The notes under the pieces are model-generated. The model made no database searches, was not told the DNA's origin, and was given only the letters and a program-made list of their open reading frames with translations. From the NCBI GenBank assembly GCA_903923905.1, contig CAIXZH010000004.1:1-64000 (forward strand): a DNA stretch of 64,000 nt. The letters run 5' to 3'. This document shows positions 1-64,000 of this stretch, piece by piece. How positions within the stretch are numbered: position 1 is the first letter of the stretch; the number at the start of each line of letters is the position of its first letter. Made by a program: the position numbers and the translations under genes. Source of the stretch: an uncultured Bacteroidia bacterium (GTDB lineage Bacteria; Bacteroidota; Bacteroidia; Bacteroidales; Prolixibacteraceae).

Positions 1-372
1 ATCATTAACATATTTGTAATTTCCAAAGGTCAAAAATAGGTAAAAGCGAATTATATTTGAAAACTTTTAACGTAATTTGGGAATTCGTACTGAATGACAA
101 ATATTATTTCCGGATCAAAACTATCACCTTGTATAATATATATTATTGATTCATAAATATTTAATATCTGCAGCACTTAAAATAGTAAGTTAATTTTCCA
201 CAAGAAATGAGCACAATTAACGAAACCCAAACCAGATTGGATAATTACTTCAAGCTAACTTCCCCTGATCTGTATGATATGATGTTTATTGAATAGAATA
301 ACTTAAAAACCAATTATTTCAAATAATATTAACGGATTCAACTACTTGTTCACAACACACAATCTTAAAATT
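1..372. other. AT-rich region upstream of the esterase gene; no convincing gene
   Basis: No gene could be supported here. The only short open frame worth recording starts at ATG 207 and ends at TAG 294-296 (29 codons, beginning MSTINETQTRLDNYF). It has no recognised family and could be chance or the remnant of an upstream gene. The 80 or so bases before the esterase start at 373 are very AT-rich and probably hold its promoter, but I see no clear TAnnTTTG box. Confidence 0.4.
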
Positions 373-1791
373 ATGAAAAAATCTATTTTTCGGGTATTCA
401 TTGCTTTATTCTTGATTTTTAATGCATTGAATTCTATAGCAACGGTCCGGCTCCCGTCAATTTTGGGAAGCCACATGGTTTTACAACAGAGGAGCGAAGT
501 AAAACTTTGGGGTTGGTGTGGTCCGGCAGAGAAAGTAACCATCAAAACAAGCTGGGACACAATAAGCTATCAAACAACCGGTGGATCATCTGCAAAATGG
601 AGTATGAAGATCAAAACTCCTGCTGCCGGTGGCCCCTTCACGATAACAATCAATGGCTCAACGATATTAGAAGACGTCATGGTTGGAGAGATTTGGCTCT
701 GTAGTGGTCAAAGCAACATGGAATGGAGCGGTGATCAGGGGCTCAAGCAATCGCTCAATGAAATGGCCAATGCAAACAACCAAAAAATCAGGTTCTTCTA
801 TGTTCCCAAAGCAACTTCTGAATTTCCCCAGGAAAATTGTGGCGGAAGCTGGAAAGTTTGCTCGCCTGAAGAGATGAAACACTTCAGTTCGGTAGGATAT
901 TTTTTTGGAAAAAATCTACAGCAATCGCTCAATATCCCGATTGGCCTCATTAACAGCAACTGGGGTGGTACACCTGCCGAAACCTGGACCCCAAAAACCG
1001 AAGTAGAGAGTGATCCGGTATTGAATGCTGCTGCCAAAAAGGTACAACCTACAGATTGGTGGCCAACACTTCCCGGATATGCCTATAATGCGATGATCTA
1101 TCCACTTTCCAATTTCGAAATTTCGGGTGTAATCTGGTACCAGGGAGAGAGTAATGTCGGAACCTATTCCTCCTACAAACAATTATTGTCCAGGATGATC
1201 GGTTCATGGCGCCAGGCCTGGCAAAAAGATTTCCCATTCTACTTTGTCCAGATCGCCCCATTTTCAGGTTATGGAGACCATGATTTTTGTGCTCTTCAGC
1301 GCGAAACGATGACTAGTTGTTTGTCAATTCCCAAGACCGGAATGGCTGTCATTTCCGATCTGGTCGAAGACATTAAGAATATCCATCCGGTAAATAAAAT
1401 TGATGTCTCTACACGTCTTTCCAACATTGCATTGGCGGAAACCTACGGGAAAACCGGGTTGAACTACAAATTTCCGATGTACAAAGGGATGAAAAACGAA
1501 AAGGACAAAATCAGGATCCTGTTTAATAATGCAGATAACGGACTGATATCCAAAGATAAAACAATTACAGAAGTTTATATTGCAGGAGAAGATCGTGAAT
1601 TCCAGCCTGCAATGGCTAAGATAGACGGCAGTACCCTGATTGTATGGAATAAATCGATTAAGAATCCGGTAGCCGTAAGGTTTGGATTTACAAATACGGC
1701 CATTCCAAACCTCTTTAGCAAAGAGGGATTACCGGTAAACCTCTTTCGCACAGATAACTGGGATATTGATACGGTGCCGGTAAAAAAATGA
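373..1791 (+). CDS. Secreted sialate O-acetylesterase-like (SGNH/SASA) carbohydrate esterase
   Basis: Predicted exported esterase that would remove O-acetyl groups from sialic acid or other acetylated sugars. ATG 373 is preferred over the in-frame TTG at 346 because it opens a clean signal peptide (MKKSIFRVFIALFLIFNAL, then a polar region). SGNH-type motifs are visible: the nucleophile block GEIWLCSGQSNMEW near residue 110, the block VIWYQGESN near residue 255, and a late NIHPVNK block carrying the candidate catalytic histidine. The usual Asp just before that His is replaced by Asn in this stretch, so the charge relay may be unusual. At 472 residues the length is normal for the family. It converges on a GH95-like glycosidase, which suggests joint attack on acetylated glycans. 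The family assignment is good; the substrate is inferred. Confidence 0.85.
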   Translation: MKKSIFRVFIALFLIFNALNSIATVRLPSILGSHMVLQQRSEVKLWGWCGPAEKVTIKTSWDTISYQTTGGSSAKWSMKIKTPAAGGPFTITINGSTILEDVMVGEIWLCSGQSNMEWSGDQGLKQSLNEMANANNQKIRFFYVPKATSEFPQENCGGSWKVCSPEEMKHFSSVGYFFGKNLQQSLNIPIGLINSNWGGTPAETWTPKTEVESDPVLNAAAKKVQPTDWWPTLPGYAYNAMIYPLSNFEISGVIWYQGESNVGTYSSYKQLLSRMIGSWRQAWQKDFPFYFVQIAPFSGYGDHDFCALQRETMTSCLSIPKTGMAVISDLVEDIKNIHPVNKIDVSTRLSNIALAETYGKTGLNYKFPMYKGMKNEKDKIRILFNNADNGLISKDKTITEVYIAGEDREFQPAMAKIDGSTLIVWNKSIKNPVAVRFGFTNTAIPNLFSKEGLPVNLFRTDNWDIDTVPVKK

Positions 1792-1794
1792 TAT

Positions 1795-1830
1795 AATTGC
1801 AGAGACGTTGGATCCAAGGTCTCTGCAATT
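1795..1830. terminator. Bidirectional hairpin between convergent genes
   Basis: A perfect 12-base inverted repeat (1795-1806 with 1819-1830) encloses a second palindrome, TTGGATCCAA at 1808-1817. It lies between the stops of the esterase (+) and the glycosidase (-). It probably terminates both, although there is no long T-run on either side. Confidence 0.6.
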
Positions 1831-1833
1831 CAT

Positions 1834-4578
1834 TTAAAACATTCGTGGAATTCCCAATTGTGTTTTCCCTGAACGATGGTATTTGACATTCTCGTTGGCT
1901 GATGGTTTTTCGGCAACGACCGACCATGACTGAAGATTTTGCCCTTCAGGTATAAGAAGAAGGTATTCTTCAGTTTTGGTTTTGAATACCACCGTTTTCC
2001 CGCTCAACTTTTGGCTTTTACGAATATTGTTCGAATTCAGCAAGGCCATATTCCATGGCAATTCCAACTTGCAGAGGTTCCCGTGCAGGCTCCTGATTGC
2101 GATCCATTGAACAATTCCCTCTTTAATTTCAGAAGAAACAATAAACCCACCCTGGGCATGAAGTGTGAATCTTGCAGTTTTAGGGCCTTTAAATGCAGGA
2201 AATACTCTTATTGTTCCGTCGTAACTCTGGAGCAGCGACTCGTTCATTGCAGCTGCAAGCACCGACATGGCCTCCATCGACATGTGCCGGAATGGCCATG
2301 CCGGAAAGGGAACTTTCTCCCCGGCCGGTGATCCGACCACATTGACCAGATTGGTTTTAAAGTACGAGGTCCCATCCGCGTCTTCTTTCACTTCAGAGCT
2401 GATATGCCCCCATCCGTTGACAAAAAATTGCCATCTCGCCGGGAACTGTTCCAGGTTTAGGGCAAGCTCCCTGGCAAGACCCAAACGAGCCATCACAATG
2501 GGAACCGGGTCCCAACCCATACCCTCCGAACCATATAAAAGTGTTGTGGCAGTCATCACATCAAACAACGGATCACCTTTTTGGCTTAGACCGACTAGCC
2601 CGGATGGATAAACGGGTGACCGGGGAACGGCAGGAAATATGCCGTCATACACTCTAAACTCACTTTTTTTATTTGGGGTGGTGCCACCTAACAAGAGAAA
2701 AGCATATTCCGGATCATCCGTTTTATACCAGGTGGTCAGCATCTTATTCTCTTTAATACCCCAACCTGCTCCAATTATCTTATCTCCTTTAACCATAGTT
2801 CCATTGTAATTGCCCTGATTGATTCTATACCCGGAGTCACCCTTAATGATTAAGCCATCACTCGCCTTTACTACCGGAAGTGGCGCTAAATGGTCAAGTA
2901 TCTCTCTCCATTTTTGAGCTTCAGGAATATCGGTCCCTGCAACTTTCAAAGCCTCCAATGCGGTTGAGAATAAGGTTCGGGCATAGACCAGTTCGGTAAG
3001 CCCGTCGTGCAAAACAACAGAACCTTCGTATCCGTTACTTTCCTTCGCGTGATAAAAACCATCCTTTTCCTTTTCAAGCAATGATTCAAAAAAATGGGCA
3101 GCTTCAACAAGGAATGGTAACGTCTTCTCCTTCAAAAATTGTTTGTCACAAGTAAACAGGTACTGCCGCCAGAATTCCATAGCTATTTCAGCTACCGGGG
3201 TGTGATTATCCTTCACGTTCGAATCCATCCGGTTATATCCATTCCGGTTGGTGACATCAGATATAAAAGCACCTTCGGCGTTGTAGTACTCTTTTGCATC
3301 TTTTTTGGCAAACCGCAGCGAATTGAACCTGAAATCCAGATAAGGTGCGACAAGGTCATGGAAACCTGCAGCATTCAAGGGCCAATACAGTTGTTGCTGG
3401 TTCCAGTGGAAATAGAAGTTCCATTGCTGTACATCATGGTTCCAGTTCCATAATCCACTATTAAACCTTCCCGGATATTTCCCCCCCTGCGAGGTATTTG
3501 CATAATACATGGTGAGATACCAGAGATTGTTCAGGTAATCATCGCCGTAATCCATAAAAGAACGGTTCCAGACCGATTTCCAGTATTGTGCATTTAATTG
3601 ACTGTAAGGTTCCATCCCCTTTTCGCAAGCAGAGGCTAGCTTCGTTTTTACTTCGGCTACAGGTTCATTCCCTGGCGAAGTGACTGCAAATGCAAGCTGT
3701 ACACTCTTTTTCAGGTTTCCTGTTAGCTGAAACGAAGCACGCCGGGAGTGTTCGCGCGAATAGTTCACCTTTAACCCGTTAGATTGTAACACCGTGCCAC
3801 CAACAGCAAATGTCCCGCCGGTTAATTTCTGGGTCAGGAAAACGTTATTACCGTCGGATGAGGCTTCAGTTCCCGGCAAACCAATTGACGGGTCCCTTCT
3901 CATGCGGTTATACCACATCGAAAATGTTCTCGATCCAAAATGATCCATTGATATTTTCAACGGCACATCTTCTTTAAATGAGTTCCCCAATTCGCAAAAA
4001 AGGATTCCCGATAGGTGGTCTATAAAAGCTTTCAGATTCAGATCACCAAACGGACTGGATCCAGTTAAACTCAGCGAAGCATCCGCAAGATTAAGCCTGG
4101 CCTTGAAATCGGTGAGATAAAGGGTATTAAAAACCGGGAATTTAAAATCGATCTCGATCCGGCAGGCCTGTCGCTGCGTAGTGTAAAAGTCGTATTTCTC
4201 ATCCCAGGTTTCCGGTTTTCCGGTCTGCGAATCGTCCCAAAGATCGCATTTATTGAGAACGATAATAATTTTCGACTCCTCGCACCATACCAGGGCTGCG
4301 ACATCACCGTTACCTAGGGCAATTCCCTGCATCGGATCGATTGGAGGACTTTGATAAACCAGGTCGTATTGCGAAATCCGTCCGGGCCAATCGATCTTCC
4401 AGGTTGCTGTTTTGGGATCAAAGGCAGATTTTATAATTTTTGTGAAGTCGGTTGTTGTATTGGAAACTTTTGGTAAGGCTAAAGTTGGGAGGCAAAATAA
4501 AAGACAAATTACGATTAGCGATGAAACCTGAAAAACTCCTTGGAAATGCAGGGTTATAAGGCAGTTGGTTTTTTTCAT
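1834..4578 (-). CDS. Exported GH95-like (alpha/alpha)6-barrel glycoside hydrolase
   Basis: A large exported protein of 914 residues. ATG 4578 (MKKTN...) is preferred to the in-frame TTG at 4587 and starts a signal peptide whose hydrophobic core is VSSLIVICLLFCLPTLAL. The N-terminal region has the pattern of a glycosidase sandwich domain (SPPIDPMQGIALGNGDVAAL, comparable to the GNG(R/D) motif of GH95 and related DUF5703 proteins). The centre (about residues 340-700) is helical, with the aromatic-rich NWNHDVQQWNFYFHWNQQQ stretch in the position of the GH95 core. The C-terminus has a GGFIVSSEIKEGIVQWIAIRS-type sandwich end. GH95 enzymes cleave alpha-L-fucosides or galactosides, but the substrate here is not certain. 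The neighbouring esterase supports a glycan-degrading role. No SusC/SusD pair is in the window. Confidence 0.6.
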   Translation of the reverse strand: MKKTNCLITLHFQGVFQVSSLIVICLLFCLPTLALPKVSNTTTDFTKIIKSAFDPKTATWKIDWPGRISQYDLVYQSPPIDPMQGIALGNGDVAALVWCEESKIIIVLNKCDLWDDSQTGKPETWDEKYDFYTTQRQACRIEIDFKFPVFNTLYLTDFKARLNLADASLSLTGSSPFGDLNLKAFIDHLSGILFCELGNSFKEDVPLKISMDHFGSRTFSMWYNRMRRDPSIGLPGTEASSDGNNVFLTQKLTGGTFAVGGTVLQSNGLKVNYSREHSRRASFQLTGNLKKSVQLAFAVTSPGNEPVAEVKTKLASACEKGMEPYSQLNAQYWKSVWNRSFMDYGDDYLNNLWYLTMYYANTSQGGKYPGRFNSGLWNWNHDVQQWNFYFHWNQQQLYWPLNAAGFHDLVAPYLDFRFNSLRFAKKDAKEYYNAEGAFISDVTNRNGYNRMDSNVKDNHTPVAEIAMEFWRQYLFTCDKQFLKEKTLPFLVEAAHFFESLLEKEKDGFYHAKESNGYEGSVVLHDGLTELVYARTLFSTALEALKVAGTDIPEAQKWREILDHLAPLPVVKASDGLIIKGDSGYRINQGNYNGTMVKGDKIIGAGWGIKENKMLTTWYKTDDPEYAFLLLGGTTPNKKSEFRVYDGIFPAVPRSPVYPSGLVGLSQKGDPLFDVMTATTLLYGSEGMGWDPVPIVMARLGLARELALNLEQFPARWQFFVNGWGHISSEVKEDADGTSYFKTNLVNVVGSPAGEKVPFPAWPFRHMSMEAMSVLAAAMNESLLQSYDGTIRVFPAFKGPKTARFTLHAQGGFIVSSEIKEGIVQWIAIRSLHGNLCKLELPWNMALLNSNNIRKSQKLSGKTVVFKTKTEEYLLLIPEGQNLQSWSVVAEKPSANENVKYHRSGKTQLGIPRMF

Positions 4579-4739
4579 ATAAATCAATTAGTTGCTAAAT
4601 TAGTGATTTTAGTGAAATTTGGTGACTTGGCGTTTTGGTGGCCGTTTTTATTTTTGATTTTATTTTTCTAAACACCTTCCCAATGTGAGGACTTTTAAAA
4701 GGTAAACGTGTGTACCACCGATAGTTTGGTATTTGTTGC

Positions 4740-4747
4740 TATCTTTG
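4740..4747 (+). promoter_or_regulatory. Candidate -7 box upstream of era
   Basis: TATCTTTG matches the Bacteroidota TAnnTTTG -7 box and lies 29 bases before the era ATG. No TTTG stands at the expected -33 distance, so this is only a partial match. Confidence 0.35.
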
Positions 4748-4776
4748 TAAAAATTTCAGGAAAAATCAGTAGTACA

Positions 4777-5661
4777 ATGGCACATAAATCAGGATTTGTC
4801 AATATCATAGGCAATCCAAATGTCGGCAAATCGACATTAATGAATGCGATGGTCGGTGAAAAGCTCTCAATCATCACTTCAAAAATGCAAACCACCCGTC
4901 ACCGCATCAAGGGGATCGTGAATGGAGAAGATTTTCAAATCGTTTACTCTGACACCCCGGGAATCTTAAAACCGGCCTACAAACTGCAGGAATCAATGCT
5001 CGGATTTGTCAATACGGCGTTGGTTGATGCCGATATCCTATTATATGTCACTGATGTTGTGGAAGATTTCTCGAAAAATGCCGACTATCTTGAAAAAATA
5101 AAATCGGCAGAAGTTCCTGTTTTAGTGTTGATTAATAAAATAGACCTCACCGATCAGGAAAAACTGATCTCATTGGTTGAGAAGTGGCGGGAACTCATCC
5201 CAAAAGCCGAAGTGATGCCTATTTCGGCAAAAGAGAAGTTTAATCTTGATTATGTTTTTAAACGGATTCTTGCCAACCTTCCCGAAGGGATGCCTTTTTT
5301 TCCAAAAGATGAATTGACAGACCGGAATGAACGGTTCTTTGCTCAGGAGATTATTCGCGAGAAAATACTTCTCTTTTATGACAAGGAGATCCCTTATTCG
5401 GTTGAAATTGAAATAGAAGAGTTCAAGGACGAGCCAAAGCTACTCAGAATCAGAGCAGTAATCAATGTGGCCAGGGATACCCAAAAAGGAATTATCATCG
5501 GCCACCAGGGAAAAGCGCTGAAAAAGGTGGGGACTGAAGCCCGCCTGGATATGGAAGAGTTTTTTGAGAAAAAAGTATTTTTAGAAATGTATGTTAAAGT
5601 AGCAAAAGACTGGCGCGATAAAGAAAGCCAGCTTCGTAATTTTGGCTACGAGATTCAATAA
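4777..5661 (+). CDS. era: GTPase Era, 16S rRNA/30S maturation
   Basis: Era binds the 3' end of 16S rRNA and helps late 30S subunit assembly. The G-domain shows G1 GNPNVGKST, G3 DTPG and G4 NKID, followed by a C-terminal KH RNA-binding domain around GIIIGHQGKALKKVG. ATG 4777 (MAHKSGF...) gives 294 residues, the usual Era length. An upstream in-frame start at 4708 would add 23 residues with no family support. It is followed after 15 bases by der, so the two ribosome-assembly GTPases are very likely co-transcribed. Confidence 0.95.
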   Translation: MAHKSGFVNIIGNPNVGKSTLMNAMVGEKLSIITSKMQTTRHRIKGIVNGEDFQIVYSDTPGILKPAYKLQESMLGFVNTALVDADILLYVTDVVEDFSKNADYLEKIKSAEVPVLVLINKIDLTDQEKLISLVEKWRELIPKAEVMPISAKEKFNLDYVFKRILANLPEGMPFFPKDELTDRNERFFAQEIIREKILLFYDKEIPYSVEIEIEEFKDEPKLLRIRAVINVARDTQKGIIIGHQGKALKKVGTEARLDMEEFFEKKVFLEMYVKVAKDWRDKESQLRNFGYEIQ

Positions 5662-5676
5662 AAGGAAAAGTAAATA

Positions 5677-6984
5677 ATGAGCAACATAGTAGCAATAGTA
5701 GGCAGACCCAATGTTGGGAAGTCCACTTTTTTTAATCGTTTAACCGAGTCGCGTGCCGCAATCGTTGATGATATGCCGGGTGTAACACGTGACCGTAATT
5801 ACGGAAAATCACTCTGGAATGGGGTCGAGTTTTCGATCATTGATACAGGCGGTTACGTTTCGGGTTCTGATGATATTTTTGAAGAGGAGATTCGCCGTCA
5901 GGCAAACCTGGCTATTCAGGAATCGGATGTGATCGTCTTTCTTGTTGATGTGGAAAGTGGTTTGACAGAATTAGATATCGCAGTATATGACCTTCTTCGC
6001 AGAAACGATAAACCTGTGATTACAGTTGTAAACAAAGTAGATAATCATCAAAGAAGCCTGGATGCCAATGAGTTCTATGAATTAGGTATTGAAAAACTCT
6101 TCTGTGTTTCATCGGTAAATGGCTCAGGAACAGGCGATCTTCTCGATGAGATCGTTGATCTTCTTCCCAAGAAAGTGGAGGACGAGGTAGACGAGAAAAT
6201 TCCAAGAATAGCAGTTGTTGGAAGGCCCAATGTCGGCAAATCATCGATAATCAACACTCTAGTCGGCGAAGACCGCCATATTGTTACCGATGTCGCCGGT
6301 ACTACCCGTGATGCTGTAGCCCAGAAATACAATAAATTCGGTCATAACTTTATCCTGGTCGATACAGCAGGGTTGCGAAAAAAAACCAAGGTGGCCGAAG
6401 ACGTGGAGTTCTATTCTGTAATGCGCTCGGTTCGGACCATTGAAGATTCGGATGTGTGCGTGCTTGTGCTGGATGCCACAAGAGGGGTGGAAGGGCAGGA
6501 TGTCAGTATCTTTCACCTGATTCACCGGAATAAAAAAGGTATCGTGGTGGTGGTTAACAAATGGGATCTGATCGAAAAGGACAACCATACAATGAAGAAG
6601 TTTGAGGAGGATATTCTCGAAAAATTCGCTCCTGTTGTGGATATTCCGATTGTTTTCACATCAGCGCTTACCAAGCAAAGGATCCTTAAAATACTTGAAG
6701 ATGCAATGATGGTTTTTGAAAACCGAAACCGGCACATTGCAACCTCCAAATTAAACGAATTACTGCTGGAGCTTATCGAAGCTTATCCCCCACCTGCTTA
6801 TAAGGGGAAATACATTAAAATAAAGTATATCACACAGTTGCCTACAAAAATCCCCAGCTTCGCATTCTTCTGCAACCTTCCGCAGTACATCAGGGATCCT
6901 TACAAACGTTATCTGGAGAATAAAATCCGGGATAATTTCAATTTCAAGGGAATTCCTATACAATTGTATTTCAGGCAGAAATAA
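5677..6984 (+). CDS. der: GTPase Der (EngA), 50S assembly
   Basis: This is a double-G-domain GTPase required for 50S ribosomal subunit assembly. The two consecutive G-domains each carry a GRPNVGKS G1 motif (near residues 8 and 180), with DTGG and DTAG G3 motifs and NKVD/NKWD G4 motifs. The C-terminal KH-like domain ends in the conserved PIQLYFRQK tail. The length of 435 residues is standard. It sits 15 bases after era, and a strong 18-bp hairpin follows immediately and should end the transcript. Confidence 0.96.
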
Positions 6985-7023
6985 AATCAAACAGGCGGGT
7001 GTCAAACCCGCCTGTTTGATTTT
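6983..7023 (+). terminator. 18-bp perfect hairpin overlapping the der stop
   Basis: The arms 6983-7000 and 7006-7023 are perfectly complementary around a 5-base loop (GTCAA), with T-rich sequence on the 3' side. The left arm begins inside the der stop codon. The centre GGGT-GTCAA-ACCC resembles the next palindrome at 7032-7060. Confidence 0.7.
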
Positions 7024-7031
7024 ATTGCACC

Positions 7032-7060
7032 GTAGATGCGGGTTTCAAACCCGCATCTAC
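7032..7060. repeat. Palindromic repeat with GGGTTTCAAACCC core
   Basis: A perfect palindrome of 14 bases on each side of a single central C (7032-7045 / 7047-7060), placed 8 bases after the der terminator. It has no T-run. It shares its core with the hairpins at 6983-7023 and 11612-11646, which suggests a dispersed intergenic repeat family rather than an ordinary terminator. Confidence 0.6.
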
Positions 7061-7169
7061 AGCCCCATATAATATAATATTTAGAATAATACACAATAAT
7101 CACGAAAATTTTCGTATCTTGCGCAACTTTTCCCGCTCAGGGAAATGGAATTTTTTAGAAAATAAATAA

Positions 7170-7208
7170 GACGGGTAATTGGTTCATTAGATAGCTATAA
7201 CACCCGTC
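7170..7208 (+). promoter_or_regulatory. Candidate leader stem before the DEAD-box helicase
   Basis: GACGGGT (7170-7176) can pair with ACCCGTC (7202-7208) around a 25-base loop. The 3' arm ends 11 bases before the helicase start at 7220. DEAD-box helicase genes often have structured, cold-responsive leaders, so this stem may modulate translation. The role is inferred from position only. Confidence 0.35.
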
Positions 7209-7219
7209 ACAAAAGACAG

Positions 7220-8962
7220 ATGATGCAATTTAATGAAATGGGACTCGACCCCAGAATCCTAAAGGGGATTCAAGAAATGGGCTTCGAACAACCTTCGCCA
7301 ATCCAGGAACAGTTTATCCCCTTATTCCTGAAAAAACCCACAGACATTGTTGGACTAGCACAGACCGGAACCGGTAAAACCGCAGCTTTTGGTCTTCCCA
7401 TACTGCAGATTATCGATCCAAAAAACAGGGTTCCACAAGCTTTGATTATAAGCCCGACCCGTGAACTTTGTGTACAGATCTCCCGTGAAATTTCGGATTA
7501 CGCCAAGTACCTGCCCGATATTTCGATTGTCCCTATTTATGGAGGTGCCGACATCGGTGCACAGGTTAGTGCTTTACGTAAGGGTGTGCATATTATTGCA
7601 GCCACACCGGGTCGCCTGCATGATATGATCCGTAAAAATAAGGTCGATCTTTCGCAAGTGACTATATTGGTACTTGATGAAGCAGACGAAATGTTAAACA
7701 TGGGTTTTCAGGAAGATGTTGATGCAATCCTGGAAAAAACACCTGCGACAAAGAATACGCTTCTTTTTTCGGCAACAATGCCTAAGGAGATTGCTGCAAT
7801 CGCAAAAAATTATATGACCAATCCAATTGAAATCGCGGTTGGAAAGAAAGGGAGCGGTGCCGATAATGTAGAACATATCTACCATATGGTTCATGCAAAG
7901 GACCGCTATTCAGCACTTAAAAGGGTATTGGATTTCGTCCCTGAAGTTTATGGTATTGTTTTCTGCCGTACACGGATGGAAACCAATGAGGTTGCCTCCC
8001 AGCTGATTCAGGACGGGTATAGTGCAGAAGCACTTCACGGTGACCTGAGTCAGGCACAACGTGACTATGTGATGGAGAAATTCAGGACCAAAGGGGTGCA
8101 GATGCTTATCGCAACCGACGTGGCAGCGCGTGGACTTGACGTAAATGACCTGACCCATATTGTCAATTATAATTTACCTGACGATATCGAGAATTACACC
8201 CATCGTAGCGGCCGGACTGGTCGTGCTGGTAAATCAGGAATCTCTATCTCGATCATTCATATGAAAGAGCAAGGGAGAATCCGGATGATTGAAAAGGGGA
8301 TCGGAAAAAAATTCCTCCGGATGCCCGTTCCATCTGGTAAAGTGATCTGCGAAAAACAGTTAATGTATCTGATTGACAAACTTCAGACCGTTACAATTAA
8401 CGAGGATCAGATCGAACCATTCCTCCCTGCAGTCCATGAAAAACTGGAAGCGCTTACAAAAGAAGATCTGATTAAACATGTAGTTTCACTCGAGTTTAAC
8501 CGCTTTCTTGATTACTATGGGAATACACCCGATCTGAATGCTCCGGATGTGCATGATTCAGGAAGGAGAGATGTACGCGAAGGTCGCGAAATGCGCAGAA
8601 CCTCCTCCGAGGGGATGACCCAGATCAGACTGAATGTAGGATTATCGCAAGGACTAATTCCCAAGGATATTATCACTTTTGTTATTGATGCTACCGGTCG
8701 CAGAAATGTCGAAATCGGGAAAATCGATCTCTATAAGAACCATGCAACCGTTGAGGTTGAATCGGCTTATGGAACTACTTTACTGAAAAATAGCCGCGGT
8801 ATGAATTTCCGGGGATCGTTTTTCGATGCTGAGGTAAGCAGCAGTGGACGTGAAGGTGTAGACCGGGGAGGCGACAGAGGTGGTCGTTTTGAACGGGGTT
8901 TCCGCAAACCTGAAGGGGGAAGAGACGACTTTAAACGTCGTGACCGAAAGAAACGATTTTAA
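7220..8962 (+). CDS. DEAD-box ATP-dependent RNA helicase with DbpA-type RNA-binding domain
   Basis: An RNA helicase likely to act in ribosome assembly, RNA decay or cold adaptation. Motifs appear in order: Q-motif region (FEQPSPIQEQ), Walker A AQTGTGKT near residue 50, PTREL, the DEAD box VLDEADEML, SAT in LLFSATMP, and HRSGRTGRAG near residue 330. After the helicase core comes a DbpA/CsdA-like RNA-binding domain (about residues 470-540, containing GLIPKDIITFVID) and a basic Arg/Gly-rich tail of about 35 residues. At 580 residues it matches the DeaD/CsdA-like helicases common in Bacteroidota. Two adjacent ATGs (7220, 7223) make the exact start ambiguous by one codon. Confidence 0.92.
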   Translation: MMQFNEMGLDPRILKGIQEMGFEQPSPIQEQFIPLFLKKPTDIVGLAQTGTGKTAAFGLPILQIIDPKNRVPQALIISPTRELCVQISREISDYAKYLPDISIVPIYGGADIGAQVSALRKGVHIIAATPGRLHDMIRKNKVDLSQVTILVLDEADEMLNMGFQEDVDAILEKTPATKNTLLFSATMPKEIAAIAKNYMTNPIEIAVGKKGSGADNVEHIYHMVHAKDRYSALKRVLDFVPEVYGIVFCRTRMETNEVASQLIQDGYSAEALHGDLSQAQRDYVMEKFRTKGVQMLIATDVAARGLDVNDLTHIVNYNLPDDIENYTHRSGRTGRAGKSGISISIIHMKEQGRIRMIEKGIGKKFLRMPVPSGKVICEKQLMYLIDKLQTVTINEDQIEPFLPAVHEKLEALTKEDLIKHVVSLEFNRFLDYYGNTPDLNAPDVHDSGRRDVREGREMRRTSSEGMTQIRLNVGLSQGLIPKDIITFVIDATGRRNVEIGKIDLYKNHATVEVESAYGTTLLKNSRGMNFRGSFFDAEVSSSGREGVDRGGDRGGRFERGFRKPEGGRDDFKRRDRKKRF

Positions 8963-9281
8963 TATTTAAGGATACCTGGAAGCCGGAAAGCGCAAAGCTT
9001 CCGGCTTCCTCATTATAGGTGAATTACTTTAATTTTAAATGCAGGTCTTTAAATGCTTAAAGGTGCAGAGCACCGTTTATATTTGTAGAAAAAGATTTAA
9101 ATTGTATAAAATTGAGGTCCAGCGTACCAAAATATTACACCTGTGATTTTTTTGGCAAGAAAGATATCACACTACTCTGTACCTTAGAACAGGGGTAATT
9201 CATCTTATCTACAAATCTTGCGGTACTCTGTACCTTTTTTAACCGGCAATACCTATCATATTGCCTTGATAATCAAGATAA
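8963..9281. other. 319-bp intergenic region with a hairpin and a direct repeat
   Basis: It begins with a terminator hairpin (8978-9009). Further on, the 13-base sequence TACTCTGTACCTT occurs twice, at 9173-9185 and 9224-9236, 51 bases apart (start to start), just ahead of the MFS gene. The repeats could be regulator binding sites or duplicated promoter elements. No gene is visible. Confidence 0.5.
8978..9009 (+). terminator. Hairpin after the helicase gene
   Basis: The arms 8978-8991 and 8997-9009 are complementary with one bulged A (GGAAGCCGG with CCGGCTTCC). It lies 15 bases after the helicase stop. Confidence 0.65.
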
Positions 9282-10472
9282 ATGAATCCAATCACCTCTT
9301 CATCACATACCTTTCCGGATAAATATCCTGATAAAAAACTTATTAGGGTGGCTGTTGCTTTATTTTATTTCAGCATGGGATTTTGTTTTGCCTCCTGGGC
9401 AAGCCGAATTCCCGAAATAAAAACGGCGCTAAACCTTAGTGACGCCGCCTTCGGAAGCATCCTTTTTGCATTACCGGTCGGGCAATTTCTGATGATGTCA
9501 TTTTCGGGGAAATTGGTAACCCGCTTCGGAAGCCGTAAAGTGATTCTGTTTGCAATTCCCGGGTATACTTTGTCTTTGTCGAATCTTGCAATAGCCACAC
9601 AGGGCTGGCAGCTTGCAATCGGACTTTTCTTATTTGGCATCTTCGGGAATATGTGTAATATTTCGATTAATACCCAAGGTGTTGCAACCGAGAAAATCTA
9701 CAAAAGGCCTATCATGGCCGCTTTTCATGGTGGTTGGAGTATAGCTGGTTTTACTGGTGCGCTTGTCGGACTGGCAATGATCAACCTGAAAATAGCTCCC
9801 TATATCCATTTCTGGTTTGTGGTAGGAATCGTTCTTACAATCGCCTTGTTGAACTACAGAAATCTGATTCCAGGGAGGTCCGGAATTCCCAAAACGGCAG
9901 CTCCGAAAAAGAGATTATTTTCGAAACCGGACAGCGGACTGGTTCAGCTTGGGATCATTGGATTTTGCAGTATGGCCAGTGAAGGGGCGATGTTTGACTG
10001 GAGTGGGATCTATTTTAAAGATGTGGTCAAAGCACCTCATGCCCTGGTTATCCTGGGATATACCTCTTTTATGATCACTATGGCGACCGGTAGATTTATG
10101 GCTGACCAGGTTGTTTTGAAGTTCGGCAGAAAACTTCTGCTTCAGGTGAGTGGCATTCTGATTTCCACAGGACTTTTAATCTCTGTTTTATTCCCCTATC
10201 TGATCCCTTCAACCATCGCCTTTATGATGGTAGGATTGGGAGTATCGAGTATAGTTCCATCCGTGTACAGTGCTGCCGGAAGACATGCCACCATTGCCCC
10301 GGGAATTGCCCTGGCTACTGTTTCAAGCGTTAGCTATCTTGGCTTTCTGATGGGTCCCCCGCTGATTGGATATATCTCAGCAGCTGCCGGCCTGCGCTAC
10401 TCGTTTGCAGTAATTGGAATCTTTGGTTTTTGCATCACCCTTCTGGTTTCGAAGATTAAGGTGATACATTAA
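9282..10472 (+). CDS. MFS transporter (YbjJ/fucose-permease-like)
   Basis: A 396-residue inner-membrane protein with about twelve hydrophobic segments, typical of the major facilitator superfamily. The first helix region (VALFYFSMGFCFASWASRIP) and the following GSILFALPVGQF match the YbjJ-like branch. A GSRK-type loop (residues 82-88) stands in the position of MFS motif A. The substrate cannot be told; sugars or organic acids are possible. It stands alone, after a region containing a 13-base direct repeat that may regulate it, and converges on the macro-domain gene. Confidence 0.82.
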   Translation: MNPITSSSHTFPDKYPDKKLIRVAVALFYFSMGFCFASWASRIPEIKTALNLSDAAFGSILFALPVGQFLMMSFSGKLVTRFGSRKVILFAIPGYTLSLSNLAIATQGWQLAIGLFLFGIFGNMCNISINTQGVATEKIYKRPIMAAFHGGWSIAGFTGALVGLAMINLKIAPYIHFWFVVGIVLTIALLNYRNLIPGRSGIPKTAAPKKRLFSKPDSGLVQLGIIGFCSMASEGAMFDWSGIYFKDVVKAPHALVILGYTSFMITMATGRFMADQVVLKFGRKLLLQVSGILISTGLLISVLFPYLIPSTIAFMMVGLGVSSIVPSVYSAAGRHATIAPGIALATVSSVSYLGFLMGPPLIGYISAAAGLRYSFAVIGIFGFCITLLVSKIKVIH

Positions 10473-10593
10473 ATTTACATTTAAAAACCAAAGGGAAGTC
10501 ATAAGTTCTTCCAGAATGAATATGGGTGGGCAACTGTTATTCCGGATCATGGCGGAGCACTAACAGACTGTTCCCCCAACTCCAACTTATCAC

Positions 10594-11592
10594 TCAAAAC
10601 TCAAAACTCATTTTAAAATCATCCATCACAAATCCGTTTCCAATATCGGCAATTACGGGACCGTCATTTTTAAACCCGAGTTTTTCATAGGCTTTTATGC
10701 TGTTGATATTGTTTATATTGACGGTCAGCGTTATCCTGAGGAGGCCAGATTCTTTAGCTTTACGGGAAATGAATCTAAATCCCTCTTTTCCCAATCCGGC
10801 TCCTCTTTTCTCTTTGAGTACATACAATTTGCTGAGAAATAACTCATCGCCCGACTGCTTTATTGCGAAGTATCCCGATGGTTCTGACTGATGATACAGG
10901 ATATAATATTCATAGTGCTCGTTATTAATCTGGTTTTCAATCGCACCTGGTGATTGAAATGTAGACACCATATAATTGACCTGTTCCTGTCCAATGATCG
11001 GGACATAATGCTCATTCCAAATTTTAACTGCCAGATCTGCTGTGATGAGGATATCTTCGTATGATATAACCTTTTCAATCATTATATTACTGTTTAATAG
11101 CGTATTATAGATGTCAAAATTTCCCTTATCAAAGCAACAGAATAGAACTTGTTCGATTTCTGGATTTTCCCCCAGAAAATGCTGAACTGTTTCCAGTGCA
11201 ATGATTACTGCTTGCTCTTTGGGGAAACCATAAACGCCGGTACTGATATTGGGAAAGGCAATAGTTGAGATATTATTTTCGACAGCAAGCTTAAGACATT
11301 GGTGATAACAGGAGGAGAGGAGTTCACTTTCTCCATGTTTGCCATCCCGCCAGACTGGTCCTACAGTATGGATAACATACCTGGCCGGAAGCCGGAATCC
11401 TGGTGTAATCTTAGCTTGTCCGGTGCTGCAACCATTGAGCAATTCACACGCCTTTAATAACTCTGATCCTGCAGCCCGGTGAATAGTCCCATCTACTCCG
11501 CCGCCGCCCAACAGAGAACGGTTAGCGGCATTTACGATTGCGTCAATATTTAACAGCGTTATATCACCCCGGATAATTTCTATTTTGGACAT
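10594..11592 (-). CDS. Fusion of macro domain (ADP-ribose binding) and GNAT acetyltransferase
   Basis: Residues 1-165 form a YmdB-like macro domain: VNAANRSLLGGGGVDGTIHRAAG is the ADP-ribose-binding loop, and FPNISTGVYGFPKEQA is the second substrate loop. Such domains bind or hydrolyse ADP-ribose adducts and O-acetyl-ADP-ribose. Residues from about 172 (MIEKVISYEDILITA) to 332 form a GNAT N-acetyltransferase with the acetyl-CoA motif KLYVLKEKRGAGLGKEGF and the closing YEKLGFK. The frame is continuous, so this is a true fusion rather than adjacent genes. Both halves act on acetyl/ADP-ribosyl chemistry, which suggests coupled removal or sensing of modifications. The biological substrate is unknown. 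Confidence 0.85.
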   Translation of the reverse strand: MSKIEIIRGDITLLNIDAIVNAANRSLLGGGGVDGTIHRAAGSELLKACELLNGCSTGQAKITPGFRLPARYVIHTVGPVWRDGKHGESELLSSCYHQCLKLAVENNISTIAFPNISTGVYGFPKEQAVIIALETVQHFLGENPEIEQVLFCCFDKGNFDIYNTLLNSNIMIEKVISYEDILITADLAVKIWNEHYVPIIGQEQVNYMVSTFQSPGAIENQINNEHYEYYILYHQSEPSGYFAIKQSGDELFLSKLYVLKEKRGAGLGKEGFRFISRKAKESGLLRITLTVNINNINSIKAYEKLGFKNDGPVIADIGNGFVMDDFKMSFEF

Positions 11593-11611
11593 ATTAACTT
11601 TAAAATTTAAT

Positions 11612-11646
11612 TTGCCCTGACAGGGTTCAAAACCCTGTCAGGGCAA
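11612..11646. repeat. 16-bp perfect hairpin with GGGTT-CAA-AACCC core
   Basis: The arms 11612-11627 and 11631-11646 pair perfectly around a CAA loop. It sits between the kinase stop at 11709 and the macro-GNAT start at 11592, both on the minus strand. It may terminate the kinase transcript, but its core matches the palindromes at 6983-7060, so it is listed as a repeat. Confidence 0.6.
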
Positions 11647-11708
11647 TTATACTTATTTCAAATATACTCAATTTCAGTCAAAACTTTGAGACTCTCCTTC
11701 CACCTAAA

Positions 11709-13670
11709 TTAAATATCCTTTCCCGGGATAGTAAAATAAAATGTACTCCCTTTCCCTTCCTGGCTCGTGACCCATAATTGTCCGCCATGTTTTTCAACAA
11801 AATCCTTGCAGATGATCAGTCCTAATCCGGTACTGGCTTCTCCTTCTGTCCCTTTACGGCTGGAACTGACGCCAACGGTGAAAAGTTTATCTATCATGGC
11901 ACTATTCATCCCAATACCTGTATCCTTAACCGATATTTCAATAAAGTTATCCTTCGATTTTATGGCCGAAATAGTTATTTTGCCACCTCTTCCGGTAAAT
12001 TTAACGCTATTCGAAAAAAGGTTCCGGAGAATCGTTTGAAGCATATTACTGTCTGCAAATACATCTAAATCACCGGATATCAGACATAAGACTTCAATTT
12101 TCTTAGTTTGGGCTGATGGCAATACCATGGCCAGGCTATCTGCGATAATGGGATTTAAATGGATTACCTCGGGATGAAATAAAATTCTGTTCTGTTGCAC
12201 AGAAGACCATTGCAACAGGTTCTCGAGTAATCGGTATAAGTTTGTTGCTGCGTCCCGCATGCTGACGGCCATTTTTTGAAGCTCATCCGGCGTTAAGGTG
12301 TCTGATTCTTCTGCCATTATATGTGTAAGTCCTAAAAACCCATTGAAAGGACTACGCAGATCATGTGCGATAATTGAGAAAAATTTGTCTTTCGACTCAT
12401 TCAGTCTTTGTAATTCCTCGTTTTTTCGCTTAATTTCTTCTTCTGCCAGTTTACGGTCGGTAATATCGCGACCGATTCCCAATAAACCGATAACCTGACC
12501 ATCTTTGTTGTACATTGGAATCTTAGACGAAAGCAGCCAGTGTTTTACTCCACCCAAATCAATCAATGATTCTTCGACATTGAATACAGCTTTGCCACTT
12601 TGCATTACTGCCTGGTCGAGGGCAACGAATTCCCGGGCAAGTTCCAGAGGATAAAAGGCAAAATCATCTTTCCCTATAACTTCACCTTCGGTTTTGGCCC
12701 CCATATACCAAAGATCTGTTAAGTTGGCAAGTGTTTTTCGGCAGGCCACATCCATACAATAGATCGAATCAGGAATATTGTCGATAATCATTCGAAGCAG
12801 TAATTTTTCTTCCATTAATGCGTCCTCGAATTTTTTCCGCTCAGAGATATCGCTTACACTGCCAATCAGGGCCATAGGCCTGTCATGATCATCCCATAAA
12901 ACATTAAACCGATCCTGGAGCCAGAGATATTGACCGTTTTTTTGTCTGAAACGATAATCAATCTGATTAACTTTCCGGGAGTGATCGGATAGAGCCATGG
13001 TTAGCAGGTGATCGGTTTTAGGAATATCCTCCTGATGGATTAACCCTTTAACGGTCTCAGGGGATAAAGTATCCATTTCGTAGGATGTGAAGCCCGTGAT
13101 CCGCTCAAATACCGGACTTAAATAATCGTATTTTTTGGTCAGTAAATTTCGTTTATAAGATGCATCCTGCGAATTCTCCAAAACCTCCCGGATACGTTCT
13201 TCACTCTCTTTATGTTTTAATGTTAAATTTCCGGCAATTTGTTGGGCCCTGAAACGGGTGTTGAACAACGACACAGAGAGTAAAAATATTAATAGACTGA
13301 TCAATATTCCGCTGACAGCGACAACTTTGACCAGATTTTGAAAAAAGGGAGTCTGACGGATCGGCTGGGTAAAAAGCAGGATCCATTTAATGTTGTAAGG
13401 GGATACTTTTAATGAAAGTGTTCTTGATGGAGAATTGTTGTCAATCAATGTACCATTGCCTTGACTATCATAAAGTAAGGAATGATTTGAAATATCCTGA
13501 TTATAAATTTGAAGACGTATTCTGTTTTTTTGTTCTGATTCCCACCGGCCTAAGATTCCAAGCATTAAATCGTTCAGGTAAAAAGGGCTGTAAACCCATC
13601 CTTTGATTGCAAGGCGACGCTGCCATAAAGTTTTGACCTCTAATCTTTTAGAATAAACCGGGGAATACAT
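11709..13670 (-). CDS. C-terminal part of a CHASE-PAS-PAS sensor histidine kinase (split gene)
   Basis: Residues 1-115 are the end of a periplasmic CHASE domain and are followed by a transmembrane helix (about 118-140). Two PAS/PAC domains follow (about 160-285 and 290-410). The HisKA domain has the H-box FFSIIAHDLRSPFNG (His near residue 436), and the HATPase_c domain shows ILRNLFSNSVKFT, KDTGIGMN and GLGLIICKDF. The first ATG follows directly on the in-frame TAA that ends the upstream CHASE piece. The expected protein would be continuous (KGI-stop-MYSPVY, where CHASE relatives read KG(F/I)LMY(L/S)PVY). Alone, this product lacks a normal N-terminal membrane anchor for its sensor domain. It may be expressed by reinitiation, by readthrough, or not at all. 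Confidence 0.8.
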   Translation of the reverse strand: MYSPVYSKRLEVKTLWQRRLAIKGWVYSPFYLNDLMLGILGRWESEQKNRIRLQIYNQDISNHSLLYDSQGNGTLIDNNSPSRTLSLKVSPYNIKWILLFTQPIRQTPFFQNLVKVVAVSGILISLLIFLLSVSLFNTRFRAQQIAGNLTLKHKESEERIREVLENSQDASYKRNLLTKKYDYLSPVFERITGFTSYEMDTLSPETVKGLIHQEDIPKTDHLLTMALSDHSRKVNQIDYRFRQKNGQYLWLQDRFNVLWDDHDRPMALIGSVSDISERKKFEDALMEEKLLLRMIIDNIPDSIYCMDVACRKTLANLTDLWYMGAKTEGEVIGKDDFAFYPLELAREFVALDQAVMQSGKAVFNVEESLIDLGGVKHWLLSSKIPMYNKDGQVIGLLGIGRDITDRKLAEEEIKRKNEELQRLNESKDKFFSIIAHDLRSPFNGFLGLTHIMAEESDTLTPDELQKMAVSMRDAATNLYRLLENLLQWSSVQQNRILFHPEVIHLNPIIADSLAMVLPSAQTKKIEVLCLISGDLDVFADSNMLQTILRNLFSNSVKFTGRGGKITISAIKSKDNFIEISVKDTGIGMNSAMIDKLFTVGVSSSRKGTEGEASTGLGLIICKDFVEKHGGQLWVTSQEGKGSTFYFTIPGKDI

Positions 13671-14303
13671 TTAAATTCCCTTACGTTGATCTTCAGGGCT
13701 GTTCTGTACCAGAGTTACTTTTCCGGTAAGTGTTACTGAGTCTGAATCGCGCGACACCTCCATTGCACTTCTGCGGGTAGAGTCTGAATACATATCATAG
13801 CCAAATGCGCGAAGGTTGGCGCCGGAAAATGGCTCAAGATAAATTATCGAAGTATAGACATCCCGGTTACCTGATGGTTTTACATCGTATCCGGCAAATC
13901 CTTCCCTTCGTATTTTTTGAATATGTTGTTGGATTTGATTTCCGGGGATAATAATCGAATAGCCGAGTCCTTTAATTCCCGGCAAATTCAGTTCATATTT
14001 AGATCGTTCAATGAATTTTTTCCAGGCTCCACGACTGACGGAATCTGAGGATTCAAAAAAAGCGGAGCCGGTCAATAAGAGTTGGGCAGTTGTCCGAAGC
14101 TTGTTGGCTGTCTTAATCTTAATCTCATTACAAGTTGAAGCAAATTCCCGTTTCGCATCTGCATTAACCTCATTTTGGGCATAATAGGTCGCTATCCCCG
14201 TCAAGATGAGTCCGAGTATTAAAATCACCAAACCCCATATTGCATTTTTCGTGGTTGTCTTTGGACGAAGAATTTTATACCTTTTACTGGTTAAATTCAC
14301 CAT
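13671..14303 (-). CDS. N-terminal CHASE-domain part of the same split sensor kinase
   Basis: A 210-residue product with a transmembrane segment at about residues 22-43 (AIWGLVILILGLILTGIA). Most of a CHASE extracellular ligand-binding domain follows (GIKGLGYSIIIPG; GFAGYDVKP; YLEPFSGANLRAFGYDM). It ends at TAA 13671-13673 in the middle of the CHASE C-terminal motif VTLVQ...KG(F/I)LMYxPVY. The next codon is the ATG of the downstream piece in the same frame, and one base change (TTA Leu to TAA) would explain the break. It overlaps the end of the hybrid kinase gene by 20 bases (14284-14303), which implies translational coupling. Cytokinin-like or other small ligands are known for CHASE domains; the ligand here is unknown. 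Confidence 0.8.
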   Translation of the reverse strand: MVNLTSKRYKILRPKTTTKNAIWGLVILILGLILTGIATYYAQNEVNADAKREFASTCNEIKIKTANKLRTTAQLLLTGSAFFESSDSVSRGAWKKFIERSKYELNLPGIKGLGYSIIIPGNQIQQHIQKIRREGFAGYDVKPSGNRDVYTSIIYLEPFSGANLRAFGYDMYSDSTRRSAMEVSRDSDSVTLTGKVTLVQNSPEDQRKGI

Positions 14304-16872
14304 TACGGTTCAGCTTTTTTTGGATTAATTCAACTATTTTCTCTTTTTGAATGGGCTTAAGGATAAAATCATTACATCCTGAATTTAGTGCCTCTTCACG
14401 GTCGCTTGTAAGCGCATGCGCTGTTTGTGCAATTATGACAACTTCCGGGTTAAATTGCCGTATTTGTCGGGTCGCAGTATACCCATCCATGTCCGGCATT
14501 CTGATATCCATAAGAACCAAGTCGATATCCGGATTGTCCCTGCAGGTTTCCACTGCCTCGACCCCTGTTCGCACGATTAAAAGCTCCCTGTAAAGTGTTT
14601 TAATAATTATCGAGAGGAGCATTGAAGATGCCTCGTCATCTTCGGCGAGTAATATTTTCAGTAATTCAGGCTTCTTTTCAGGTCCATTTGAAGATGAATT
14701 ATTCAATATTATATTGTCTTTATATTCAGTTTGGTAAGGGATTGTAAAACGGAATACTGACCCAACTCCCAATTTGCTCTCGACCCCAATAGTTCCCCCC
14801 AGCATCTCTGCAAAAGCTTTGGCGATTGTCGTTCCTAGACCGGAACCTTCAAATTGGCGGGTATTTGAACTATCCGCCTGGATGAATGGCTCAAATATAG
14901 TCTGAAGTTTATTCTCAGGAATACCAATCCCGGTATCTGTAATGGAAAATTCCAATTCGGTGCAATTTGAAATGTCGTATCCCGTTTCTTTCAATCGAAT
15001 GGCCAGTTCTACGGAACCTTCCTTTGTGAATTTTACGGCATTACTTAACAATTTATTCAAAATCCTGATTAATTTTAAGCGATCGGTAAATATATTAGTC
15101 ACCTTTTCCGGTAATTCATTACGAACCGTTAATATCAATCCTTTCATCTTGGCATCGGGTTTAAACAGGTCAATGACCTCTTCTATAACCCAGGGAATAC
15201 TGAAATCTGATTCACTTAAGCGGATTTGACCAGTCTGTATCTGTGAAAGTTCTGTGATGTCACTGATGGTATTCATCAGTCTGTAAGCACTTTTATTTAC
15301 TAGTTTGGTGTATTCTTCCCGTTCAGAAGCGGTGAGGTCGTCATTTTGCAGGATAGAAAGAAATCCGAGTATTCCGTTAAACGGGGTTCGTATTTCGTGG
15401 GATATATTATTCAGAAATGCAGTTTTAAGGTTGTCGTTTTCCTCTGCTTTCTCTTTGGCCCTAACCAGTTCTTCATTGATTATCTTAATTGGAGTGATAT
15501 CGGTTTTGATAGCGACGAAATGAGTCAGATCATTGTTTTCACTGTAAATCGGAGAGATAACCGCCTTTTCCCAATAAAGTTCTCCGTTCTTTTTCTTGTT
15601 ATAAAATTCACCCTCCCAGGTTTGACCCGATTTAATGGTATTCCAAAAATCCTGATAAAACTCTTTGGAGTGATGCCCCGACTTTAGAACCCTTGGATTC
15701 TGACCGATGTATTCTTTCTGAGTGTATCCGGTTAGCTCTGAAAAAAAAGGATTAGCATATTCAATCAGCCCATCTTTGTCCGTAATCACCACTGATACTT
15801 TTACATTCTCGATCGCTTTTTGCAATTTCCTGACATTTTCCTCGGCCCGTTTGCGCCGCGTGATATCTCTCATAGACCCATCGATATGATCAGGCTGGCC
15901 GTGGTTATCAAGACTTAGCCGGGCATTCACTGAAACAACCTTGATCTGACCGGGTTTAGTTTTTAATTGCAGTTCAAAATCATTGACTGCCCCTTTTTCC
16001 CTGATGGCATTTAAAAATTGAGTCCGCTCATCAGGTTTGTAATAAAAGAGATCTACCGGGCAACCGATTAGTTCATCGGATTCAAATTCAGAAAGTTCTT
16101 TGATTGACGGGCTTATTTCAGTAATAATTCCCTGATTGTCAATTTGATAATAAACATCCTGCATATTCTCCAGAACGGAACGATATTTTTTTTCCTTTTC
16201 CTTTAACGTCTTTTCTGACTGCCTGACCAGGGTGATATTAACTGCAGTTATAAGGCACTGATCCATGTTCTCATCGGCTAGTCCGGTCAGATAAACATAA
16301 GTTGGTAATTCACCGGAAAGGGAAAGTGCTATTTCACAAGATTCCTTGACCTTACTGTCAAATACTTTCACGAGAAAATTATTGAAAACGGATAGGGTAT
16401 CGTCCGATACAAAAAAACCGAACCTGCAGTTTTGTAACTGAGAACGGTATTTTCCAAGCATTTCAGCTCCACATAGGTTCATCTCAATAATTTCTCCTTC
16501 CCTCGAAAGGGTATAAAAGCCCGAAGGGGAGAAATCGTAAAGTTTTGTGTATTTATTGGAAGTGGTCTGAATCATGTTTAGTGCGCGCCTGAGCTCCTCA
16601 TTCTGCATTTCCAACTCGATGCGATGCACCTCAACTTCATGCAGGAGCTTCTCTACTTCTTCCTTTTCTGACAGAATCAGGGGTTTAGAGACAGATGGGT
16701 AAGCCGGTTGCCCGATAGATGAGTCTGACAATTGATTGGCTGCGAGGCTGACAGGTTCCTTAATCCCTTTATCCTTCTCTGCCTTACGGGCTTTTCGATT
16801 TTTCAAAAGCACTTCTGTTTTTTGGCGAAGGTTTGAGGCCTTTGGTTTGATCCCGTTTCTCATACTCAACAT
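14284..16872 (-). CDS. Soluble hybrid histidine kinase: PAS x3, HisKA, HATPase, receiver
   Basis: An 862-residue cytoplasmic hybrid kinase without transmembrane helices. It opens with a basic N-terminus and a coiled segment (about residues 70-100). Three PAS regions follow, with PAC ends such as GSMRDITRRKRAEENV and VAIKTDITPIKIINE. HisKA has the H-box FLNNISHEIRTPFNGIL (His near residue 492). HATPase_c shows ILNKLLSNAVKFT, DTGIGIPEN and GSGLGTTIAKAF. The C-terminal receiver reads LLAEDDEASS...LVLMDIRMPDMDG (phosphoacceptor Asp near residue 789) with a TAHA-type Thr/Ser and a KPI lysine. It lies 127 bases downstream of gvpK on the same strand and overlaps the CHASE kinase start, so the two kinases are probably co-transcribed. 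A link to gas vesicle control is possible but inferred. Two Met codons (16872 and 16863) could start it. Confidence 0.88.
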   Translation of the reverse strand: MLSMRNGIKPKASNLRQKTEVLLKNRKARKAEKDKGIKEPVSLAANQLSDSSIGQPAYPSVSKPLILSEKEEVEKLLHEVEVHRIELEMQNEELRRALNMIQTTSNKYTKLYDFSPSGFYTLSREGEIIEMNLCGAEMLGKYRSQLQNCRFGFFVSDDTLSVFNNFLVKVFDSKVKESCEIALSLSGELPTYVYLTGLADENMDQCLITAVNITLVRQSEKTLKEKEKKYRSVLENMQDVYYQIDNQGIITEISPSIKELSEFESDELIGCPVDLFYYKPDERTQFLNAIREKGAVNDFELQLKTKPGQIKVVSVNARLSLDNHGQPDHIDGSMRDITRRKRAEENVRKLQKAIENVKVSVVITDKDGLIEYANPFFSELTGYTQKEYIGQNPRVLKSGHHSKEFYQDFWNTIKSGQTWEGEFYNKKKNGELYWEKAVISPIYSENNDLTHFVAIKTDITPIKIINEELVRAKEKAEENDNLKTAFLNNISHEIRTPFNGILGFLSILQNDDLTASEREEYTKLVNKSAYRLMNTISDITELSQIQTGQIRLSESDFSIPWVIEEVIDLFKPDAKMKGLILTVRNELPEKVTNIFTDRLKLIRILNKLLSNAVKFTKEGSVELAIRLKETGYDISNCTELEFSITDTGIGIPENKLQTIFEPFIQADSSNTRQFEGSGLGTTIAKAFAEMLGGTIGVESKLGVGSVFRFTIPYQTEYKDNIILNNSSSNGPEKKPELLKILLAEDDEASSMLLSIIIKTLYRELLIVRTGVEAVETCRDNPDIDLVLMDIRMPDMDGYTATRQIRQFNPEVVIIAQTAHALTSDREEALNSGCNDFILKPIQKEKIVELIQKKLNRNGEFNQ

Positions 16873-16999
16873 TTGGTTTGTTTCCGGATTTCTCTACACT
16901 AGAGTTACAAAGTTATGAAAACTATTTAAAAATCATACTTGTCAATTCTCGTCAACTCAGAGAATACCATTACTAAGCAATAATAATTCAATGGGGGTA

Positions 17000-17401
17000 T
17001 TAGGGAGAGTAAAATCTGAATGCTAAGTCACTTCTGCAAAAAAAAATGTACATTTTCTGCATTAAGTCGCCCAAAGGTCCCAAATTTATGTTTAAATCTC
17101 TGTCAGTCAGATTGAAATGCTTTTTTAATTCTTCCATTTTCAGTTCAAGGTTCATGAGGGTTTCGCCAAGTCGTTCAATTTCAGCATCAGTCAGCGATGC
17201 GCCATCAACCCTGCGCATAGCCTGTTTTTCGACCAGTTTTCGGATTAGCTCAACCAGAGTGAGCACCAATTTAGCCAGTCCGGAATCGGCATTGTCGGGA
17301 GTTAACTTAAGTCTCGATTCATCAACGTGAGTTAGATTCCCGATCTCCTGAGAAAACTCATCGAGTGATCCGGTATTAAAGAGTATTTTATTTTCACTCA
17401 T
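17000..17401 (-). CDS. gvpK: Gas vesicle protein GvpK
   Basis: GvpK is an accessory protein needed for gas vesicle assembly. The family signature is clear: GLAKLVLTLVELIRKLVEKQAMRRVDG, then LTDAEIERLGETLM and the C-terminal DLNINLGPLGDL. The last 20 residues after that signature (ending FRFYSP) are not typical, and they follow an A-rich tract at 17038-17047, so a small shift of the natural end is possible. It is the last gene of the gvp cluster in transcription order. Its ATG lies 97 bases after the present gvpL stop, but only 8 bases after the stop that gvpL would reach if its premature TAA were ignored. Confidence 0.88.
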   Translation of the reverse strand: MSENKILFNTGSLDEFSQEIGNLTHVDESRLKLTPDNADSGLAKLVLTLVELIRKLVEKQAMRRVDGASLTDAEIERLGETLMNLELKMEELKKHFNLTDRDLNINLGPLGDLMQKMYIFFCRSDLAFRFYSP

Positions 17402-17502
17402 GATTCGATTTACTTTATGGTGGTTTCAACAAAGTTATATGGAGGCCAGGGTCCTGTCAATACAAAATTTAGCCCAGGGAATTGTATTTGAAATTCTTCG
17501 AT

Positions 17503-17505
17503 TTA
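17503..17505 (-). other. In-frame premature TAA in gvpL
   Basis: On the minus strand the codons around it read CAT TAA ATC GAA GAA. The 30 codons that follow contain no further stop and end with the GPWPPYNF motif of the GvpL/F family. This is a nonsense substitution rather than a frameshift. Confidence 0.8.
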
Positions 17506-18174
17506 ATGAATTAAGGGATCTTTTAGACTTTTTCCCAGTAAAATAACAGCATCGATGATCATTGTTTCAGACCCCATTATTCTGAATTTGCTAACTGCAT
17601 TCAAATGGTCAAGATGTGCGGTTATCCTTGTTATCACTGAATCGACGTGGGATAACAGCATCTCTTTCAGTTTGTGTGCTTCCAGTTTTTTATTGACATA
17701 TTCTCTAAATACCGAAATTTGAGGGTCCGGAGTTTGAGGAATTAGGCGGGCTGTTTTTGCCTCAGATTTTCCGATGAGTTCTTCCTTTAATTTCTCGGAA
17801 TCGCAAAAAACCTTGAGCCCAAATTCAACCTTGTTTTGAAGATTCAGAAGATTTTTCTCAATTTCGGGATGGTTTCTTTCGAACATCCGGAGGATGTCAC
17901 CAGTTGATTCCATCATCGAACCAGACCGCATTGGTAACAGTGTAAAATATTGTGCAAGTGTTTCAATTACCCCGGCATAGGCAATTGCGTTGGAGCTATT
18001 GGCAATTAACTCAGTTCTGTTGATATCGGATGCGATCGCCGTAACTGTTTGAAAGGAAACCGGATATAAACCGGCACCGGAAATACCTTTTATTCCGGTC
18101 AACATCGAATCCAGCTCCCCGGAATCATTCTGTACAGATAATATGGCATAGATCAATAATTCCATTTCCTTCAT
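17503..18174 (-). CDS. gvpL: Gas vesicle protein GvpL/GvpF family, C-terminus cut by an in-frame stop
   Basis: The 223 residues match the GvpL/F family (N-terminal LLIYAILSVQ strand, a central AIAYAGVIETLAQYFTLLPMRSG segment, and a helical middle). The frame ends at TAA 17503-17505. The same frame then stays open to a TAA at 17410-17412 and encodes the diagnostic family ending LTGPWPPYNFVE. The ancestral gene therefore ran from 18174 to 17410 (257 codons), and the present one lacks the last 34 residues unless the TAA is read through. It overlaps the GvpJ/S-like gene by 4 bases (ATGA type), a sign of translational coupling. GvpL/F proteins act at the nucleation stage of vesicle assembly. Confidence 0.85.
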   Translation of the reverse strand: MKEMELLIYAILSVQNDSGELDSMLTGIKGISGAGLYPVSFQTVTAIASDINRTELIANSSNAIAYAGVIETLAQYFTLLPMRSGSMMESTGDILRMFERNHPEIEKNLLNLQNKVEFGLKVFCDSEKLKEELIGKSEAKTARLIPQTPDPQISVFREYVNKKLEAHKLKEMLLSHVDSVITRITAHLDHLNAVSKFRIMGSETMIIDAVILLGKSLKDPLIH

Positions 18175-18383
18175 TCTTTCATTTCCTTGATTGCCTTACC
18201 GCTTTTTAATTGTTCCATCGTTTCCACAGAGCTCAACATCCGTTTTACCCCTAAATAAACCAGATCAATATCTGCCACTGAAATGACGATATCCCCGGTA
18301 AGGATAACTCCTTTATTCAATACCCTGTCGAGCAGTTCAAGGATGGTAATATCTTTTGACTGATCAACAACATTATTATCCAT
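18171..18383 (-). CDS. Small GvpA-superfamily protein (GvpJ/GvpS type)
   Basis: A 70-residue protein of the GvpA/J/M/S superfamily: ITILELLDRVLNKGVILTGD, then ISVADIDLVYLGVKRMLSSVE. The alpha-beta-beta-alpha layout and length equal those of the shell protein GvpA. However, the TGDIVISVADIDLVYLG sequence is closer to the minor GvpJ/GvpS proteins than to GvpA (which has AWVRVSLVGIELL). It is the only member of this superfamily in the window, so it would have to serve as shell protein itself or work with a gvpA located elsewhere. It overlaps gvpL by 4 bases and follows the other gvpF/L gene by 2 bases. Confidence 0.8.
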   Translation of the reverse strand: MDNNVVDQSKDITILELLDRVLNKGVILTGDIVISVADIDLVYLGVKRMLSSVETMEQLKSGKAIKEMKE

Positions 18384-18385
18384 AT

Positions 18386-19177
18386 CTATTTTTCTTTTAT
18401 CGAAATAAAACTAAACGGTGGCCATGGTCCTGTTGCCTCTATCAAAAAACCAGAGGGGCCATCATTTTTTATCAAAGAGTCGCCAACTATTTTAAAATCA
18501 ACTACTTTATCTTTCCTGACTAAAATAGTGGCATTGAGGATCATGGTATCCTCCCGCCCGGTAAACTCTTTCGGCAGGAGATTATTCAGGCTGGTCGATT
18601 CACTCAGTCTACTAAATTTATCAAAATACTTTTGTCCATAATTCTTGCTTATCCGGTCCATTTCATTTTCAATCAGATTGGTTTTCTTCCTTTTTAAAAG
18701 GTAAGCTTTACCCGGCGAACTCTGCATGATCTGTTTTTCCAAAGCGGCTGCGTCCTCACTTAATTCATCAATTTGGTTACTCAGTATCTTGCGATCGCAA
18801 TATATTTTGACAGCCCATTCCTCTTTACCTCCGATGAGATTGAAATTTTCTGCCAGCGAACTGGAATAATCGGATATGAATTTTTTTAGACGTTCCTCTG
18901 CCAAAAAGATAGTCCCGAATTTAAACGGAATCACTGAAGCTTTTTCCATTATTCCATTGATTACCTCTACATGTTCCCGGGCGTTGGCTTCCAGCCAGGG
19001 CAGATCAGATAAATGCTTTTTGAAATTTTCCTCGGAGAAATCGTTTACTGAAACATTTCGGACCACTGCATAATAGTTATCAACAAGAACCGTTCTTAAT
19101 CCTTGAATATCTGTAATATGCATAATATCAGGTAATTTATTGACCAAGCAATAAACATAAATCAGTTCATTGTTCAT
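18386..19177 (-). CDS. Gas vesicle protein GvpF/GvpL family (intact paralogue)
   Basis: The 263 residues have the family start YVYCLVN, a central REHVEVINGIMEKASVIPFKFGTIF segment, a charged coiled-coil stretch (about residues 130-190) and the diagnostic ending ATGPWPPFSF. This copy is complete, in contrast to the gvpL gene two positions downstream. Two GvpF/L paralogues are usual in bacterial gvp clusters, where they help nucleate or cap the growing vesicle. It is separated from the GvpJ/S-like gene by 2 bases, so the operon organisation is tight. Whether it is closer to GvpF or GvpL cannot be decided by eye. Confidence 0.87.
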   Translation of the reverse strand: MNNELIYVYCLVNKLPDIMHITDIQGLRTVLVDNYYAVVRNVSVNDFSEENFKKHLSDLPWLEANAREHVEVINGIMEKASVIPFKFGTIFLAEERLKKFISDYSSSLAENFNLIGGKEEWAVKIYCDRKILSNQIDELSEDAAALEKQIMQSSPGKAYLLKRKKTNLIENEMDRISKNYGQKYFDKFSRLSESTSLNNLLPKEFTGREDTMILNATILVRKDKVVDFKIVGDSLIKNDGPSGFLIEATGPWPPFSFISIKEK

Positions 19178-19281
19178 TTGCTTCCGGTTTAAAGTAATTA
19201 CTCTGATGTGAAATCAATACCTTCAAAGGAGTTCATGCGTTCGAAGGCCGTAATTTCAAGATTATCATCCATCTTAATAGA

Positions 19282-19284
19282 CTA
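19282..19284 (-). other. In-frame premature TAG in the gvpO-like gene
   Basis: The minus-strand codons read CTC TTT TAG TCT ATT AAG ATG GAT. The frame after it remains open for 28 codons and matches the expected GvpO C-terminal pattern. Confidence 0.65.
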
Positions 19285-19470
19285 AAAGAGTCTGACTTGT
19301 TTGGGAGGGAGGTTCATCAATTTTAGAAATGAATCGTCTTCATACACCTCTGCCACAGCATTCCAGGTGTCCTGGACCTTCCTTATTTTTATAACCGTCA
19401 CATCGTAGCAGTTAATATTCTCTTTCAGAAACTTAACCTCCTCTTTTTTTACACTGATAATATTACTCAT
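19282..19470 (-). CDS. GvpO-like gas vesicle protein, cut by an in-frame TAG
   Basis: The 62 residues resemble the core of GvpO: VTVIKIRKVQDTWNAVAEVYE corresponds to the GWRV.VEVVE strand, and LPPKQVRLF follows. The frame is stopped by TAG 19282-19284, then continues open for 28 codons to TAA 19198-19200 and encodes SIKMDDNLEITAFERMNSF. That fits the normal GvpO ending, YEVDLDEDGDLVGYRR. The TAG falls where GvpO has the Tyr of YEVxLD, so one base change (TAT/TAC to TAG) explains it. The full-length version would end 20 bases before gvpF. The GvpO assignment is by pattern and context and is less certain than for the other gvp genes. Confidence 0.6.
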   Translation of the reverse strand: MSNIISVKKEEVKFLKENINCYDVTVIKIRKVQDTWNAVAEVYEDDSFLKLMNLPPKQVRLF

Positions 19471-19546
19471 CTTTTTTTCTTCTTTATTATTAGGGGTTTA
19501 GGCTTTTGTATGTCCTGATGGTCTTTGGTTCTCTTTATCAGGTTAT

Positions 19547-19783
19547 TTACTTATTCTGTTTCTCTTCCCGAATATTCTCCAGCAATTTTAACAATTCATC
19601 CTCCTTTTGATCGTATTCCTCTTCACTGATTTCATCCATCTCAAATTTCAGCTGTAAGGCCATTAACCGCTCCTTAATCGCCCCCTCATCTGACGTTTCT
19701 TTCATGATTACCTCATTTATTTTTTCTGCGATAAAAATGACCCCTTTCAGGGGAGCAAGAAGCAAATCATCGATTAAAAACAT
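19547..19783 (-). CDS. gvpG: Gas vesicle protein GvpG
   Basis: The 78 residues match GvpG, a small accessory protein of vesicle nucleation. The N-terminus FLIDDLLLAPLKGVIFIAEKI is the family signature, followed by a charged helical C-terminal half (LMALQLKFEMDEISEEEYDQKEDELLKLLE). It has normal length and is the first recognisable gvp gene in the transcription direction. AAAGGA lies 8-13 bases before the ATG, a better ribosome binding site than most genes here show. Upstream lies the remnant of a receiver-PAS gene, not gvpA or gvpN. Confidence 0.88.
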   Translation of the reverse strand: MFLIDDLLLAPLKGVIFIAEKINEVIMKETSDEGAIKERLMALQLKFEMDEISEEEYDQKEDELLKLLENIREEKQNK

Positions 19784-19865
19784 GATATATTCCTTTCGTA
19801 TTTATGACCAGATAAGGGCCTGAAAAGGAATTGTACATTAAAGATAGGTGATTAGCTACTGTAAA

Positions 19866-20642
19866 TCAGAGAAATACCCCCGGGGCACAAAAAAACAATT
19901 TGTACAAATCTTGATATTTACTTGAATTCACATTGAAGGAATAGACTTTATTGGCCATGATCTCTGAAAAGATATCCTCAGCCTTTCTCACCTCATCAGG
20001 TGACATGAAATCGAAAGGGGTTTTCCTATAATCTGCTCATGAGAAACACCAAGAAGCTCAGGACCTCTTTTTGAACTATAGGTATAGACTCCGTTCTCAT
20101 CCATTTCCCAGACCCAGTCTGCCATACTGAACATGATATCCCGTAGTCTCCCCTCGCTCTTTTTAAGGGCAGAATTGACCTTTTTTAACTCATCTGCCGA
20201 TTCTTTCAGTAATGCAGCATTCCTGATGACATTTTGCTTCTGATTGAACAGATCAAGGAATACATTGATTTTTGATAAAAGAATATGATTAACTTTGGGT
20301 TTTGAGAGATAATCAACAGCGCCTGAACTATAACCTTTAAACACTTCTGTTTCATTAATATTGCTGGCAGTCAGAAAAATAACCGGAACCTTGTCATCCG
20401 CTCTTTCCTCATTAAGCTTTTCAGCAAGCTCATAGCCATCCATCCCCCGGCATCCTGACATCGATGATTGCCAATGCAAGTTCAAGCTTTCTGGTTTTCA
20501 TAAGAGCCTGGTCACCTGATAAAGCTGTAATCAGATTCACTTTGAGTTTTTTGAGCATCACCTCAAGCAAAAACAGATTTTCCTCATGGTCGTCAACAAT
20601 CAAAAGGTTTGGTAGAGACTTTATTGGTATCTGATAAGTTAT
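19866..20642 (-). pseudogene. Decayed response-regulator receiver + PAS gene
   Basis: Translating across frames recovers a receiver (NLLIVDDHEENLFLLEVML, IIDVRMPGMDGYELAEKL, TAS, KP lysine), a linker helix and a PAS domain (DIMFSMADWVWEMDENGVYT, then GKTPFDFMSPDEVRKAEDIF). There are at least two indels: an extra G in a G5 run (20444-20448) just before MDGYEL, and a missing A in the A4 run (20021-20024) inside GKTPF. The frame upstream of LLIVDD reaches a stop with no ATG, and the PAS domain breaks off after about 30 more residues. One longer piece (20485-19988, 165 codons) stays open by itself but holds neither domain complete. It is co-directional with the gvp genes and just upstream of gvpG. 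Confidence 0.8.
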
Positions 20643-20888
20643 TTAGTTGAAAGAGAAGTACAAAATTGCACATTACGTCGTTATACACTCTATTCTTTTC
20701 AACATGACAGATTTTGGGTGTTCTGACGAATTAATAATGAGTTTCCGGAAACATTAGATACCATAGACCTATGCCTGAAATATCGTTAATTATGTCTGAT
20801 ATGCCTCGCAACAATCACGATAGACATTATAAAGTTAAAAAAAAGGCAGATTAATTCAAAAGAAATTATAAAATTTGTCAGTTCCGGT

Positions 20889-23345
20889 TTATCTGATTTG
20901 TGCACCAACTTCGCGCTCAAAGGCGTTGATCAGTCGACTCATTGTTTTTTCTATTTGCTTGTCATTCAGTGTTTTTTCATCATCCTGCAGCGTAAAGCTT
21001 ACCGCGTATGATTTTTTTCCCTCCGGAAGATTTGCTCCCTGGTAAACATCAAAAATATTAACATTACGCAGTATTTGTCTTTCAGTTTTAAATGCAAGCG
21101 TCTTGATGACACTGAAAGGGACATCCTTGTCGATAAGCAACGCAAGATCCCGTTTTACTTCAGGGTATTTCTGAAGCGGGGAGTAGGAGACCCTGTGATT
21201 CTTAATGGCCTTTAAAATGGCACTCCAACGGAGATTCCCAAAGAACACATCTGATTGAATATCATTGTTTCTGAGAATATTAGAATTTAAATAGCCAATT
21301 TGCCCGATTGAAATTTGGTTAAAGCGGTATTCCAAACCTTCAGAAAAAATGTCATTTGAGATCGATTCGATGGAACAACCCACAGGATCAATCCCCAGCC
21401 TTGAAAGGATATTATCTACATTAGCCTTTAAGGTAAAAAAGGAGGTTGGTTCATCTTTGATATTCCAGTTTCCAGTCTCTTTATTGCCGGTAATCCAGAT
21501 TCCAATGTGTTCCTCTTCGCTGTAATTCCTGACCGGTTTCTCATACAACTTACTGCCATCGAAGCGATACACATTTCCGAATTCATAAAGGCGAAGGTTT
21601 GGGTTACGAAAGTTCGTATTGCGATTGACCGCTTCAAGTCCTCCAAAAAGAAGTGTCTGTCGCATTCCATTAAGATCGGAACTGAGCGGATTGAAAAGGC
21701 GGACTGTATTTTCAGCTTTAAACGATGCCAGGTGATCGTAATAAGCCGACTTTGTCAACGAATTGGACATGATTTCATTAAATCCCCTTGCGGTAAATAT
21801 TTCAGAAATCAGGTTTTGCAACTTCATTTTATCGGGATGAGGAACATGCTGAATCGTCGACTTGATTAAACTGTTCGGTTCAATATGGTTGTATCCATAA
21901 ATCCGAAGGATCTCCTCAATAATATCCACCTCCCTCTTAACGTCAACCCGATAAGGTGGCACTGCCAGAATCAACCCCTGATCAGACTCTTCCATGATCA
22001 CTATTTCAAGAGAACGTAGAATGCCTTTAATGGTCTCTTTTGTAAGATCTTTTCCGATAAGCCGACTGATGTTTGACCAGCAAATCTCCACGGGGAAGAA
22101 TTCAAGGATTGAAGGATCTGCAATTACGTCAACGATATCTGAAGAGATACCTCCTCCGGCAATCTCTTTGATTAACAATGCGGCACGTTTCAATGCATAG
22201 ATAGTTCCATTCGGATCGACACCCCGTTCAAAACGGAAGGATGCATCGGTATTGAGGCCATGCCGACGGGCTGTTTTACGGATGTAAACCGGATTAAAAA
22301 AGGCACTCTCCAGAAAAATAGAAGTAGTGTTTTCCTTAACGCCGGAATGCAAACCTCCAAAGACGCCTCCGATGCACATCGCCTCATCGGCATTACAAAT
22401 CATCAGGTCTTTATCCGACAACTCCCGTTCAATGCCATCGAGTGTGATAAATTTAGTGCCGGCTGTTTGAGTTTTCACGATCACCTGATCCCCTTTGACA
22501 GCAGCGGCATCAAAGGCATGAAGCGGTTGACCCGTTTCGTGCAGTACAAAGTTTGTGATATCAACGATATTATTAATCGGATTTTGACCTATTGCCTTTA
22601 GCCTGTTTTGGAGCCAATCCGGAGAGGGAGCAACGGTAACCCCGGAAATGGTTAAACCACTGTATCTTGGGCATGCTTCAGGATTTAAAATGGTAACTGA
22701 GATTGGAAGATTATGATTGTCAGGTTTGAATGCATCAATGTTGGGCCGGTGATATTGGATGTTCTTTTTTTGACTCAGAAATGCAGACAGATCGCGGGCT
22801 ACACCAATATGCGAAGCACTGTCGATACGATTGGGGGTAAGATCAACCTCAAGGACAAAATCGTTCTGAATATTAAAGAAATCACTCGCAGGGGTCCCGG
22901 GTTTTGCCTCCTGTTTTAAAACCATTATCCCGTTATGGTCATGACCGACACCAATTTCATCTTCGGCACAAATCATTCCCATCGATATCTCGCCCCTTAT
23001 TTTCGATTTCTGGATCGTGAATTTTTCATCTCCATTAAACAGAACTGTTCCGACAGTAGCGACAATAACCTTTTGACCGGCAGCGACATTGGGTGCTCCG
23101 CATACGATAGGTAAGTCTTCCTCACCACCAACATTCACAGTCGTCACACTTAAATGGTCTGAATTCGGATGTTTATGGCAGGAAATAACTTCACCAACCA
23201 CGAGTCCTTTGAGCCCACCCTTTATCGATTCAAATTCGTCGATGCTTCCGGTTTCAAGTCCAAGTTGGGTTAAGGTAGCCGCAATTTCAGCGGGTGAGAG
23301 TTCCGGATTGATATATTCTTTGAGCCAGTTATATGAGATATTCAT
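20889..23345 (-). CDS. pheT: Phenylalanine--tRNA ligase beta subunit
   Basis: PheT partners with PheS to charge tRNA-Phe. The 818 residues show the bacterial beta-subunit layout. First comes the N-terminal tRNA-binding OB domain (GLVVGEVISCHKHPNSDHL, around 45-150), then the B3/B4 editing region with FVLHETGQPLHAFDA and FRFERGVDPNGT. The B5 domain and catalytic-like core follow (KREVDIIEEILRIYGY), and a C-terminal ferredoxin-fold anticodon-binding domain closes the protein (YPEVKRDLALLIDKDV). The start MNISYNWLKEYI is typical. pheS is not in the window, so the subunit genes are unlinked here. The gene follows a TAnnTTTG box at 23377-23384. Confidence 0.96.
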   Translation of the reverse strand: MNISYNWLKEYINPELSPAEIAATLTQLGLETGSIDEFESIKGGLKGLVVGEVISCHKHPNSDHLSVTTVNVGGEEDLPIVCGAPNVAAGQKVIVATVGTVLFNGDEKFTIQKSKIRGEISMGMICAEDEIGVGHDHNGIMVLKQEAKPGTPASDFFNIQNDFVLEVDLTPNRIDSASHIGVARDLSAFLSQKKNIQYHRPNIDAFKPDNHNLPISVTILNPEACPRYSGLTISGVTVAPSPDWLQNRLKAIGQNPINNIVDITNFVLHETGQPLHAFDAAAVKGDQVIVKTQTAGTKFITLDGIERELSDKDLMICNADEAMCIGGVFGGLHSGVKENTTSIFLESAFFNPVYIRKTARRHGLNTDASFRFERGVDPNGTIYALKRAALLIKEIAGGGISSDIVDVIADPSILEFFPVEICWSNISRLIGKDLTKETIKGILRSLEIVIMEESDQGLILAVPPYRVDVKREVDIIEEILRIYGYNHIEPNSLIKSTIQHVPHPDKMKLQNLISEIFTARGFNEIMSNSLTKSAYYDHLASFKAENTVRLFNPLSSDLNGMRQTLLFGGLEAVNRNTNFRNPNLRLYEFGNVYRFDGSKLYEKPVRNYSEEEHIGIWITGNKETGNWNIKDEPTSFFTLKANVDNILSRLGIDPVGCSIESISNDIFSEGLEYRFNQISIGQIGYLNSNILRNNDIQSDVFFGNLRWSAILKAIKNHRVSYSPLQKYPEVKRDLALLIDKDVPFSVIKTLAFKTERQILRNVNIFDVYQGANLPEGKKSYAVSFTLQDDEKTLNDKQIEKTMSRLINAFEREVGAQIR

Positions 23346-23376
23346 CTTAAATCTTCTGCGTGATAAAATAAGAGGG

Positions 23377-23384
23377 CAAATATA
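23377..23384 (-). promoter_or_regulatory. Candidate -7 box of pheT
   Basis: On the minus strand this reads TATATTTG, a full TAnnTTTG match, 31 bases before the pheT ATG. No TTTG is seen at the -33 distance. Confidence 0.4.
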
Positions 23385-23596
23385 GGCATTTTATTAGTTT
23401 TAGGGTAGATTTCAGTACTTCTGCTGTTCAAAAACGGATAAATTGAGTTTTTTTTTGATATTTTTTTAAAAACTATATAATTAATGACTTGAATTATTAT
23501 TTTGCACCACTTAAACTAATAGCAATTTAAGTTCGATGAAGAGTATTAATCACTTCCAGTACAATCTATTAAAGATATCCTTAATCTAAATATACT

Positions 23597-23962
23597 ATGG
23601 CAAAAATCAATAAACCACGCATTGTTAAGGACTATGACAAGATGCCTCTTGATGTACAGGGTCAAATTAAGCTGACTTATCCTCATGGTTTTTCAGGAAG
23701 TCTGATCACCTATATCAACGCCAAGGGGAAAGTCGTGTCTGCACTTCCTTATGAAACGGATGATTTTTATTACCTTGTTCGTATGACCCTGGAAGAGGCA
23801 AATAACATCGTTGAAAATGACGATGATTTTAACGACGATGGAATTCTTCGCGATGATTTTGCATTGCAGGAGTTTGAAGGACATGACGACGTTGATGAAG
23901 ATGTCAATGATATCCCCGACGATATGCCTGAGGATGAAGACGACAGTGAAGATGATGTCTAA
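23597..23962 (+). CDS. Conserved acidic Bacteroidota protein of unknown function
   Basis: A 121-residue soluble protein. The first 80 residues (MAKINKPRIVKDYDKMPLDV; SALPYETDDFYYLVRMTLEE) look like a small protein conserved across Bacteroidota. The last 40 residues are a strongly acidic Asp/Glu tail, which suggests a DNA mimic, a chaperone-like role or binding of basic partners; this is inference only. It is expressed alone, between the divergent pheT and a 15-bp terminator hairpin. Confidence 0.75.
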   Translation: MAKINKPRIVKDYDKMPLDVQGQIKLTYPHGFSGSLITYINAKGKVVSALPYETDDFYYLVRMTLEEANNIVENDDDFNDDGILRDDFALQEFEGHDDVDEDVNDIPDDMPEDEDDSEDDV

Positions 23963-23984
23963 TTGAGGAGTTTTCCGGTTGTGG

Positions 23985-24021
23985 AAAGACCCTCAAGGTA
24001 TTCAAAACCTTGAGGGTCTTT
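23985..24021 (+). terminator. 15-bp hairpin after the acidic protein gene
   Basis: The arms 23985-23999 (AAAGACCCTCAAGGT) and 24007-24021 are perfectly complementary around a 7-base loop (ATTCAAA). The loop again contains TTCAA, recalling the palindromes at 7032-7060 and 11612-11646. Confidence 0.7.
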
Positions 24022-24405
24022 AATTTAACTCTTATCTGATTGTATTTCAGTTTTTTACAATTTATATGAACCGGTAAGAACTAATGGTCAAAAGTTTTTA
24101 GAAATAATTGGTTCATTTTTCGCTCAGGTTTTATTATACTATACAAAACTGAATAACCCCACTATTCAGATGATAAAATACCAATTCAATATAACCAACT
24201 ATAGTTATATAATTGGTAGGGTCAAAAGCATTTGAAGCGGTAGATAATAAAACGTTCATGCATTTATCCGTTAAAAAAATATTCAGGCGATGATTGCTGG
24301 TTGGGAATACTTTGATCGTTACCATAAGAGTTCAACCGCAATGAAAAAAACGATTTGATGTGGGCTCTTTTGTCCGCTAATTTTAACAGTAAGAAGATTA
24401 TTATC
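24022..24405. other. Intergenic region without visible gene
   Basis: About 380 AT-rich bases between the terminator at 24021 and the small lipoprotein start. I see no conserved frame, RNA gene or strong promoter. The AT-rich stretch at 24120-24210 contains several short inverted repeats of no clear meaning. Confidence 0.4.
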
Positions 24406-24819
24406 ATGAAAAAAAATGTATTCTTGTTTATTGGTCTCGGTTTAATTCTCTATTCCTGTTCAAAAAAAGAGATTAATTGGGGGGCTTGGAGTGATAACAT
24501 CATGCTTTCAAAAAAATCTGCTGAATTTAATGCTATTGGAGATTCCATAACAATTACGACTAAAGGCATTGGGTGGATGATATCAAATGTTACTGTTATT
24601 TCGGTGGACACTTTATTCTTTTATAATTTTAATGGAATAAATTTTTTGTCAGGTAATTATGTGATTAAACAAAATTGCTTTGATGTAGAACATCGTGACA
24701 GTCACACACTTTTTATTAAAGTAGATGCGAACCCTTATAATGTTAAAAGGATTATTGATGTTGGACTTCAATCGGGAGATTTTGGTGCTGAAGTGACAGT
24801 TACTCAAAAAACAAAATAA
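24406..24819 (+). CDS. Small lipoprotein with a BACON-like beta domain
   Basis: ATG 24406 gives 137 residues starting with a lipoprotein signal (VFLFIGLGLILYSC, lipidated Cys near residue 18). An upstream in-frame start at 24355 would bury this signal. The mature part is beta-rich (SAEFNAIGDSITITTKGIGWMISNVTV ... VTVTQKTK) and resembles the BACON/Big-like domains often found on Bacteroidota surface lipoproteins. The function is unknown. It ends 8 bases before the convergent miaA stop. Confidence 0.65.
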   Translation: MKKNVFLFIGLGLILYSCSKKEINWGAWSDNIMLSKKSAEFNAIGDSITITTKGIGWMISNVTVISVDTLFFYNFNGINFLSGNYVIKQNCFDVEHRDSHTLFIKVDANPYNVKRIIDVGLQSGDFGAEVTVTQKTK

Positions 24820-24827
24820 TTGGTTGA

Positions 24828-25754
24828 TTAAATTTGATGTAAAGATCTATCCAACGTCAACTGTTCACTGATAAATGCGATAATTTCATCTTTCATAACA
24901 GGGGTGAACCACGTGATTTCGGGGTCACGTCTGAACCAGGTCAATTGTTTTCTGGCATACTTTCTTGAATTCGCTTTAATCTTCTCTTTGGCTTGTTTCA
25001 GGGTAATTTTTCCGTCAAAATATTCGAAGAGCTCACGGTAACCGACGGTATTTAGCGAGTTAAGCTGACTAAACGGTTGTAGATGATTAACTTCTTTTTC
25101 AAGTCCATCCTCAAACATCTTGTCAACCCGCTGATTGATCCGCTCATACAATACCTCTCTGTCACAATTAAGACCAATCTTTAAGATGTTAAAAGGACGA
25201 ATACGGGTTTGGTTTGTCCGTAATTCAGAATAGGGCTGGCCGGTCATCAGACAAATCTCAAGGGCATGCAAGATACGCTTCGGATTTTGGAGATCAACTT
25301 CACTGTGATAGGTTGGGTCGAGTTCTAGAAGTTCATTTTGCAATTGTGCAATTCCCTCTTTTTCAAGTCGATTCATGAGTTCTTGGCGTAATTCAGGATC
25401 CACATCCGGAAAATCGTCCAGCCCTTTGCATAATGCCTCAATGTATAACATAGACCCCCCGGTCATCAGAACAATATCCCTGATCTGGAATAAGGATTCC
25501 AACCTCTCAAGTACTTCGATCTCAAACTTGCGGGCATTAAATTGATCGTGGATAGAGTGTGACCGGATAAAATGGTGAGGGATGATTTCAAGGGTCTGCC
25601 TGTCGGGTACAGCAGTTCCAATCATCATTTCCTTGTATATTTGTCTGGAATCGCAGGAGATAATCTCGGTCCTGAAATAGCGGGCGATATCAATACTCAG
25701 GTCCGTTTTACCTACACCTGTTGGTCCGAGAAGAATAATCAGTGATTTGGGCAT
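24828..25754 (-). CDS. miaA: tRNA dimethylallyltransferase
   Basis: MiaA adds a dimethylallyl group to A37 of tRNAs that read codons starting with U. ATG 25754 (MPKSLIILLGPTGVGKTDLS) gives 308 residues with the P-loop at about 10-17. The longer frame to 25826 adds 24 unrelated residues and is not favoured. Also visible are SCDSRQIYKEM, GGSMLYIEAL and the RKQLTWFRRDPEITWF C-terminal motif. All expected regions are present. It appears to be a single-gene unit. Confidence 0.95.
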   Translation of the reverse strand: MPKSLIILLGPTGVGKTDLSIDIARYFRTEIISCDSRQIYKEMMIGTAVPDRQTLEIIPHHFIRSHSIHDQFNARKFEIEVLERLESLFQIRDIVLMTGGSMLYIEALCKGLDDFPDVDPELRQELMNRLEKEGIAQLQNELLELDPTYHSEVDLQNPKRILHALEICLMTGQPYSELRTNQTRIRPFNILKIGLNCDREVLYERINQRVDKMFEDGLEKEVNHLQPFSQLNSLNTVGYRELFEYFDGKITLKQAKEKIKANSRKYARKQLTWFRRDPEITWFTPVMKDEIIAFISEQLTLDRSLHQI

Positions 25755-25784
25755 CAAATATAAAAATGTTAAATAATTAAGGTG

Positions 25785-25792
25785 CAAAGGTA
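25785..25792 (-). promoter_or_regulatory. Candidate -7 box of miaA
   Basis: The minus strand reads TACCTTTG, a full TAnnTTTG match, 30 bases before the preferred miaA ATG at 25754. This supports that start over the upstream one at 25826, which would lie before the box. Confidence 0.45.
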
Positions 25793-25869
25793 CAACTTTT
25801 GCCTCGCCACCCTTTAGCCTCGCCACCAGGAGTATTTTTATATCTTACAACGAATCAATGATCAGGCAC

Positions 25870-26397
25870 CTACATCACTTCCCCTATTTCGCCATAAATC
25901 ATGTTCAGATCTTCGAGCTCTCCAAAATCGGTAAAAACATTCTGGAGGTCAGAATTATTGTCGGCCAGCAAATCTGCATTGTAGCGATTCGACAGACTTT
26001 GTGTTGGAGCCATTCCTCTGTTATAAGAAACAATTGGCAAGCTTAGCTTTTCTTCCATAACGATCTTATTTAGCTGAATATACAATGATTTTTGATTGAT
26101 GACATCAAAAGTGTAAATTAACTTATCCTCCTGCTCTTTTAATAAATCCCCTAGTTCTGTTTGCTTCATTAATCCTAAGGATTGCTGTTTTGATAACCGA
26201 TTTTCAAACAAGGTAATTTCAACTCCTTTATCCCACTCCTCATCCGCCAGGTAGAATGTGGCAAGTTCGGACGGATCGTACTTGCAAGCTATTTGAATTG
26301 CTTCGTGAAGTTCGAAAAAAGTGTTTTTTGCATCCGCATCTATGTGCAGTACAAAATCTTCAACCTTGTCTGATATGATCTTAAACTTGTATACCAT
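25870..26397 (-). CDS. pRiA4b ORF-3-like (IS1096 TnpR-like) domain protein
   Basis: The 175 residues match the plasmid pRiA4b ORF-3-like domain: VYKFKIISDKVEDFVLHIDADAKNTFFELHEAIQIA at the start, then EITLFENRLSKQQS and YTFDVINQKSLYIQLNKI. The family was first seen near mobile elements, but many Bacteroidota carry single chromosomal copies, and no transposase lies nearby. The C-terminal 40 residues are acidic and Asn/Asp-rich. The function is unknown. It ends 115 bases before miaA on the same strand. Confidence 0.7.
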   Translation of the reverse strand: MVYKFKIISDKVEDFVLHIDADAKNTFFELHEAIQIACKYDPSELATFYLADEEWDKGVEITLFENRLSKQQSLGLMKQTELGDLLKEQEDKLIYTFDVINQKSLYIQLNKIVMEEKLSLPIVSYNRGMAPTQSLSNRYNADLLADNNSDLQNVFTDFGELEDLNMIYGEIGEVM

Positions 26398-26581
26398 TTA
26401 TAGTTTGACCAGTCTAAATATAAGTCCGAAATTAACTCTAAAGGTATATCCGTGTGGAGAGGATTGGATTAAAATAAGTATTAAAAAATGTTAATTCGAA
26501 AATAAAATATTGTAATATTCAGATATATAATTAGATACAGGTTGGTTTACGAATATTCTAATAATTGGTTCGAAAAATTAG

Positions 26582-26608
26582 AAAGGCCGGGAATATGACC
26601 CGGCCTTT
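26582..26608 (-). terminator. Hairpin after the aconitase gene
   Basis: The arms 26582-26591 (AAAGGCCGGG) and 26599-26608 pair perfectly around a 7-base loop, 22 bases past the aconitase stop on the minus strand, with T-rich sequence following. Confidence 0.65.
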
Positions 26609-26629
26609 TCTGAAATATCGGATTTAAAT

Positions 26630-28891
26630 CTATTGGTTATCCTTAATAAAATTCAGGCATGAACCGGCTTTAAACCATTCAATCTGTGCTTCATTATAGG
26701 TGTGCTTAACCATAATATCTTCAGATGATCCATCTGCGTGATGCAAAGTAAGCTGCAATAATTTGCCGGGTTGAAAGGATTCAAGTCCAATAACGTCAAT
26801 AGAATCATCTTCCTGAATCCGTGAATAATCATCTGGATTAGCGAAGGTGAGCGCTAACATTCCCTGTTTTTTAAGGTTTGTTTCGTGAATGCGGGCAAAC
26901 GATCGGGTCAGCACAACCCGGGCTCCCAGATGGCGGGGCTCCATGGCAGCATGCTCGCGTGAGGATCCTTCACCGTAATTTTCGTCCCCAACAATTACTG
27001 ATCCCAAACCCTCTTTTTTATAGGCTCTTGCTGTCGTGGGAACTGCTCCATATTCGCCGGTCAACTGATTTATTACGGAATTTGTTTTCCCGTTGAAATC
27101 GTTAATTGCTCCGATCAGCAGATTTTCTGAAATATTGTCGAGATGGCCACGGTAGGTAAGCCAGGGTCCGGCCATCGAGATATGGTCTGTTGTACATTTT
27201 CCCCGGGCCTTGATCAATAGTTTGAGATTTTTCAGGTCGTGCCCTTCCCATGGAGCAAAAGGCTCCAGTAATTGCAACCTGTCAGACTTAGGGTTTACTG
27301 TGATTACGATACCCTGATGATCGGTTGAAGGAGGTATCAATCCCTGATCCTCCACCGCAAAACCGTGTACAGGCAAATCATTTCCAGTGGGAGGATCCAG
27401 CTTTACTTTTTCACCTTTTTCATTGATCAGAAAATCTGTTTCCGGATTAAAATCGAGGGTACCGGCAATCGCGAAAGCGGTCACAATTTCGGGAGATGCC
27501 ACAAAACCATGTGTTTTCGGATTTCCATCTGTACGTTTGGCGAAGTTCCTGTTAAAGGAGGTCATGATTGAATTCTCGGGCAAATTGGCTGCATTGTGTC
27601 TTGCCCACTGTCCGATACACGGTCCGCAGGCATTGGTCAGTACGATTCCGCCCATCTCCTCAAATGAACTGAGAAAGCCATCCCTTGCAACAGTATAACG
27701 GACAAGTTCAGACCCTGGAGAAATAGTGAATTCTGCTTTAACCTTCAGATTTTTAAGCCTTGCCTGGCGGGCAACTGATGCAGCGCGGCTAATATCTTCG
27801 TAGGAGGAATTGGTGCAGGAACCAATTAATCCGACTTTCATCTCCATCGGCCACCCTTTCTCTTTGGCAACAGTTTTAAATTTCGATAATGGTGTCGCTA
27901 AATCCGGGGTGAATGGTCCGTTTATTTGTGGCTCCAACTCTGAAAGATTAATCTCGATCACCTGGTCAAAGAATTTTTCAGGATTGGCATAAACTTCTTC
28001 ATCGGCCTTCAGATCAGAGGCAATTTTTAAAGCCATTTCGGCAACATCTGCACGGCCGGTTGCTTTGAGATACTCGCTCATGCTCTCATCGAAAGCAAAA
28101 GTGGAGGTAGTGGCTCCAACTTCGGCCCCCATATTACAGATTGTCCCTTTCCCGGTACAGGAGATTGAGGAAGCTCCCGGACCAAAATATTCGATGATGC
28201 AACCGGTTCCCCCTTTTACAGTCAGGATTCCGGCCACTTTCAGAATCACATCTTTTGGGGAGGACCATCCGCTCAGCTTTCCGGTCAGTCGGATCCCGAT
28301 TAATTTCGGGAATTTTAACTCCCAGGGAATTCCAGTCATTACATCAACGGCATCAGCGCCGCCAACACCAATTGCAATCATTCCTAATCCACCTGCATTG
28401 ACCGTATGCGAATCGGTTCCAATCATCATTCCTCCTGGGAAGGCATAATTTTCAAGAACTACCTGGTGGATAATTCCGGCGCCCGGTTTCCAGAATCCAA
28501 TTCCATATTTTTTCGAAACCGAAGAGAGGAAACTGTAAACCTCCTTATTCGTTTCCTCCGCTTTTTTCAGATCTGCTACAGCACCTGTCTGAGCAAGGAT
28601 CAAGTGGTCGCAATGAACTGTTGAAGGGACAGAAACGACACTTTTTCCTGCCTGCATGAATTGAAGCAATGCCATTTGGGCTGTTGCATCCTGCATAGCA
28701 ACACGATCGGGATTGAAATTAACATAAGATATCCCTTTCCCATATGGTTGCCCGGGAAATTCACCCGAGAGATGGGAATACAGAATTTTTTCGGTTAGGG
28801 TAATGGGTCTGCCAATCAGTTTGCGCAATTTTGTAACCCGTTCAGGTATTTGTGAATATACCTTCCGAATCATATCAATGTCATAAGCCAT
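26630..28891 (-). CDS. Aconitate hydratase, mitochondrial-type
   Basis: Interconverts citrate and isocitrate in the TCA cycle with a 4Fe-4S cluster. The 753 residues match mitochondrial-type aconitase (AcnA/Aco2 fold): [14 protein letters not shown] and [20 protein letters not shown], then the cluster cysteines in [10 protein letters not shown] and [10 protein letters not shown], and the C-terminal swivel domain with [15 protein letters not shown]. With malate dehydrogenase at 34.9 kb it supplies two TCA steps from this region, though the genes are not linked. The start [14 protein letters not shown] is typical. Confidence 0.95.
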
Positions 28892-29040
28892 ACTGTTCTA
28901 TTTTAAGATGATAAATGATTTGCAATGTTAACGATTATTGATGAGAAAAAATATCAAAATTTACTGATCCTATTAACATTTTAATGGATAGATAGTTTAA
29001 ATTAGCAGAATAATTTCTGCAAATCAATCCCAAAATCCGC

Positions 29041-30291
29041 ATGATTTGGATTAAGCCTTTGTTATACGAAAATTTGAGAATTGCCTTTCAGTCCATACGC
29101 GGGAATCTGGTACGTTCTGTTCTGACAATTCTGATTATTGCAGTCGGCATTTCTGCCCTGGTTGGAATTCTAACTGCCATTGATTCTATAAAAAGCTCAA
29201 TCACATCTGAGTTTACCAGGTTAGGTGCCAATACCTTTAGCATTCAAAGCCGGAGTATGAACGTTCAGATTGGCAATAAGCGCTACCGATCGAAAAATTA
29301 CAGTTATATCAGTTATTCCCAGGCGCGTGAGTTTCGTGAGCGGTACACTTTTCCCTCTACGGCTTCTATTTCTGTCAGTGCAACCCAGATTGCAACCGTT
29401 AAATACGAATCTAAAAAGAGTAATCCAAATGTCGCAGTGCGCGGAATTGATGAGAATTTTTTACAGACAGCAGGATACGAACTGGAGTCGGGCAGGGGAC
29501 TTACCTTTCGGGAATCGTTTGAAGGAGATAATGTGGCGCTTCTGGGGGCTGCTTTAGTAAAAAAACTATTTGCAGGAGATATCGATCCCCTGGGGAAAAT
29601 GATAGCGGTTGGCAGCGGAAAATATCAGGTTGTAGGTGTATTAAAAGATAAAGGGAGTGGTTTTGGGGATACCGGAGATCAGGTTGTTCTGGTCCCGTTT
29701 ACCAATGTAAGACAGTATTTTTCGCGGCCCCAGATGAATTTCAGGATCAGTGTGATGCCCAAATCTCCCCAATTACTTGATGCCGCCCTTGGCGAAGCAG
29801 AAGCAGTTTTCCGGAATATAAGAGGGCTCAGTACCCAGGACGAGTCAGATTTTATTTTGGAAAAGAGCGACAACCTGGTGAATATCTTATTGGACAATAT
29901 AAAATATGTAACCCTTGCGGCAACTATCATCGGATTCATCACCCTGCTTGGAGCTGCAATCGGACTGATGAATATTTTACTGGTAACTGTAGCGGAACGA
30001 ACCCGCGAAATTGGCATCCATAAGGCAATGGGAGCTAACTCTCATTCTATCAGGCAACAATTTATGATAGAATCAATTGTTATCGGACAGTTGGGAGGAT
30101 TGTTTGGAATAATTCTGGGTATTCTTGCCGGAAATGGTGTATCCTTGCTGATCGGCAGTTCATTTATAATTCCCTGGCAATGGATGCTTACAGGTGTTGC
30201 ATTATGCCTTTTGGTTAGCCTGGGTTCAGGTGTTCTTCCAGCCATCAAAGCCTCTAAGCTGGATCCGATTGAAGCTTTACGATACGAATAA
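29041..30291 (+). CDS. MacB/FtsX-type ABC transporter permease
   Basis: The 416 residues have the standard layout of a MacB-like permease. The N-terminal transmembrane helix (SVLTILIIAVGISALVGI, about 25-45) is followed by a periplasmic MacB core domain (about 50-270). Three more helices and the FtsX domain complete it (GFITLLGAAIGLMNILLV; EIGIHKAMGANSHSIRQQF; the GVLPAIKASKLDPIEALRYE ending). Such permeases work with a MacB ATPase and often a membrane-fusion protein to export peptides or lipoproteins, but no ATPase gene lies next to it. A 70-residue membrane protein follows after 36 bases. Confidence 0.88.
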   Translation: MIWIKPLLYENLRIAFQSIRGNLVRSVLTILIIAVGISALVGILTAIDSIKSSITSEFTRLGANTFSIQSRSMNVQIGNKRYRSKNYSYISYSQAREFRERYTFPSTASISVSATQIATVKYESKKSNPNVAVRGIDENFLQTAGYELESGRGLTFRESFEGDNVALLGAALVKKLFAGDIDPLGKMIAVGSGKYQVVGVLKDKGSGFGDTGDQVVLVPFTNVRQYFSRPQMNFRISVMPKSPQLLDAALGEAEAVFRNIRGLSTQDESDFILEKSDNLVNILLDNIKYVTLAATIIGFITLLGAAIGLMNILLVTVAERTREIGIHKAMGANSHSIRQQFMIESIVIGQLGGLFGIILGILAGNGVSLLIGSSFIIPWQWMLTGVALCLLVSLGSGVLPAIKASKLDPIEALRYE

Positions 30292-30327
30292 TCTAATGAT
30301 TAGCAATAATATAAACTTTTATTTCCT

Positions 30328-30540
30328 ATGAATAAACTGACAGAAAATTATTTCAGATTGACCGGCTATCTTCAAAAATATTCGTATTTGGTTCTAAGTA
30401 TCGGTCTCATTTCGCTGGGATCCTGGGTGTGTTATTTTCCCTCAGATCTTTCCCGTAAAACGGGAATTGCAGAAATTATAGTTGGGATATTTTTCGGAAT
30501 CTCCTATTTTGTAAGGAAAAGCAAGGCGGGTAGGTTTTGA
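30328..30540 (+). CDS. Small two-helix membrane protein of unknown function
   Basis: A 70-residue protein with two hydrophobic helices (about residues 19-36 and 46-62) separated by a short SDLSRKTG loop and ending in a basic tail. No family is recognised. It lies 36 bases after the ABC permease and may be co-transcribed. Its TGA is one base from the convergent stop of the barrel protein gene, so no terminator fits between them. Confidence 0.55.
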   Translation: MNKLTENYFRLTGYLQKYSYLVLSIGLISLGSWVCYFPSDLSRKTGIAEIIVGIFFGISYFVRKSKAGRF

Positions 30541-30541
30541 A

Positions 30542-31996
30542 CTATAATTTAAGATAAGCTCCGAATTTATAGGCGAAATTCTGAGGCATAGCGCTAAATT
30601 GATAGGGCCCATACCGGTAGTAAACTCCGGCCCCAAATGAGAGGTAACCTATTCTCAGCAGATTATTGATTTCGAATCCCGATTCATAAAAGCCTTTGTG
30701 GTAATCTTTCAAAATGAACTGAGGAGTAAATTGCGGATTTAATTTTCCAAAACCAATATTTTGGGCAAATATTAAAGCAGGTCTTGTTTTGAATTTTTCG
30801 GGGAAGAGCCATGTACTGAAATTGTGCCGGAGATGAATTGCGGTGTAGATTGTTGCCGCGAATTCGTTCAATTGCATGGTGCCAAAGGAGTAGGGTGCTG
30901 CTAAAGTAAAGGTTCCTGCAAAACTTCCATTCCCATTAAAGAGTTCGAAAACCGGACTCTTGGAAGACATAAGTCCTGCCTGGACCATTATTGTTGTAGT
31001 GCCGATACCAATGGGTGGAAGATCAAATTTTCCCTTGAACTCTATTTTCGGATTCCGGTATTCTCCCCCAAATATTGAAAGGCCCTGGATAACAGTTAAA
31101 TAAAATTCAGATTTCGAAGGGGAAATCTCATTAAGCCGACCATCTTCCAATTCAAATTTTATTCCGGGTGAATACCTTAATTTTAAACCTATTCGCGAAA
31201 GTGATACCGGATTAAACGGATGAGCCAACAGGAAAGGGTTATCCAGCGTATTGCTGTTTTCTGACAGATCTCCGAAAAGGTAGGAGTTTAAGGTATTGAA
31301 TAAACGGAATTCCAATCCTGCAGTATATCGCCTTGTCGAAAACATATTAGAAATCAGCAAATTACGATAGCTCTGCGGATTAAGTAGTGAATTGGTTTCC
31401 AGGAATTCAGATCCGCCAAATTCGAGATTCAAATCCTGGTAACTTAGATGAATTCTCAGGTCTGACCGTCCGTAAGGATAGAAATTAATCCATTCTCCCT
31501 GCTGAATTGATCGGTTTTTTAATCCATAGCTAAAGGCTCCACCAATTGAAAAATGATGGGATAACTTCCCATTGGTTTCACCTCCCAACCCTAATTTCAC
31601 CCCTTCAAAAAGATTATAACCAAATAATTTGTTGTAATCAAGGTTGAAGAATCCAATTGGAATCTTCCCCTCTGCCATCAAACGAATTACCTTGAGTTGT
31701 TGCTTTTTCCTGTATGCATTTAATGCACTGTCCGGCCGGAAAAGCAACATGGAATCCAAATGATTAAAGGGTCGGAAACCATAGTTCCTGAATAGTACAC
31801 CCGATCTTTTTAGTGAATCGGTCTGCAATGATATGCTCTCCATTCCTGATCTGATTGTATCTCCTTGAATTACAAAAGAATCAGGGAGGTCTGAGACAGA
31901 TTTAAGGCATTTTGTGGTTATCGCCGGAACAGGACTTTTCAGTAGCAGTATGAATACCAGGACAACCAGACAATACTTCAGATTTATCCAATTCAT
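30542..31996 (-). CDS. Outer-membrane beta-barrel protein, DUF5686-like C-terminal part
   Basis: A 484-residue exported protein. Its signal peptide is CLVVLVFILLLKSPVPA. A short N-terminal region is followed by alternating hydrophobic and polar strands, and it ends in a C-terminal aromatic strand (FAYKFGAYLKL), as expected for an outer-membrane barrel. The LFGYNLFEGVKLGLGGETNG and SIGGAFSYGLKNRS stretches resemble the barrel half of DUF5686 proteins, but the N-terminal carboxypeptidase-like domain of that family is missing. It starts 7 bases after rluB on the same strand, so the two are probably co-transcribed. The function is unknown. Confidence 0.65.
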   Translation of the reverse strand: MNWINLKYCLVVLVFILLLKSPVPAITTKCLKSVSDLPDSFVIQGDTIRSGMESISLQTDSLKRSGVLFRNYGFRPFNHLDSMLLFRPDSALNAYRKKQQLKVIRLMAEGKIPIGFFNLDYNKLFGYNLFEGVKLGLGGETNGKLSHHFSIGGAFSYGLKNRSIQQGEWINFYPYGRSDLRIHLSYQDLNLEFGGSEFLETNSLLNPQSYRNLLISNMFSTRRYTAGLEFRLFNTLNSYLFGDLSENSNTLDNPFLLAHPFNPVSLSRIGLKLRYSPGIKFELEDGRLNEISPSKSEFYLTVIQGLSIFGGEYRNPKIEFKGKFDLPPIGIGTTTIMVQAGLMSSKSPVFELFNGNGSFAGTFTLAAPYSFGTMQLNEFAATIYTAIHLRHNFSTWLFPEKFKTRPALIFAQNIGFGKLNPQFTPQFILKDYHKGFYESGFEINNLLRIGYLSFGAGVYYRYGPYQFSAMPQNFAYKFGAYLKL

Positions 31997-32003
31997 TCAA
32001 CCG

Positions 32004-33158
32004 CTATTTCGAACTCATCTTTAACAGGGATACCTCTTCATCGGTCAGAAAACGCCATCTCCCTCTGGGAAGGTCTTTCTTGGTTAATCCGCAAAAATAG
32101 ACCCTGTCTAGTTTTTCAACTTTGTAGCCAAGGTGCTCGAAAATCCGTCGTACGATTTTATTCTTTCCTGAATGGATCTCTATTCCTACCTGCTTTTTAT
32201 CATCGTCGCTCACGTAGCTTACGGAGTCTGCCGCAACAAAACCATCTTCAAGGGTAACTCCATCGACAATCTCCTGAAGATGGTTCTTGGTAACCTTCTG
32301 ATCTAAATAGACGTGATAAATTTTCTTGCGATTATATTTTGGATGAGTTAATCGTTTGGTCATATCCCCATCGTTGGTAAAAAGTAAGAGTCCGGTTGTA
32401 CTCTTGTCCAAACGCCCGACCGGATAAATTCTTTCAGAACATGCATTTGCAATGAGTTCCATTACTGTTTTGTCGGCATGAGGGTCTTCCAGTGTAGTGA
32501 CATATCCCTTTGGTTTATTGAGCAGAACGTACATTTTTTTCTCTGCGGTGATAATCTTGCCGTTAAAACTCACGGAATCACCGGGCAAAACCTGATGGCC
32601 CATCTCGGAAACAATTTTACCATTGACGGTAACACAACCTGTTGCAATAAAGGTATCTGCCTCGCGACGGGAACAAAGCCCTGCATTAGCAATATAACGG
32701 TTCAAACGCATTGCCCCGGGCTCCTTTTGGGTTGGAGCTGATTTCCCGGGTCTGTGTGTTGAATTAAATTCGTTGTTTAGATTTTGTATCCCCAATCTTC
32801 CGCGCAGTACCTTACCAGTTTTGTTTACAAACTTGTCCGATTCTGCCCCTTCGAATTTTCGTTCGGGTCGTTTCTCGATTACATTTCTGCGGAAAACATC
32901 TGAAGTCCGCTCTTTTCCAAATCGGCCTGTTCCGGTTGCAGATGGTTTTGATCCGGACGCAGTTTTTAAAACTTTAGTCTTTCCGACTCTTTTCCCTGAG
33001 CTAAATTCTCTTGAATCTGACCGGGGTCCGGCTGGTCTTCGGCTTTGATCACCTTGTGCTGAATCCATTTTTTTAACCCGTGGTCTTGTCCCTGGCTCTC
33101 TTTTCTCGACGGTACGCTTATCTTCGCGTTCCTGTCCTCTTCCTCTTCTGATAATCAT
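32004..33158 (-). CDS. 23S rRNA pseudouridine synthase, RluB/RsuA type, with long basic N-terminal extension
   Basis: Residues about 150-195 are an S4 RNA-binding domain (MRLNRYIANAGLCSRREAD). Residues 200-380 are the RsuA/RluB catalytic domain with the GRLDKSTTGLLLFTNDG motif, catalytic Asp near residue 251. The first 145 residues are rich in Arg, Lys, Gly and Ser and probably disordered. They carry no domain but would add RNA affinity, a common trait of Bacteroidota homologues. It modifies a uridine in 23S rRNA helix 89-type sites (RluB) or a related site; the exact target is inferred. It is followed after 7 bases by the barrel gene. Confidence 0.88.
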   Translation of the reverse strand: MIIRRGRGQEREDKRTVEKREPGTRPRVKKMDSAQGDQSRRPAGPRSDSREFSSGKRVGKTKVLKTASGSKPSATGTGRFGKERTSDVFRRNVIEKRPERKFEGAESDKFVNKTGKVLRGRLGIQNLNNEFNSTHRPGKSAPTQKEPGAMRLNRYIANAGLCSRREADTFIATGCVTVNGKIVSEMGHQVLPGDSVSFNGKIITAEKKMYVLLNKPKGYVTTLEDPHADKTVMELIANACSERIYPVGRLDKSTTGLLLFTNDGDMTKRLTHPKYNRKKIYHVYLDQKVTKNHLQEIVDGVTLEDGFVAADSVSYVSDDDKKQVGIEIHSGKNKIVRRIFEHLGYKVEKLDRVYFCGLTKKDLPRGRWRFLTDEEVSLLKMSSK

Positions 33159-33250
33159 TTCTTAATTCTCTGACTTATTATTATTTCGGGGGCAAATGTC
33201 GGAAAAAAAACGCAAAAATGAACTTAAATTTCATCGAAACGGAATAATCC

Positions 33251-33281
33251 TTTGAATAATTAACCCAATTTAACAACTTTG
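33251..33281 (+). promoter_or_regulatory. Promoter of glmM
   Basis: TTTG at 33251-33254 and CAACTTTG at 33274-33281 are 19 bases apart, matching the Bacteroidota pattern TTTG-N19-21-TAnnTTTG with one mismatch. The ATG follows 30 bases later. Confidence 0.5.
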
Positions 33282-33311
33282 CGGGTTAATAATCTAACAG
33301 AGGTTTAAAAT

Positions 33312-34703
33312 ATGGCACTTATAAAATCAATTTCGGGTATACGCGGAACCATAGGTGGTTTGGCGGGTGAGGGTCTGAGTCCGCTGGATCTGGTCAAATT
33401 CACAGCGGCTTACCTTACATGGGTGAAGGAGGGGAGAGTTGCGACCGGAAAGTTAAGAATCGTGGTTGGCCGTGATTCGCGCATCTCCGGAGAAATGGTC
33501 AATTCACTGGTTACCGGAACGTTGATGGGCATGGGAGCAGACGTTGTAAACCTCGGACTTGCTTCGACACCAACTACCGAACTCGCTGTTGTAGCTGAAA
33601 AGGCAGATGGCGGTATTATTCTTACTGCAAGTCACAATCCAAAGCAATGGAATGCATTGAAATTGCTCAATGAAAAAGGGGAGTTTCTCAATGATGCTGA
33701 AGGTAAAACGGTTCTTCAAATTGCAGCAGATGAACGTTTTGTTTTCGCTCAGGTTGACGATCTGGGACATGAATCCTTTAACGATTATACTGATTATCAT
33801 ATTCGGCATGTATTAGGTCTGGCACTTGTCAATGTTGAAGCGATCAAAAAAAGAAATTTCAGAGTCGCAGTCGATGCGGTTAATTCGGTGGGAGGAATCA
33901 TAGTACCCAGGCTGTTAAAAGCCTTGGGAGTCGCTGAAGTTGTTGAGATTAATTGTACCGCTGACGGATATTTTGCGCATAATCCGGAGCCTGTACCTGA
34001 GAACCTTAGGGAGACTTCAGCAATAGTAACCCAGTCAAACGTTGATGTCTGTTTCGTAGTTGATCCTGATGTTGACAGGTTAGCCATTATTAATGAGGAT
34101 GGTACCATGTTTAATGAGGAATACACCCTTGTCGCAGTTGCAGATTATGTATTGAAACATACCAGCGGGAATACCGTATCCAACCTTTCATCTTCGAGGG
34201 CTTTGCGTGATATTACGGAGCTCCATGGTGGTAGCTATACAGCATCTGCTGTTGGAGAAGTTAATGTGACCAACACAATGAAGGCAACAAATGCAGTGAT
34301 TGGAGGTGAAGGGAATGGTGGTGTGATTTATCCGGCTAGCCATTACGGCCGGGATTCCATGGTTGGTATCGGGCTCTTCCTCTCTCAACTGGCTACGACT
34401 GGACTTAAATGTTCCGGGCTTCGAGCCACCTATCCAGATTACACAATTTCAAAAAATAAAATTGAACTGACTCCTGAGATCGATGTGGATAATATCCTCC
34501 TGCGGATTAAGCAAAAATATAGTCATGAAAAGGTCAATGATATCGATGGAGTCAAGATTGATTTTGACAAGGAATGGGTCCATTTACGCAAATCAAACAC
34601 AGAACCGATCATCAGGATCTATTCTGAAAGCAGAACTGCGGAGAGGGCTAATTCACTGGCACAGGAGATAATTGCCCAGATTCGCCGGATTGCCGGAATA
34701 TAG
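33312..34703 (+). CDS. glmM: Phosphoglucosamine mutase (phosphohexomutase family)
   Basis: The 463 residues match the alpha-D-phosphohexomutase family. The catalytic phosphoserine loop TASHNPKQWNALK lies near residue 104, the metal-binding loop DPDVDRLAI near 255, the sugar-binding GEGNGGVIYP near 335, and the phosphate-binding tail RKSNTEPIIRIYSE at the end. GlmM converts glucosamine-6-phosphate to glucosamine-1-phosphate for peptidoglycan and LPS synthesis. A phosphomannomutase activity cannot be excluded by eye, but Bacteroidota proteins of this type are usually assigned as GlmM. It is a monocistronic unit with its own promoter. Confidence 0.85.
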   Translation: MALIKSISGIRGTIGGLAGEGLSPLDLVKFTAAYLTWVKEGRVATGKLRIVVGRDSRISGEMVNSLVTGTLMGMGADVVNLGLASTPTTELAVVAEKADGGIILTASHNPKQWNALKLLNEKGEFLNDAEGKTVLQIAADERFVFAQVDDLGHESFNDYTDYHIRHVLGLALVNVEAIKKRNFRVAVDAVNSVGGIIVPRLLKALGVAEVVEINCTADGYFAHNPEPVPENLRETSAIVTQSNVDVCFVVDPDVDRLAIINEDGTMFNEEYTLVAVADYVLKHTSGNTVSNLSSSRALRDITELHGGSYTASAVGEVNVTNTMKATNAVIGGEGNGGVIYPASHYGRDSMVGIGLFLSQLATTGLKCSGLRATYPDYTISKNKIELTPEIDVDNILLRIKQKYSHEKVNDIDGVKIDFDKEWVHLRKSNTEPIIRIYSESRTAERANSLAQEIIAQIRRIAGI

Positions 34704-34854
34704 CCGAAATGGGATTTAGATTCATCCGGTCAATCCCTTCGCAAACATTCTTAAAATGGAATGAGAAGATTTCTAGGATTTTGGGTTAAAGTCGTGAAAG
34801 GAGAATTAAGTACTCATTAAAAATGTTAAGTATTTGTTAAGTGTGATGAATCTC

Positions 34855-34885
34855 TTTTTAAATCGTTTCAAACAACCTAAATTTG
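34855..34885 (+). promoter_or_regulatory. Promoter of mdh
   Basis: TAAATTTG at 34878-34885 is a full -7 match, with TTTT at 34855-34858 (one mismatch to TTTG) 19 bases upstream. The ATG lies 53 bases beyond the box. Confidence 0.5.
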
Positions 34886-34938
34886 CATCGGTTTTTTAAC
34901 AGTAATAGTTTTTAATCAGAATAAATAATTCGATTTTT

Positions 34939-35874
34939 ATGAAAGTTACAGTTGTAGGAGCAGGAAATGTTGGATCAACGTGTGCCGACACATTGGCATA
35001 TCGCGAAGTGGTAAATGAGGTGATTTTATTGGATATCAAAGAGGGTATTGCTGAAGGCAAGGCTCTGGATATCTGGCAAAAAGCCCCGATTATTGGTTAT
35101 GATACCCGGACAGTAGGGGTGACCAATGATTATTCCCGGACTGCAGGTTCTGATGTAGTTGTAATTACCTCCGGGTTACCGCGTAAGCCGGGAATGAGCC
35201 GCGATGATTTGATTCAGATCAATGCTGGTATTGTTAAATCTGTAACTGAAAATATTGTTAAATATTCACCGGATGCGATTATTATCATCGTTTCCAATCC
35301 CCTGGATGTTATGACTTATCAGGCACATCTTGCTTCAGGATTGCCGCGCACCAGGGTTATGGGTATGGCCGGAATTCTGGATACTGCCCGTTATCGTTCC
35401 TTCCTTTCTGAGGCACTCGATATTTCGCAGAAAGAGATCCAGGCGATGCTTTTAGGCGGGCATGGCGACACCATGGTTCCGTTAACCCGTTATACCACTG
35501 TGGGAGGTATTCCTATCACAGAATTGCTCGGAAAGGAACAGTTGAATGCTATCGTTGAACGGACCAAGGCAGGTGGCGGAGAATTGGTGAAACTGATCGG
35601 AACTTCGGCCTGGCATGCTCCAGGCGCTGCTGCTGCTCAAATGGTGGAAGCCATCATCAAGGATCAGCGCAGAATCTTCCCGGTTTGTATCCAACTTCAG
35701 GGTGAATATGGTATCGATAATTGCTACCTGGGAGTTCCTGTTGTTTTGGGTAAAGACGGTATCGAAAAGATTGTCGAACTTCATTTGAACCAGGAAGAGA
35801 TGCAAATGATGAGAACCAGCGAAGGTCATGTCCGCGAGGTGATGAACGTACTTGATGACTTAAATCGTAAATAA
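34939..35874 (+). CDS. mdh: Malate dehydrogenase
   Basis: NAD-dependent oxidation of malate to oxaloacetate in the TCA cycle. The 311 residues belong to the LDH-like (MDH type 3) group. The Rossmann motif is GAGNVGSTCAD. The substrate-binding arginines lie in LPRKPGMSRDD, followed by SNPLDVMTYQ. The GGHGDTMVPL loop holds the catalytic His, and the GGGELVKL and GEYGIDN segments also fit. The length is typical. A clear promoter precedes it and a hairpin follows. Confidence 0.95.
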   Translation: MKVTVVGAGNVGSTCADTLAYREVVNEVILLDIKEGIAEGKALDIWQKAPIIGYDTRTVGVTNDYSRTAGSDVVVITSGLPRKPGMSRDDLIQINAGIVKSVTENIVKYSPDAIIIIVSNPLDVMTYQAHLASGLPRTRVMGMAGILDTARYRSFLSEALDISQKEIQAMLLGGHGDTMVPLTRYTTVGGIPITELLGKEQLNAIVERTKAGGGELVKLIGTSAWHAPGAAAAQMVEAIIKDQRRIFPVCIQLQGEYGIDNCYLGVPVVLGKDGIEKIVELHLNQEEMQMMRTSEGHVREVMNVLDDLNRK

Positions 35875-35895
35875 TATTGCTTTTATAATACATGG

Positions 35896-35918
35896 AAAGG
35901 GGCTTTTTGACCCCTTTT
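35896..35918 (+). terminator. Hairpin after mdh
   Basis: AAAGGGG (35896-35902) pairs with CCCCTTT (35911-35917), followed by T-rich sequence. It lies 22 bases after the mdh stop. Confidence 0.6.
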
Positions 35919-35939
35919 CTTGTATATTAACTTGATGTG

Positions 35940-36359
35940 ATGCAAGAAATTTGTTTTCAAATTGTTGAACTTGAGGAAAGTACTTATCATCCCATCATCA
36001 GGGCTGAATTCCAGGGGCTGGAGGACCATTGGTGGATTGTCGATACAGGTGCATCAAAAAGTGTTTTTGATGAGATGTTAAAAGATTATTACACTGCAGA
36101 CGGTGAAGACTCAATAATGGCCACCGGACTGGGTAAGGAGATGGTTGAAACAAATTCCGGAACTATCGCTGCATTTCAATTAGGTGAAATTAACTTTGGG
36201 ACTCTCAAAGTGGCTTTGGTTAATTTCATGCATATTAACACTGAATATGCTAAATTCTCAGATAAAAGGATTGTAGGATTGATCGGGTGTGATTTCCTTT
36301 ACAGTCATAAAGCAATCCTGGATTTTGATAAAAAAGTGGTTTCTCTGGTTGCCAGCTAA
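35940..36359 (+). CDS. Retropepsin-like aspartic protease
   Basis: A 139-residue single-domain protein with the active-site motif WWIVDTGASKSVFD (Asp near residue 35) of clan AA retropepsin-like proteases, followed by the expected beta strands. IVGLIGCDFLYSHKAILDF supplies the second psi-loop and the closing GxDFL motif typical of bacterial members. There is no signal peptide, so it would act in the cytoplasm, probably as a dimer like retroviral proteases. ATG 35940 is preferred to the GTG one codon earlier. The substrate is unknown. It follows the mdh terminator by 22 bases and may have its own promoter. Confidence 0.75.
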   Translation: MQEICFQIVELEESTYHPIIRAEFQGLEDHWWIVDTGASKSVFDEMLKDYYTADGEDSIMATGLGKEMVETNSGTIAAFQLGEINFGTLKVALVNFMHINTEYAKFSDKRIVGLIGCDFLYSHKAILDFDKKVVSLVAS

Positions 36360-36775
36360 TTTTTTGGATACTCCCGAAGATTCACATGAATTTCTATCCA
36401 GGTGATCTGCTTCTTTTTAGTCCAACCGTCTGAGGCGGATGGTTGGTGTTTCGTTGCTGCGATCTCTCCTGTTTTGAAAGCAGCAGGTTTATTTTCGGGT
36501 ATAAACCTTCCAAACGGATATTCGCTTCCCTAGAATATCTGTTTTTAACAAATTATATATATGATAATCAATATTTTAATTCGCTTATTAGTGAGGTCGT
36601 CCTAATATCCTAAAACTGTGAACTAAATCATAAATTTTTAATAAAAAAAAGTAATATCAAGATGATAAATATGATATATTTTGCTTATATTTAATGCATA
36701 AAACAAGATCATCGTTGATATTACGCTATTTGTCCTGAATTTTATTAGTGAAAAGATTTTTTAAATTTTATCCTA
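36360..36775. other. Intergenic region before the first tonB gene
   Basis: 416 bases without a gene. A stem of 9 pairs with one G-T wobble (36422-36430 with 36438-36446, CCAACCGTC/GATGGTTGG) may terminate the protease transcript. The second half (36540-36770) is very AT-rich and should hold the tonB promoter; no full TAnnTTTG match is seen. Confidence 0.4.
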
Positions 36776-37585
36776 ATGGCAGCAAATAATGATATATTTT
36801 CAGAGGAATGGTGCCAATTGATCTTTGAGAAGAAAAACCTTGACTATGGAGCTTATGAGCTAAGGCAAAATTCTTCAAAACGGCAATTCTGGGCTTTGGT
36901 TATTGCAATTGTTTTTTTTGTTCTTGGAGTTTCACTCCCGGTTCTTATAAAACAGATAATTCCGGAAACTAAGGAAAAGGATGTGAGTGTGCGGATGATG
37001 ACCGATATAAAATTAGACAAACCCAAGGAAAATAACATTTTGAAAGAGCTCCCGCCGCCGCCGCCGCCTCTTTTACGTAACACCGTTAAGTTTACTCCGC
37101 CCGTAATAAAGCCGGATGAAATGGTTCAGGAAGAAGAGCAACCAATATCCCAAAAGGAAGCAGTAGAAACAAAATCAGCAATTAGCAATGTAACCTATGA
37201 TAAGGGAACTGATGATATAGCTGCTCCATTAGCTAATACAGCCACAAAAACGCAGATTACAGAGGAAGAAAAACCATTTGTCATTGTGGAGCAAATGCCT
37301 CAATTTCCTGGTGGAGAAAAGGAGATGATGAAGTTTATCAAAAACAATCTCCGTTACCCCTCTACGGCTATAGAAATGGGAATATCGGGCACTGTAACTT
37401 TAAACTTTGTGGTAGGTAAGGATGGTAGGATTACCCGCATTCATATAATTCGTGGAATTGGAGGCGGTTGTGATGAAGAAGCGGTCAGAATTTTAGAGAA
37501 AATGCCCCCCTGGAGTCCTGGCAGACAAGGTGGCATTGCCGTATTGGTCACTTATACGGTTCCTTTTAAATTTGTATTGCAGTAG
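36776..37585 (+). CDS. TonB energy transducer, first copy
   Basis: TonB links the proton-motive force to outer-membrane receptors. The 269 residues comprise a cytoplasmic start with YGAYELRQNSSKR, one transmembrane helix (about 37-58, LVIAIVFFVLGVSLPVLI), a Pro-rich periplasmic stretch (PPPPPLL near residue 95) and a C-terminal TonB domain (about 175-269: MPQFPGGEKEMMKFIKNNLRYP through GRQGGIAVLVTYTVPFKF). It is a paralogue of the gene at 40479, with the same start MAANNDIF and the same domain order. It is separated from exbB by 707 bases, unlike the second copy. Confidence 0.9.
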   Translation: MAANNDIFSEEWCQLIFEKKNLDYGAYELRQNSSKRQFWALVIAIVFFVLGVSLPVLIKQIIPETKEKDVSVRMMTDIKLDKPKENNILKELPPPPPPLLRNTVKFTPPVIKPDEMVQEEEQPISQKEAVETKSAISNVTYDKGTDDIAAPLANTATKTQITEEEKPFVIVEQMPQFPGGEKEMMKFIKNNLRYPSTAIEMGISGTVTLNFVVGKDGRITRIHIIRGIGGGCDEEAVRILEKMPPWSPGRQGGIAVLVTYTVPFKFVLQ

Positions 37586-38292
37586 ATGTTGATTTAAGGA
37601 TAAAATTCATTATTAAAGGGAAATTTATTTTCGGGCTTTCACTAATATTCCTTTATTCCGGTTGTTGGTTTTTAATTCATATTATTGACTTTCTGAATAA
37701 ATCAGAACCGATATAGAGTATTCCCATTTTAGGAATTGTGGGTTGATTCATCATAATAATGATTTCAAGGCTCTGATTTTAGTTCCTTGAGCTAAAAAAG
37801 GGGCACTTGATAACATTTGGCTAATCCGGTTCAAGATCACCTGAAAGCGTTAAATAGGCTGATATATTGATATTTGTTGAATATAATAGAATGTTAAAAT
37901 ATGTTAATATTTTAATTTTAAGGGATTTTTATTTTGCCCTCCCGATGTGAATTGAATTGGATTATTAATTTTGTCCACGAATTAGAGGAGAAGATATCTT
38001 TGAATCTTTTCAAGGTGCTGATCGTTGATCTTATTTTTTATCGTAAATTTGAGCCACTTAAAGGTCCTTTCTGATTAATTGTGAATTGGTCTTCTGAGGG
38101 TTCTTAAATTGCAAATTCTTAATGAGGTAACGCTTTAAAATAGGTTTGATTTTCAAACTGTTTTTGATCGGATTCTCGGGAATTGGAAGTTAATTAGTTG
38201 GTTATTAATAGTTTTTTTAACGATTTATTTATCGTTTTTAATTTTTCTCAAATATTTCTTAAACTTTCATTTAAACACTAGTAATTCAGAGT
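37586..38292. other. 707-bp AT-rich region carrying the exbB promoter and a long leader
   Basis: No gene can be supported. It includes a good promoter at 37970-38002, and from there about 280 bases of untranslated leader would precede exbB. Small inverted repeats occur in that leader (GTTTGA/TCAAAC at 38144-38158 and AACGAT/ATCGTT at 38219-38236), so a structured regulatory leader is possible. The bases 37586-37960 show no recognisable element. Confidence 0.45.
37970..38002 (+). promoter_or_regulatory. Promoter of the exbB operon
   Basis: TTTG at 37970-37973 and TATCTTTG at 37995-38002 are separated by 21 bases, a full match to TTTG-N19-21-TAnnTTTG. The exbB ATG lies 290 bases downstream, so the leader is unusually long. 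Confidence 0.6.
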
Positions 38293-39096
38293 ATGAAATC
38301 AAAAAATCGTTTTTTAAAGTTTCAAAGCGCTTTTTCAGCATTGGTAATACCGGTTTCGTTTATTATTGCGGAAATTGTATTTCATTTATTATTGGGCTCC
38401 GGCAGCCATTTTCAGGGAAACAGTAATGCTAATGCTCCCATTCCCGGTGATTTTCTTGGCGTTATTTACAAAGGCGGCTTTATTGTGCCTGTGATCATGA
38501 CTTTGTTATTGACTGTATTATCTTTTTCTCTTGAACGTTATTTCACCATCAATAAGGCTGGCGGAAAAGGTTCAGCAGTGAAATTTGTTGAGACAATCAA
38601 AACAAATCTTTCCAAGAATGACATTAATGCAGCAATAGCAGAATGTGACCGTTTTGAGGGTTCTATAGCCAGTGTATCAAGAGCTGCACTTCTGAAATAT
38701 CAGATGCTGGAGAAAGACACAACCATGACTAAGGAACAGAAGCTGCTTGATATCACCAAGAACATCGAGGAAGCGACTTCCCTTGAACTCCCAAGCCTGG
38801 AACAAAACCTCCCTATTTTGGCAACAATTTCTTCTATTGCTACCATGATGGGTCTTTTAGGAACTGTACTCGGGATGATCCGTTCTTTTGCTGCAATGGC
38901 GAATGCAGGAGCTCCTGACTCAGTTGCTTTATCAACAGGTATTTCGGAAGCTCTAATTAATACAGCCTTTGGTATTGGAACAGGTGCTCTTGCTGTAATT
39001 ATGTATAACTTCTACACCACAAAAATAGATAAGTTGACCTATTCGATTGATGAAGCAGGTTATAGTATCGTTCAAACATTTGCTGCAAAGCACTAA
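38293..39096 (+). CDS. exbB: MotA/TolQ/ExbB proton channel protein
   Basis: The 267 residues belong to the ExbB/TolQ family, the larger channel subunit of the TonB motor. The transmembrane segments are about 14-36, 62-84 (VPVIMTLLLTVLSFSLERYF) and the paired region 170-240 (NLPILATISSIATMMGLLGTVLGMIRSF; GISEALINTAFGIGTGALAVI), which carries the conserved pore residues. An extra hydrophobic N-terminus is usual for Bacteroidota ExbB. It is followed after 21 bases by exbD; together with the second exbD and tonB it forms one operon. Confidence 0.92.
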   Translation: MKSKNRFLKFQSAFSALVIPVSFIIAEIVFHLLLGSGSHFQGNSNANAPIPGDFLGVIYKGGFIVPVIMTLLLTVLSFSLERYFTINKAGGKGSAVKFVETIKTNLSKNDINAAIAECDRFEGSIASVSRAALLKYQMLEKDTTMTKEQKLLDITKNIEEATSLELPSLEQNLPILATISSIATMMGLLGTVLGMIRSFAAMANAGAPDSVALSTGISEALINTAFGIGTGALAVIMYNFYTTKIDKLTYSIDEAGYSIVQTFAAKH

Positions 39097-39117
39097 GATT
39101 ATAGATATCATATAATT

Positions 39118-39726
39118 ATGCCAAAAGTAAAAATTAAAAGGAAGAGCACGGCTATTGATATGACCGCGATGTGTGATGTTGCGTTCTTATTACTGACCTT
39201 CTTTATGCTTACCTCTAACTTTACGCAAAAAGAACCGGTGGCTGTTAATACACCTTCTTCAATTTCAGAGATTAAAATACCTGACCGGAATATCATATCC
39301 ATTTTGGTAGATGCAAAAGGAAAGGTATTCTTTGGAGCTGACGGACAAGAGAACCGGGTTAAACTGCTTACCAAAATGGGAGCTGCGTATAACATAACTT
39401 TCACTCCTGAAGAATTAAAGGAGTTTAGTTTGGTTAATAAGTTTGGAGTACCTATCACTGGCATGAAGAATTATTTATCGTTGGGGACCAAAGAACGGGA
39501 TATGTCGCAGTTCTCAATTGGCATTCCTTGTGATTCCCTCGATAACCAGTTTAAAAACTGGGTCAGTGTAGCCAGAAGTATCAACTCGGAATACCGGATT
39601 GCAATAAAGGCTGATCAGGCTACGACTTATCCGGTTATCAAAAAATTAATGGGTAGTCTGCAGGATATCAAGGAGAACAAGTATAACTTGCTCACAAGTC
39701 TTAAATTGTCAGCTGATTATGAATAA
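39118..39726 (+). CDS. exbD: ExbD/TolR biopolymer transport protein, first copy
   Basis: 202 residues with a basic N-terminus, a single transmembrane helix (about 18-38) containing the essential proton-carrying Asp in TAMCDVAFLLLTFFMLTSNF (Asp 20), and a periplasmic domain. The periplasmic part is longer than in enterobacterial ExbD (about 140 residues), as is typical for this phylum. It lies between exbB and a second, diverged exbD; paired ExbD genes are frequent in Bacteroidota and may form heterodimers. Confidence 0.9.
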   Translation: MPKVKIKRKSTAIDMTAMCDVAFLLLTFFMLTSNFTQKEPVAVNTPSSISEIKIPDRNIISILVDAKGKVFFGADGQENRVKLLTKMGAAYNITFTPEELKEFSLVNKFGVPITGMKNYLSLGTKERDMSQFSIGIPCDSLDNQFKNWVSVARSINSEYRIAIKADQATTYPVIKKLMGSLQDIKENKYNLLTSLKLSADYE

Positions 39727-39743
39727 CTGTAAACTTAAAATTC

Positions 39744-40358
39744 ATGTCTGAAGTAGCTCAAGATAATAATCAAGGAAAGAAAAAAGGCAAAACGAAGAAA
39801 ATGTCAACAAGGGTCGACTTTACCCCGATGGTTGACCTTGGGTTTTTGCTGATTACATTCTTCATGTTGGCAACAACGCTAAGTAAGCCTCAGACCATGG
39901 AGATTGCTATGCCTTCCAAAGATAAGATAAGTGACGAAGATCAAACGAAGATCAAAGCCTCCAGGGCTGTCACTATTCTTCTGGGTAAGGATAATAAGGT
40001 TTTTTACTATGAAGGTACCCGCGAAAATAATGTCGATCCTGTACTTGTTCAATCAGACTTTTCTCCAAAGGGAATCCGACAATTTCTGATTAAGAAGAAT
40101 TATGACATTATGGTCAAGGTTCGGGAACTTAAGGCGAAAAAGGTTTCTCAAAAGCTTTCTGATAAAGATTTTGAGAAGCAACGTGATGAGATCATTGCGG
40201 ATAAAAAGGCACCTATTATTCTGATCAAGGGTACCATTGAAAGTTCCTATAAGAATCTTATCGATGCGTTGGACGAGATGGCCATTTGTAATATTGGGCG
40301 TTATGCGATTGTGGATATCACACCTTTTGATTTGGATCTGATGTCGAAAAAGTTATGA
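39744..40358 (+). CDS. exbD: ExbD/TolR biopolymer transport protein, second copy
   Basis: 204 residues with a lysine-rich cytoplasmic N-terminus. One helix carries the conserved Asp in DFTPMVDLGFLLITFFMLAT (Asp 31), and a long periplasmic domain follows. Sequence similarity to the first ExbD is limited outside the helix, so the duplication is old. It starts 17 bases after the first exbD. The second tonB follows after 120 bases. Confidence 0.9.
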   Translation: MSEVAQDNNQGKKKGKTKKMSTRVDFTPMVDLGFLLITFFMLATTLSKPQTMEIAMPSKDKISDEDQTKIKASRAVTILLGKDNKVFYYEGTRENNVDPVLVQSDFSPKGIRQFLIKKNYDIMVKVRELKAKKVSQKLSDKDFEKQRDEIIADKKAPIILIKGTIESSYKNLIDALDEMAICNIGRYAIVDITPFDLDLMSKKL

Positions 40359-40478
40359 ATCTCATAATTTCACGAGCTACAAATTTGAAAAAGGTGAAAA
40401 TGTACGAGGCAAAAATCTCATATACGGATTCTATCTGACCTCAATTTAAAATTATTTACGGATGAAAATTGTATCCTA

Positions 40479-41273
40479 ATGGCAGCAAATAATGATATTT
40501 TTTCGAACGAATGGTGCGAACTGGTTTTTGAGGCCAAAAACCATGAGTATGGAGCTTTTGAACTGAGACAAAATTCCTCAAAAAGACATTTCAGAGCCTT
40601 ACTCATTGCCAGCGTATTTTTTGTTCTGTTTGTTTCAGCTCCGAGTTTAATCAAACAAATTTTTCCTAAAAATGTGGAGAAGGATGTTACCGTGAGGGTG
40701 CTTTCTAAGATTGAATTAGATAAGCCCAAGGAAAATATCCTTAAGGAAATTCCGCCACCTCCTCCACCTATGCGGAATACCATCAAGTTTACCCCTCCGG
40801 TGATTAAGCCCGATGAGCAGGTTCAGGAAGAGGAACAACCTAAATTGCAGAAGGAAGTTATAGAAACCAAAGCTGCAATCAGTAATGTCGCTTTTGATAA
40901 AGGGACAGATGATGTGGCAGCTCCGGTAGCGACACAGAAAATTACGGAAGAGGTTGAACAACCATTTGTCATCGTTGAACAGATGCCCCAATTCCCCGGA
41001 GGCGAAAAGGAGATGATGAAATTTATCAAAAACAACCTCAGATATCCCTCTCTTGCAGCGGAAAATGGTATTCAGGGTACTGTAATTGTCAATTTCGTTG
41101 TCGATCACGAAGGGAAAATTACCAGGATTAAAGTGGTTCGTGGTATTGGTGGCGGTTGCGACGAAGAAGCAATGAGGGTTCTGACTAAAATGCCGAACTG
41201 GAGCCCTGGCAGACAAGGTGGCAAGCCTGTATTGGTTAGCTATACTGTTCCTATTAAATATGTGTTGCAATAG
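40479..41273 (+). CDS. TonB energy transducer, second copy
   Basis: 264 residues with the same plan as the first TonB: a transmembrane helix (about 36-56), PPPPPP stretch near residue 90, and a C-terminal TonB domain (MPQFPGGEKEMMKFIKNNLRYP ... GRQGGKPVLVSYTVPIKY). Protein similarity to the first copy is high in the terminal domain, but synonymous sites differ widely, so this is an old duplication without recent gene conversion. Around the start codon, about 27 bases (TATCCTAATGGCAGCAAATA...) are the same in both genes. It lies after the two exbD genes in the same operon. Confidence 0.9.
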   Translation: MAANNDIFSNEWCELVFEAKNHEYGAFELRQNSSKRHFRALLIASVFFVLFVSAPSLIKQIFPKNVEKDVTVRVLSKIELDKPKENILKEIPPPPPPMRNTIKFTPPVIKPDEQVQEEEQPKLQKEVIETKAAISNVAFDKGTDDVAAPVATQKITEEVEQPFVIVEQMPQFPGGEKEMMKFIKNNLRYPSLAAENGIQGTVIVNFVVDHEGKITRIKVVRGIGGGCDEEAMRVLTKMPNWSPGRQGGKPVLVSYTVPIKYVLQ

Positions 41274-41285
41274 GAATTGGCCGAA

Positions 41286-41495
41286 ATGATCAGAAGAAAA
41301 CGGATTTTTCTCGGTTTTAAGTTTTTAATGGCCTTGGTCTATCTTTCACTGGGAGCAGTAATATTGTCATCCAACATGTTTCTGCTCCCGGTGAAAAATT
41401 CTGTAAGAATCTGTTTTGGTATTCTTTTGATACTTTATGGTTCTTTCAGAATTTATACTTTAGTATTTAATACCAAAAGTGATGAAACGAATTAG
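41286..41495 (+). CDS. Small membrane protein in the ton operon
   Basis: A 69-residue protein with two hydrophobic helices (about residues 11-30 and 38-60) and basic N-terminal residues MIRRKRIF. ATG 41286 is preferred to the in-frame TTG at 41277. It begins 12 bases after tonB and overlaps the PstS-like gene by 14 bases, so it belongs to the operon. No family is recognised. The position suggests a role in assembling or modulating the ton complex. Confidence 0.6.
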   Translation: MIRRKRIFLGFKFLMALVYLSLGAVILSSNMFLLPVKNSVRICFGILLILYGSFRIYTLVFNTKSDETN

Positions 41496-42420
41496 GCTCT
41501 TATTGTTTTTAGCCCTTTTAGTCGGTGGTTGTAAATTCTTTAAAGGTGATCCCTACCGAAATACCCCGACTACCGGAATGACAACAATAAGTACCGATGA
41601 GACATTCCGACCAATTATTGAAGCTGAATTGGACGTTTTCAAGGCGATTTATGGATATACGGAATTTAATGCAAAATATGTCCCTGAAAATGAAGCTTTT
41701 AACCAACTTATCAATGGCGATGTTCAGTTAATTTTCGCTTCAAGACCTCTCAGTAAAGTTGAAATAGCCATCCTGAATCAAAAGAAAATCTTTCCCAGGC
41801 AAACCAAGATTGCTACTGATGCGATTGCCTTAATCGTTTCCCCCAAAAGCAAGGATAGTCTGATCAGTGTAAATCAGATTAAAGACATTTTAACCGGTAA
41901 AATCGATAATTGGGATCAGATAAACCCGGGATCTAAAAGTGGTAAAATAACAGCGGTCTTTGATAACGACAAGTCAAGTATTATCAATTATCTGGTTGAC
42001 TCAATATGTGGTGGAAGATTAGTCAAGACCAACGTTTTTGCGCTCGAATTCAATCGCGATGTCATCGAATACACCAGTACCCATCCGGGAGTTCTTGGAT
42101 TTATTGGCACGAGCTGGATCAGTAATGCCAATGATTCTTTGCATCTCTCATTCCATAAAAGAATTAAAGTTATGTCTGTGAGTGATCATCCTCACCCGGA
42201 TTTAACCAATAGCTTTAAACCGTATCAAGCCTATATGGTTGACAAGGTTTATCCGCTGACAAGAGATATTTATATTGTCAATGCTGAGCCTCGTAATGGA
42301 TTGGTCACTGGTTTCTCCGCATTTGTTGCAAGCGACAAAGGGCAAAGGATAATTTTAAAATCCGGAGTTCTTCCAGCCATTGCCCCTACAAGGGTTGTCA
42401 ATATACGGAAGGATTTTTAG
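41482..42420 (+). CDS. PstS-like periplasmic substrate-binding lipoprotein
   Basis: 312 residues. The start MKRIRLLLFLALLVGGC is a lipoprotein signal with lipidated Cys 17. The rest matches the PBP/phosphate-binding fold: DVQLIFASRPLSKVEI; TDAIALIVSPKSKD; VNQIKDILTGKIDNWDQI; and a late GLVTGFSAFVASDKGQRIILKSG. No pstC, pstA or pstB genes lie nearby, so it is probably not part of a classical phosphate importer. In Bacteroidota such a gene is often found after exbD/tonB, followed by a TPR protein. It overlaps the previous gene by 14 bases, which indicates coupling. Confidence 0.82.
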   Translation: MKRIRLLLFLALLVGGCKFFKGDPYRNTPTTGMTTISTDETFRPIIEAELDVFKAIYGYTEFNAKYVPENEAFNQLINGDVQLIFASRPLSKVEIAILNQKKIFPRQTKIATDAIALIVSPKSKDSLISVNQIKDILTGKIDNWDQINPGSKSGKITAVFDNDKSSIINYLVDSICGGRLVKTNVFALEFNRDVIEYTSTHPGVLGFIGTSWISNANDSLHLSFHKRIKVMSVSDHPHPDLTNSFKPYQAYMVDKVYPLTRDIYIVNAEPRNGLVTGFSAFVASDKGQRIILKSGVLPAIAPTRVVNIRKDF

Positions 42421-42463
42421 TAAATTTTTAAAATTTCAAATTTCTAATATACAACATTGTAAA

Positions 42464-44194
42464 ATGAAACGTAGTTTATTCTCACTCCTCGGACTTCTTT
42501 TCGTAGTGGTTGGCGGTTTTGCTCAGCAAATCTCAAATCAGGGTTTATTTTATCTGGACGATCTTCAGTATCATCAGGCGCGTAGCTTTTTCCTTAACCG
42601 GTTAAAATCCTCCCCCGATGATGTCAGAACGCTCTGTTCATTAGGCGATACTTACCTATATTTGCAAAATCCGGATAGTGCCAGATTGTTGTATCAAAAA
42701 GCCTCAACAATTGATCCTAAATCCCCTTTTCCTTTGATAGGCCTTGGGAAGATTGCCCTTTTTAAAGGGGACCACACTGGCCAGCTGGATTTTTTTGAAA
42801 AAGCCAGACGATTGGATAAAAAAAATCCTGAAGTTTATTACGAAATCACCCAGGGGTGTTTCCAGTTTGCCAGGAAGGATACAGCTACCGGAAGCAGGTA
42901 TTTGGCCCAGGGGATCGAACTCAATTCAAAATATGCCCCTTTTCATATTGCATACGGCGATTATGAATCGATGCGCCACAGATATGGTGCTGCTTCAAAT
43001 GCTTATGATAGAGCAATATATTTCGATCCGAATTGTGCAATTGCCTATCGCAAGCTTGGGATTATACATACCCTGGCCCGTGCTTATCGCGAAGCTTTAA
43101 ATGCTTTGGAAAAATGTATTGAAATTAACCGCGATCAGATTTTGGTATATAAAAATCGCGGGGATTTATATTATGCCCTTGGCAGGTACCCGGAAGCAGA
43201 AAAAAGTTATCAGATCTACCTCGAAAGAGCAGAGATTACCTATGATGATAAGGAGCGGTTTGCAATCATCCTTTTCTTCAATAAAAAATATGCGGAATCT
43301 GCAAAACTGCTGGAGGAGGTTATGAAACAAAATTCTGATGAATCTGTACTGCTCCGAATCAGAGGTTATATTGCCTATGAAACCGGGGACTATGCAAACG
43401 GGGTTGAATACTTGGCAAAATTCTTTAAAATACACGATCCGGAGAAGAATATAACTTCAGACTTTGTCTATTATGGTCGTTTATTGCAAAAAGTGGGTAA
43501 AGATACCATGGCTATCAATAATTACAATAAGGCTTTGGTGCTTGATTCAACAAAGACTGAGATTTACGAAGACCTTGCCAAACTCTATGCCTCCAACAAG
43601 ATGCACAATGAGGCTGCCGCAGTCTATAAAAAGATGATTGCTAATGGGGCTGATAAAGTTAACACCTATTATTTAATTGGGAAAGAGTATTATTACCAAA
43701 GTGAAATCTATAATGTGAAGTACGATTCTTTAATGCGTATGCAGGAAACCAGTAAAATCCCTTTTGCTGACAGTGCAAGTGTTAAAGCTGCAAAATTCTT
43801 ATGTCTTCAAAAGGCAGATAGTGCGTTTACAAATGTTTCTGTGCTTAATCCGCAATATGCCGGAGGTTTTTGGTGGAAAGGGCGGATGCAATCCAGGCTT
43901 GATCCTGATGTACAAACAACTGTTGGAAAAGAGGCTTATGAAAAGGCACTGGCAATTTTTTCGGCAGGAGATTCTGTAAAGAACAGGAAAGCAATCATCG
44001 AATGTTATAAATATCTTGGCTCCTATTACTTCCTGAGCAGTGAAAGAATTGTTAAAACCGATAAGAAGGAGTCGGAAGTCTTAAAACAGACCTCGATCGA
44101 ATTTTGGCGGAAGATTCTTTTACTGGATCCTACTGATGCCCAGGCTTTGGACGTTTTCAAGAAACTAAAATTGCCGTTACCGACAGCCAATTAG
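42464..44194 (+). CDS. Exported TPR-repeat protein closing the ton operon
   Basis: 576 residues with a signal peptide (SLFSLLGLLFVVVGGFAQQ). ATG 42464 is preferred over the in-frame start at 42380, which overlaps the previous gene. The mature part is an array of tetratricopeptide repeats (for example ALNALEKCIEINRDQILVYKNRGDLYYALGRYPEAEKSY), which form helical protein-binding scaffolds. It follows the PstS-like lipoprotein by 43 bases and is the last gene before a double terminator. In the periplasm it could organise the TonB/ExbBD or cell-envelope complex; this is inferred from context. Confidence 0.82.
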   Translation: MKRSLFSLLGLLFVVVGGFAQQISNQGLFYLDDLQYHQARSFFLNRLKSSPDDVRTLCSLGDTYLYLQNPDSARLLYQKASTIDPKSPFPLIGLGKIALFKGDHTGQLDFFEKARRLDKKNPEVYYEITQGCFQFARKDTATGSRYLAQGIELNSKYAPFHIAYGDYESMRHRYGAASNAYDRAIYFDPNCAIAYRKLGIIHTLARAYREALNALEKCIEINRDQILVYKNRGDLYYALGRYPEAEKSYQIYLERAEITYDDKERFAIILFFNKKYAESAKLLEEVMKQNSDESVLLRIRGYIAYETGDYANGVEYLAKFFKIHDPEKNITSDFVYYGRLLQKVGKDTMAINNYNKALVLDSTKTEIYEDLAKLYASNKMHNEAAAVYKKMIANGADKVNTYYLIGKEYYYQSEIYNVKYDSLMRMQETSKIPFADSASVKAAKFLCLQKADSAFTNVSVLNPQYAGGFWWKGRMQSRLDPDVQTTVGKEAYEKALAIFSAGDSVKNRKAIIECYKYLGSYYFLSSERIVKTDKKESEVLKQTSIEFWRKILLLDPTDAQALDVFKKLKLPLPTAN

Positions 44195-44210
44195 GTTGAT
44201 AATATTATAT

Positions 44211-44252
44211 AATGGGCTATTCTGATTATACCATTAATCGGAATAGCCCATT
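44211..44252 (+). terminator. Long hairpin ending the ton operon
   Basis: The arms 44211-44228 and 44235-44252 are complementary with one mismatch (AATGGGCTATTC with GGAATAGCCCATT), 16 bases after the TPR stop, followed by T-rich sequence. Confidence 0.7.
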
Positions 44253-44270
44253 TACTTTTAGGGGAAATAG

Positions 44271-44304
44271 AAAGGGCTGATTCTCAAATGAAAATCAGCC
44301 CTTT
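44271..44304. terminator. Second hairpin, between the ton operon and tRNA-Phe
   Basis: AAAGGGCTGATT (44271-44282) pairs with AATCAGCCCTTT (44293-44304). A T-run follows on the plus strand, and a T-rich stretch follows on the minus strand, so it could terminate either transcript. It lies 25 bases past the 3' end of the tRNA gene. Confidence 0.6.
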
Positions 44305-44328
44305 TTGATAAGTTGCATTCTTAAGGTG

Positions 44329-44401
<73 letters not shown>

Positions 44402-44418
44402 TTGTTTTTGAACGCGTG

Positions 44419-44449
44419 GCAAAAGTAATCAAATTTTAAATACTTTTGC
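44419..44449. promoter_or_regulatory. Symmetric divergent -7 boxes for tRNA-Phe and the M16 peptidase
   Basis: GCAAAAGTA (44419-44427) and TACTTTTGC (44441-44449) form a perfect 9-base inverted repeat with a 13-base AT-rich spacer. Each arm contains TACTTTTG reading outward, a full TAnnTTTG match: leftward to the tRNA 5' end (18 bases from the box) and rightward to the peptidase ATG (19 bases). No TTTG box is seen at -33 on either side. Confidence 0.45.
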
Positions 44450-44467
44450 ATCTTGTTTAAACAAATT

Positions 44468-45688
44468 ATGAAATATTTTTCTGATCAATTGCCCAATGGA
44501 ATTAGGGTGGTTCACCAATTTGTGGATTCGCCGGTAGCCCATTGCGGAATCATTATAAACACCGGCTCACGCGACGAAGATTTGCAGGAACAAGGTCTTG
44601 CTCACTTTATTGAGCACACCATCTTCAAAGGTACTCTGAAGAGAAAGTCATTTCACATTTTGAGCCGGCTTGAAGATGTAGGGGGTGAACTGAATGCCTA
44701 TACCACCAAGGAGGAGACCGCCATACATGCCTCTTTTCTGGCAGAATACTATGAGCGAACTATGGAGCTTTTTAGCGATATCCTGATTAATAGTACATTC
44801 CCTGACCAGGAATTGAAAAAGGAGAAGGATGTTATTATTGATGAAATTAATTCATATAACGATTCTCCTTCTGAGTTAATCTTTGATGATTTTGAAGAGC
44901 TCATTTTTGAAGGGCATCCGATTGGCCGGAATATTTTGGGAACCCCTGAAAATGTCAGGGGATTTACCCGCGATGATATCCGTCGGTTTATGGACAGAAA
45001 TTATAATACTGACCAGATCGTGATTTGTTCGGTTGGCAATGTCTCCGGGAAACGTTTTTTTCATCTGGCACAGCGTTATTTCAGTCACTTCCCCGGAAAT
45101 CAGCGTTCGTTCTCCCGACCGAAATTTGTGGGTAATTCAGCCAAGACTAAAACAGTTGAAAAAGAGACCTTTCAATCTCATTGCCTGATCGGTGGGCTTG
45201 CTTACGATGTGTTTCATGCTGACCGAATAGGGTTGGTGTTACTTAATACTATTTTAGGGGGTCAATCGGGGAATTCGCGTCTTAACCTTGCCCTGCGTGA
45301 AAGAAACGGAATTGCCTATAATCTGGAATCCTCCTATACTGCCTATTCAGATACGGGAACAATTACGATTTATTTTGGAACTGACCAGGTAAATCTGGAA
45401 AAGGCAATATCGCTGATCAAACGTGAGATCATAATCCTTCAGGATCGGTTACTTGGCGGTATTCAGATCAGCAAAGCCAAGAAGCAGCTGGTCGGACAAT
45501 TGGCCATGTCGCAGGAAAACCATGAAGATTTGATGCTTACTCTTGGTAAAAGCTTCCTTACCTATAATAAAATGGACGGGCTAGATGTTATCTATAAAAA
45601 AATCAATGAGATAACTCCCACACAAATCCGGAATATCGCCAATGAAATTCTTGATTTTGGAAAATTGTCCATGTTGATCTATAAATAG
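44468..45688 (+). CDS. M16-family zinc peptidase (pitrilysin/MPP type)
   Basis: 406 residues. The inverted zinc motif HFIEH lies at residues 46-50, and a downstream Glu in EKDVIIDEINSY completes the metal site. Two M16 halves follow (NYNTDQIVICSVGN; HCLIGGLAYDVFHADRIGLVLLNTILGGQSGNSRLNLALRE). ATG 44468 is favoured over an in-frame start at 44453, which would overlap the probable transcription start. There is no signal peptide, so it would act in the cytoplasm on peptides. It is followed after 4 bases by the O-methyltransferase gene. Confidence 0.92.
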   Translation: MKYFSDQLPNGIRVVHQFVDSPVAHCGIIINTGSRDEDLQEQGLAHFIEHTIFKGTLKRKSFHILSRLEDVGGELNAYTTKEETAIHASFLAEYYERTMELFSDILINSTFPDQELKKEKDVIIDEINSYNDSPSELIFDDFEELIFEGHPIGRNILGTPENVRGFTRDDIRRFMDRNYNTDQIVICSVGNVSGKRFFHLAQRYFSHFPGNQRSFSRPKFVGNSAKTKTVEKETFQSHCLIGGLAYDVFHADRIGLVLLNTILGGQSGNSRLNLALRERNGIAYNLESSYTAYSDTGTITIYFGTDQVNLEKAISLIKREIIILQDRLLGGIQISKAKKQLVGQLAMSQENHEDLMLTLGKSFLTYNKMDGLDVIYKKINEITPTQIRNIANEILDFGKLSMLIYK

Positions 45689-45692
45689 AACG

Positions 45693-46337
45693 ATGAAGAT
45701 TGATAATTCACTGGAACAATACGTATTGTCTCATATCGTTGAAGAGAGTCCACTTATGAAACGGCTTTACCGTGAAACACAGCTTCGCATGGTGAATGGC
45801 CGGATGTGTTCTGGACATATTCAAGGCTCGCTTTTGACTTTACTCAGTAAGTTAATTTGTCCTTCACGAATTCTGGAAATCGGCACCTATACCGGTTACT
45901 CAGCCTTATGCCTTGCAAATGGGTTGTCAAATCATGGTGTTATTCATACCATTGAAATCAATGATGAACTGGAAGGTCTTGCATCCTCTTTTTTTGAAGA
46001 ATCGGGGATGAAGAGTCGGATTATTCAGCATATCGGAGATGCTGAAAATGTGGTCCCAACGTTGGATGATCGATTTGATCTCGTTTTTATCGATGCCGAC
46101 AAAAGGAAGTACCTGGTTCATTACAACCTGGTGTTCCCTAAGGTAAATGTAGGTGGTATTATTATAGCTGATAACACGTTATGGGCTGGCAAAGTTGTCC
46201 AAAAAGTGGCCCGCGCCGACGAACAGACAGTCGGAATATTACAGTTTAATGATTTTGTAAGGAATGATCCCCGCGTTGAAACCTTTATGATTCCGGTCAG
46301 GGATGGGATCACCATCCTTCGGAAAATTTCGGAATAG
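45693..46337 (+). CDS. Class I SAM-dependent O-methyltransferase
   Basis: The 214 residues match the O-methyltransferase family 3 (COMT/caffeoyl-CoA type). The SAM-binding motif is RILEIGTYTGYSALCLA near residue 62, motif II is RFDLVFIDADKRKYLVHYN with the metal-binding Asp, and IIADNTLWAGKV supplies the next Asp/Asn. The substrate is unknown. It lies 4 bases after the M16 peptidase, so the two are an operon; the pairing is common in Bacteroidota. Confidence 0.9.
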   Translation: MKIDNSLEQYVLSHIVEESPLMKRLYRETQLRMVNGRMCSGHIQGSLLTLLSKLICPSRILEIGTYTGYSALCLANGLSNHGVIHTIEINDELEGLASSFFEESGMKSRIIQHIGDAENVVPTLDDRFDLVFIDADKRKYLVHYNLVFPKVNVGGIIIADNTLWAGKVVQKVARADEQTVGILQFNDFVRNDPRVETFMIPVRDGITILRKISE

Positions 46338-46757
46338 ATATTACCTCAAAGCAAAGACAAATTTAGAGAATGTTTAAAAATTATATTTAAACCTTTTTGC
46401 CCATAGGGCATCAATTTCAATAGAAAAACAGGTAAGGAAGAATCATTGTCCGTTAGGACATTAACGGATAACCGGTTAATTCCCTAAGTGAAATTTGTTT
46501 TCAGAATTATAATTTTCTATGGTTGTTTATCTCCTACCGAGAAATTTAAACAGTTAGCAGTGTAAATTAGTGACCTGGTGAATGTCCAGAACCTGAACAT
46601 TCACCAGGTCACTTCAATACGAAGGTTATAATCGCTGGATTTTAATTCTATGCCATCAGCCAGACACCCAACGACTTAAATTCCCTGCCATTTTATGTGA
46701 TCTGGACCAATTATCAGTTTTTTTTCGTATCTTTCAATACGTTAAATTTATAAGACC
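46338..46757. other. Intergenic region with a 17-bp hairpin
   Basis: 420 bases without a gene. The notable element is the perfect inverted repeat at 46569-46613. A TATCTTTC box at 46728-46735 (one mismatch to TAnnTTTG) lies 22 bases before the DUF2851 gene and may be its -7 box. The rest shows nothing clear. Confidence 0.45.
46569..46613. repeat. Perfect 17-bp inverted repeat
   Basis: AGTGACCTGGTGAATGT (46569-46585) pairs with 46597-46613 around an 11-base loop. It has no T-run, lies 232 bases after the methyltransferase and 145 bases before DUF2851, and does not share the GGGTT-CAA-AACCC core. It may be a late terminator, an operator or a mobile palindrome. Confidence 0.55.
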
Positions 46758-48035
46758 ATGAAAGAGGAATTTCTCCATTTTATCTGGGAAAATAAATTAT
46801 TTCATGCAGATTCCCAACTGACTGAAGATGGTGAACCGCTCCGGATTGTGAATCCCGGACGTCACAACACCCATGCAGGCCCCGATTTCTTTGATGCCCG
46901 GATTCAGATCGGGGACACACTCTGGGCCGGAAATATCGAAATCCATCTGAAAGCTTCAGAGTGGAATCGGCATGGTCATCATATTGATCCAGCGTACCGG
47001 AACACTATCCTCCATGTGGTTGCAATGTCCGATATGGAGGTCTTTAATGATTTAGGCTCTAAAGTTCCGGCATTGGTGATTAATTGGCCTGAATGGATAA
47101 CCCGGAATTACGAAATGCTTGTAAGAAGTCATGATTGGATTGCCTGTGCCTCTTTTTTATATCAGGTTGATCCCTTCAAAATCAAATTCTTTCTGAACGG
47201 CATCGTTATCGAACGTTTAACCCAAAAGATCGACGCCATCAGTAAGCTTCTTTCAGAGACCCGGGAGGATTGGGGAGAAACCTTTTATTGTATGCTTGCC
47301 CGAAGTTTTGGCTTGCGCGAGAATGCACTACCTTTTGAAATGCTGGCCCGTTCCTTGCCTCAATCCATATTGGCGCATCATCACGACTCTCTTTTCCAGA
47401 TAGAGGCGCTTCTTTTTGGACAAGCAGGATTGTTAGGGGATGAACTTTTTGGAGACGATTACTACCTTGATCTTCGTAAGGAATATCGTTTCCTGGCTAT
47501 GAAGTACGGATTAAAACCAATTGCAGGTCATTTGTGGAAGTTTATGAGGATGCATCCCGGAAATTTTCCCACGATCAGAATTGCTCAGTTTGCAGCGTTG
47601 ATTCATCATTCCAGGGGATTGTTTGCCACGATCATAGAGGCATCCAATCTTGAAGAGATCAGGCAGTTGTTTTCACTGACTGCTTCAGAATACTGGGATA
47701 GTCACTATAGTTTTAATAAGCCCTCAGTAAACCGACAAAAATTGTTTGGTGATCAAATTTTTCGATTGGTTGTAATCAATGTTGTTGTTCCTTTCTATTT
47801 TTTGTTTGGAGATAACCAAAATAAACTAACTTTGAAAGACAGAGCGCTGGAGATACTTGAACAGCTGCCGGCAGAAAGTAATCGTTTAATTGACAGATGG
47901 GCTGAAGCGGGGATAACAGCTGAAAATGCCCTCGAATCTCAGGCATTGCTTCAATTGCAACACAACTATTGTGAACAAAAAAAATGTCTCAGTTGCACCA
48001 TCGGTCATAAAATAATTGTACATGAACCAGTTTGA
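46758..48035 (+). CDS. DUF2851 family protein
   Basis: 425 residues of a family of unknown function common in Bacteroidota. The conserved N-terminal block NPGRHNTHAGPDFFDARIQI is followed by WAGNIEIHLKASEW, HHIDPAYRNTILHVV and, at the C-terminus, a Cys-rich ending (NYCEQKKCLSCTIGH). The order GPDF...EIH...K resembles the acidic/lysine arrangement of restriction-endonuclease-like folds, but this is only a by-eye suggestion. It overlaps the K+ channel gene by 14 bases. Confidence 0.85.
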   Translation: MKEEFLHFIWENKLFHADSQLTEDGEPLRIVNPGRHNTHAGPDFFDARIQIGDTLWAGNIEIHLKASEWNRHGHHIDPAYRNTILHVVAMSDMEVFNDLGSKVPALVINWPEWITRNYEMLVRSHDWIACASFLYQVDPFKIKFFLNGIVIERLTQKIDAISKLLSETREDWGETFYCMLARSFGLRENALPFEMLARSLPQSILAHHHDSLFQIEALLFGQAGLLGDELFGDDYYLDLRKEYRFLAMKYGLKPIAGHLWKFMRMHPGNFPTIRIAQFAALIHHSRGLFATIIEASNLEEIRQLFSLTASEYWDSHYSFNKPSVNRQKLFGDQIFRLVVINVVVPFYFLFGDNQNKLTLKDRALEILEQLPAESNRLIDRWAEAGITAENALESQALLQLQHNYCEQKKCLSCTIGHKIIVHEPV

Positions 48036-49047
48036 TAAACAAACCTCAAGAACTTTCAGAATTGCCTTTTCATTAGTCTCAGCAGTGTTTGTTACCGGAT
48101 TGGTTGGCTTTCATTTTATTGAAGGATATGGGTTTATCGACTCATTTTACATGACCGTCCTTTCGGTTTCGACTGTTGGATTTGAGGTGGTACGGCCTCT
48201 TTCACCGGTAGGTAAGTTATTCGTTTCATTTCTGATTATCTTTAGTCTTGGGAGTTTTGCCTATGTTGGATCGAGTATAGTCCGTTTTTTTTTGGATGGA
48301 GAATTTGTTAATAAATTAAAAACTAGCAGGGTGAGTAAAAGGATTGAAAAACTGATTGATCATGTGATCATTTGTGGTTATGGACGCAATGGGGAACAGG
48401 CAGCATTGGAATTAATGGATCATAATCATCCGTTTGTGATTATCGAACGGAGAGACAATGTAATTACACGTATTCAGGAAGATCCTAACCTCCTTTTTAT
48501 TCAGGGGGATGCCACAAATGAAGAGATTCTGCGCACTGCCGGTATCGATCGGGCCAGGGCTTTAATTGCCACCACCCCAAATGATGCGGATAATATGTTT
48601 GTGGTGATGACAGCCCGCAGCATGAATAATAAACTGACCATTGTGAGCCGAGCCTCAGAGATTGGTTCAGATACTAAATTAAAGCGGGCAGGGGCTACCA
48701 ATGTGATCATGCCTGAACGAATGGGAGGGCAGCGCATGGCCCGTTTGGTTACCCAACCCGATGTGGTTGAGTTTATGGAATATATTTTGCTGCAGCGGAA
48801 CCGGGACATAAGTATTCAGGAGGTACATTGCCGCAAAATGTCGGCCACCAAACAAGGAAAGACAATCGGAGAATTAAGCTTAGGGAAGGTAACAGGAACA
48901 ACGATTATCGGATTGAAAAACGGTGAAGGTAAATATGTCTTTAATCCGGGAAGTGATCATACACTAACAATTCACGATCAGCTTTTTGTTCTGGGATCAC
49001 CTGAACAGGTTCGGAATCTGAACAGTTATCTTGAAGGCAAAATATAA
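48022..49047 (+). CDS. K+ channel with RCK (TrkA-N/TrkA-C) domains, non-canonical filter
   Basis: 341 residues with two transmembrane helices flanking a pore loop (about 10-75), then a Rossmann TrkA-N domain (HVIICGYGRNGEQAALEL near residue 115) and a TrkA-C domain. The layout is that of a prokaryotic RCK-gated potassium channel. The filter reads TVGFEVV where canonical channels have TVGYGD, so the second filter Gly is replaced by Glu. ATG 48022 is preferred over TTG 48016. It overlaps the DUF2851 gene by 14 bases, suggesting coupled translation. Confidence 0.87.
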   Translation: MNQFDKQTSRTFRIAFSLVSAVFVTGLVGFHFIEGYGFIDSFYMTVLSVSTVGFEVVRPLSPVGKLFVSFLIIFSLGSFAYVGSSIVRFFLDGEFVNKLKTSRVSKRIEKLIDHVIICGYGRNGEQAALELMDHNHPFVIIERRDNVITRIQEDPNLLFIQGDATNEEILRTAGIDRARALIATTPNDADNMFVVMTARSMNNKLTIVSRASEIGSDTKLKRAGATNVIMPERMGGQRMARLVTQPDVVEFMEYILLQRNRDISIQEVHCRKMSATKQGKTIGELSLGKVTGTTIIGLKNGEGKYVFNPGSDHTLTIHDQLFVLGSPEQVRNLNSYLEGKI

Positions 49048-49085
49048 TTGTAATCAGAAATATCAGAAAATTAACCGTTTTCAAA

Positions 49086-49433
49086 ATGGTAGCTTCTATT
49101 CAGACTATTTTAACCAATTCGAAACTCGTGGACCAAGAAACTAATCTTTTAAGGGAGAAAATAATAGAACTTGAAAAAGAAAATACAATGCTTAAGCAAC
49201 AGAAAATTGAGATTACTGAGGCCAAAGAGTTGTATTTGAAAATATTTGAAGAATTCCCGACTTTGATATGGCGCTCGCGTTTAGATAAATTATGTGACTA
49301 TTTCAATAAAACATGGCTTGAATTCACCGGGAGAACCATGGACCAAGAATTTGGAAATGGTTGGGCAGAGGGCGTTCATCCTGATGATTTCGATACCTGT
49401 CTGCAAACTTATGTAGATGCATTTTTTTATTAA
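49086..49433 (+). CDS. N-terminal remnant of a PAS-type histidine kinase
   Basis: A 115-residue product: a coiled coil (about 15-45, LREKIIELEKENTMLKQQ) then the first half of a PAS domain (LYLKIFEEFPTLIWRSRLDK; NGWAEGVHPDDFDTCLQTYV). It stops abruptly in the middle of the PAS fold in a T-rich tract at 49421-49430. The next frame starts with sequence that belongs to the end of the same type of kinase, so an internal deletion has removed the rest of the PAS and the HisKA domain. It is unlikely to be functional. Confidence 0.75.
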   Translation: MVASIQTILTNSKLVDQETNLLREKIIELEKENTMLKQQKIEITEAKELYLKIFEEFPTLIWRSRLDKLCDYFNKTWLEFTGRTMDQEFGNGWAEGVHPDDFDTCLQTYVDAFFY

Positions 49434-49492
49434 AAGGTAATGCAGAGCAAAAGTCTATTTTTATTTCAAATACACTTCTGCCTGAGATCAAT

Positions 49493-49870
49493 GTGAATGC
49501 CGACAGATTAATGATTAGTGCTGTCATGCGAAATTTGATTTCAAATGGAATAAAATTTACCCAGCCCGGAGGAACGAATATCATAAAATCAGAGGTCAAA
49601 CAACTTGAATTAATTGTATCGGTAACCGACACGGGGATTGGGATTTCAAAAGAAAGAATTGACAAATTATTTGAAATTAATGAGAATTATTCAACCTCAG
49701 GCACACAAAATGAAAAGGGGACAGGATTGGGCTTGATCCTTTGCAAAGAATTTATTGAAAAAAACAACGGGAAAATATGGGTTGAGAGTGAATCCGGAAC
49801 AGGGTCGACCTTATTCTTTTCATTGCCCTTGTTCTTTAAAAATAGTGAATTAAATCTGCCACAGGGTTAA
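49493..49870 (+). pseudogene. C-terminal HATPase remnant of the deleted kinase
   Basis: The frame is open from about 49421 (…LLKGNAEQKSIFISNTLLPE…) but has only a GTG at 49493 as a usable start. It encodes a HATPase_c domain: MRNLISNGIKFT, SVTDTGIGISKERID, GTGLGLILCKEFIEKNNG and GTGSTLFFSLPL. There is no H-box, so it could not autophosphorylate. Together with the piece at 49086-49433 it is the two ends of one kinase with the middle missing. Confidence 0.75.
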
Positions 49871-49889
49871 ATACTTAAAGATAAAATTG

Positions 49890-49897
49890 TACCTTTG
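49890..49897 (+). promoter_or_regulatory. Candidate -7 box of rpsO
   Basis: TACCTTTG is a full TAnnTTTG match, 90 bases before the rpsO start, within the short gap after the kinase remnant. No -33 box is seen. Confidence 0.4.
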
Positions 49898-49987
49898 TGC
49901 CGGATTTTTTTAATTAATGTTGATCCGTTGCTATCGAACCCGAATACTGCGGCGCAATTATTGTATCATTTTTAACATGCTATTGAA

Positions 49988-50257
49988 ATGTATTTAACAA
50001 CAGAAAAAAAACAGGAGATTTTTGAAAAGTATGGTGTTACTGCTACGAACACAGGTTCGACTGAAGGGCAGATTGCACTTTTCTCCTTCAGGATCAGTCA
50101 CCTTACAGAGCACCTGAAAGTCAACAAAAAGGATTATGGGACACAACGCGCATTGATCGGATTGGTTGGAAAACGCCGTGCATTGCTCGATTACCTCAAA
50201 AGAAAGCACATCGATCGCTATCGTGCAATCATTAAGGATCTCAATCTTCGTAAATAA
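49988..50257 (+). CDS. rpsO: 30S ribosomal protein S15
   Basis: The 89 residues match uS15: QKQEIFEKYGV-type start, the core TGSTEGQIALFSFRISHLTEHLKV, and the RALIGLVGKRRALLDYLKRKH signature. S15 binds 16S rRNA early in 30S assembly. The gene is followed by a strong hairpin and then pnp, the classical rpsO-pnp order. An 80-90-base leader precedes it, in which autoregulation by S15 is possible but no pseudoknot could be established by eye. Confidence 0.97.
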   Translation: MYLTTEKKQEIFEKYGVTATNTGSTEGQIALFSFRISHLTEHLKVNKKDYGTQRALIGLVGKRRALLDYLKRKHIDRYRAIIKDLNLRK

Positions 50258-50267
50258 GGAACTACCT

Positions 50268-50295
50268 AAAAAGGCAATTTTCGAATTGCCTTTTT
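50268..50295 (+). terminator. Rho-independent terminator between rpsO and pnp
   Basis: AAAAAGGCAATT (50268-50279) pairs with AATTGCCTTTTT (50284-50295) around a TTCG loop, followed by more T. TTCG tetraloops are typical of strong terminators. Confidence 0.8.
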
Positions 50296-50356
50296 TTAAC
50301 TATTTTAAAGCCCCACCCATTTATTTTTAATATTCATAAAATTATTTTTTTAAATT

Positions 50357-52576
50357 ATGTACAAAGCTATTAATAAGACAATTGATCTTGGCGATGGACG
50401 TACGATTAACATCGAGACAGGAAAACTGGCCAAGCAGGCCGACGGATCGGTGGTCGTTAAAATGGGTGATACCATGTTGCTTGCAACCGTGGTTTCGGCA
50501 ACAGAAGCTGCAGAAAACGTCGATTTTATGCCCCTTTCTGTTGATTACCGCGAAAAATACTCGGCTGCAGGACGTTTCCCGGGCGGATTTCTGAAAAGAG
50601 AAAGCCGTCCCTCAGACGATGAAATTCTGACCGCTCGATTGGTGGACCGTGTTTTGCGTCCACTTTTCCCTGATAATTACCATGCAGAAACTGTGGTAAT
50701 GATTGCCTTGATTTCATCAGGGAAAAACGAAATGCCCGATTCTTTGGCCGGTTTAGCGGCTTCAGCTGCGCTGGCGGTTTCGGATGTGCCCTTCAATGGC
50801 CCGATTTCTGAAGTTCGTGTAGGCCGTATCAATGGGAAGTTCGTGATTAACCCTTCCGCAGAACAATTAGCTACTGCCGATATTGATATCATGGTTGGTG
50901 CCTCTTATGACAATATTATGATGGTTGAAGGGGAAATGGACGAAGTATCTGAAGATGAGATGCTTGATGCCATCAAATTTGCCCACGAAAACATCAAGAT
51001 CCATTGCAAAATTCAGGAAGAGCTGGCGGCAGAACTCGGCGTTAAGAAACGGGAGTATTGTCACGAGCAGAACGATGAAACATTGCGTGAGCTGATCTGG
51101 AAAGAGACATATCAGAAAGCTTATGATACTGCACGTTCCCTGATTAACGATAAACATCTGCGGGTTAGTTCCTTTGCGAAAATCAAAGAAGATTTTACTG
51201 CTTCCTATAGTGAAGGGAAAGAATCTTCAGAAGTAAATAAGGGCTTAATCTCGCGATATTACCACGATGTTGAGAAAGAAGCCATGCGTCGGATGATTCT
51301 CGATGATGGTATCCGTTTGGATGGTCGTTCAACAACTCAAATCAGACCTATCTGGGGCGAAGTATCGTACTTGCCCGGATCTCATGGTTCTGCAATATTT
51401 ACCCGAGGAGAAACACAATCATTGACCAGTGTTACTCTGGGAACTAAAATGGACGAGAAGATAATTGATAATGTGACCTTTAAAGGGAGAGAACGGTTTT
51501 TATTGCATTACAATTTCCCATCCTTCAGTACCGGAGAAGCAAAAGTTCCTCGTGGCCTTTCGCGCCGCGAAATCGGACACGGGAATCTGGCTCATCGCGG
51601 ATTGAAACGGATGATTCCTGAAGGATTTCCTTACATTGTCCGAGTCGTTTCTGATATTTTAGAATCGAATGGTTCATCCTCGATGGCAACTGTTTGTGCC
51701 GGAACTATGGCAATGCTTGATGCGGGAATTCAGATGAAAAGACCAGTTTCGGGAATCGCAATGGGATTGATTACCGATAAAGGCTCTGATAAATTTGCAG
51801 TTCTTTCCGATATTCTTGGTGACGAGGATCATTTGGGAGATATGGACTTTAAAGTGACCGGAACAACCAAAGGGATCACTGCTACCCAAATGGATATCAA
51901 GGTGGATGGTTTGTCGTATGAAGTAATGGCAAAAGCATTACAGCAGGCAAAAGAAGGAAGAGCTCACATTTTAGGTAAAATACTGGAAGTGATCAGCGTA
52001 CCACGTGAAGATTACAAGCCTAATGTCCCGAGAATTGTGACGATGATGATTCCTAAGGATATGATCGGACCGGTTATTGGCCCCGGAGGTAAAATTATCC
52101 AACAGATCCAGGCTGATACTAAAGCCACTATCTCAATCGAAGAAGTTGAAGATCAGGGGCGTATTGAGATCAGCGCTCCCGATAAAGAGGCAATTGATGC
52201 CGCAATTGCGCGTATTCGTGCCATTGTTGCAATTCCCGAAGTTGGAGAAATCTACAAAGGTAAGGTGAAGTCAATTGTTCAATTCGGTGCATTTATTGAG
52301 ATTATGCCTGGTAAAGAGGGTCTTTTGCATGTTTCGGAAATCGATTGGAAACGGATCGAAAACCCTGAGAGTGTTTTAAAAGTCGGTGATATCATCGAGG
52401 TTAAACTCCTGGAAGTCGATCAGCGTTCAGGAAAATTGAAGCTTTCCCGCAAAGCATTACTTCCAAAGCCTGAAGGTCAGGGTGATAGCGAAAGAGTTGA
52501 TCGGGGTCCACGCGCGGAAAGAGGCGAAGGGAGAGATCCCGGACATAGTCATTCGCTTAAAAAGCCAAATCAGTAA
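50357..52576 (+). CDS. pnp: Polyribonucleotide nucleotidyltransferase (PNPase)
   Basis: 3'-5' phosphorolytic RNase and component of RNA turnover. The 739 residues contain two RNase PH-like cores (about 10-215 and 305-540, e.g. [20 protein letters not shown] and [18 protein letters not shown]), a KH domain ([24 protein letters not shown]) and an S1 domain ([27 protein letters not shown]). A charged Arg/Gly-rich tail of about 35 residues follows. It sits directly after rpsO, as in most bacteria. Confidence 0.97.
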
Positions 52577-52587
52577 AAGAAGAATTT

Positions 52588-52612
52588 AAGTGCCCGGTTG
52601 ATCCGGGCACTT
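52588..52612 (+). terminator. Hairpin after pnp
   Basis: AAGTGCCCGG (52588-52597) pairs with CCGGGCACTT (52603-52612), followed by TTGTTT. It begins 12 bases after the pnp stop. Confidence 0.7.
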
Positions 52613-52778
52613 TTGTTTAATCCTCTATTGATCTATTTTTGAAATGGCTGGAGTCAGTGTTAAAAGATGGAAACATAAGAATAATCCTTTGCCTGGCCAA
52701 GACACAAAATAGTGGACTGAATTGCCTTTCCCTCCCTAATAATAAGTGAATTTTTAATGTAAAATTGCTTATAATAGT

Positions 52779-52809
52779 TTTTCTATAACACTAAAAGAAT
52801 GTATTTTTG
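52779..52809 (+). promoter_or_regulatory. Promoter of the TPR/OmpA-like lipoprotein
   Basis: TATTTTTG at 52802-52809 fully matches TAnnTTTG, and TTTT (one mismatch to TTTG) stands 19 bases upstream at 52779-52782. The ATG at 52859 follows 49 bases later. Confidence 0.5.
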
Positions 52810-52858
52810 CCGTCAAAGCAATAAAAACTAACAATTCATTTATCAATCAATTATTGTA

Positions 52859-54616
52859 ATGAGAAATTTAAAATTTAGTTATTTGGTTTTATTCATTTTT
52901 AGCACCGCCCTTCTAATGAGCTGTGCTTCTCTAAAAAAAATGAAAAGGGATGCTGGGAAAGTGAGCTATTCTGTTGTTCCTGAAACTCTTGAAGCTCATA
53001 ATGGCAAGGTTGACGTTGCTTTACAGGGTCGTATTCCTGGAAAATATTTCGTTAAAAAGGCCACTATTGTTGCCACCCCGGTACTTAAAACTCCTGAGGG
53101 TGAAAAATTCTATGAGCCTTATATCCTTCAGGGAGAAAAAGTTAAGGCGAATAATAAAGTTATTAAATATGACGAAGGTGGCAGCGTCTCCTACAAAGGT
53201 TCTATTCCTTTTGAATATGCCATGCGTAAATCTGAACTTTATCTGAAAATACATGCTACCAAAGGGGCGAAATCTCTGGATTTTGAGCCTGTTAAATTGG
53301 CAAATGGAGTAATTGCCACCAGTACACTGGTTGACAATAGCCCAATTTCAATACTTGGTTTCCAAAAAAGCACAAATTCTACCGGGGTCTATGATCCTTC
53401 AATCGATAAATTTCAACGTGTTGTTCCAGATAAATATGTTGCAGACCTTATCTATCTGATTAATAGTTCAGAAGTACGTGGTAAGGAAATGACCAAAGAG
53501 GAAATCCAGCATTTAAGTAAATATATTAAGGAAGCCTATAAGGCTGAACGTAAAGAACTTAAAGGGGTCGAAATTTCAGCGTATGCTTCTCCTGACGGAA
53601 AATTGGATTTTAACACCCAGCTTTCTCAGAAACGTCAGGGAACCTCTTCTAAAGTAATTGAAAAAGATTTGTCCAAAAATCAGGTTCAGACTGAACTGAA
53701 GACCAAATATACCCCTGAAGATTGGGATGGATTTAAGGAGCTGATGGAAAAATCAACCATCCAGGATAAGGAGTTGATTCTTCGTGTGCTTTCTATGTAT
53801 TCAGATCCTGAGGTTCGGGAACGTGAGATTAAAAACCTTTCTGCTTCATTTACCACTGTGGCCAGCGAAATTCTTCCTAAGCTTCGTCGTGCAAAAATTA
53901 CCGCCTCTGTAAATTTAATCGGACGCACTGATGATGAAATCAGTACTCTGGCAATCAGTGATCCTTCGAAACTTAATCAGGCTGAATTACTTTATGCTGC
54001 TACATTGACTACAAATCCACAGGTTCAAAAAACAATCTATACCAATTTCACTAAAGTTTATTCAGATGACTGGCGTGGATACAATAACCTGGGTAGTGTT
54101 GTTTTCGGTCTTGGTGATTCTGATGCTGCTGCTTCTGATTTCGAAAAGGCTGACAGACTTGATCCTAAAAATCCGATCGTTCAGAATAACCTGGGTTGTA
54201 TCGAACTGAAGAAGAAAAACCTTGCTAAAGCAGAAGAGCTTTTTGGAGCAGCTACCGGTGCAGGTAATGAGGTTCATGACAACCTTGGAATCGTAAAAAT
54301 CATGCAGGGACAATACGAAACTGCAGTGAAATATTTCACCGACGATTCACAGAATGTGGCAAATCACGCTTTGGCTCAGCTACTGAATAATGACAATAAC
54401 GGTGCATTGCGTACCTTAAACGGAGCGGCTGTTGAAACAGGACGTATTGCTTATCTTAAGGCTATTATCGCCGCCCGTACTGCCAAATCCAGCATGCTGT
54501 TCGAAAATCTGGGTAATGCAGTTAAAAAAGATGCCGCTTACAAGGAATTGGCTAAAACAGACCTTGAATTTGCGAAATATTTCGATGATCAGAATTTCAA
54601 GTTGATTCTGCAATAA
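52859..54616 (+). CDS. Lipoprotein with OmpA-like and TPR regions
   Basis: 585 residues starting with a lipoprotein signal (VLFIFSTALLMSC, Cys near residue 22). The first 200 residues are beta-rich. The middle has an OmpA-like signature (VEISAYASPDGKLDFNTQLSQKRQGTSSKVIEK), and the C-terminal third (about 370-585) is made of tetratricopeptide repeats (WRGYNNLGSVVFGLGDSDAAASDFEKADRLDPKNP). OmpA-like domains bind peptidoglycan, so the protein probably links the outer membrane to the wall. A well-matched promoter and a terminator frame it as a single-gene unit. The role is inferred from domains. Confidence 0.75.
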   Translation: MRNLKFSYLVLFIFSTALLMSCASLKKMKRDAGKVSYSVVPETLEAHNGKVDVALQGRIPGKYFVKKATIVATPVLKTPEGEKFYEPYILQGEKVKANNKVIKYDEGGSVSYKGSIPFEYAMRKSELYLKIHATKGAKSLDFEPVKLANGVIATSTLVDNSPISILGFQKSTNSTGVYDPSIDKFQRVVPDKYVADLIYLINSSEVRGKEMTKEEIQHLSKYIKEAYKAERKELKGVEISAYASPDGKLDFNTQLSQKRQGTSSKVIEKDLSKNQVQTELKTKYTPEDWDGFKELMEKSTIQDKELILRVLSMYSDPEVREREIKNLSASFTTVASEILPKLRRAKITASVNLIGRTDDEISTLAISDPSKLNQAELLYAATLTTNPQVQKTIYTNFTKVYSDDWRGYNNLGSVVFGLGDSDAAASDFEKADRLDPKNPIVQNNLGCIELKKKNLAKAEELFGAATGAGNEVHDNLGIVKIMQGQYETAVKYFTDDSQNVANHALAQLLNNDNNGALRTLNGAAVETGRIAYLKAIIAARTAKSSMLFENLGNAVKKDAAYKELAKTDLEFAKYFDDQNFKLILQ

Positions 54617-54639
54617 AAGAGCAGAGATTCATATAAATC

Positions 54640-54664
54640 AAAGGGAGTTTAATCGGCTCCCTTT
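54640..54664 (+). terminator. Terminator after the lipoprotein gene
   Basis: AAAGGGAG (54640-54647) pairs with CTCCCTTT (54657-54664) and runs into a T8-type tract. It begins 24 bases after the stop. Confidence 0.75.
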
Positions 54665-54763
54665 TTTTTGTGTTTTGGAATTTGGTCTAATTAGTGTAAC
54701 TTTACTGAAGTTTAGTCTGATAAATAGGGATTTAGTACTTCTTTTACTTTGAAAGGATACACT

Positions 54764-57136
54764 ATGGCAGAGAATAACAACTTACTTGCGCCGCTTAATG
54801 AAAAGCTTGAATCTTTAAAAAAAAGACACGAGACCTTATCCGTTGAGATTCGTGACTTGAGTGAGGAGATGGAACAACTAAAAAACTTCTATAAGGAGCA
54901 ATGGATTAAAGAGGAGAATGCTTCAGTAAGTGATATTCCGGATAATTTATCTGATGTTGTCGTTGAGAACCGAAATGAAGCTTCTGTTTCCTCTATTTCT
55001 GAACCGAAAACAACCGCAGGTCCTGCTGAATATTTTACCACTGGACCTGCCGGAGGTGCTAAAATCAAATCTGATCTTGAAAAGTTTATTGGAGAGAATC
55101 TCATTAATAAAATTGGGATAGCTATCACGGTAATAGGTGTGTCAATCGGTACAAAGTACTCCATTGACCATGACCTGATTAGTCCATTGGCAAGGATTAT
55201 CCTGGGTTATCTGATGGGATTTGGATTACTGGGCATAGGTATTAAATTAAAGAAGAATTACGAAAATTATAGTGCAGTTCTCGTCAGCGGAGCCATAGCT
55301 ATCCTATATTTCATGACCTATTTTGCCTATAGCCTGTATGGTTTAATTCCACAATTTGCCGCCTTCGCACTGATGGTTGTTTTCACTGCATTTACTGTGG
55401 CGGTGGCTATAAACTATAACAATCAGATTATTTCCCATATAGGAATGGTAGGAGCTTATGCAGTTCCTTTTTTGTTAGGTGATAGTACAGGGAACGTGTC
55501 AATTTTGTTTGGTTACATGGCTATTATTAACATTGGCATTCTTTTAACTGCTTTTAAAAAATATTGGAAACCACTTTATTATGCCTCATTTGTAATCTCA
55601 TGGCTCATTTACTTCTCCTGGTTTTCTGAAAAATTCCGGACCAGCGAATACTTTGAAATGGGCTTGATATTCCTGACTGTTTTCTTTATTATTTTTTATG
55701 CGGTTTTTTTGGCCTATAAACTGGTCAAAAAAGAGAAGTTTGATATTGATGATGTTTTTCTGCTTTTAGCTAACTCATTTATATTCTTTGGTTTGGGTTA
55801 TTCAATTCTAAAAACAGATGATACAGGAGCAGAATTATTAGGTGTGTTTACCCTATGTAATGCAGCCATTCATTTTGGAGTTGGTGTCGTTATTTATAGT
55901 CAAAAACTGGCTGACCGAAATCTGTTTTACCTCGTGGCTGGATTAGTCCTTGTTTTTATCACATTAGCTGTTCCCGTACAACTTCACGGGAATTGGGTAA
56001 CTTTATTGTGGGCTTGTGAAGCCGCCTTGTTGTTTTGGATTGGCAGAACCAAGAATGTTCAGTTTTATGAAAGGATAGCCTATGCCTTAATATTGTTGAC
56101 TTTTATTAGCATTGTCCAGGATTGGATGGTTTATAATGGCTATGTGGTGGGAAAGCCGGAAACACGAATAATACCCTTATTTAATGTCAATTTTCTGACT
56201 TCCTTATTCGTCGTAGCCTCTTTTGGATACATCAACTGGTTGAATAACAATCTGAAATATCGCAATCCATTAATTTTGATGAAAGATTTGGGGATAATTG
56301 TTTCTCTATTCATTCCTGCTACTTTGCTTATTGTAGCGTATTACTCCATCAGAATTGAAATTGAGACCTATTGGGCACAGTTATTTATTGATTCAACTAT
56401 TAAGATAAAACACCAGGGGAGTGATTACTTTGATAATTATCAGAATACCGATTTGTTAAAATTTCAAACCATCTGGATTATCAATTATTCCCTTTTGTTT
56501 TTGTCTCTCCTTTCTCTTGTGAACATCAAAAGACTGAAGAATAAATATCTGGGACTTGTGAACATGTGGTTTAATGCATTTGTCATCCTTGTATTTCTCG
56601 TTGAGGGTCTGATTGTTCTAAGTGAACTTGGTGTGAGCTATATCAACCAGACATTGGCCGAATATTATCCTACGAATGGTTTTTATATTGGAATACGATA
56701 TATTTCTTATTCTTTTGTTGGAATAACACTTTATTCTGTATACAGGTATACAATTCAACCTTTTATACCACAAAATTCAAAAAATCTGGTTACAGCTTTT
56801 GATTGCCTTCTTTATATCACCTTAATTTGGATTGCCAGTAGTGAATTGATAATCTGGCTTGATATTATGAAGGTTTCCGAGTCATCGAGACTTGGGTTAA
56901 GTATACTATGGGGGTTATATGCTGTTGTAATTATTGTTTTAGGTATTTGGAAAAAGAAGAAACACTTGCGGATTGGTGCAATTGCTCTTTTTGGAATAAC
57001 ACTTTTAAAACTGTTCTTCTATGATATAAGGGATCTTGACACAATCTCCAAAACTATTGTATTTGTTTCACTCGGTGTATTGCTTTTAATTATTTCGTTT
57101 CTTTATAACAAATACAAAAATATTATATCAGGTTAA
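54764..57136 (+). CDS. DUF2339 multi-pass membrane protein
   Basis: 790 residues. ATG 54764 is preferred because GAAAGGA (54751-54757) precedes it at ribosome-binding distance. An N-terminal coiled coil (about 8-45) is followed by a linker and then some 20 hydrophobic helices starting at KFIGENLINKIGIAITVIGV. The helices run in the DUF2339 pattern (GYLMGFGLLGIGIKLKKN; IISHIGMVGAYAVPFLL; GNWVTLLWACEAALLFWIG). The family function is unknown; it is common in Bacteroidota and some Proteobacteria. It stands alone, with its own start region. Confidence 0.85.
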   Translation: MAENNNLLAPLNEKLESLKKRHETLSVEIRDLSEEMEQLKNFYKEQWIKEENASVSDIPDNLSDVVVENRNEASVSSISEPKTTAGPAEYFTTGPAGGAKIKSDLEKFIGENLINKIGIAITVIGVSIGTKYSIDHDLISPLARIILGYLMGFGLLGIGIKLKKNYENYSAVLVSGAIAILYFMTYFAYSLYGLIPQFAAFALMVVFTAFTVAVAINYNNQIISHIGMVGAYAVPFLLGDSTGNVSILFGYMAIINIGILLTAFKKYWKPLYYASFVISWLIYFSWFSEKFRTSEYFEMGLIFLTVFFIIFYAVFLAYKLVKKEKFDIDDVFLLLANSFIFFGLGYSILKTDDTGAELLGVFTLCNAAIHFGVGVVIYSQKLADRNLFYLVAGLVLVFITLAVPVQLHGNWVTLLWACEAALLFWIGRTKNVQFYERIAYALILLTFISIVQDWMVYNGYVVGKPETRIIPLFNVNFLTSLFVVASFGYINWLNNNLKYRNPLILMKDLGIIVSLFIPATLLIVAYYSIRIEIETYWAQLFIDSTIKIKHQGSDYFDNYQNTDLLKFQTIWIINYSLLFLSLLSLVNIKRLKNKYLGLVNMWFNAFVILVFLVEGLIVLSELGVSYINQTLAEYYPTNGFYIGIRYISYSFVGITLYSVYRYTIQPFIPQNSKNLVTAFDCLLYITLIWIASSELIIWLDIMKVSESSRLGLSILWGLYAVVIIVLGIWKKKKHLRIGAIALFGITLLKLFFYDIRDLDTISKTIVFVSLGVLLLIISFLYNKYKNIISG

Positions 57137-57209
57137 TTGTAAGGAAGCTAAGGCTCCCGAAAGAAAATGAAACGATAAGAAAGACTTAACCAATGATCTG
57201 ATTAGTGAA

Positions 57210-59270
57210 TTACTTTTCTATGGTAATTCGTGCATCCACCGCGACAATCTTATCTCCTTTTCCGATCAATGGATTGATATCCATTTCTTTAATCTCTGTT
57301 GCAAACCTCAGCATCGAGGATAATCGCACGATAATTTCTGCAAATTTTTCGCGGTTGACTCCCGGTTTACCTCTTAACCCTTTTATAATCGGGTAAGCTT
57401 TCAAATTACGGATCATTGAAATTGCTTCGTCGAATGTTAGCGGTGCTAGTCCGGAGGTAAAATCCCTCAGCACTTCAACGAAGATTCCCCCGATTCCGCA
57501 TAGAATGACGTGCCCAAATTTGGGCTCATATTTTGCCCCCAGGAACAGCTCAGTCCCTTCAGCCTGTTCAGCAATTAAAACGGCTGTTGTCCCGTCAATA
57601 TCCATCATCCGGTTGAATTCAAGTCGCACAGACTCCTCTGAACGAATATTTAGTGACACTCCACCGACATCGGTTTTATGAATCGGTCCCACTACTTTCA
57701 TCACAACCGGATATCCAATCTCACGTGCTGCTTTAAGTGCTTCATCACTTGTGTTTGTAACTATTTCATTTACAAACGGAATTGATGCTGCACTAAACAA
57801 GGCATGTATTTTTTCAGGGGGTAATTGTCCGGTTTCACAGCTTTCAATAATTCGCCTGATCCTGGGAACATCCACCCCTTCAAGCATGATATTCTCATCG
57901 GATGGAGCAGGAGTGCGGTATACCCGTGTCAAAGCCCTGCCGAGAAGTACCTCATCCGGAAAGTTAATATTCCCGTGAGACAAGAAATAGGCCAGATCCT
58001 TTTTTACATTCAGAACTGATGGGAGGATGGGAAATATTGGTTTTTTGCAGCTCTTCATTTTAAAGTCAAGAACTTTATAAACATCCTTGACAGAGGTTAA
58101 TCCGGGACTCCCAAAGATAACCGCCATTCCATCGATCTCCTTAAAATCATTTTCGCAGGCATCAATGATCTCACCCAGTTGTTCTGCAGTTCCGGTAGCC
58201 AGAAAATCGATGGGATTCTCAACCGAGGAGCCGGCAAATAATTTCGATTTCAATGAATTTTTGGCCAATGAATCTGACAGTTGGGGAATGGTCAATCCAC
58301 CGGCTTCAAGCGCGTCGGTCAGCATCACAGCTGGCCCTCCGGCATGAGTGATAATGGCCATATTTTTACCTTCAAGTTTTTTGGTCATTAAAATTCCTGC
58401 AACAGTGGTTAATTCTTCCCGACCGTAACACCTCACAATGCCTGCTTTTCGGAAAAGTGCCTCTACCGCCGAATCCGAGCTGGCCATTGCACCCGTATGT
58501 GAGGATGCGGCCCTGCTTCCCGCCGAAGAACTTCCCGCTTTGATTGCCGCCAGTCTGAACCCTTTATTCACCAGTGAACGTGCATGGTGTAGGAATTTAT
58601 CCGGGTTGTTTATTGATTCAATATAAAGTAATTTTACCCGCATCTGGCTCTCCTCCTCTGCGTGCAGATCCCAGTATTCCATTACCTCTTCAATGCCGAT
58701 CTGGACCGAATTACCGACTGAAATGACCCGTGAGAAATGAACTCCCTTGGGGATCGCAGATTCAATAATAAAGACGGCAGTTGCCCCGGAACCGGACACA
58801 AAATCGCAGCCATCTGACCGGAGATGTGGTATGGGGGTTGTGAAAACTCCGGCATATTCCGGAGTCAATACTCCGATGCAATTGGGCCCTATCAGGCAGC
58901 CACCAGTTTGATTAATCACCGAAGTCATCCTTTCTTCAAGAAGTTTTCCTGATGGACCAGTCTCACTGAACCCCCCTGAGATCACGATAAATGCCCGAAC
59001 ATTTTTCTTTATGGCCAGAAATTCAATGATTTCAATACAACTTTTTGCCGGAATAGCAAGGATCGCCAGATCGGTTTCAGGCAGATCATCCAGAATATTA
59101 TAAGTGCTAATACCTTGAATATCTGTACTATTTTGGTTGAAGGCACGAAGTTCGCCCTGGAATTCATGTTCCAGAAGATTTTTGAGGATCTTACCTCCAG
59201 GTTTGGTTATATCGTTGGAAGCTCCAACGACCACTATGCTTTTGGGAGCCAGTAATTGCCTGTTTATCAT
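57210..59270 (-). CDS. Acetate--CoA ligase, ADP-forming (fused alpha and beta)
   Basis: 686 residues. The N-terminal CoA-binding domain has the motif VVVGASNDITKPGGKILKN. The succinyl-CoA-ligase-like domain carries the catalytic His of SHTGAMASSD near residue 258. The C-terminal ATP-grasp domain (about 470-686) contains EIGYPVVMKVVGPIHKTDVGG and MDINPLIG. Such enzymes make ATP from acyl-CoA during fermentation or run in reverse. The fused single-chain form is frequent in anaerobic bacteria. No acetate kinase or phosphotransacetylase genes are nearby. Confidence 0.92.
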   Translation of the reverse strand: MINRQLLAPKSIVVVGASNDITKPGGKILKNLLEHEFQGELRAFNQNSTDIQGISTYNILDDLPETDLAILAIPAKSCIEIIEFLAIKKNVRAFIVISGGFSETGPSGKLLEERMTSVINQTGGCLIGPNCIGVLTPEYAGVFTTPIPHLRSDGCDFVSGSGATAVFIIESAIPKGVHFSRVISVGNSVQIGIEEVMEYWDLHAEEESQMRVKLLYIESINNPDKFLHHARSLVNKGFRLAAIKAGSSSAGSRAASSHTGAMASSDSAVEALFRKAGIVRCYGREELTTVAGILMTKKLEGKNMAIITHAGGPAVMLTDALEAGGLTIPQLSDSLAKNSLKSKLFAGSSVENPIDFLATGTAEQLGEIIDACENDFKEIDGMAVIFGSPGLTSVKDVYKVLDFKMKSCKKPIFPILPSVLNVKKDLAYFLSHGNINFPDEVLLGRALTRVYRTPAPSDENIMLEGVDVPRIRRIIESCETGQLPPEKIHALFSAASIPFVNEIVTNTSDEALKAAREIGYPVVMKVVGPIHKTDVGGVSLNIRSEESVRLEFNRMMDIDGTTAVLIAEQAEGTELFLGAKYEPKFGHVILCGIGGIFVEVLRDFTSGLAPLTFDEAISMIRNLKAYPIIKGLRGKPGVNREKFAEIIVRLSSMLRFATEIKEMDINPLIGKGDKIVAVDARITIEK

Positions 59271-59567
59271 GATCTTCTGTATGGTTGGTTATTTTACTCA
59301 AACATACACGAAAATCAGACAAATGCAAATGAGAATAATCACTGCAATAATCCTGAATTGGAAATCAATAAATTTGAATTCCAATTCAGCCTGAATCTAG
59401 CTGCTGGCTACGTGCTGCTGGTAACTGGCTGATGAATTATTAATTAGAAAAGAAGATCTTCCGGGCGCCAGTTGCCAATTGCCAGTCGCACAATTTGTCA
59501 ATAATTCCTGAACGACTCAATTATCGTGTTTGTCAGTTTCATATCTTTAATTTCCTAATTTTGGGAG

Positions 59568-60380
59568 ATGGAAAACGGAGAACAAAAAATTTTTGTCTGG
59601 TGTGATTTTTCGGATGGAATGGATGATGCCATTTTACATGGGATCATGATTGCTTCAACGCTCGGTAAGGAGCTGTGTCTTTTCCATTTACTTGACTTCC
59701 GGCTTCACGAGAATAGTGAGATTGCGGAAGCTCGGTTAAGAGGAACGACCACTAAAATATCAAATTTCCTTTCTGCCATCCGTGTCCGTTATTTGGTTCA
59801 TAATCAGGACCTCATTAAGAGTTTGAACGAACTTGCCGAGCTTTACGAATGTCTGGTTTTGGTGGCGCACAAAAAATCAGCCTCTTTTCTTTTGCCGGTT
59901 TTGCAATATGCTGCATTCCCGTTTCTGTTTGTATCGGCAAAAACAAATCTGGATCAGATTTACAAGCAGATTGTTGTCCCGGTAGGTTATATGAAGAAGA
60001 GCAAAGATCTGGCTTTGTGGGCGAGCTATCTTGGCCGTCATAATAACGCAGGAATCAACCTTTATATGTCGGATGAAGGTTGGAGCGAGGATCAGAAGAC
60101 GGTAAAAAACAACCTTTTTTCCATCCAGCGGTTTTATGGGAAATTCAGGTTCCCTGTTCAGGTCATTGAGAGTCACACCCCGACCTGGAAGCTTCAGAAG
60201 TCCGCACTGGGACATGCGTTGAGTCTTAAATTCGCGATGTTGATCATTGCGGGGAGTTTTAAAACGACCTTTCTGGATTCATTTCTGGGCCTGACAGAGG
60301 ATAAAGTGATTGCGAAATCGGAGGATTTATCGGTGATGTGCGTGAACTCGCGACGTGACTTTTATACCTTTTGCAGCTAG
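59568..60380 (+). CDS. Universal-stress-protein-like protein
   Basis: 270 residues with two USP-like halves: an N-terminal half with a hydrophobic strand and DFSDGMDDAILHGIMIASTLG, then a second from IVVPVGYMKKSKDLALWASYLG. The ATP-binding G-x2-G-x9-G(S/T) motif of canonical UspA is not visible, so this looks like a degenerate, non-nucleotide-binding member. The start ATG 59568 fits. The function is unknown. It stands alone between the divergent CoA ligase and the nuo operon. Confidence 0.6.
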   Translation: MENGEQKIFVWCDFSDGMDDAILHGIMIASTLGKELCLFHLLDFRLHENSEIAEARLRGTTTKISNFLSAIRVRYLVHNQDLIKSLNELAELYECLVLVAHKKSASFLLPVLQYAAFPFLFVSAKTNLDQIYKQIVVPVGYMKKSKDLALWASYLGRHNNAGINLYMSDEGWSEDQKTVKNNLFSIQRFYGKFRFPVQVIESHTPTWKLQKSALGHALSLKFAMLIIAGSFKTTFLDSFLGLTEDKVIAKSEDLSVMCVNSRRDFYTFCS

Positions 60381-60540
60381 ATTTTATAGCTCTAAATAGC
60401 CTTAATTTAGTGTTCTGGTATCCTATTTTAAAGAACTGCAATGTCCACATGACAAATTTATATTGAATATAAATAGAGGCATTTGGCTCGATTTTGGCCA
60501 CAAATTTGAAGAAATGAGAAGTCTGAATTATTTAAAGTGA

Positions 60541-60548
60541 TACATTTG
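60541..60548 (+). promoter_or_regulatory. Candidate -7 box of the nuo operon
   Basis: TACATTTG is a full TAnnTTTG match, 70 bases before nuoA. No TTTG at the -33 distance. Confidence 0.35.
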
Positions 60549-60618
60549 CCACTTCATTTCCAAGATATAAACGTTTAATTTTATTTAGAAACTACTCAAT
60601 TAGTTTAATAATTATAAT

Positions 60619-60969
60619 ATGGAAAGTAGCGCACTTTTAGTCTTTTTTCTGGCCGCAGTATCCCTTGTAGGATTAGCGATGCTTTTTTCCAGTTATGTCC
60701 CCCCAACATCTTCGAACGATGTAAAATTTGAGCCTTATGAGTGCGGGATTGAAACGATAGGTGATGCCTGGCTTCAGTACACGGTAGGTTATTATTTGTT
60801 CGCAATACTTTTTCTCATTTTTGATGTGGAGACAATATTCTTGTTTCCATGGGCAATTGTAATGAGAACTGCCGGTTTGACCGGATTTGTTGAGATTCTG
60901 ATTTTCTTTGCGATTTTGGGATTAGGGTTGTTGTATGGATGGAAAAAACATGCGTTAAAATGGGAATAA
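60619..60969 (+). CDS. nuoA: NADH-quinone oxidoreductase subunit A
   Basis: Membrane subunit of complex I. The 116 residues have three helices and the conserved EPYECGIE motif in the loop after the first one, then the [19 protein letters not shown] helix. The length is normal. nuoB starts inside its last codons, so translation is coupled. It heads the nuo operon. Confidence 0.95.
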
Positions 60970-61532
60970 ATAAAAAAAGCGATTTCGAAAAAAATGACTA
61001 CCCGATTATCGCTGAATACGAAGGTGGAGGTATTATGCTGGCACAGCTGGATGCACTGGTCAACTGGTCACGTGCCAATTCACTCTGGCCTTTAACTTTT
61101 GGTACACGGTGTTGTGCAATCGAATTTATGGCTGCAGGAGCTTCACGACACGATTTTGCACGGTTTGGAGCTGAGGTTGCCAGGCCTTCACCGCGGCAGG
61201 CCGATTTGATTGTCATTTCAGGGACCATCAATTACAAAATGGCTCCGGTTCTAAAACGGTTATATGATCAGATGCCTGAACCAAAATATGTGATGGCAAT
61301 GGGTGCCTGCGCTGTTTCCGGCGGACCATTCTATTATAATTCATACGCTATCGTAAAAGGGGCTGATCACGTGATTCCGGTGGATGTTTATATCCCGGGT
61401 TGTCCGCCAAGACCCGAAGCTTTCCTCTTTGGACTCATGCAGTTACAGAAGAAAATTAAACGTACGAAAAATTTTGGCAAGGTCAAGTATCTCGAAGCAA
61501 AGCCAATAATTTCTAATAAATCTTCTATTTAA
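60960..61532 (+). CDS. nuoB: NADH-quinone oxidoreductase subunit B
   Basis: Carries the N2 4Fe-4S cluster next to the quinone site. The 190 residues show [13 protein letters not shown] (two adjacent cluster cysteines), [15 protein letters not shown] and [10 protein letters not shown] with the remaining ones. ATG 60960 overlaps the end of nuoA by 10 bases and is preferred over an in-frame ATG 21 bases earlier. The operon order A-B-C-D follows the usual plan. Confidence 0.95.
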
Positions 61533-61544
61533 ATATTAGGTTAA

Positions 61545-62000
61545 ATGACTAAAGAGGAATTAATATCATACTTAACCGGGAATTTTCCTGAGGCAGAGGT
61601 AAAATCCGGGGCTCAATATGCAGAGATGACAGTAAAAGCATCGGATCTTCATGAAACGGCCGTTCAGCTGAAAGATACTGCAGAGCTTTCATTTGATTAT
61701 GTGTTCTGCCTGACCGGAGTAGATTATGCTGAAAACATGGGGATAATCTATCACATTGAATCAGTGGAGCACCGCCATACCATCGTGCTTAAAGTGAGGA
61801 CAGCTGACCGGTTAAATCCTGTGATTGATACAGTCAGTGATGTTTGGATTACAGCAAAATATCATGAGCGTGAGGCCTATGATCTGCTTGGAATTCATTT
61901 CAACAACCATACCGATTTACGCCGCCTTTTTCTCGAGGATGGCTGGGGATTTCCCCTTAGAAAGGATTATGTGGACGAAATACGAATAGTAGAACGATAG
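61545..62000 (+). CDS. nuoC: NADH-quinone oxidoreductase subunit C
   Basis: A hydrophilic complex I subunit of the Q module. The 151 residues contain the 30-kDa signature EREAYDLLGIHFNNHTDLRRLF followed by GFPLRKDYV. In many bacteria nuoC and nuoD are fused (nuoCD); here they are separate, with nuoD starting 5 bases after the stop. Confidence 0.94.
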   Translation: MTKEELISYLTGNFPEAEVKSGAQYAEMTVKASDLHETAVQLKDTAELSFDYVFCLTGVDYAENMGIIYHIESVEHRHTIVLKVRTADRLNPVIDTVSDVWITAKYHEREAYDLLGIHFNNHTDLRRLFLEDGWGFPLRKDYVDEIRIVER

Positions 62001-62004
62001 AATT

Positions 62005-63138
62005 ATGTCCGAAATAAGAGAGGTCATTATAAAAACCGACAAGCTTGCTACCGATAAGTATCAGGTAAATATGGGTCCGCAGCACCCTTCGACTCATGGA
62101 GTGTTACGTTTGCTTGTCACACTTGAGGGTGAGAAGGTTCTAAATGTTCAGCCACATTCAGGCTATATCCACAGTGGAATTGAAAAGATGTGTGAGGCAA
62201 TAAGTTATCCGCAGATCATTCATCTCACAGACCGTATGGATTACCTGTCTGCCCACATGAATAATGAGGCAGTTGCCTTGTGTGTTGAAAACGCTCTTCA
62301 GGTTGAAGTCCCCGATCGTGTAAAATATATTCGTACCATAATGGACGAATTAGCCCGTCTTGCTTCCCATCAATTATGGTGGTGCGTTTTCGGAATGGAT
62401 TTGGGTGCTCTTACAACTTTCTTCTATGGTCTGCGTGATCGTGAACATATCCTCGATATCTTTGAGGAGACCTGTGGCGCCAGAATGACTGTGAGTTACA
62501 GTACTCCCGGCGGACTGATGTTCGATATTCATCCGAATTTCCAAAAGCGGGTTAAAGATTTCATTAAATACTTTAGAACCAAACTTCCCGAATACGATAA
62601 GTTGCTTTCGGGAAATGTAATTTTAAGGGAACGTACCGAAGGAATTGGTCACCTCTCCTATAAAGATGCAATTGATTTTGGAGTTACCGGACCTTCAGGA
62701 AGAGCTTCGGGCTTTTCGTGTGATGTCCGTAAACATAATCCTTACAGCGCCTATCCATTCGTGAAGTTCAATGAGATTCTTGATCACCGGTGTGACACCC
62801 TTGCACGGTATGAGGTTCGTATTTTGGAGATGTATGAGTCTTTAAATATTATCGAACAGCTCATTGATAATATCCCTGAAGGTGATTATGCAGTTAAAAT
62901 GAAGGGGGTATTGAAACTTCCGGAAGGTGAGTTCTACCAGCGGGTTGAGACTGCAAGAGGTGAATTCGGGGTATTTATTGTGAGTGACGGTAAGAAGAAT
63001 CCATACCGGGTTAAATTTCGCTCTCCAGGTTTTTCAAATCTATTTGCCCTTAACAATATGACAAAAGGCCATAAAATCGCTGACCTTGTTGCAATTATGT
63101 CTACCCTTGACCTGATCATTCCGGATATCGACCGTTAA
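62005..63138 (+). CDS. nuoD: NADH-quinone oxidoreductase subunit D
   Basis: The 49-kDa-type subunit forming the quinone-binding cavity with NuoB. The 377 residues start with the MGPQHPSTHGVLRLL motif (quinone-site His region), then HSGIEKMCE, and end in the family tail IMSTLDLIIPDIDR. It is the standard length for a separate NuoD. It is followed after about 40 bases by nuoH, with no nuoE, nuoF or nuoG between. Confidence 0.95.
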   Translation: MSEIREVIIKTDKLATDKYQVNMGPQHPSTHGVLRLLVTLEGEKVLNVQPHSGYIHSGIEKMCEAISYPQIIHLTDRMDYLSAHMNNEAVALCVENALQVEVPDRVKYIRTIMDELARLASHQLWWCVFGMDLGALTTFFYGLRDREHILDIFEETCGARMTVSYSTPGGLMFDIHPNFQKRVKDFIKYFRTKLPEYDKLLSGNVILRERTEGIGHLSYKDAIDFGVTGPSGRASGFSCDVRKHNPYSAYPFVKFNEILDHRCDTLARYEVRILEMYESLNIIEQLIDNIPEGDYAVKMKGVLKLPEGEFYQRVETARGEFGVFIVSDGKKNPYRVKFRSPGFSNLFALNNMTKGHKIADLVAIMSTLDLIIPDIDR

Positions 63139-63179
63139 TAACATTGAAAATTAACACTGACGCTTAAGATATTTTCTAT

Positions 63180-64000
63180 ATGGATATTTACAACTTTACA
63201 ACGTTAACCCACAACATTCACACGGGTTTAGCTCAAAGTTTCGCACCCTGGCTTGCCACAACCATTGAGTGGGTAATCGTAGGGGTTGCATACCTTTTAT
63301 TTGTTGCACTTTTTGGATTGTTTCTGGTTTATGCCGAGCGGAAGGTTTGTGCGGCATTTCAGCAGCGATTGGGCCCAATGCGGGTAGGGAAGTGGGGATT
63401 ACTTCAGACAATCGCTGACTTCATAAAGCTGTTGATGAAAGAGCTGATCATGCCCCGCAAGGCCGATTGGTTCCTTTATAACCTGGCACCATTTATCGTT
63501 ATTATTGCCTCGTTTCTTGCTATTGCTGCTCTCCCTTTTGCACCGGGGCTTCAGTCAATGGATTTTGACATCGGTGTTTTTTACCTGACCGCTGTTTCCT
63601 CGGTAGGCGTTATCGGGATACTTCTGGCAGGCTGGTCAAGTAACAACAAATATTCGCTGATTGGCGCTATGCGTAGTGGGGCACAGATCTTAAGTTACGA
63701 ACTATCTGTTTCCCTTTCACTTTTAACAATGGTAGTATTTGCCGGAACGATGCAGTTCTCTGCCATTGTAGAGGGGCAACGCGACGCCTGGTTTATCTTT
63801 TCAGGCCATATTCCTGCTATTATCGCATTTGTCGTTTTCCTCATTGCAGGGACAGCCGAAACAAACCGTGGTCCGTTCGACCTTGCTGAGGCTGAATCTG
63901 AACTGGTAGCCGGTTTTCACACCGAGTATTCGGGAATTAAATTTGCGATGTTCTTTCTTGCTGAATACATCAATCTGTTTATTATCTCGGCAGTGGCTGC
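63180..64000 (+). CDS. nuoH: NADH-quinone oxidoreductase subunit H (partial, cut by the window end)
   Basis: From ATG 63180 the frame is open to the end of the window (273 complete codons) and encodes the start of NuoH: helix [19 protein letters not shown], then [20 protein letters not shown], and later [23 protein letters not shown]. These are the conserved loops near the quinone tunnel. About 70 further residues would be expected beyond the window. It directly follows nuoD, so the operon lacks the E, F and G genes at the place where other bacteria carry them. Confidence 0.93.

Follow-up and report, generated by a model that had tools for sequence, protein, structure and literature searches.

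An internally stopped gvpL in a truncated gas-vesicle cluster of a Bacteroidia bacterium, probably inactivated recently

The gene gvpL on the minus strand of the window (the whole stretch of 64,000 nucleotides that was analysed) raises the question of whether its internal stop codon marks a dead gene or a protein that is made in a short and a long form. The frame starting at 18174 is ended by a TAA at 17505-17503; the next 30 codons, IEEFQIQFPGLNFVLTGPWPPYNFVETTIK, stay open up to a second TAA at 17412-17410, and the open frame beyond the stop ends in LTGPWPPYNFVETTIK. The ending GPWPP(Y/F)xF, stated in the initial annotation to be the hallmark of the family, thus lies outside the reading frame of gvpL, and it is complete in the upstream paralogue gvpF (18386-19177), which ends in GPWPPFSFISIKEK. 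A frame read through the first stop would end 8 bases before the gvpK start at 17401, the same gap as in the relative L049, where the gvpL stop ends at 8756 and gvpK begins at 8765. The open frame was confirmed by translation, and the complete ending of the paralogue and the operon-like spacing, also claimed initially, were found as described. The proposal built on them, that either one base change had freshly inactivated the gene or the stop is read through, held in part: inactivation is well supported by several local lesions, and neither the single base change nor the pair of protein forms is. The features are collected in Table 1.

Table 1. Gas-vesicle genes and neighbouring features of the window
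Feature	Position	Strand	Basis
gvpL up to premature TAA (17503-17505), 223 aa	17503-18174	minus	PF06386, 87.7 bits
gvpL tail past the stop, 30 codons and TAA, with GPWPPYNF	17410-17502	minus	Frame translation, orthologue alignment
gvpO up to premature TAG (19282-19284), 62 aa	19282-19470	minus	Named by relatives
gvpO tail past the stop, 27 codons and TAA	19198-19281	minus	Comparison with relatives
gvpK, 133 aa, stop lost; 19 residues (17000-17059) beyond the usual family end	17000-17401	minus	PF05121, 112.6 bits; ends of relatives
gvpJ-type gene, 70 aa, open	18171-18383	minus	PF00741, 53.5 bits
gvpF, 263 aa, open, ending complete	18386-19177	minus	PF06386, 161.8 bits
gvpG, 78 aa, open	19547-19783	minus	PF05120, 70.6 bits
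Eight codons LVINTKGI, putative leftover of the gvpL/F end that precedes gvpG in relatives	19788-19811	minus	G061 has LVINTKGV
Response-regulator gene, two frames, split near 20436-20446	20153-20639	minus	Related to the regulator heading the G061 cluster
CHASE histidine kinase, in-frame TAA at 13671-13673	11709-14303	minus	Neighbour of the gvp remnant

The stopped gene shares with the GvpL/GvpF family (PF06386, accessory gas vesicle protein GvpL) its Pfam match, its place between gvpJ and gvpK, which is that of gvpL in relatives, and the ending preserved in the DNA. It differs from the family in the position of this ending beyond a stop codon, and in that gvpA and gvpN were not found in the assembly. 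Up to the stop, the product scores 87.7 bits and reaches position 211 of the 245 in the profile; with X at the stop, the frame scores 129.3 bits and reaches position 245 of 245, both scores being above the curated cut-off of 23.6 bits. The tail is identical to that of L049 at 22 of 30 residues and to that of L040 at 23 of 30. The gain in score and coverage, together with these identities, shows that the tail is more than a chance open frame.

Relatives were searched for in 61 genomes (9 with a match), in 18 congeneric genomes (3 matching at 1e-15), the window genome being counted in both cases, and in the GTDB contig collection (12 loci). The alignment comprises sixteen gvpL orthologues that reach an identity of at least 35%. 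It does not include L048 (28.7%), itself a full-length gvpL ending in GPWPPFNF, the paralogues L045, L046 and L047 (25-27%), or L041, which belongs to a second, partial cluster in G015. In all 16 orthologues the protein continues through the position of the window stop, and the ending is in frame, as GPWPPY in 15 and as GQWPPYNF in L050. A GvpL naturally ending at this point in close relatives, raised initially as a reason to doubt inactivation, was found in none of the 16; the short frame of G066 is due to the end of its contig, the match ending at 3659 on a contig of 3664 bases. Internal stops occur in none of 109 PF06386 matches in 20 other genomes, at least three of the 109 being truncated by the ends of their contigs (G066:C66, G015:C374, G068:C21) and another, in G024, starting at profile position 99, versus one of the two matches in the window genome. 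The absence of the disruption from the orthologues (0 of 16) is, as judged from sequence, that of a pseudogene.

The residue at the stop column is Ala, Val, Met, Asn or Ile in the orthologues. In the 14 listed relatives it is encoded by GCA, GTA, GCG, GTG, ATG, AAT or ATA, each at least two substitutions away from TAA. The stop would therefore not be a single recent change from any sampled state, and it is on this point that the proposed one-base inactivation fails.

The stop in gvpL is accompanied by other lesions. The gene gvpO, three genes upstream, has its TAG at a column that is Tyr in all 14 aligned relatives, and the frame past it matches the relatives up to residue 90; its Pfam score is just 13.5 bits, below the GvpO cut-off of 25. 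The stop that follows ...LM in gvpK of all 14 relatives printed is lost in the window. The broken response regulator is the sole domain among the 76 PF00072 rows of the genome to be seen as two adjoining half-matches. The kinase with the TAA is the second histidine kinase downstream of gvpK, and its stop falls within the CHASE domain; the other CHASE gene is open. Weighing against inactivation, three genes, gvpG, gvpF and gvpJ, remain open and show good conservation.

It is very unlikely that the gvpL stop is a sequencing or assembly error in an otherwise intact gene. The genome is indeed a draft of 119 contigs, and the frame change of the regulator near 20440 adjoins a G homopolymer, a setting prone to single-base errors. 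However, the gvpL codon differs by at least two bases from that of each listed relative, and gvpO and gvpK bear further substitutions, so that a single error would be insufficient. None of the 127 response-regulator and ABC matches in the assembly (76 and 51, respectively) has an internal stop, and base errors do not account for the half of the cluster that is missing.

The extent of this loss can be described by comparison with G061 (L049/L105, contig JAPLDT010000037.1, a Bacteroidia MAG), in which the order gvpG-O-F-J-L-K is the same as in the window, with protein identities of 57-95%. Unlike the window, G061 has regulators, gvpA, gvpN, three more gvpL/F genes and a full gvpL, and its cluster is at another chromosomal site. 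The order in G061 is regulator, NtrC-like regulator, gvpA, two longer genes, gvpN, gvpS/J, Hsp20-like, ArsA-like and AAA genes, three gvpL/F, and then gvpG-O-F-J-L-K; family searches located the PF00741 and PF06386 members, and the other names are those we take from our own reading of the sequences. The cluster is flanked by nuo-like genes and by a gene matching the window at 57210-59270. In the window these flanking genes (L106, L107) are neighbours, at 57210-63998, about 37 kb from the gvp remnant. As the two flanks adjoin each other there, the cluster occupies different sites in the two genomes.

Only one PF00741 (Gas_vesicle) match, the gvpJ-type gene, is present in the window genome versus 2-7 in each of the 20 compared genomes (two each in G065 and G070), and PF06386 matches number 2 versus 3-10. 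No gvpN above the cut-off was found in the window genome assembly; 13 matches lie below the cut-off, and such matches also occur in all 14 control genomes. Thus gvpA and gvpN, the pair expected in a genome with a functional gas-vesicle cluster, were not found in this draft, which is 97.77% complete. The remnant is at 17-20 kb on a contig of 134,736 bases, well inside it, so the gap is not explained by a contig end. In the draft of G063, short gvpA pieces sit at contig ends, showing that gvpA can be missed in drafts.

In all 19 relative loci having gvpG, a gvpL/F match ends 20 bases ahead of it. The eight codons preceding gvpG in the window match the C-terminal end of the third G061 gvpL/F at 7 of 8 residues, and the stretch was also seen in the DNA comparison beside four relatives. 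As its E value by itself is 0.24, its reading as a leftover is drawn from its place and orientation. The two pieces of the broken regulator are 66% and 76% identical to the regulator that opens the G061 cluster. The window regulator no longer matches the latter past its residue 203, and L053 has a similar regulator downstream of gvpK, making the outer end of the deletion, where the loss began, uncertain. Other than the eight codons and the regulator, the search for remnants of the missing genes from gvpG to 20900 gave just chance-level matches. The gene at 20889-23345 is presumably pheT, from our reading of its sequence.

These observations make it highly probable that what remains here is a gas-vesicle cluster truncated by deletion and inactivated recently. 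The ancestor would have had a complete cluster like that of G061. One deletion would have removed the region that reaches from the regulator through the third gvpL/F, which in G061 measures about 14.5 kb by our arithmetic. With gvpA and gvpN gone, no normal gas vesicle would be expected, so that the genes left behind would no longer be under selection, and the nonsense codons in gvpO and gvpL and the stop loss in gvpK would then be tolerated.

The stopped GvpL is not expected to work. In the AlphaFold2 model of the intact L049 orthologue (alignment of 13 rows, mean pLDDT 83.2), the last helix spans residues 212-228 and the last strand residues 232-240. The stop column corresponds, by our count, to residue 221 and is therefore inside the last helix, so that the last strand and the conserved end would be lost. 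According to the available text, the GvpL of Halobacterium salinarum bound every other accessory Gvp protein (PMC7688916), and the list of essential proteins in that species, again from the available text, comprises GvpF, G, J, K, L and O (PMC9501494). By sequence, no convincing solved structure was found for GvpL; GvpF gave weak matches to 6l5d and 4qsg, both titled 'gas vesicle protein'.

Readthrough of the TAA, and likewise of the TAG in gvpO, into a short and a long GvpL is extremely unlikely. Both the gvpL and the gvpO tail are conserved and show no excess of nonsynonymous change: the nonsynonymous to synonymous counts (N:S) are, in small numbers, 6:4 in the gvpL tail versus 63:36 in the body, and 2:2 versus 7:11 in gvpO. 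Tails that evolve like the bodies mean either that the decay is recent or that the tails are still used. However, the stop itself is not conserved among relatives, being present in none of the 16 orthologues, the two stop codons differ, and gvpA and gvpN are absent from the assembly. No suppressor anticodon is found in the 40 typed of 42 tRNA matches (two were left untyped by ARAGORN), a list that is incomplete, Ile and Asp tRNAs being missing from it. Together with the stop-free response-regulator and ABC matches, these tRNAs give no support to a genome-wide reassignment or suppression of stop codons either. An RNA element after the gvpL stop was also considered, and the fold test gave nothing notable: the RNA is not unusually folded (z -0.90), 38 of 200 shuffles folding at least as well. 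Rfam had no match at gathering score within 17000-21000.

Another explanation is that gvpG-O-F-J-L-K has been kept for a role other than buoyancy, in which short GvpL and GvpO suffice. Four of the six genes are open across the full family length, and N:S shows no clear increase on the window branch. The counts there are 154:151 versus 95:113 on the L049 branch (p = 0.32), and three other settings gave p = 0.37, 0.41 and, with L040 as sister, 0.045; the contrast is thus not significant in three settings of four and marginal in one, so relaxed selection is not clearly shown, a point against the inactivation reading. In the joined protein tree the window branch measures 0.27 versus 0.14 for L049. 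Among the columns of the six genes that are invariant in the 14 others, the window departs from five, the gvpO stop accounting for one of them, and L049 from four in a comparable count. Synonymous distances are often above 1 or not computable. Against a retained role, the missing stretches of GvpO and GvpL show conservation across the aligned relatives, neighbouring non-gvp genes are broken as well, and no relative with the same gvpG-O-F-J-L-K remnant was found in the 61 genomes, the 18 of the genus or the GTDB contig collection. Such a role is exceedingly improbable, and the broader form of the idea, selection of the gvpA-less remnant for a non-buoyancy role with GvpO and GvpL either shortened or partly read through, is highly improbable as well. 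Decay that is recent relative to the split from L049 is the simplest reading of these comparisons.

In three other loci, L045, L046 and L047 (of G010, G002 and G024), gvpG-O-F was seen and no adjoining gvpJ-L-K was found. Their GvpF proteins end in GPCPPFSF, GPDPPLSF and CPWPPYDF, and that of G024 is without about 98 N-terminal residues. These loci may have been remodelled, or may be decaying, independently within the same genus and family.

A literature search (not by organism name) did not name the window locus. The closest natural parallel described is that of Anabaena sp. 90, in which, according to the available text of PMC3542288, buoyancy was lost through a truncated gvpG. Both cases have a broken accessory gvp gene within a recognisable cluster. 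As far as that text goes, seven gvpA genes persist in the Anabaena sp. 90 cluster and buoyancy was lost at the time of laboratory culture, whereas the window lacks the front half of the cluster and has lesions in several genes.

The gvpL stop is one of several breaks in a half-lost cluster, which argues for a gene that died recently rather than one that is specially read through; gvpL looks like a young pseudogene. The locus captures a bacterium at what seems to be a short time after the loss of buoyancy: the front of the cluster is gone, and its rear half can still be read and carries new stop codons. It serves as an example of operon decay. A conserved motif past a stop codon is the usual mark of a young pseudogene and is not by itself evidence of readthrough.
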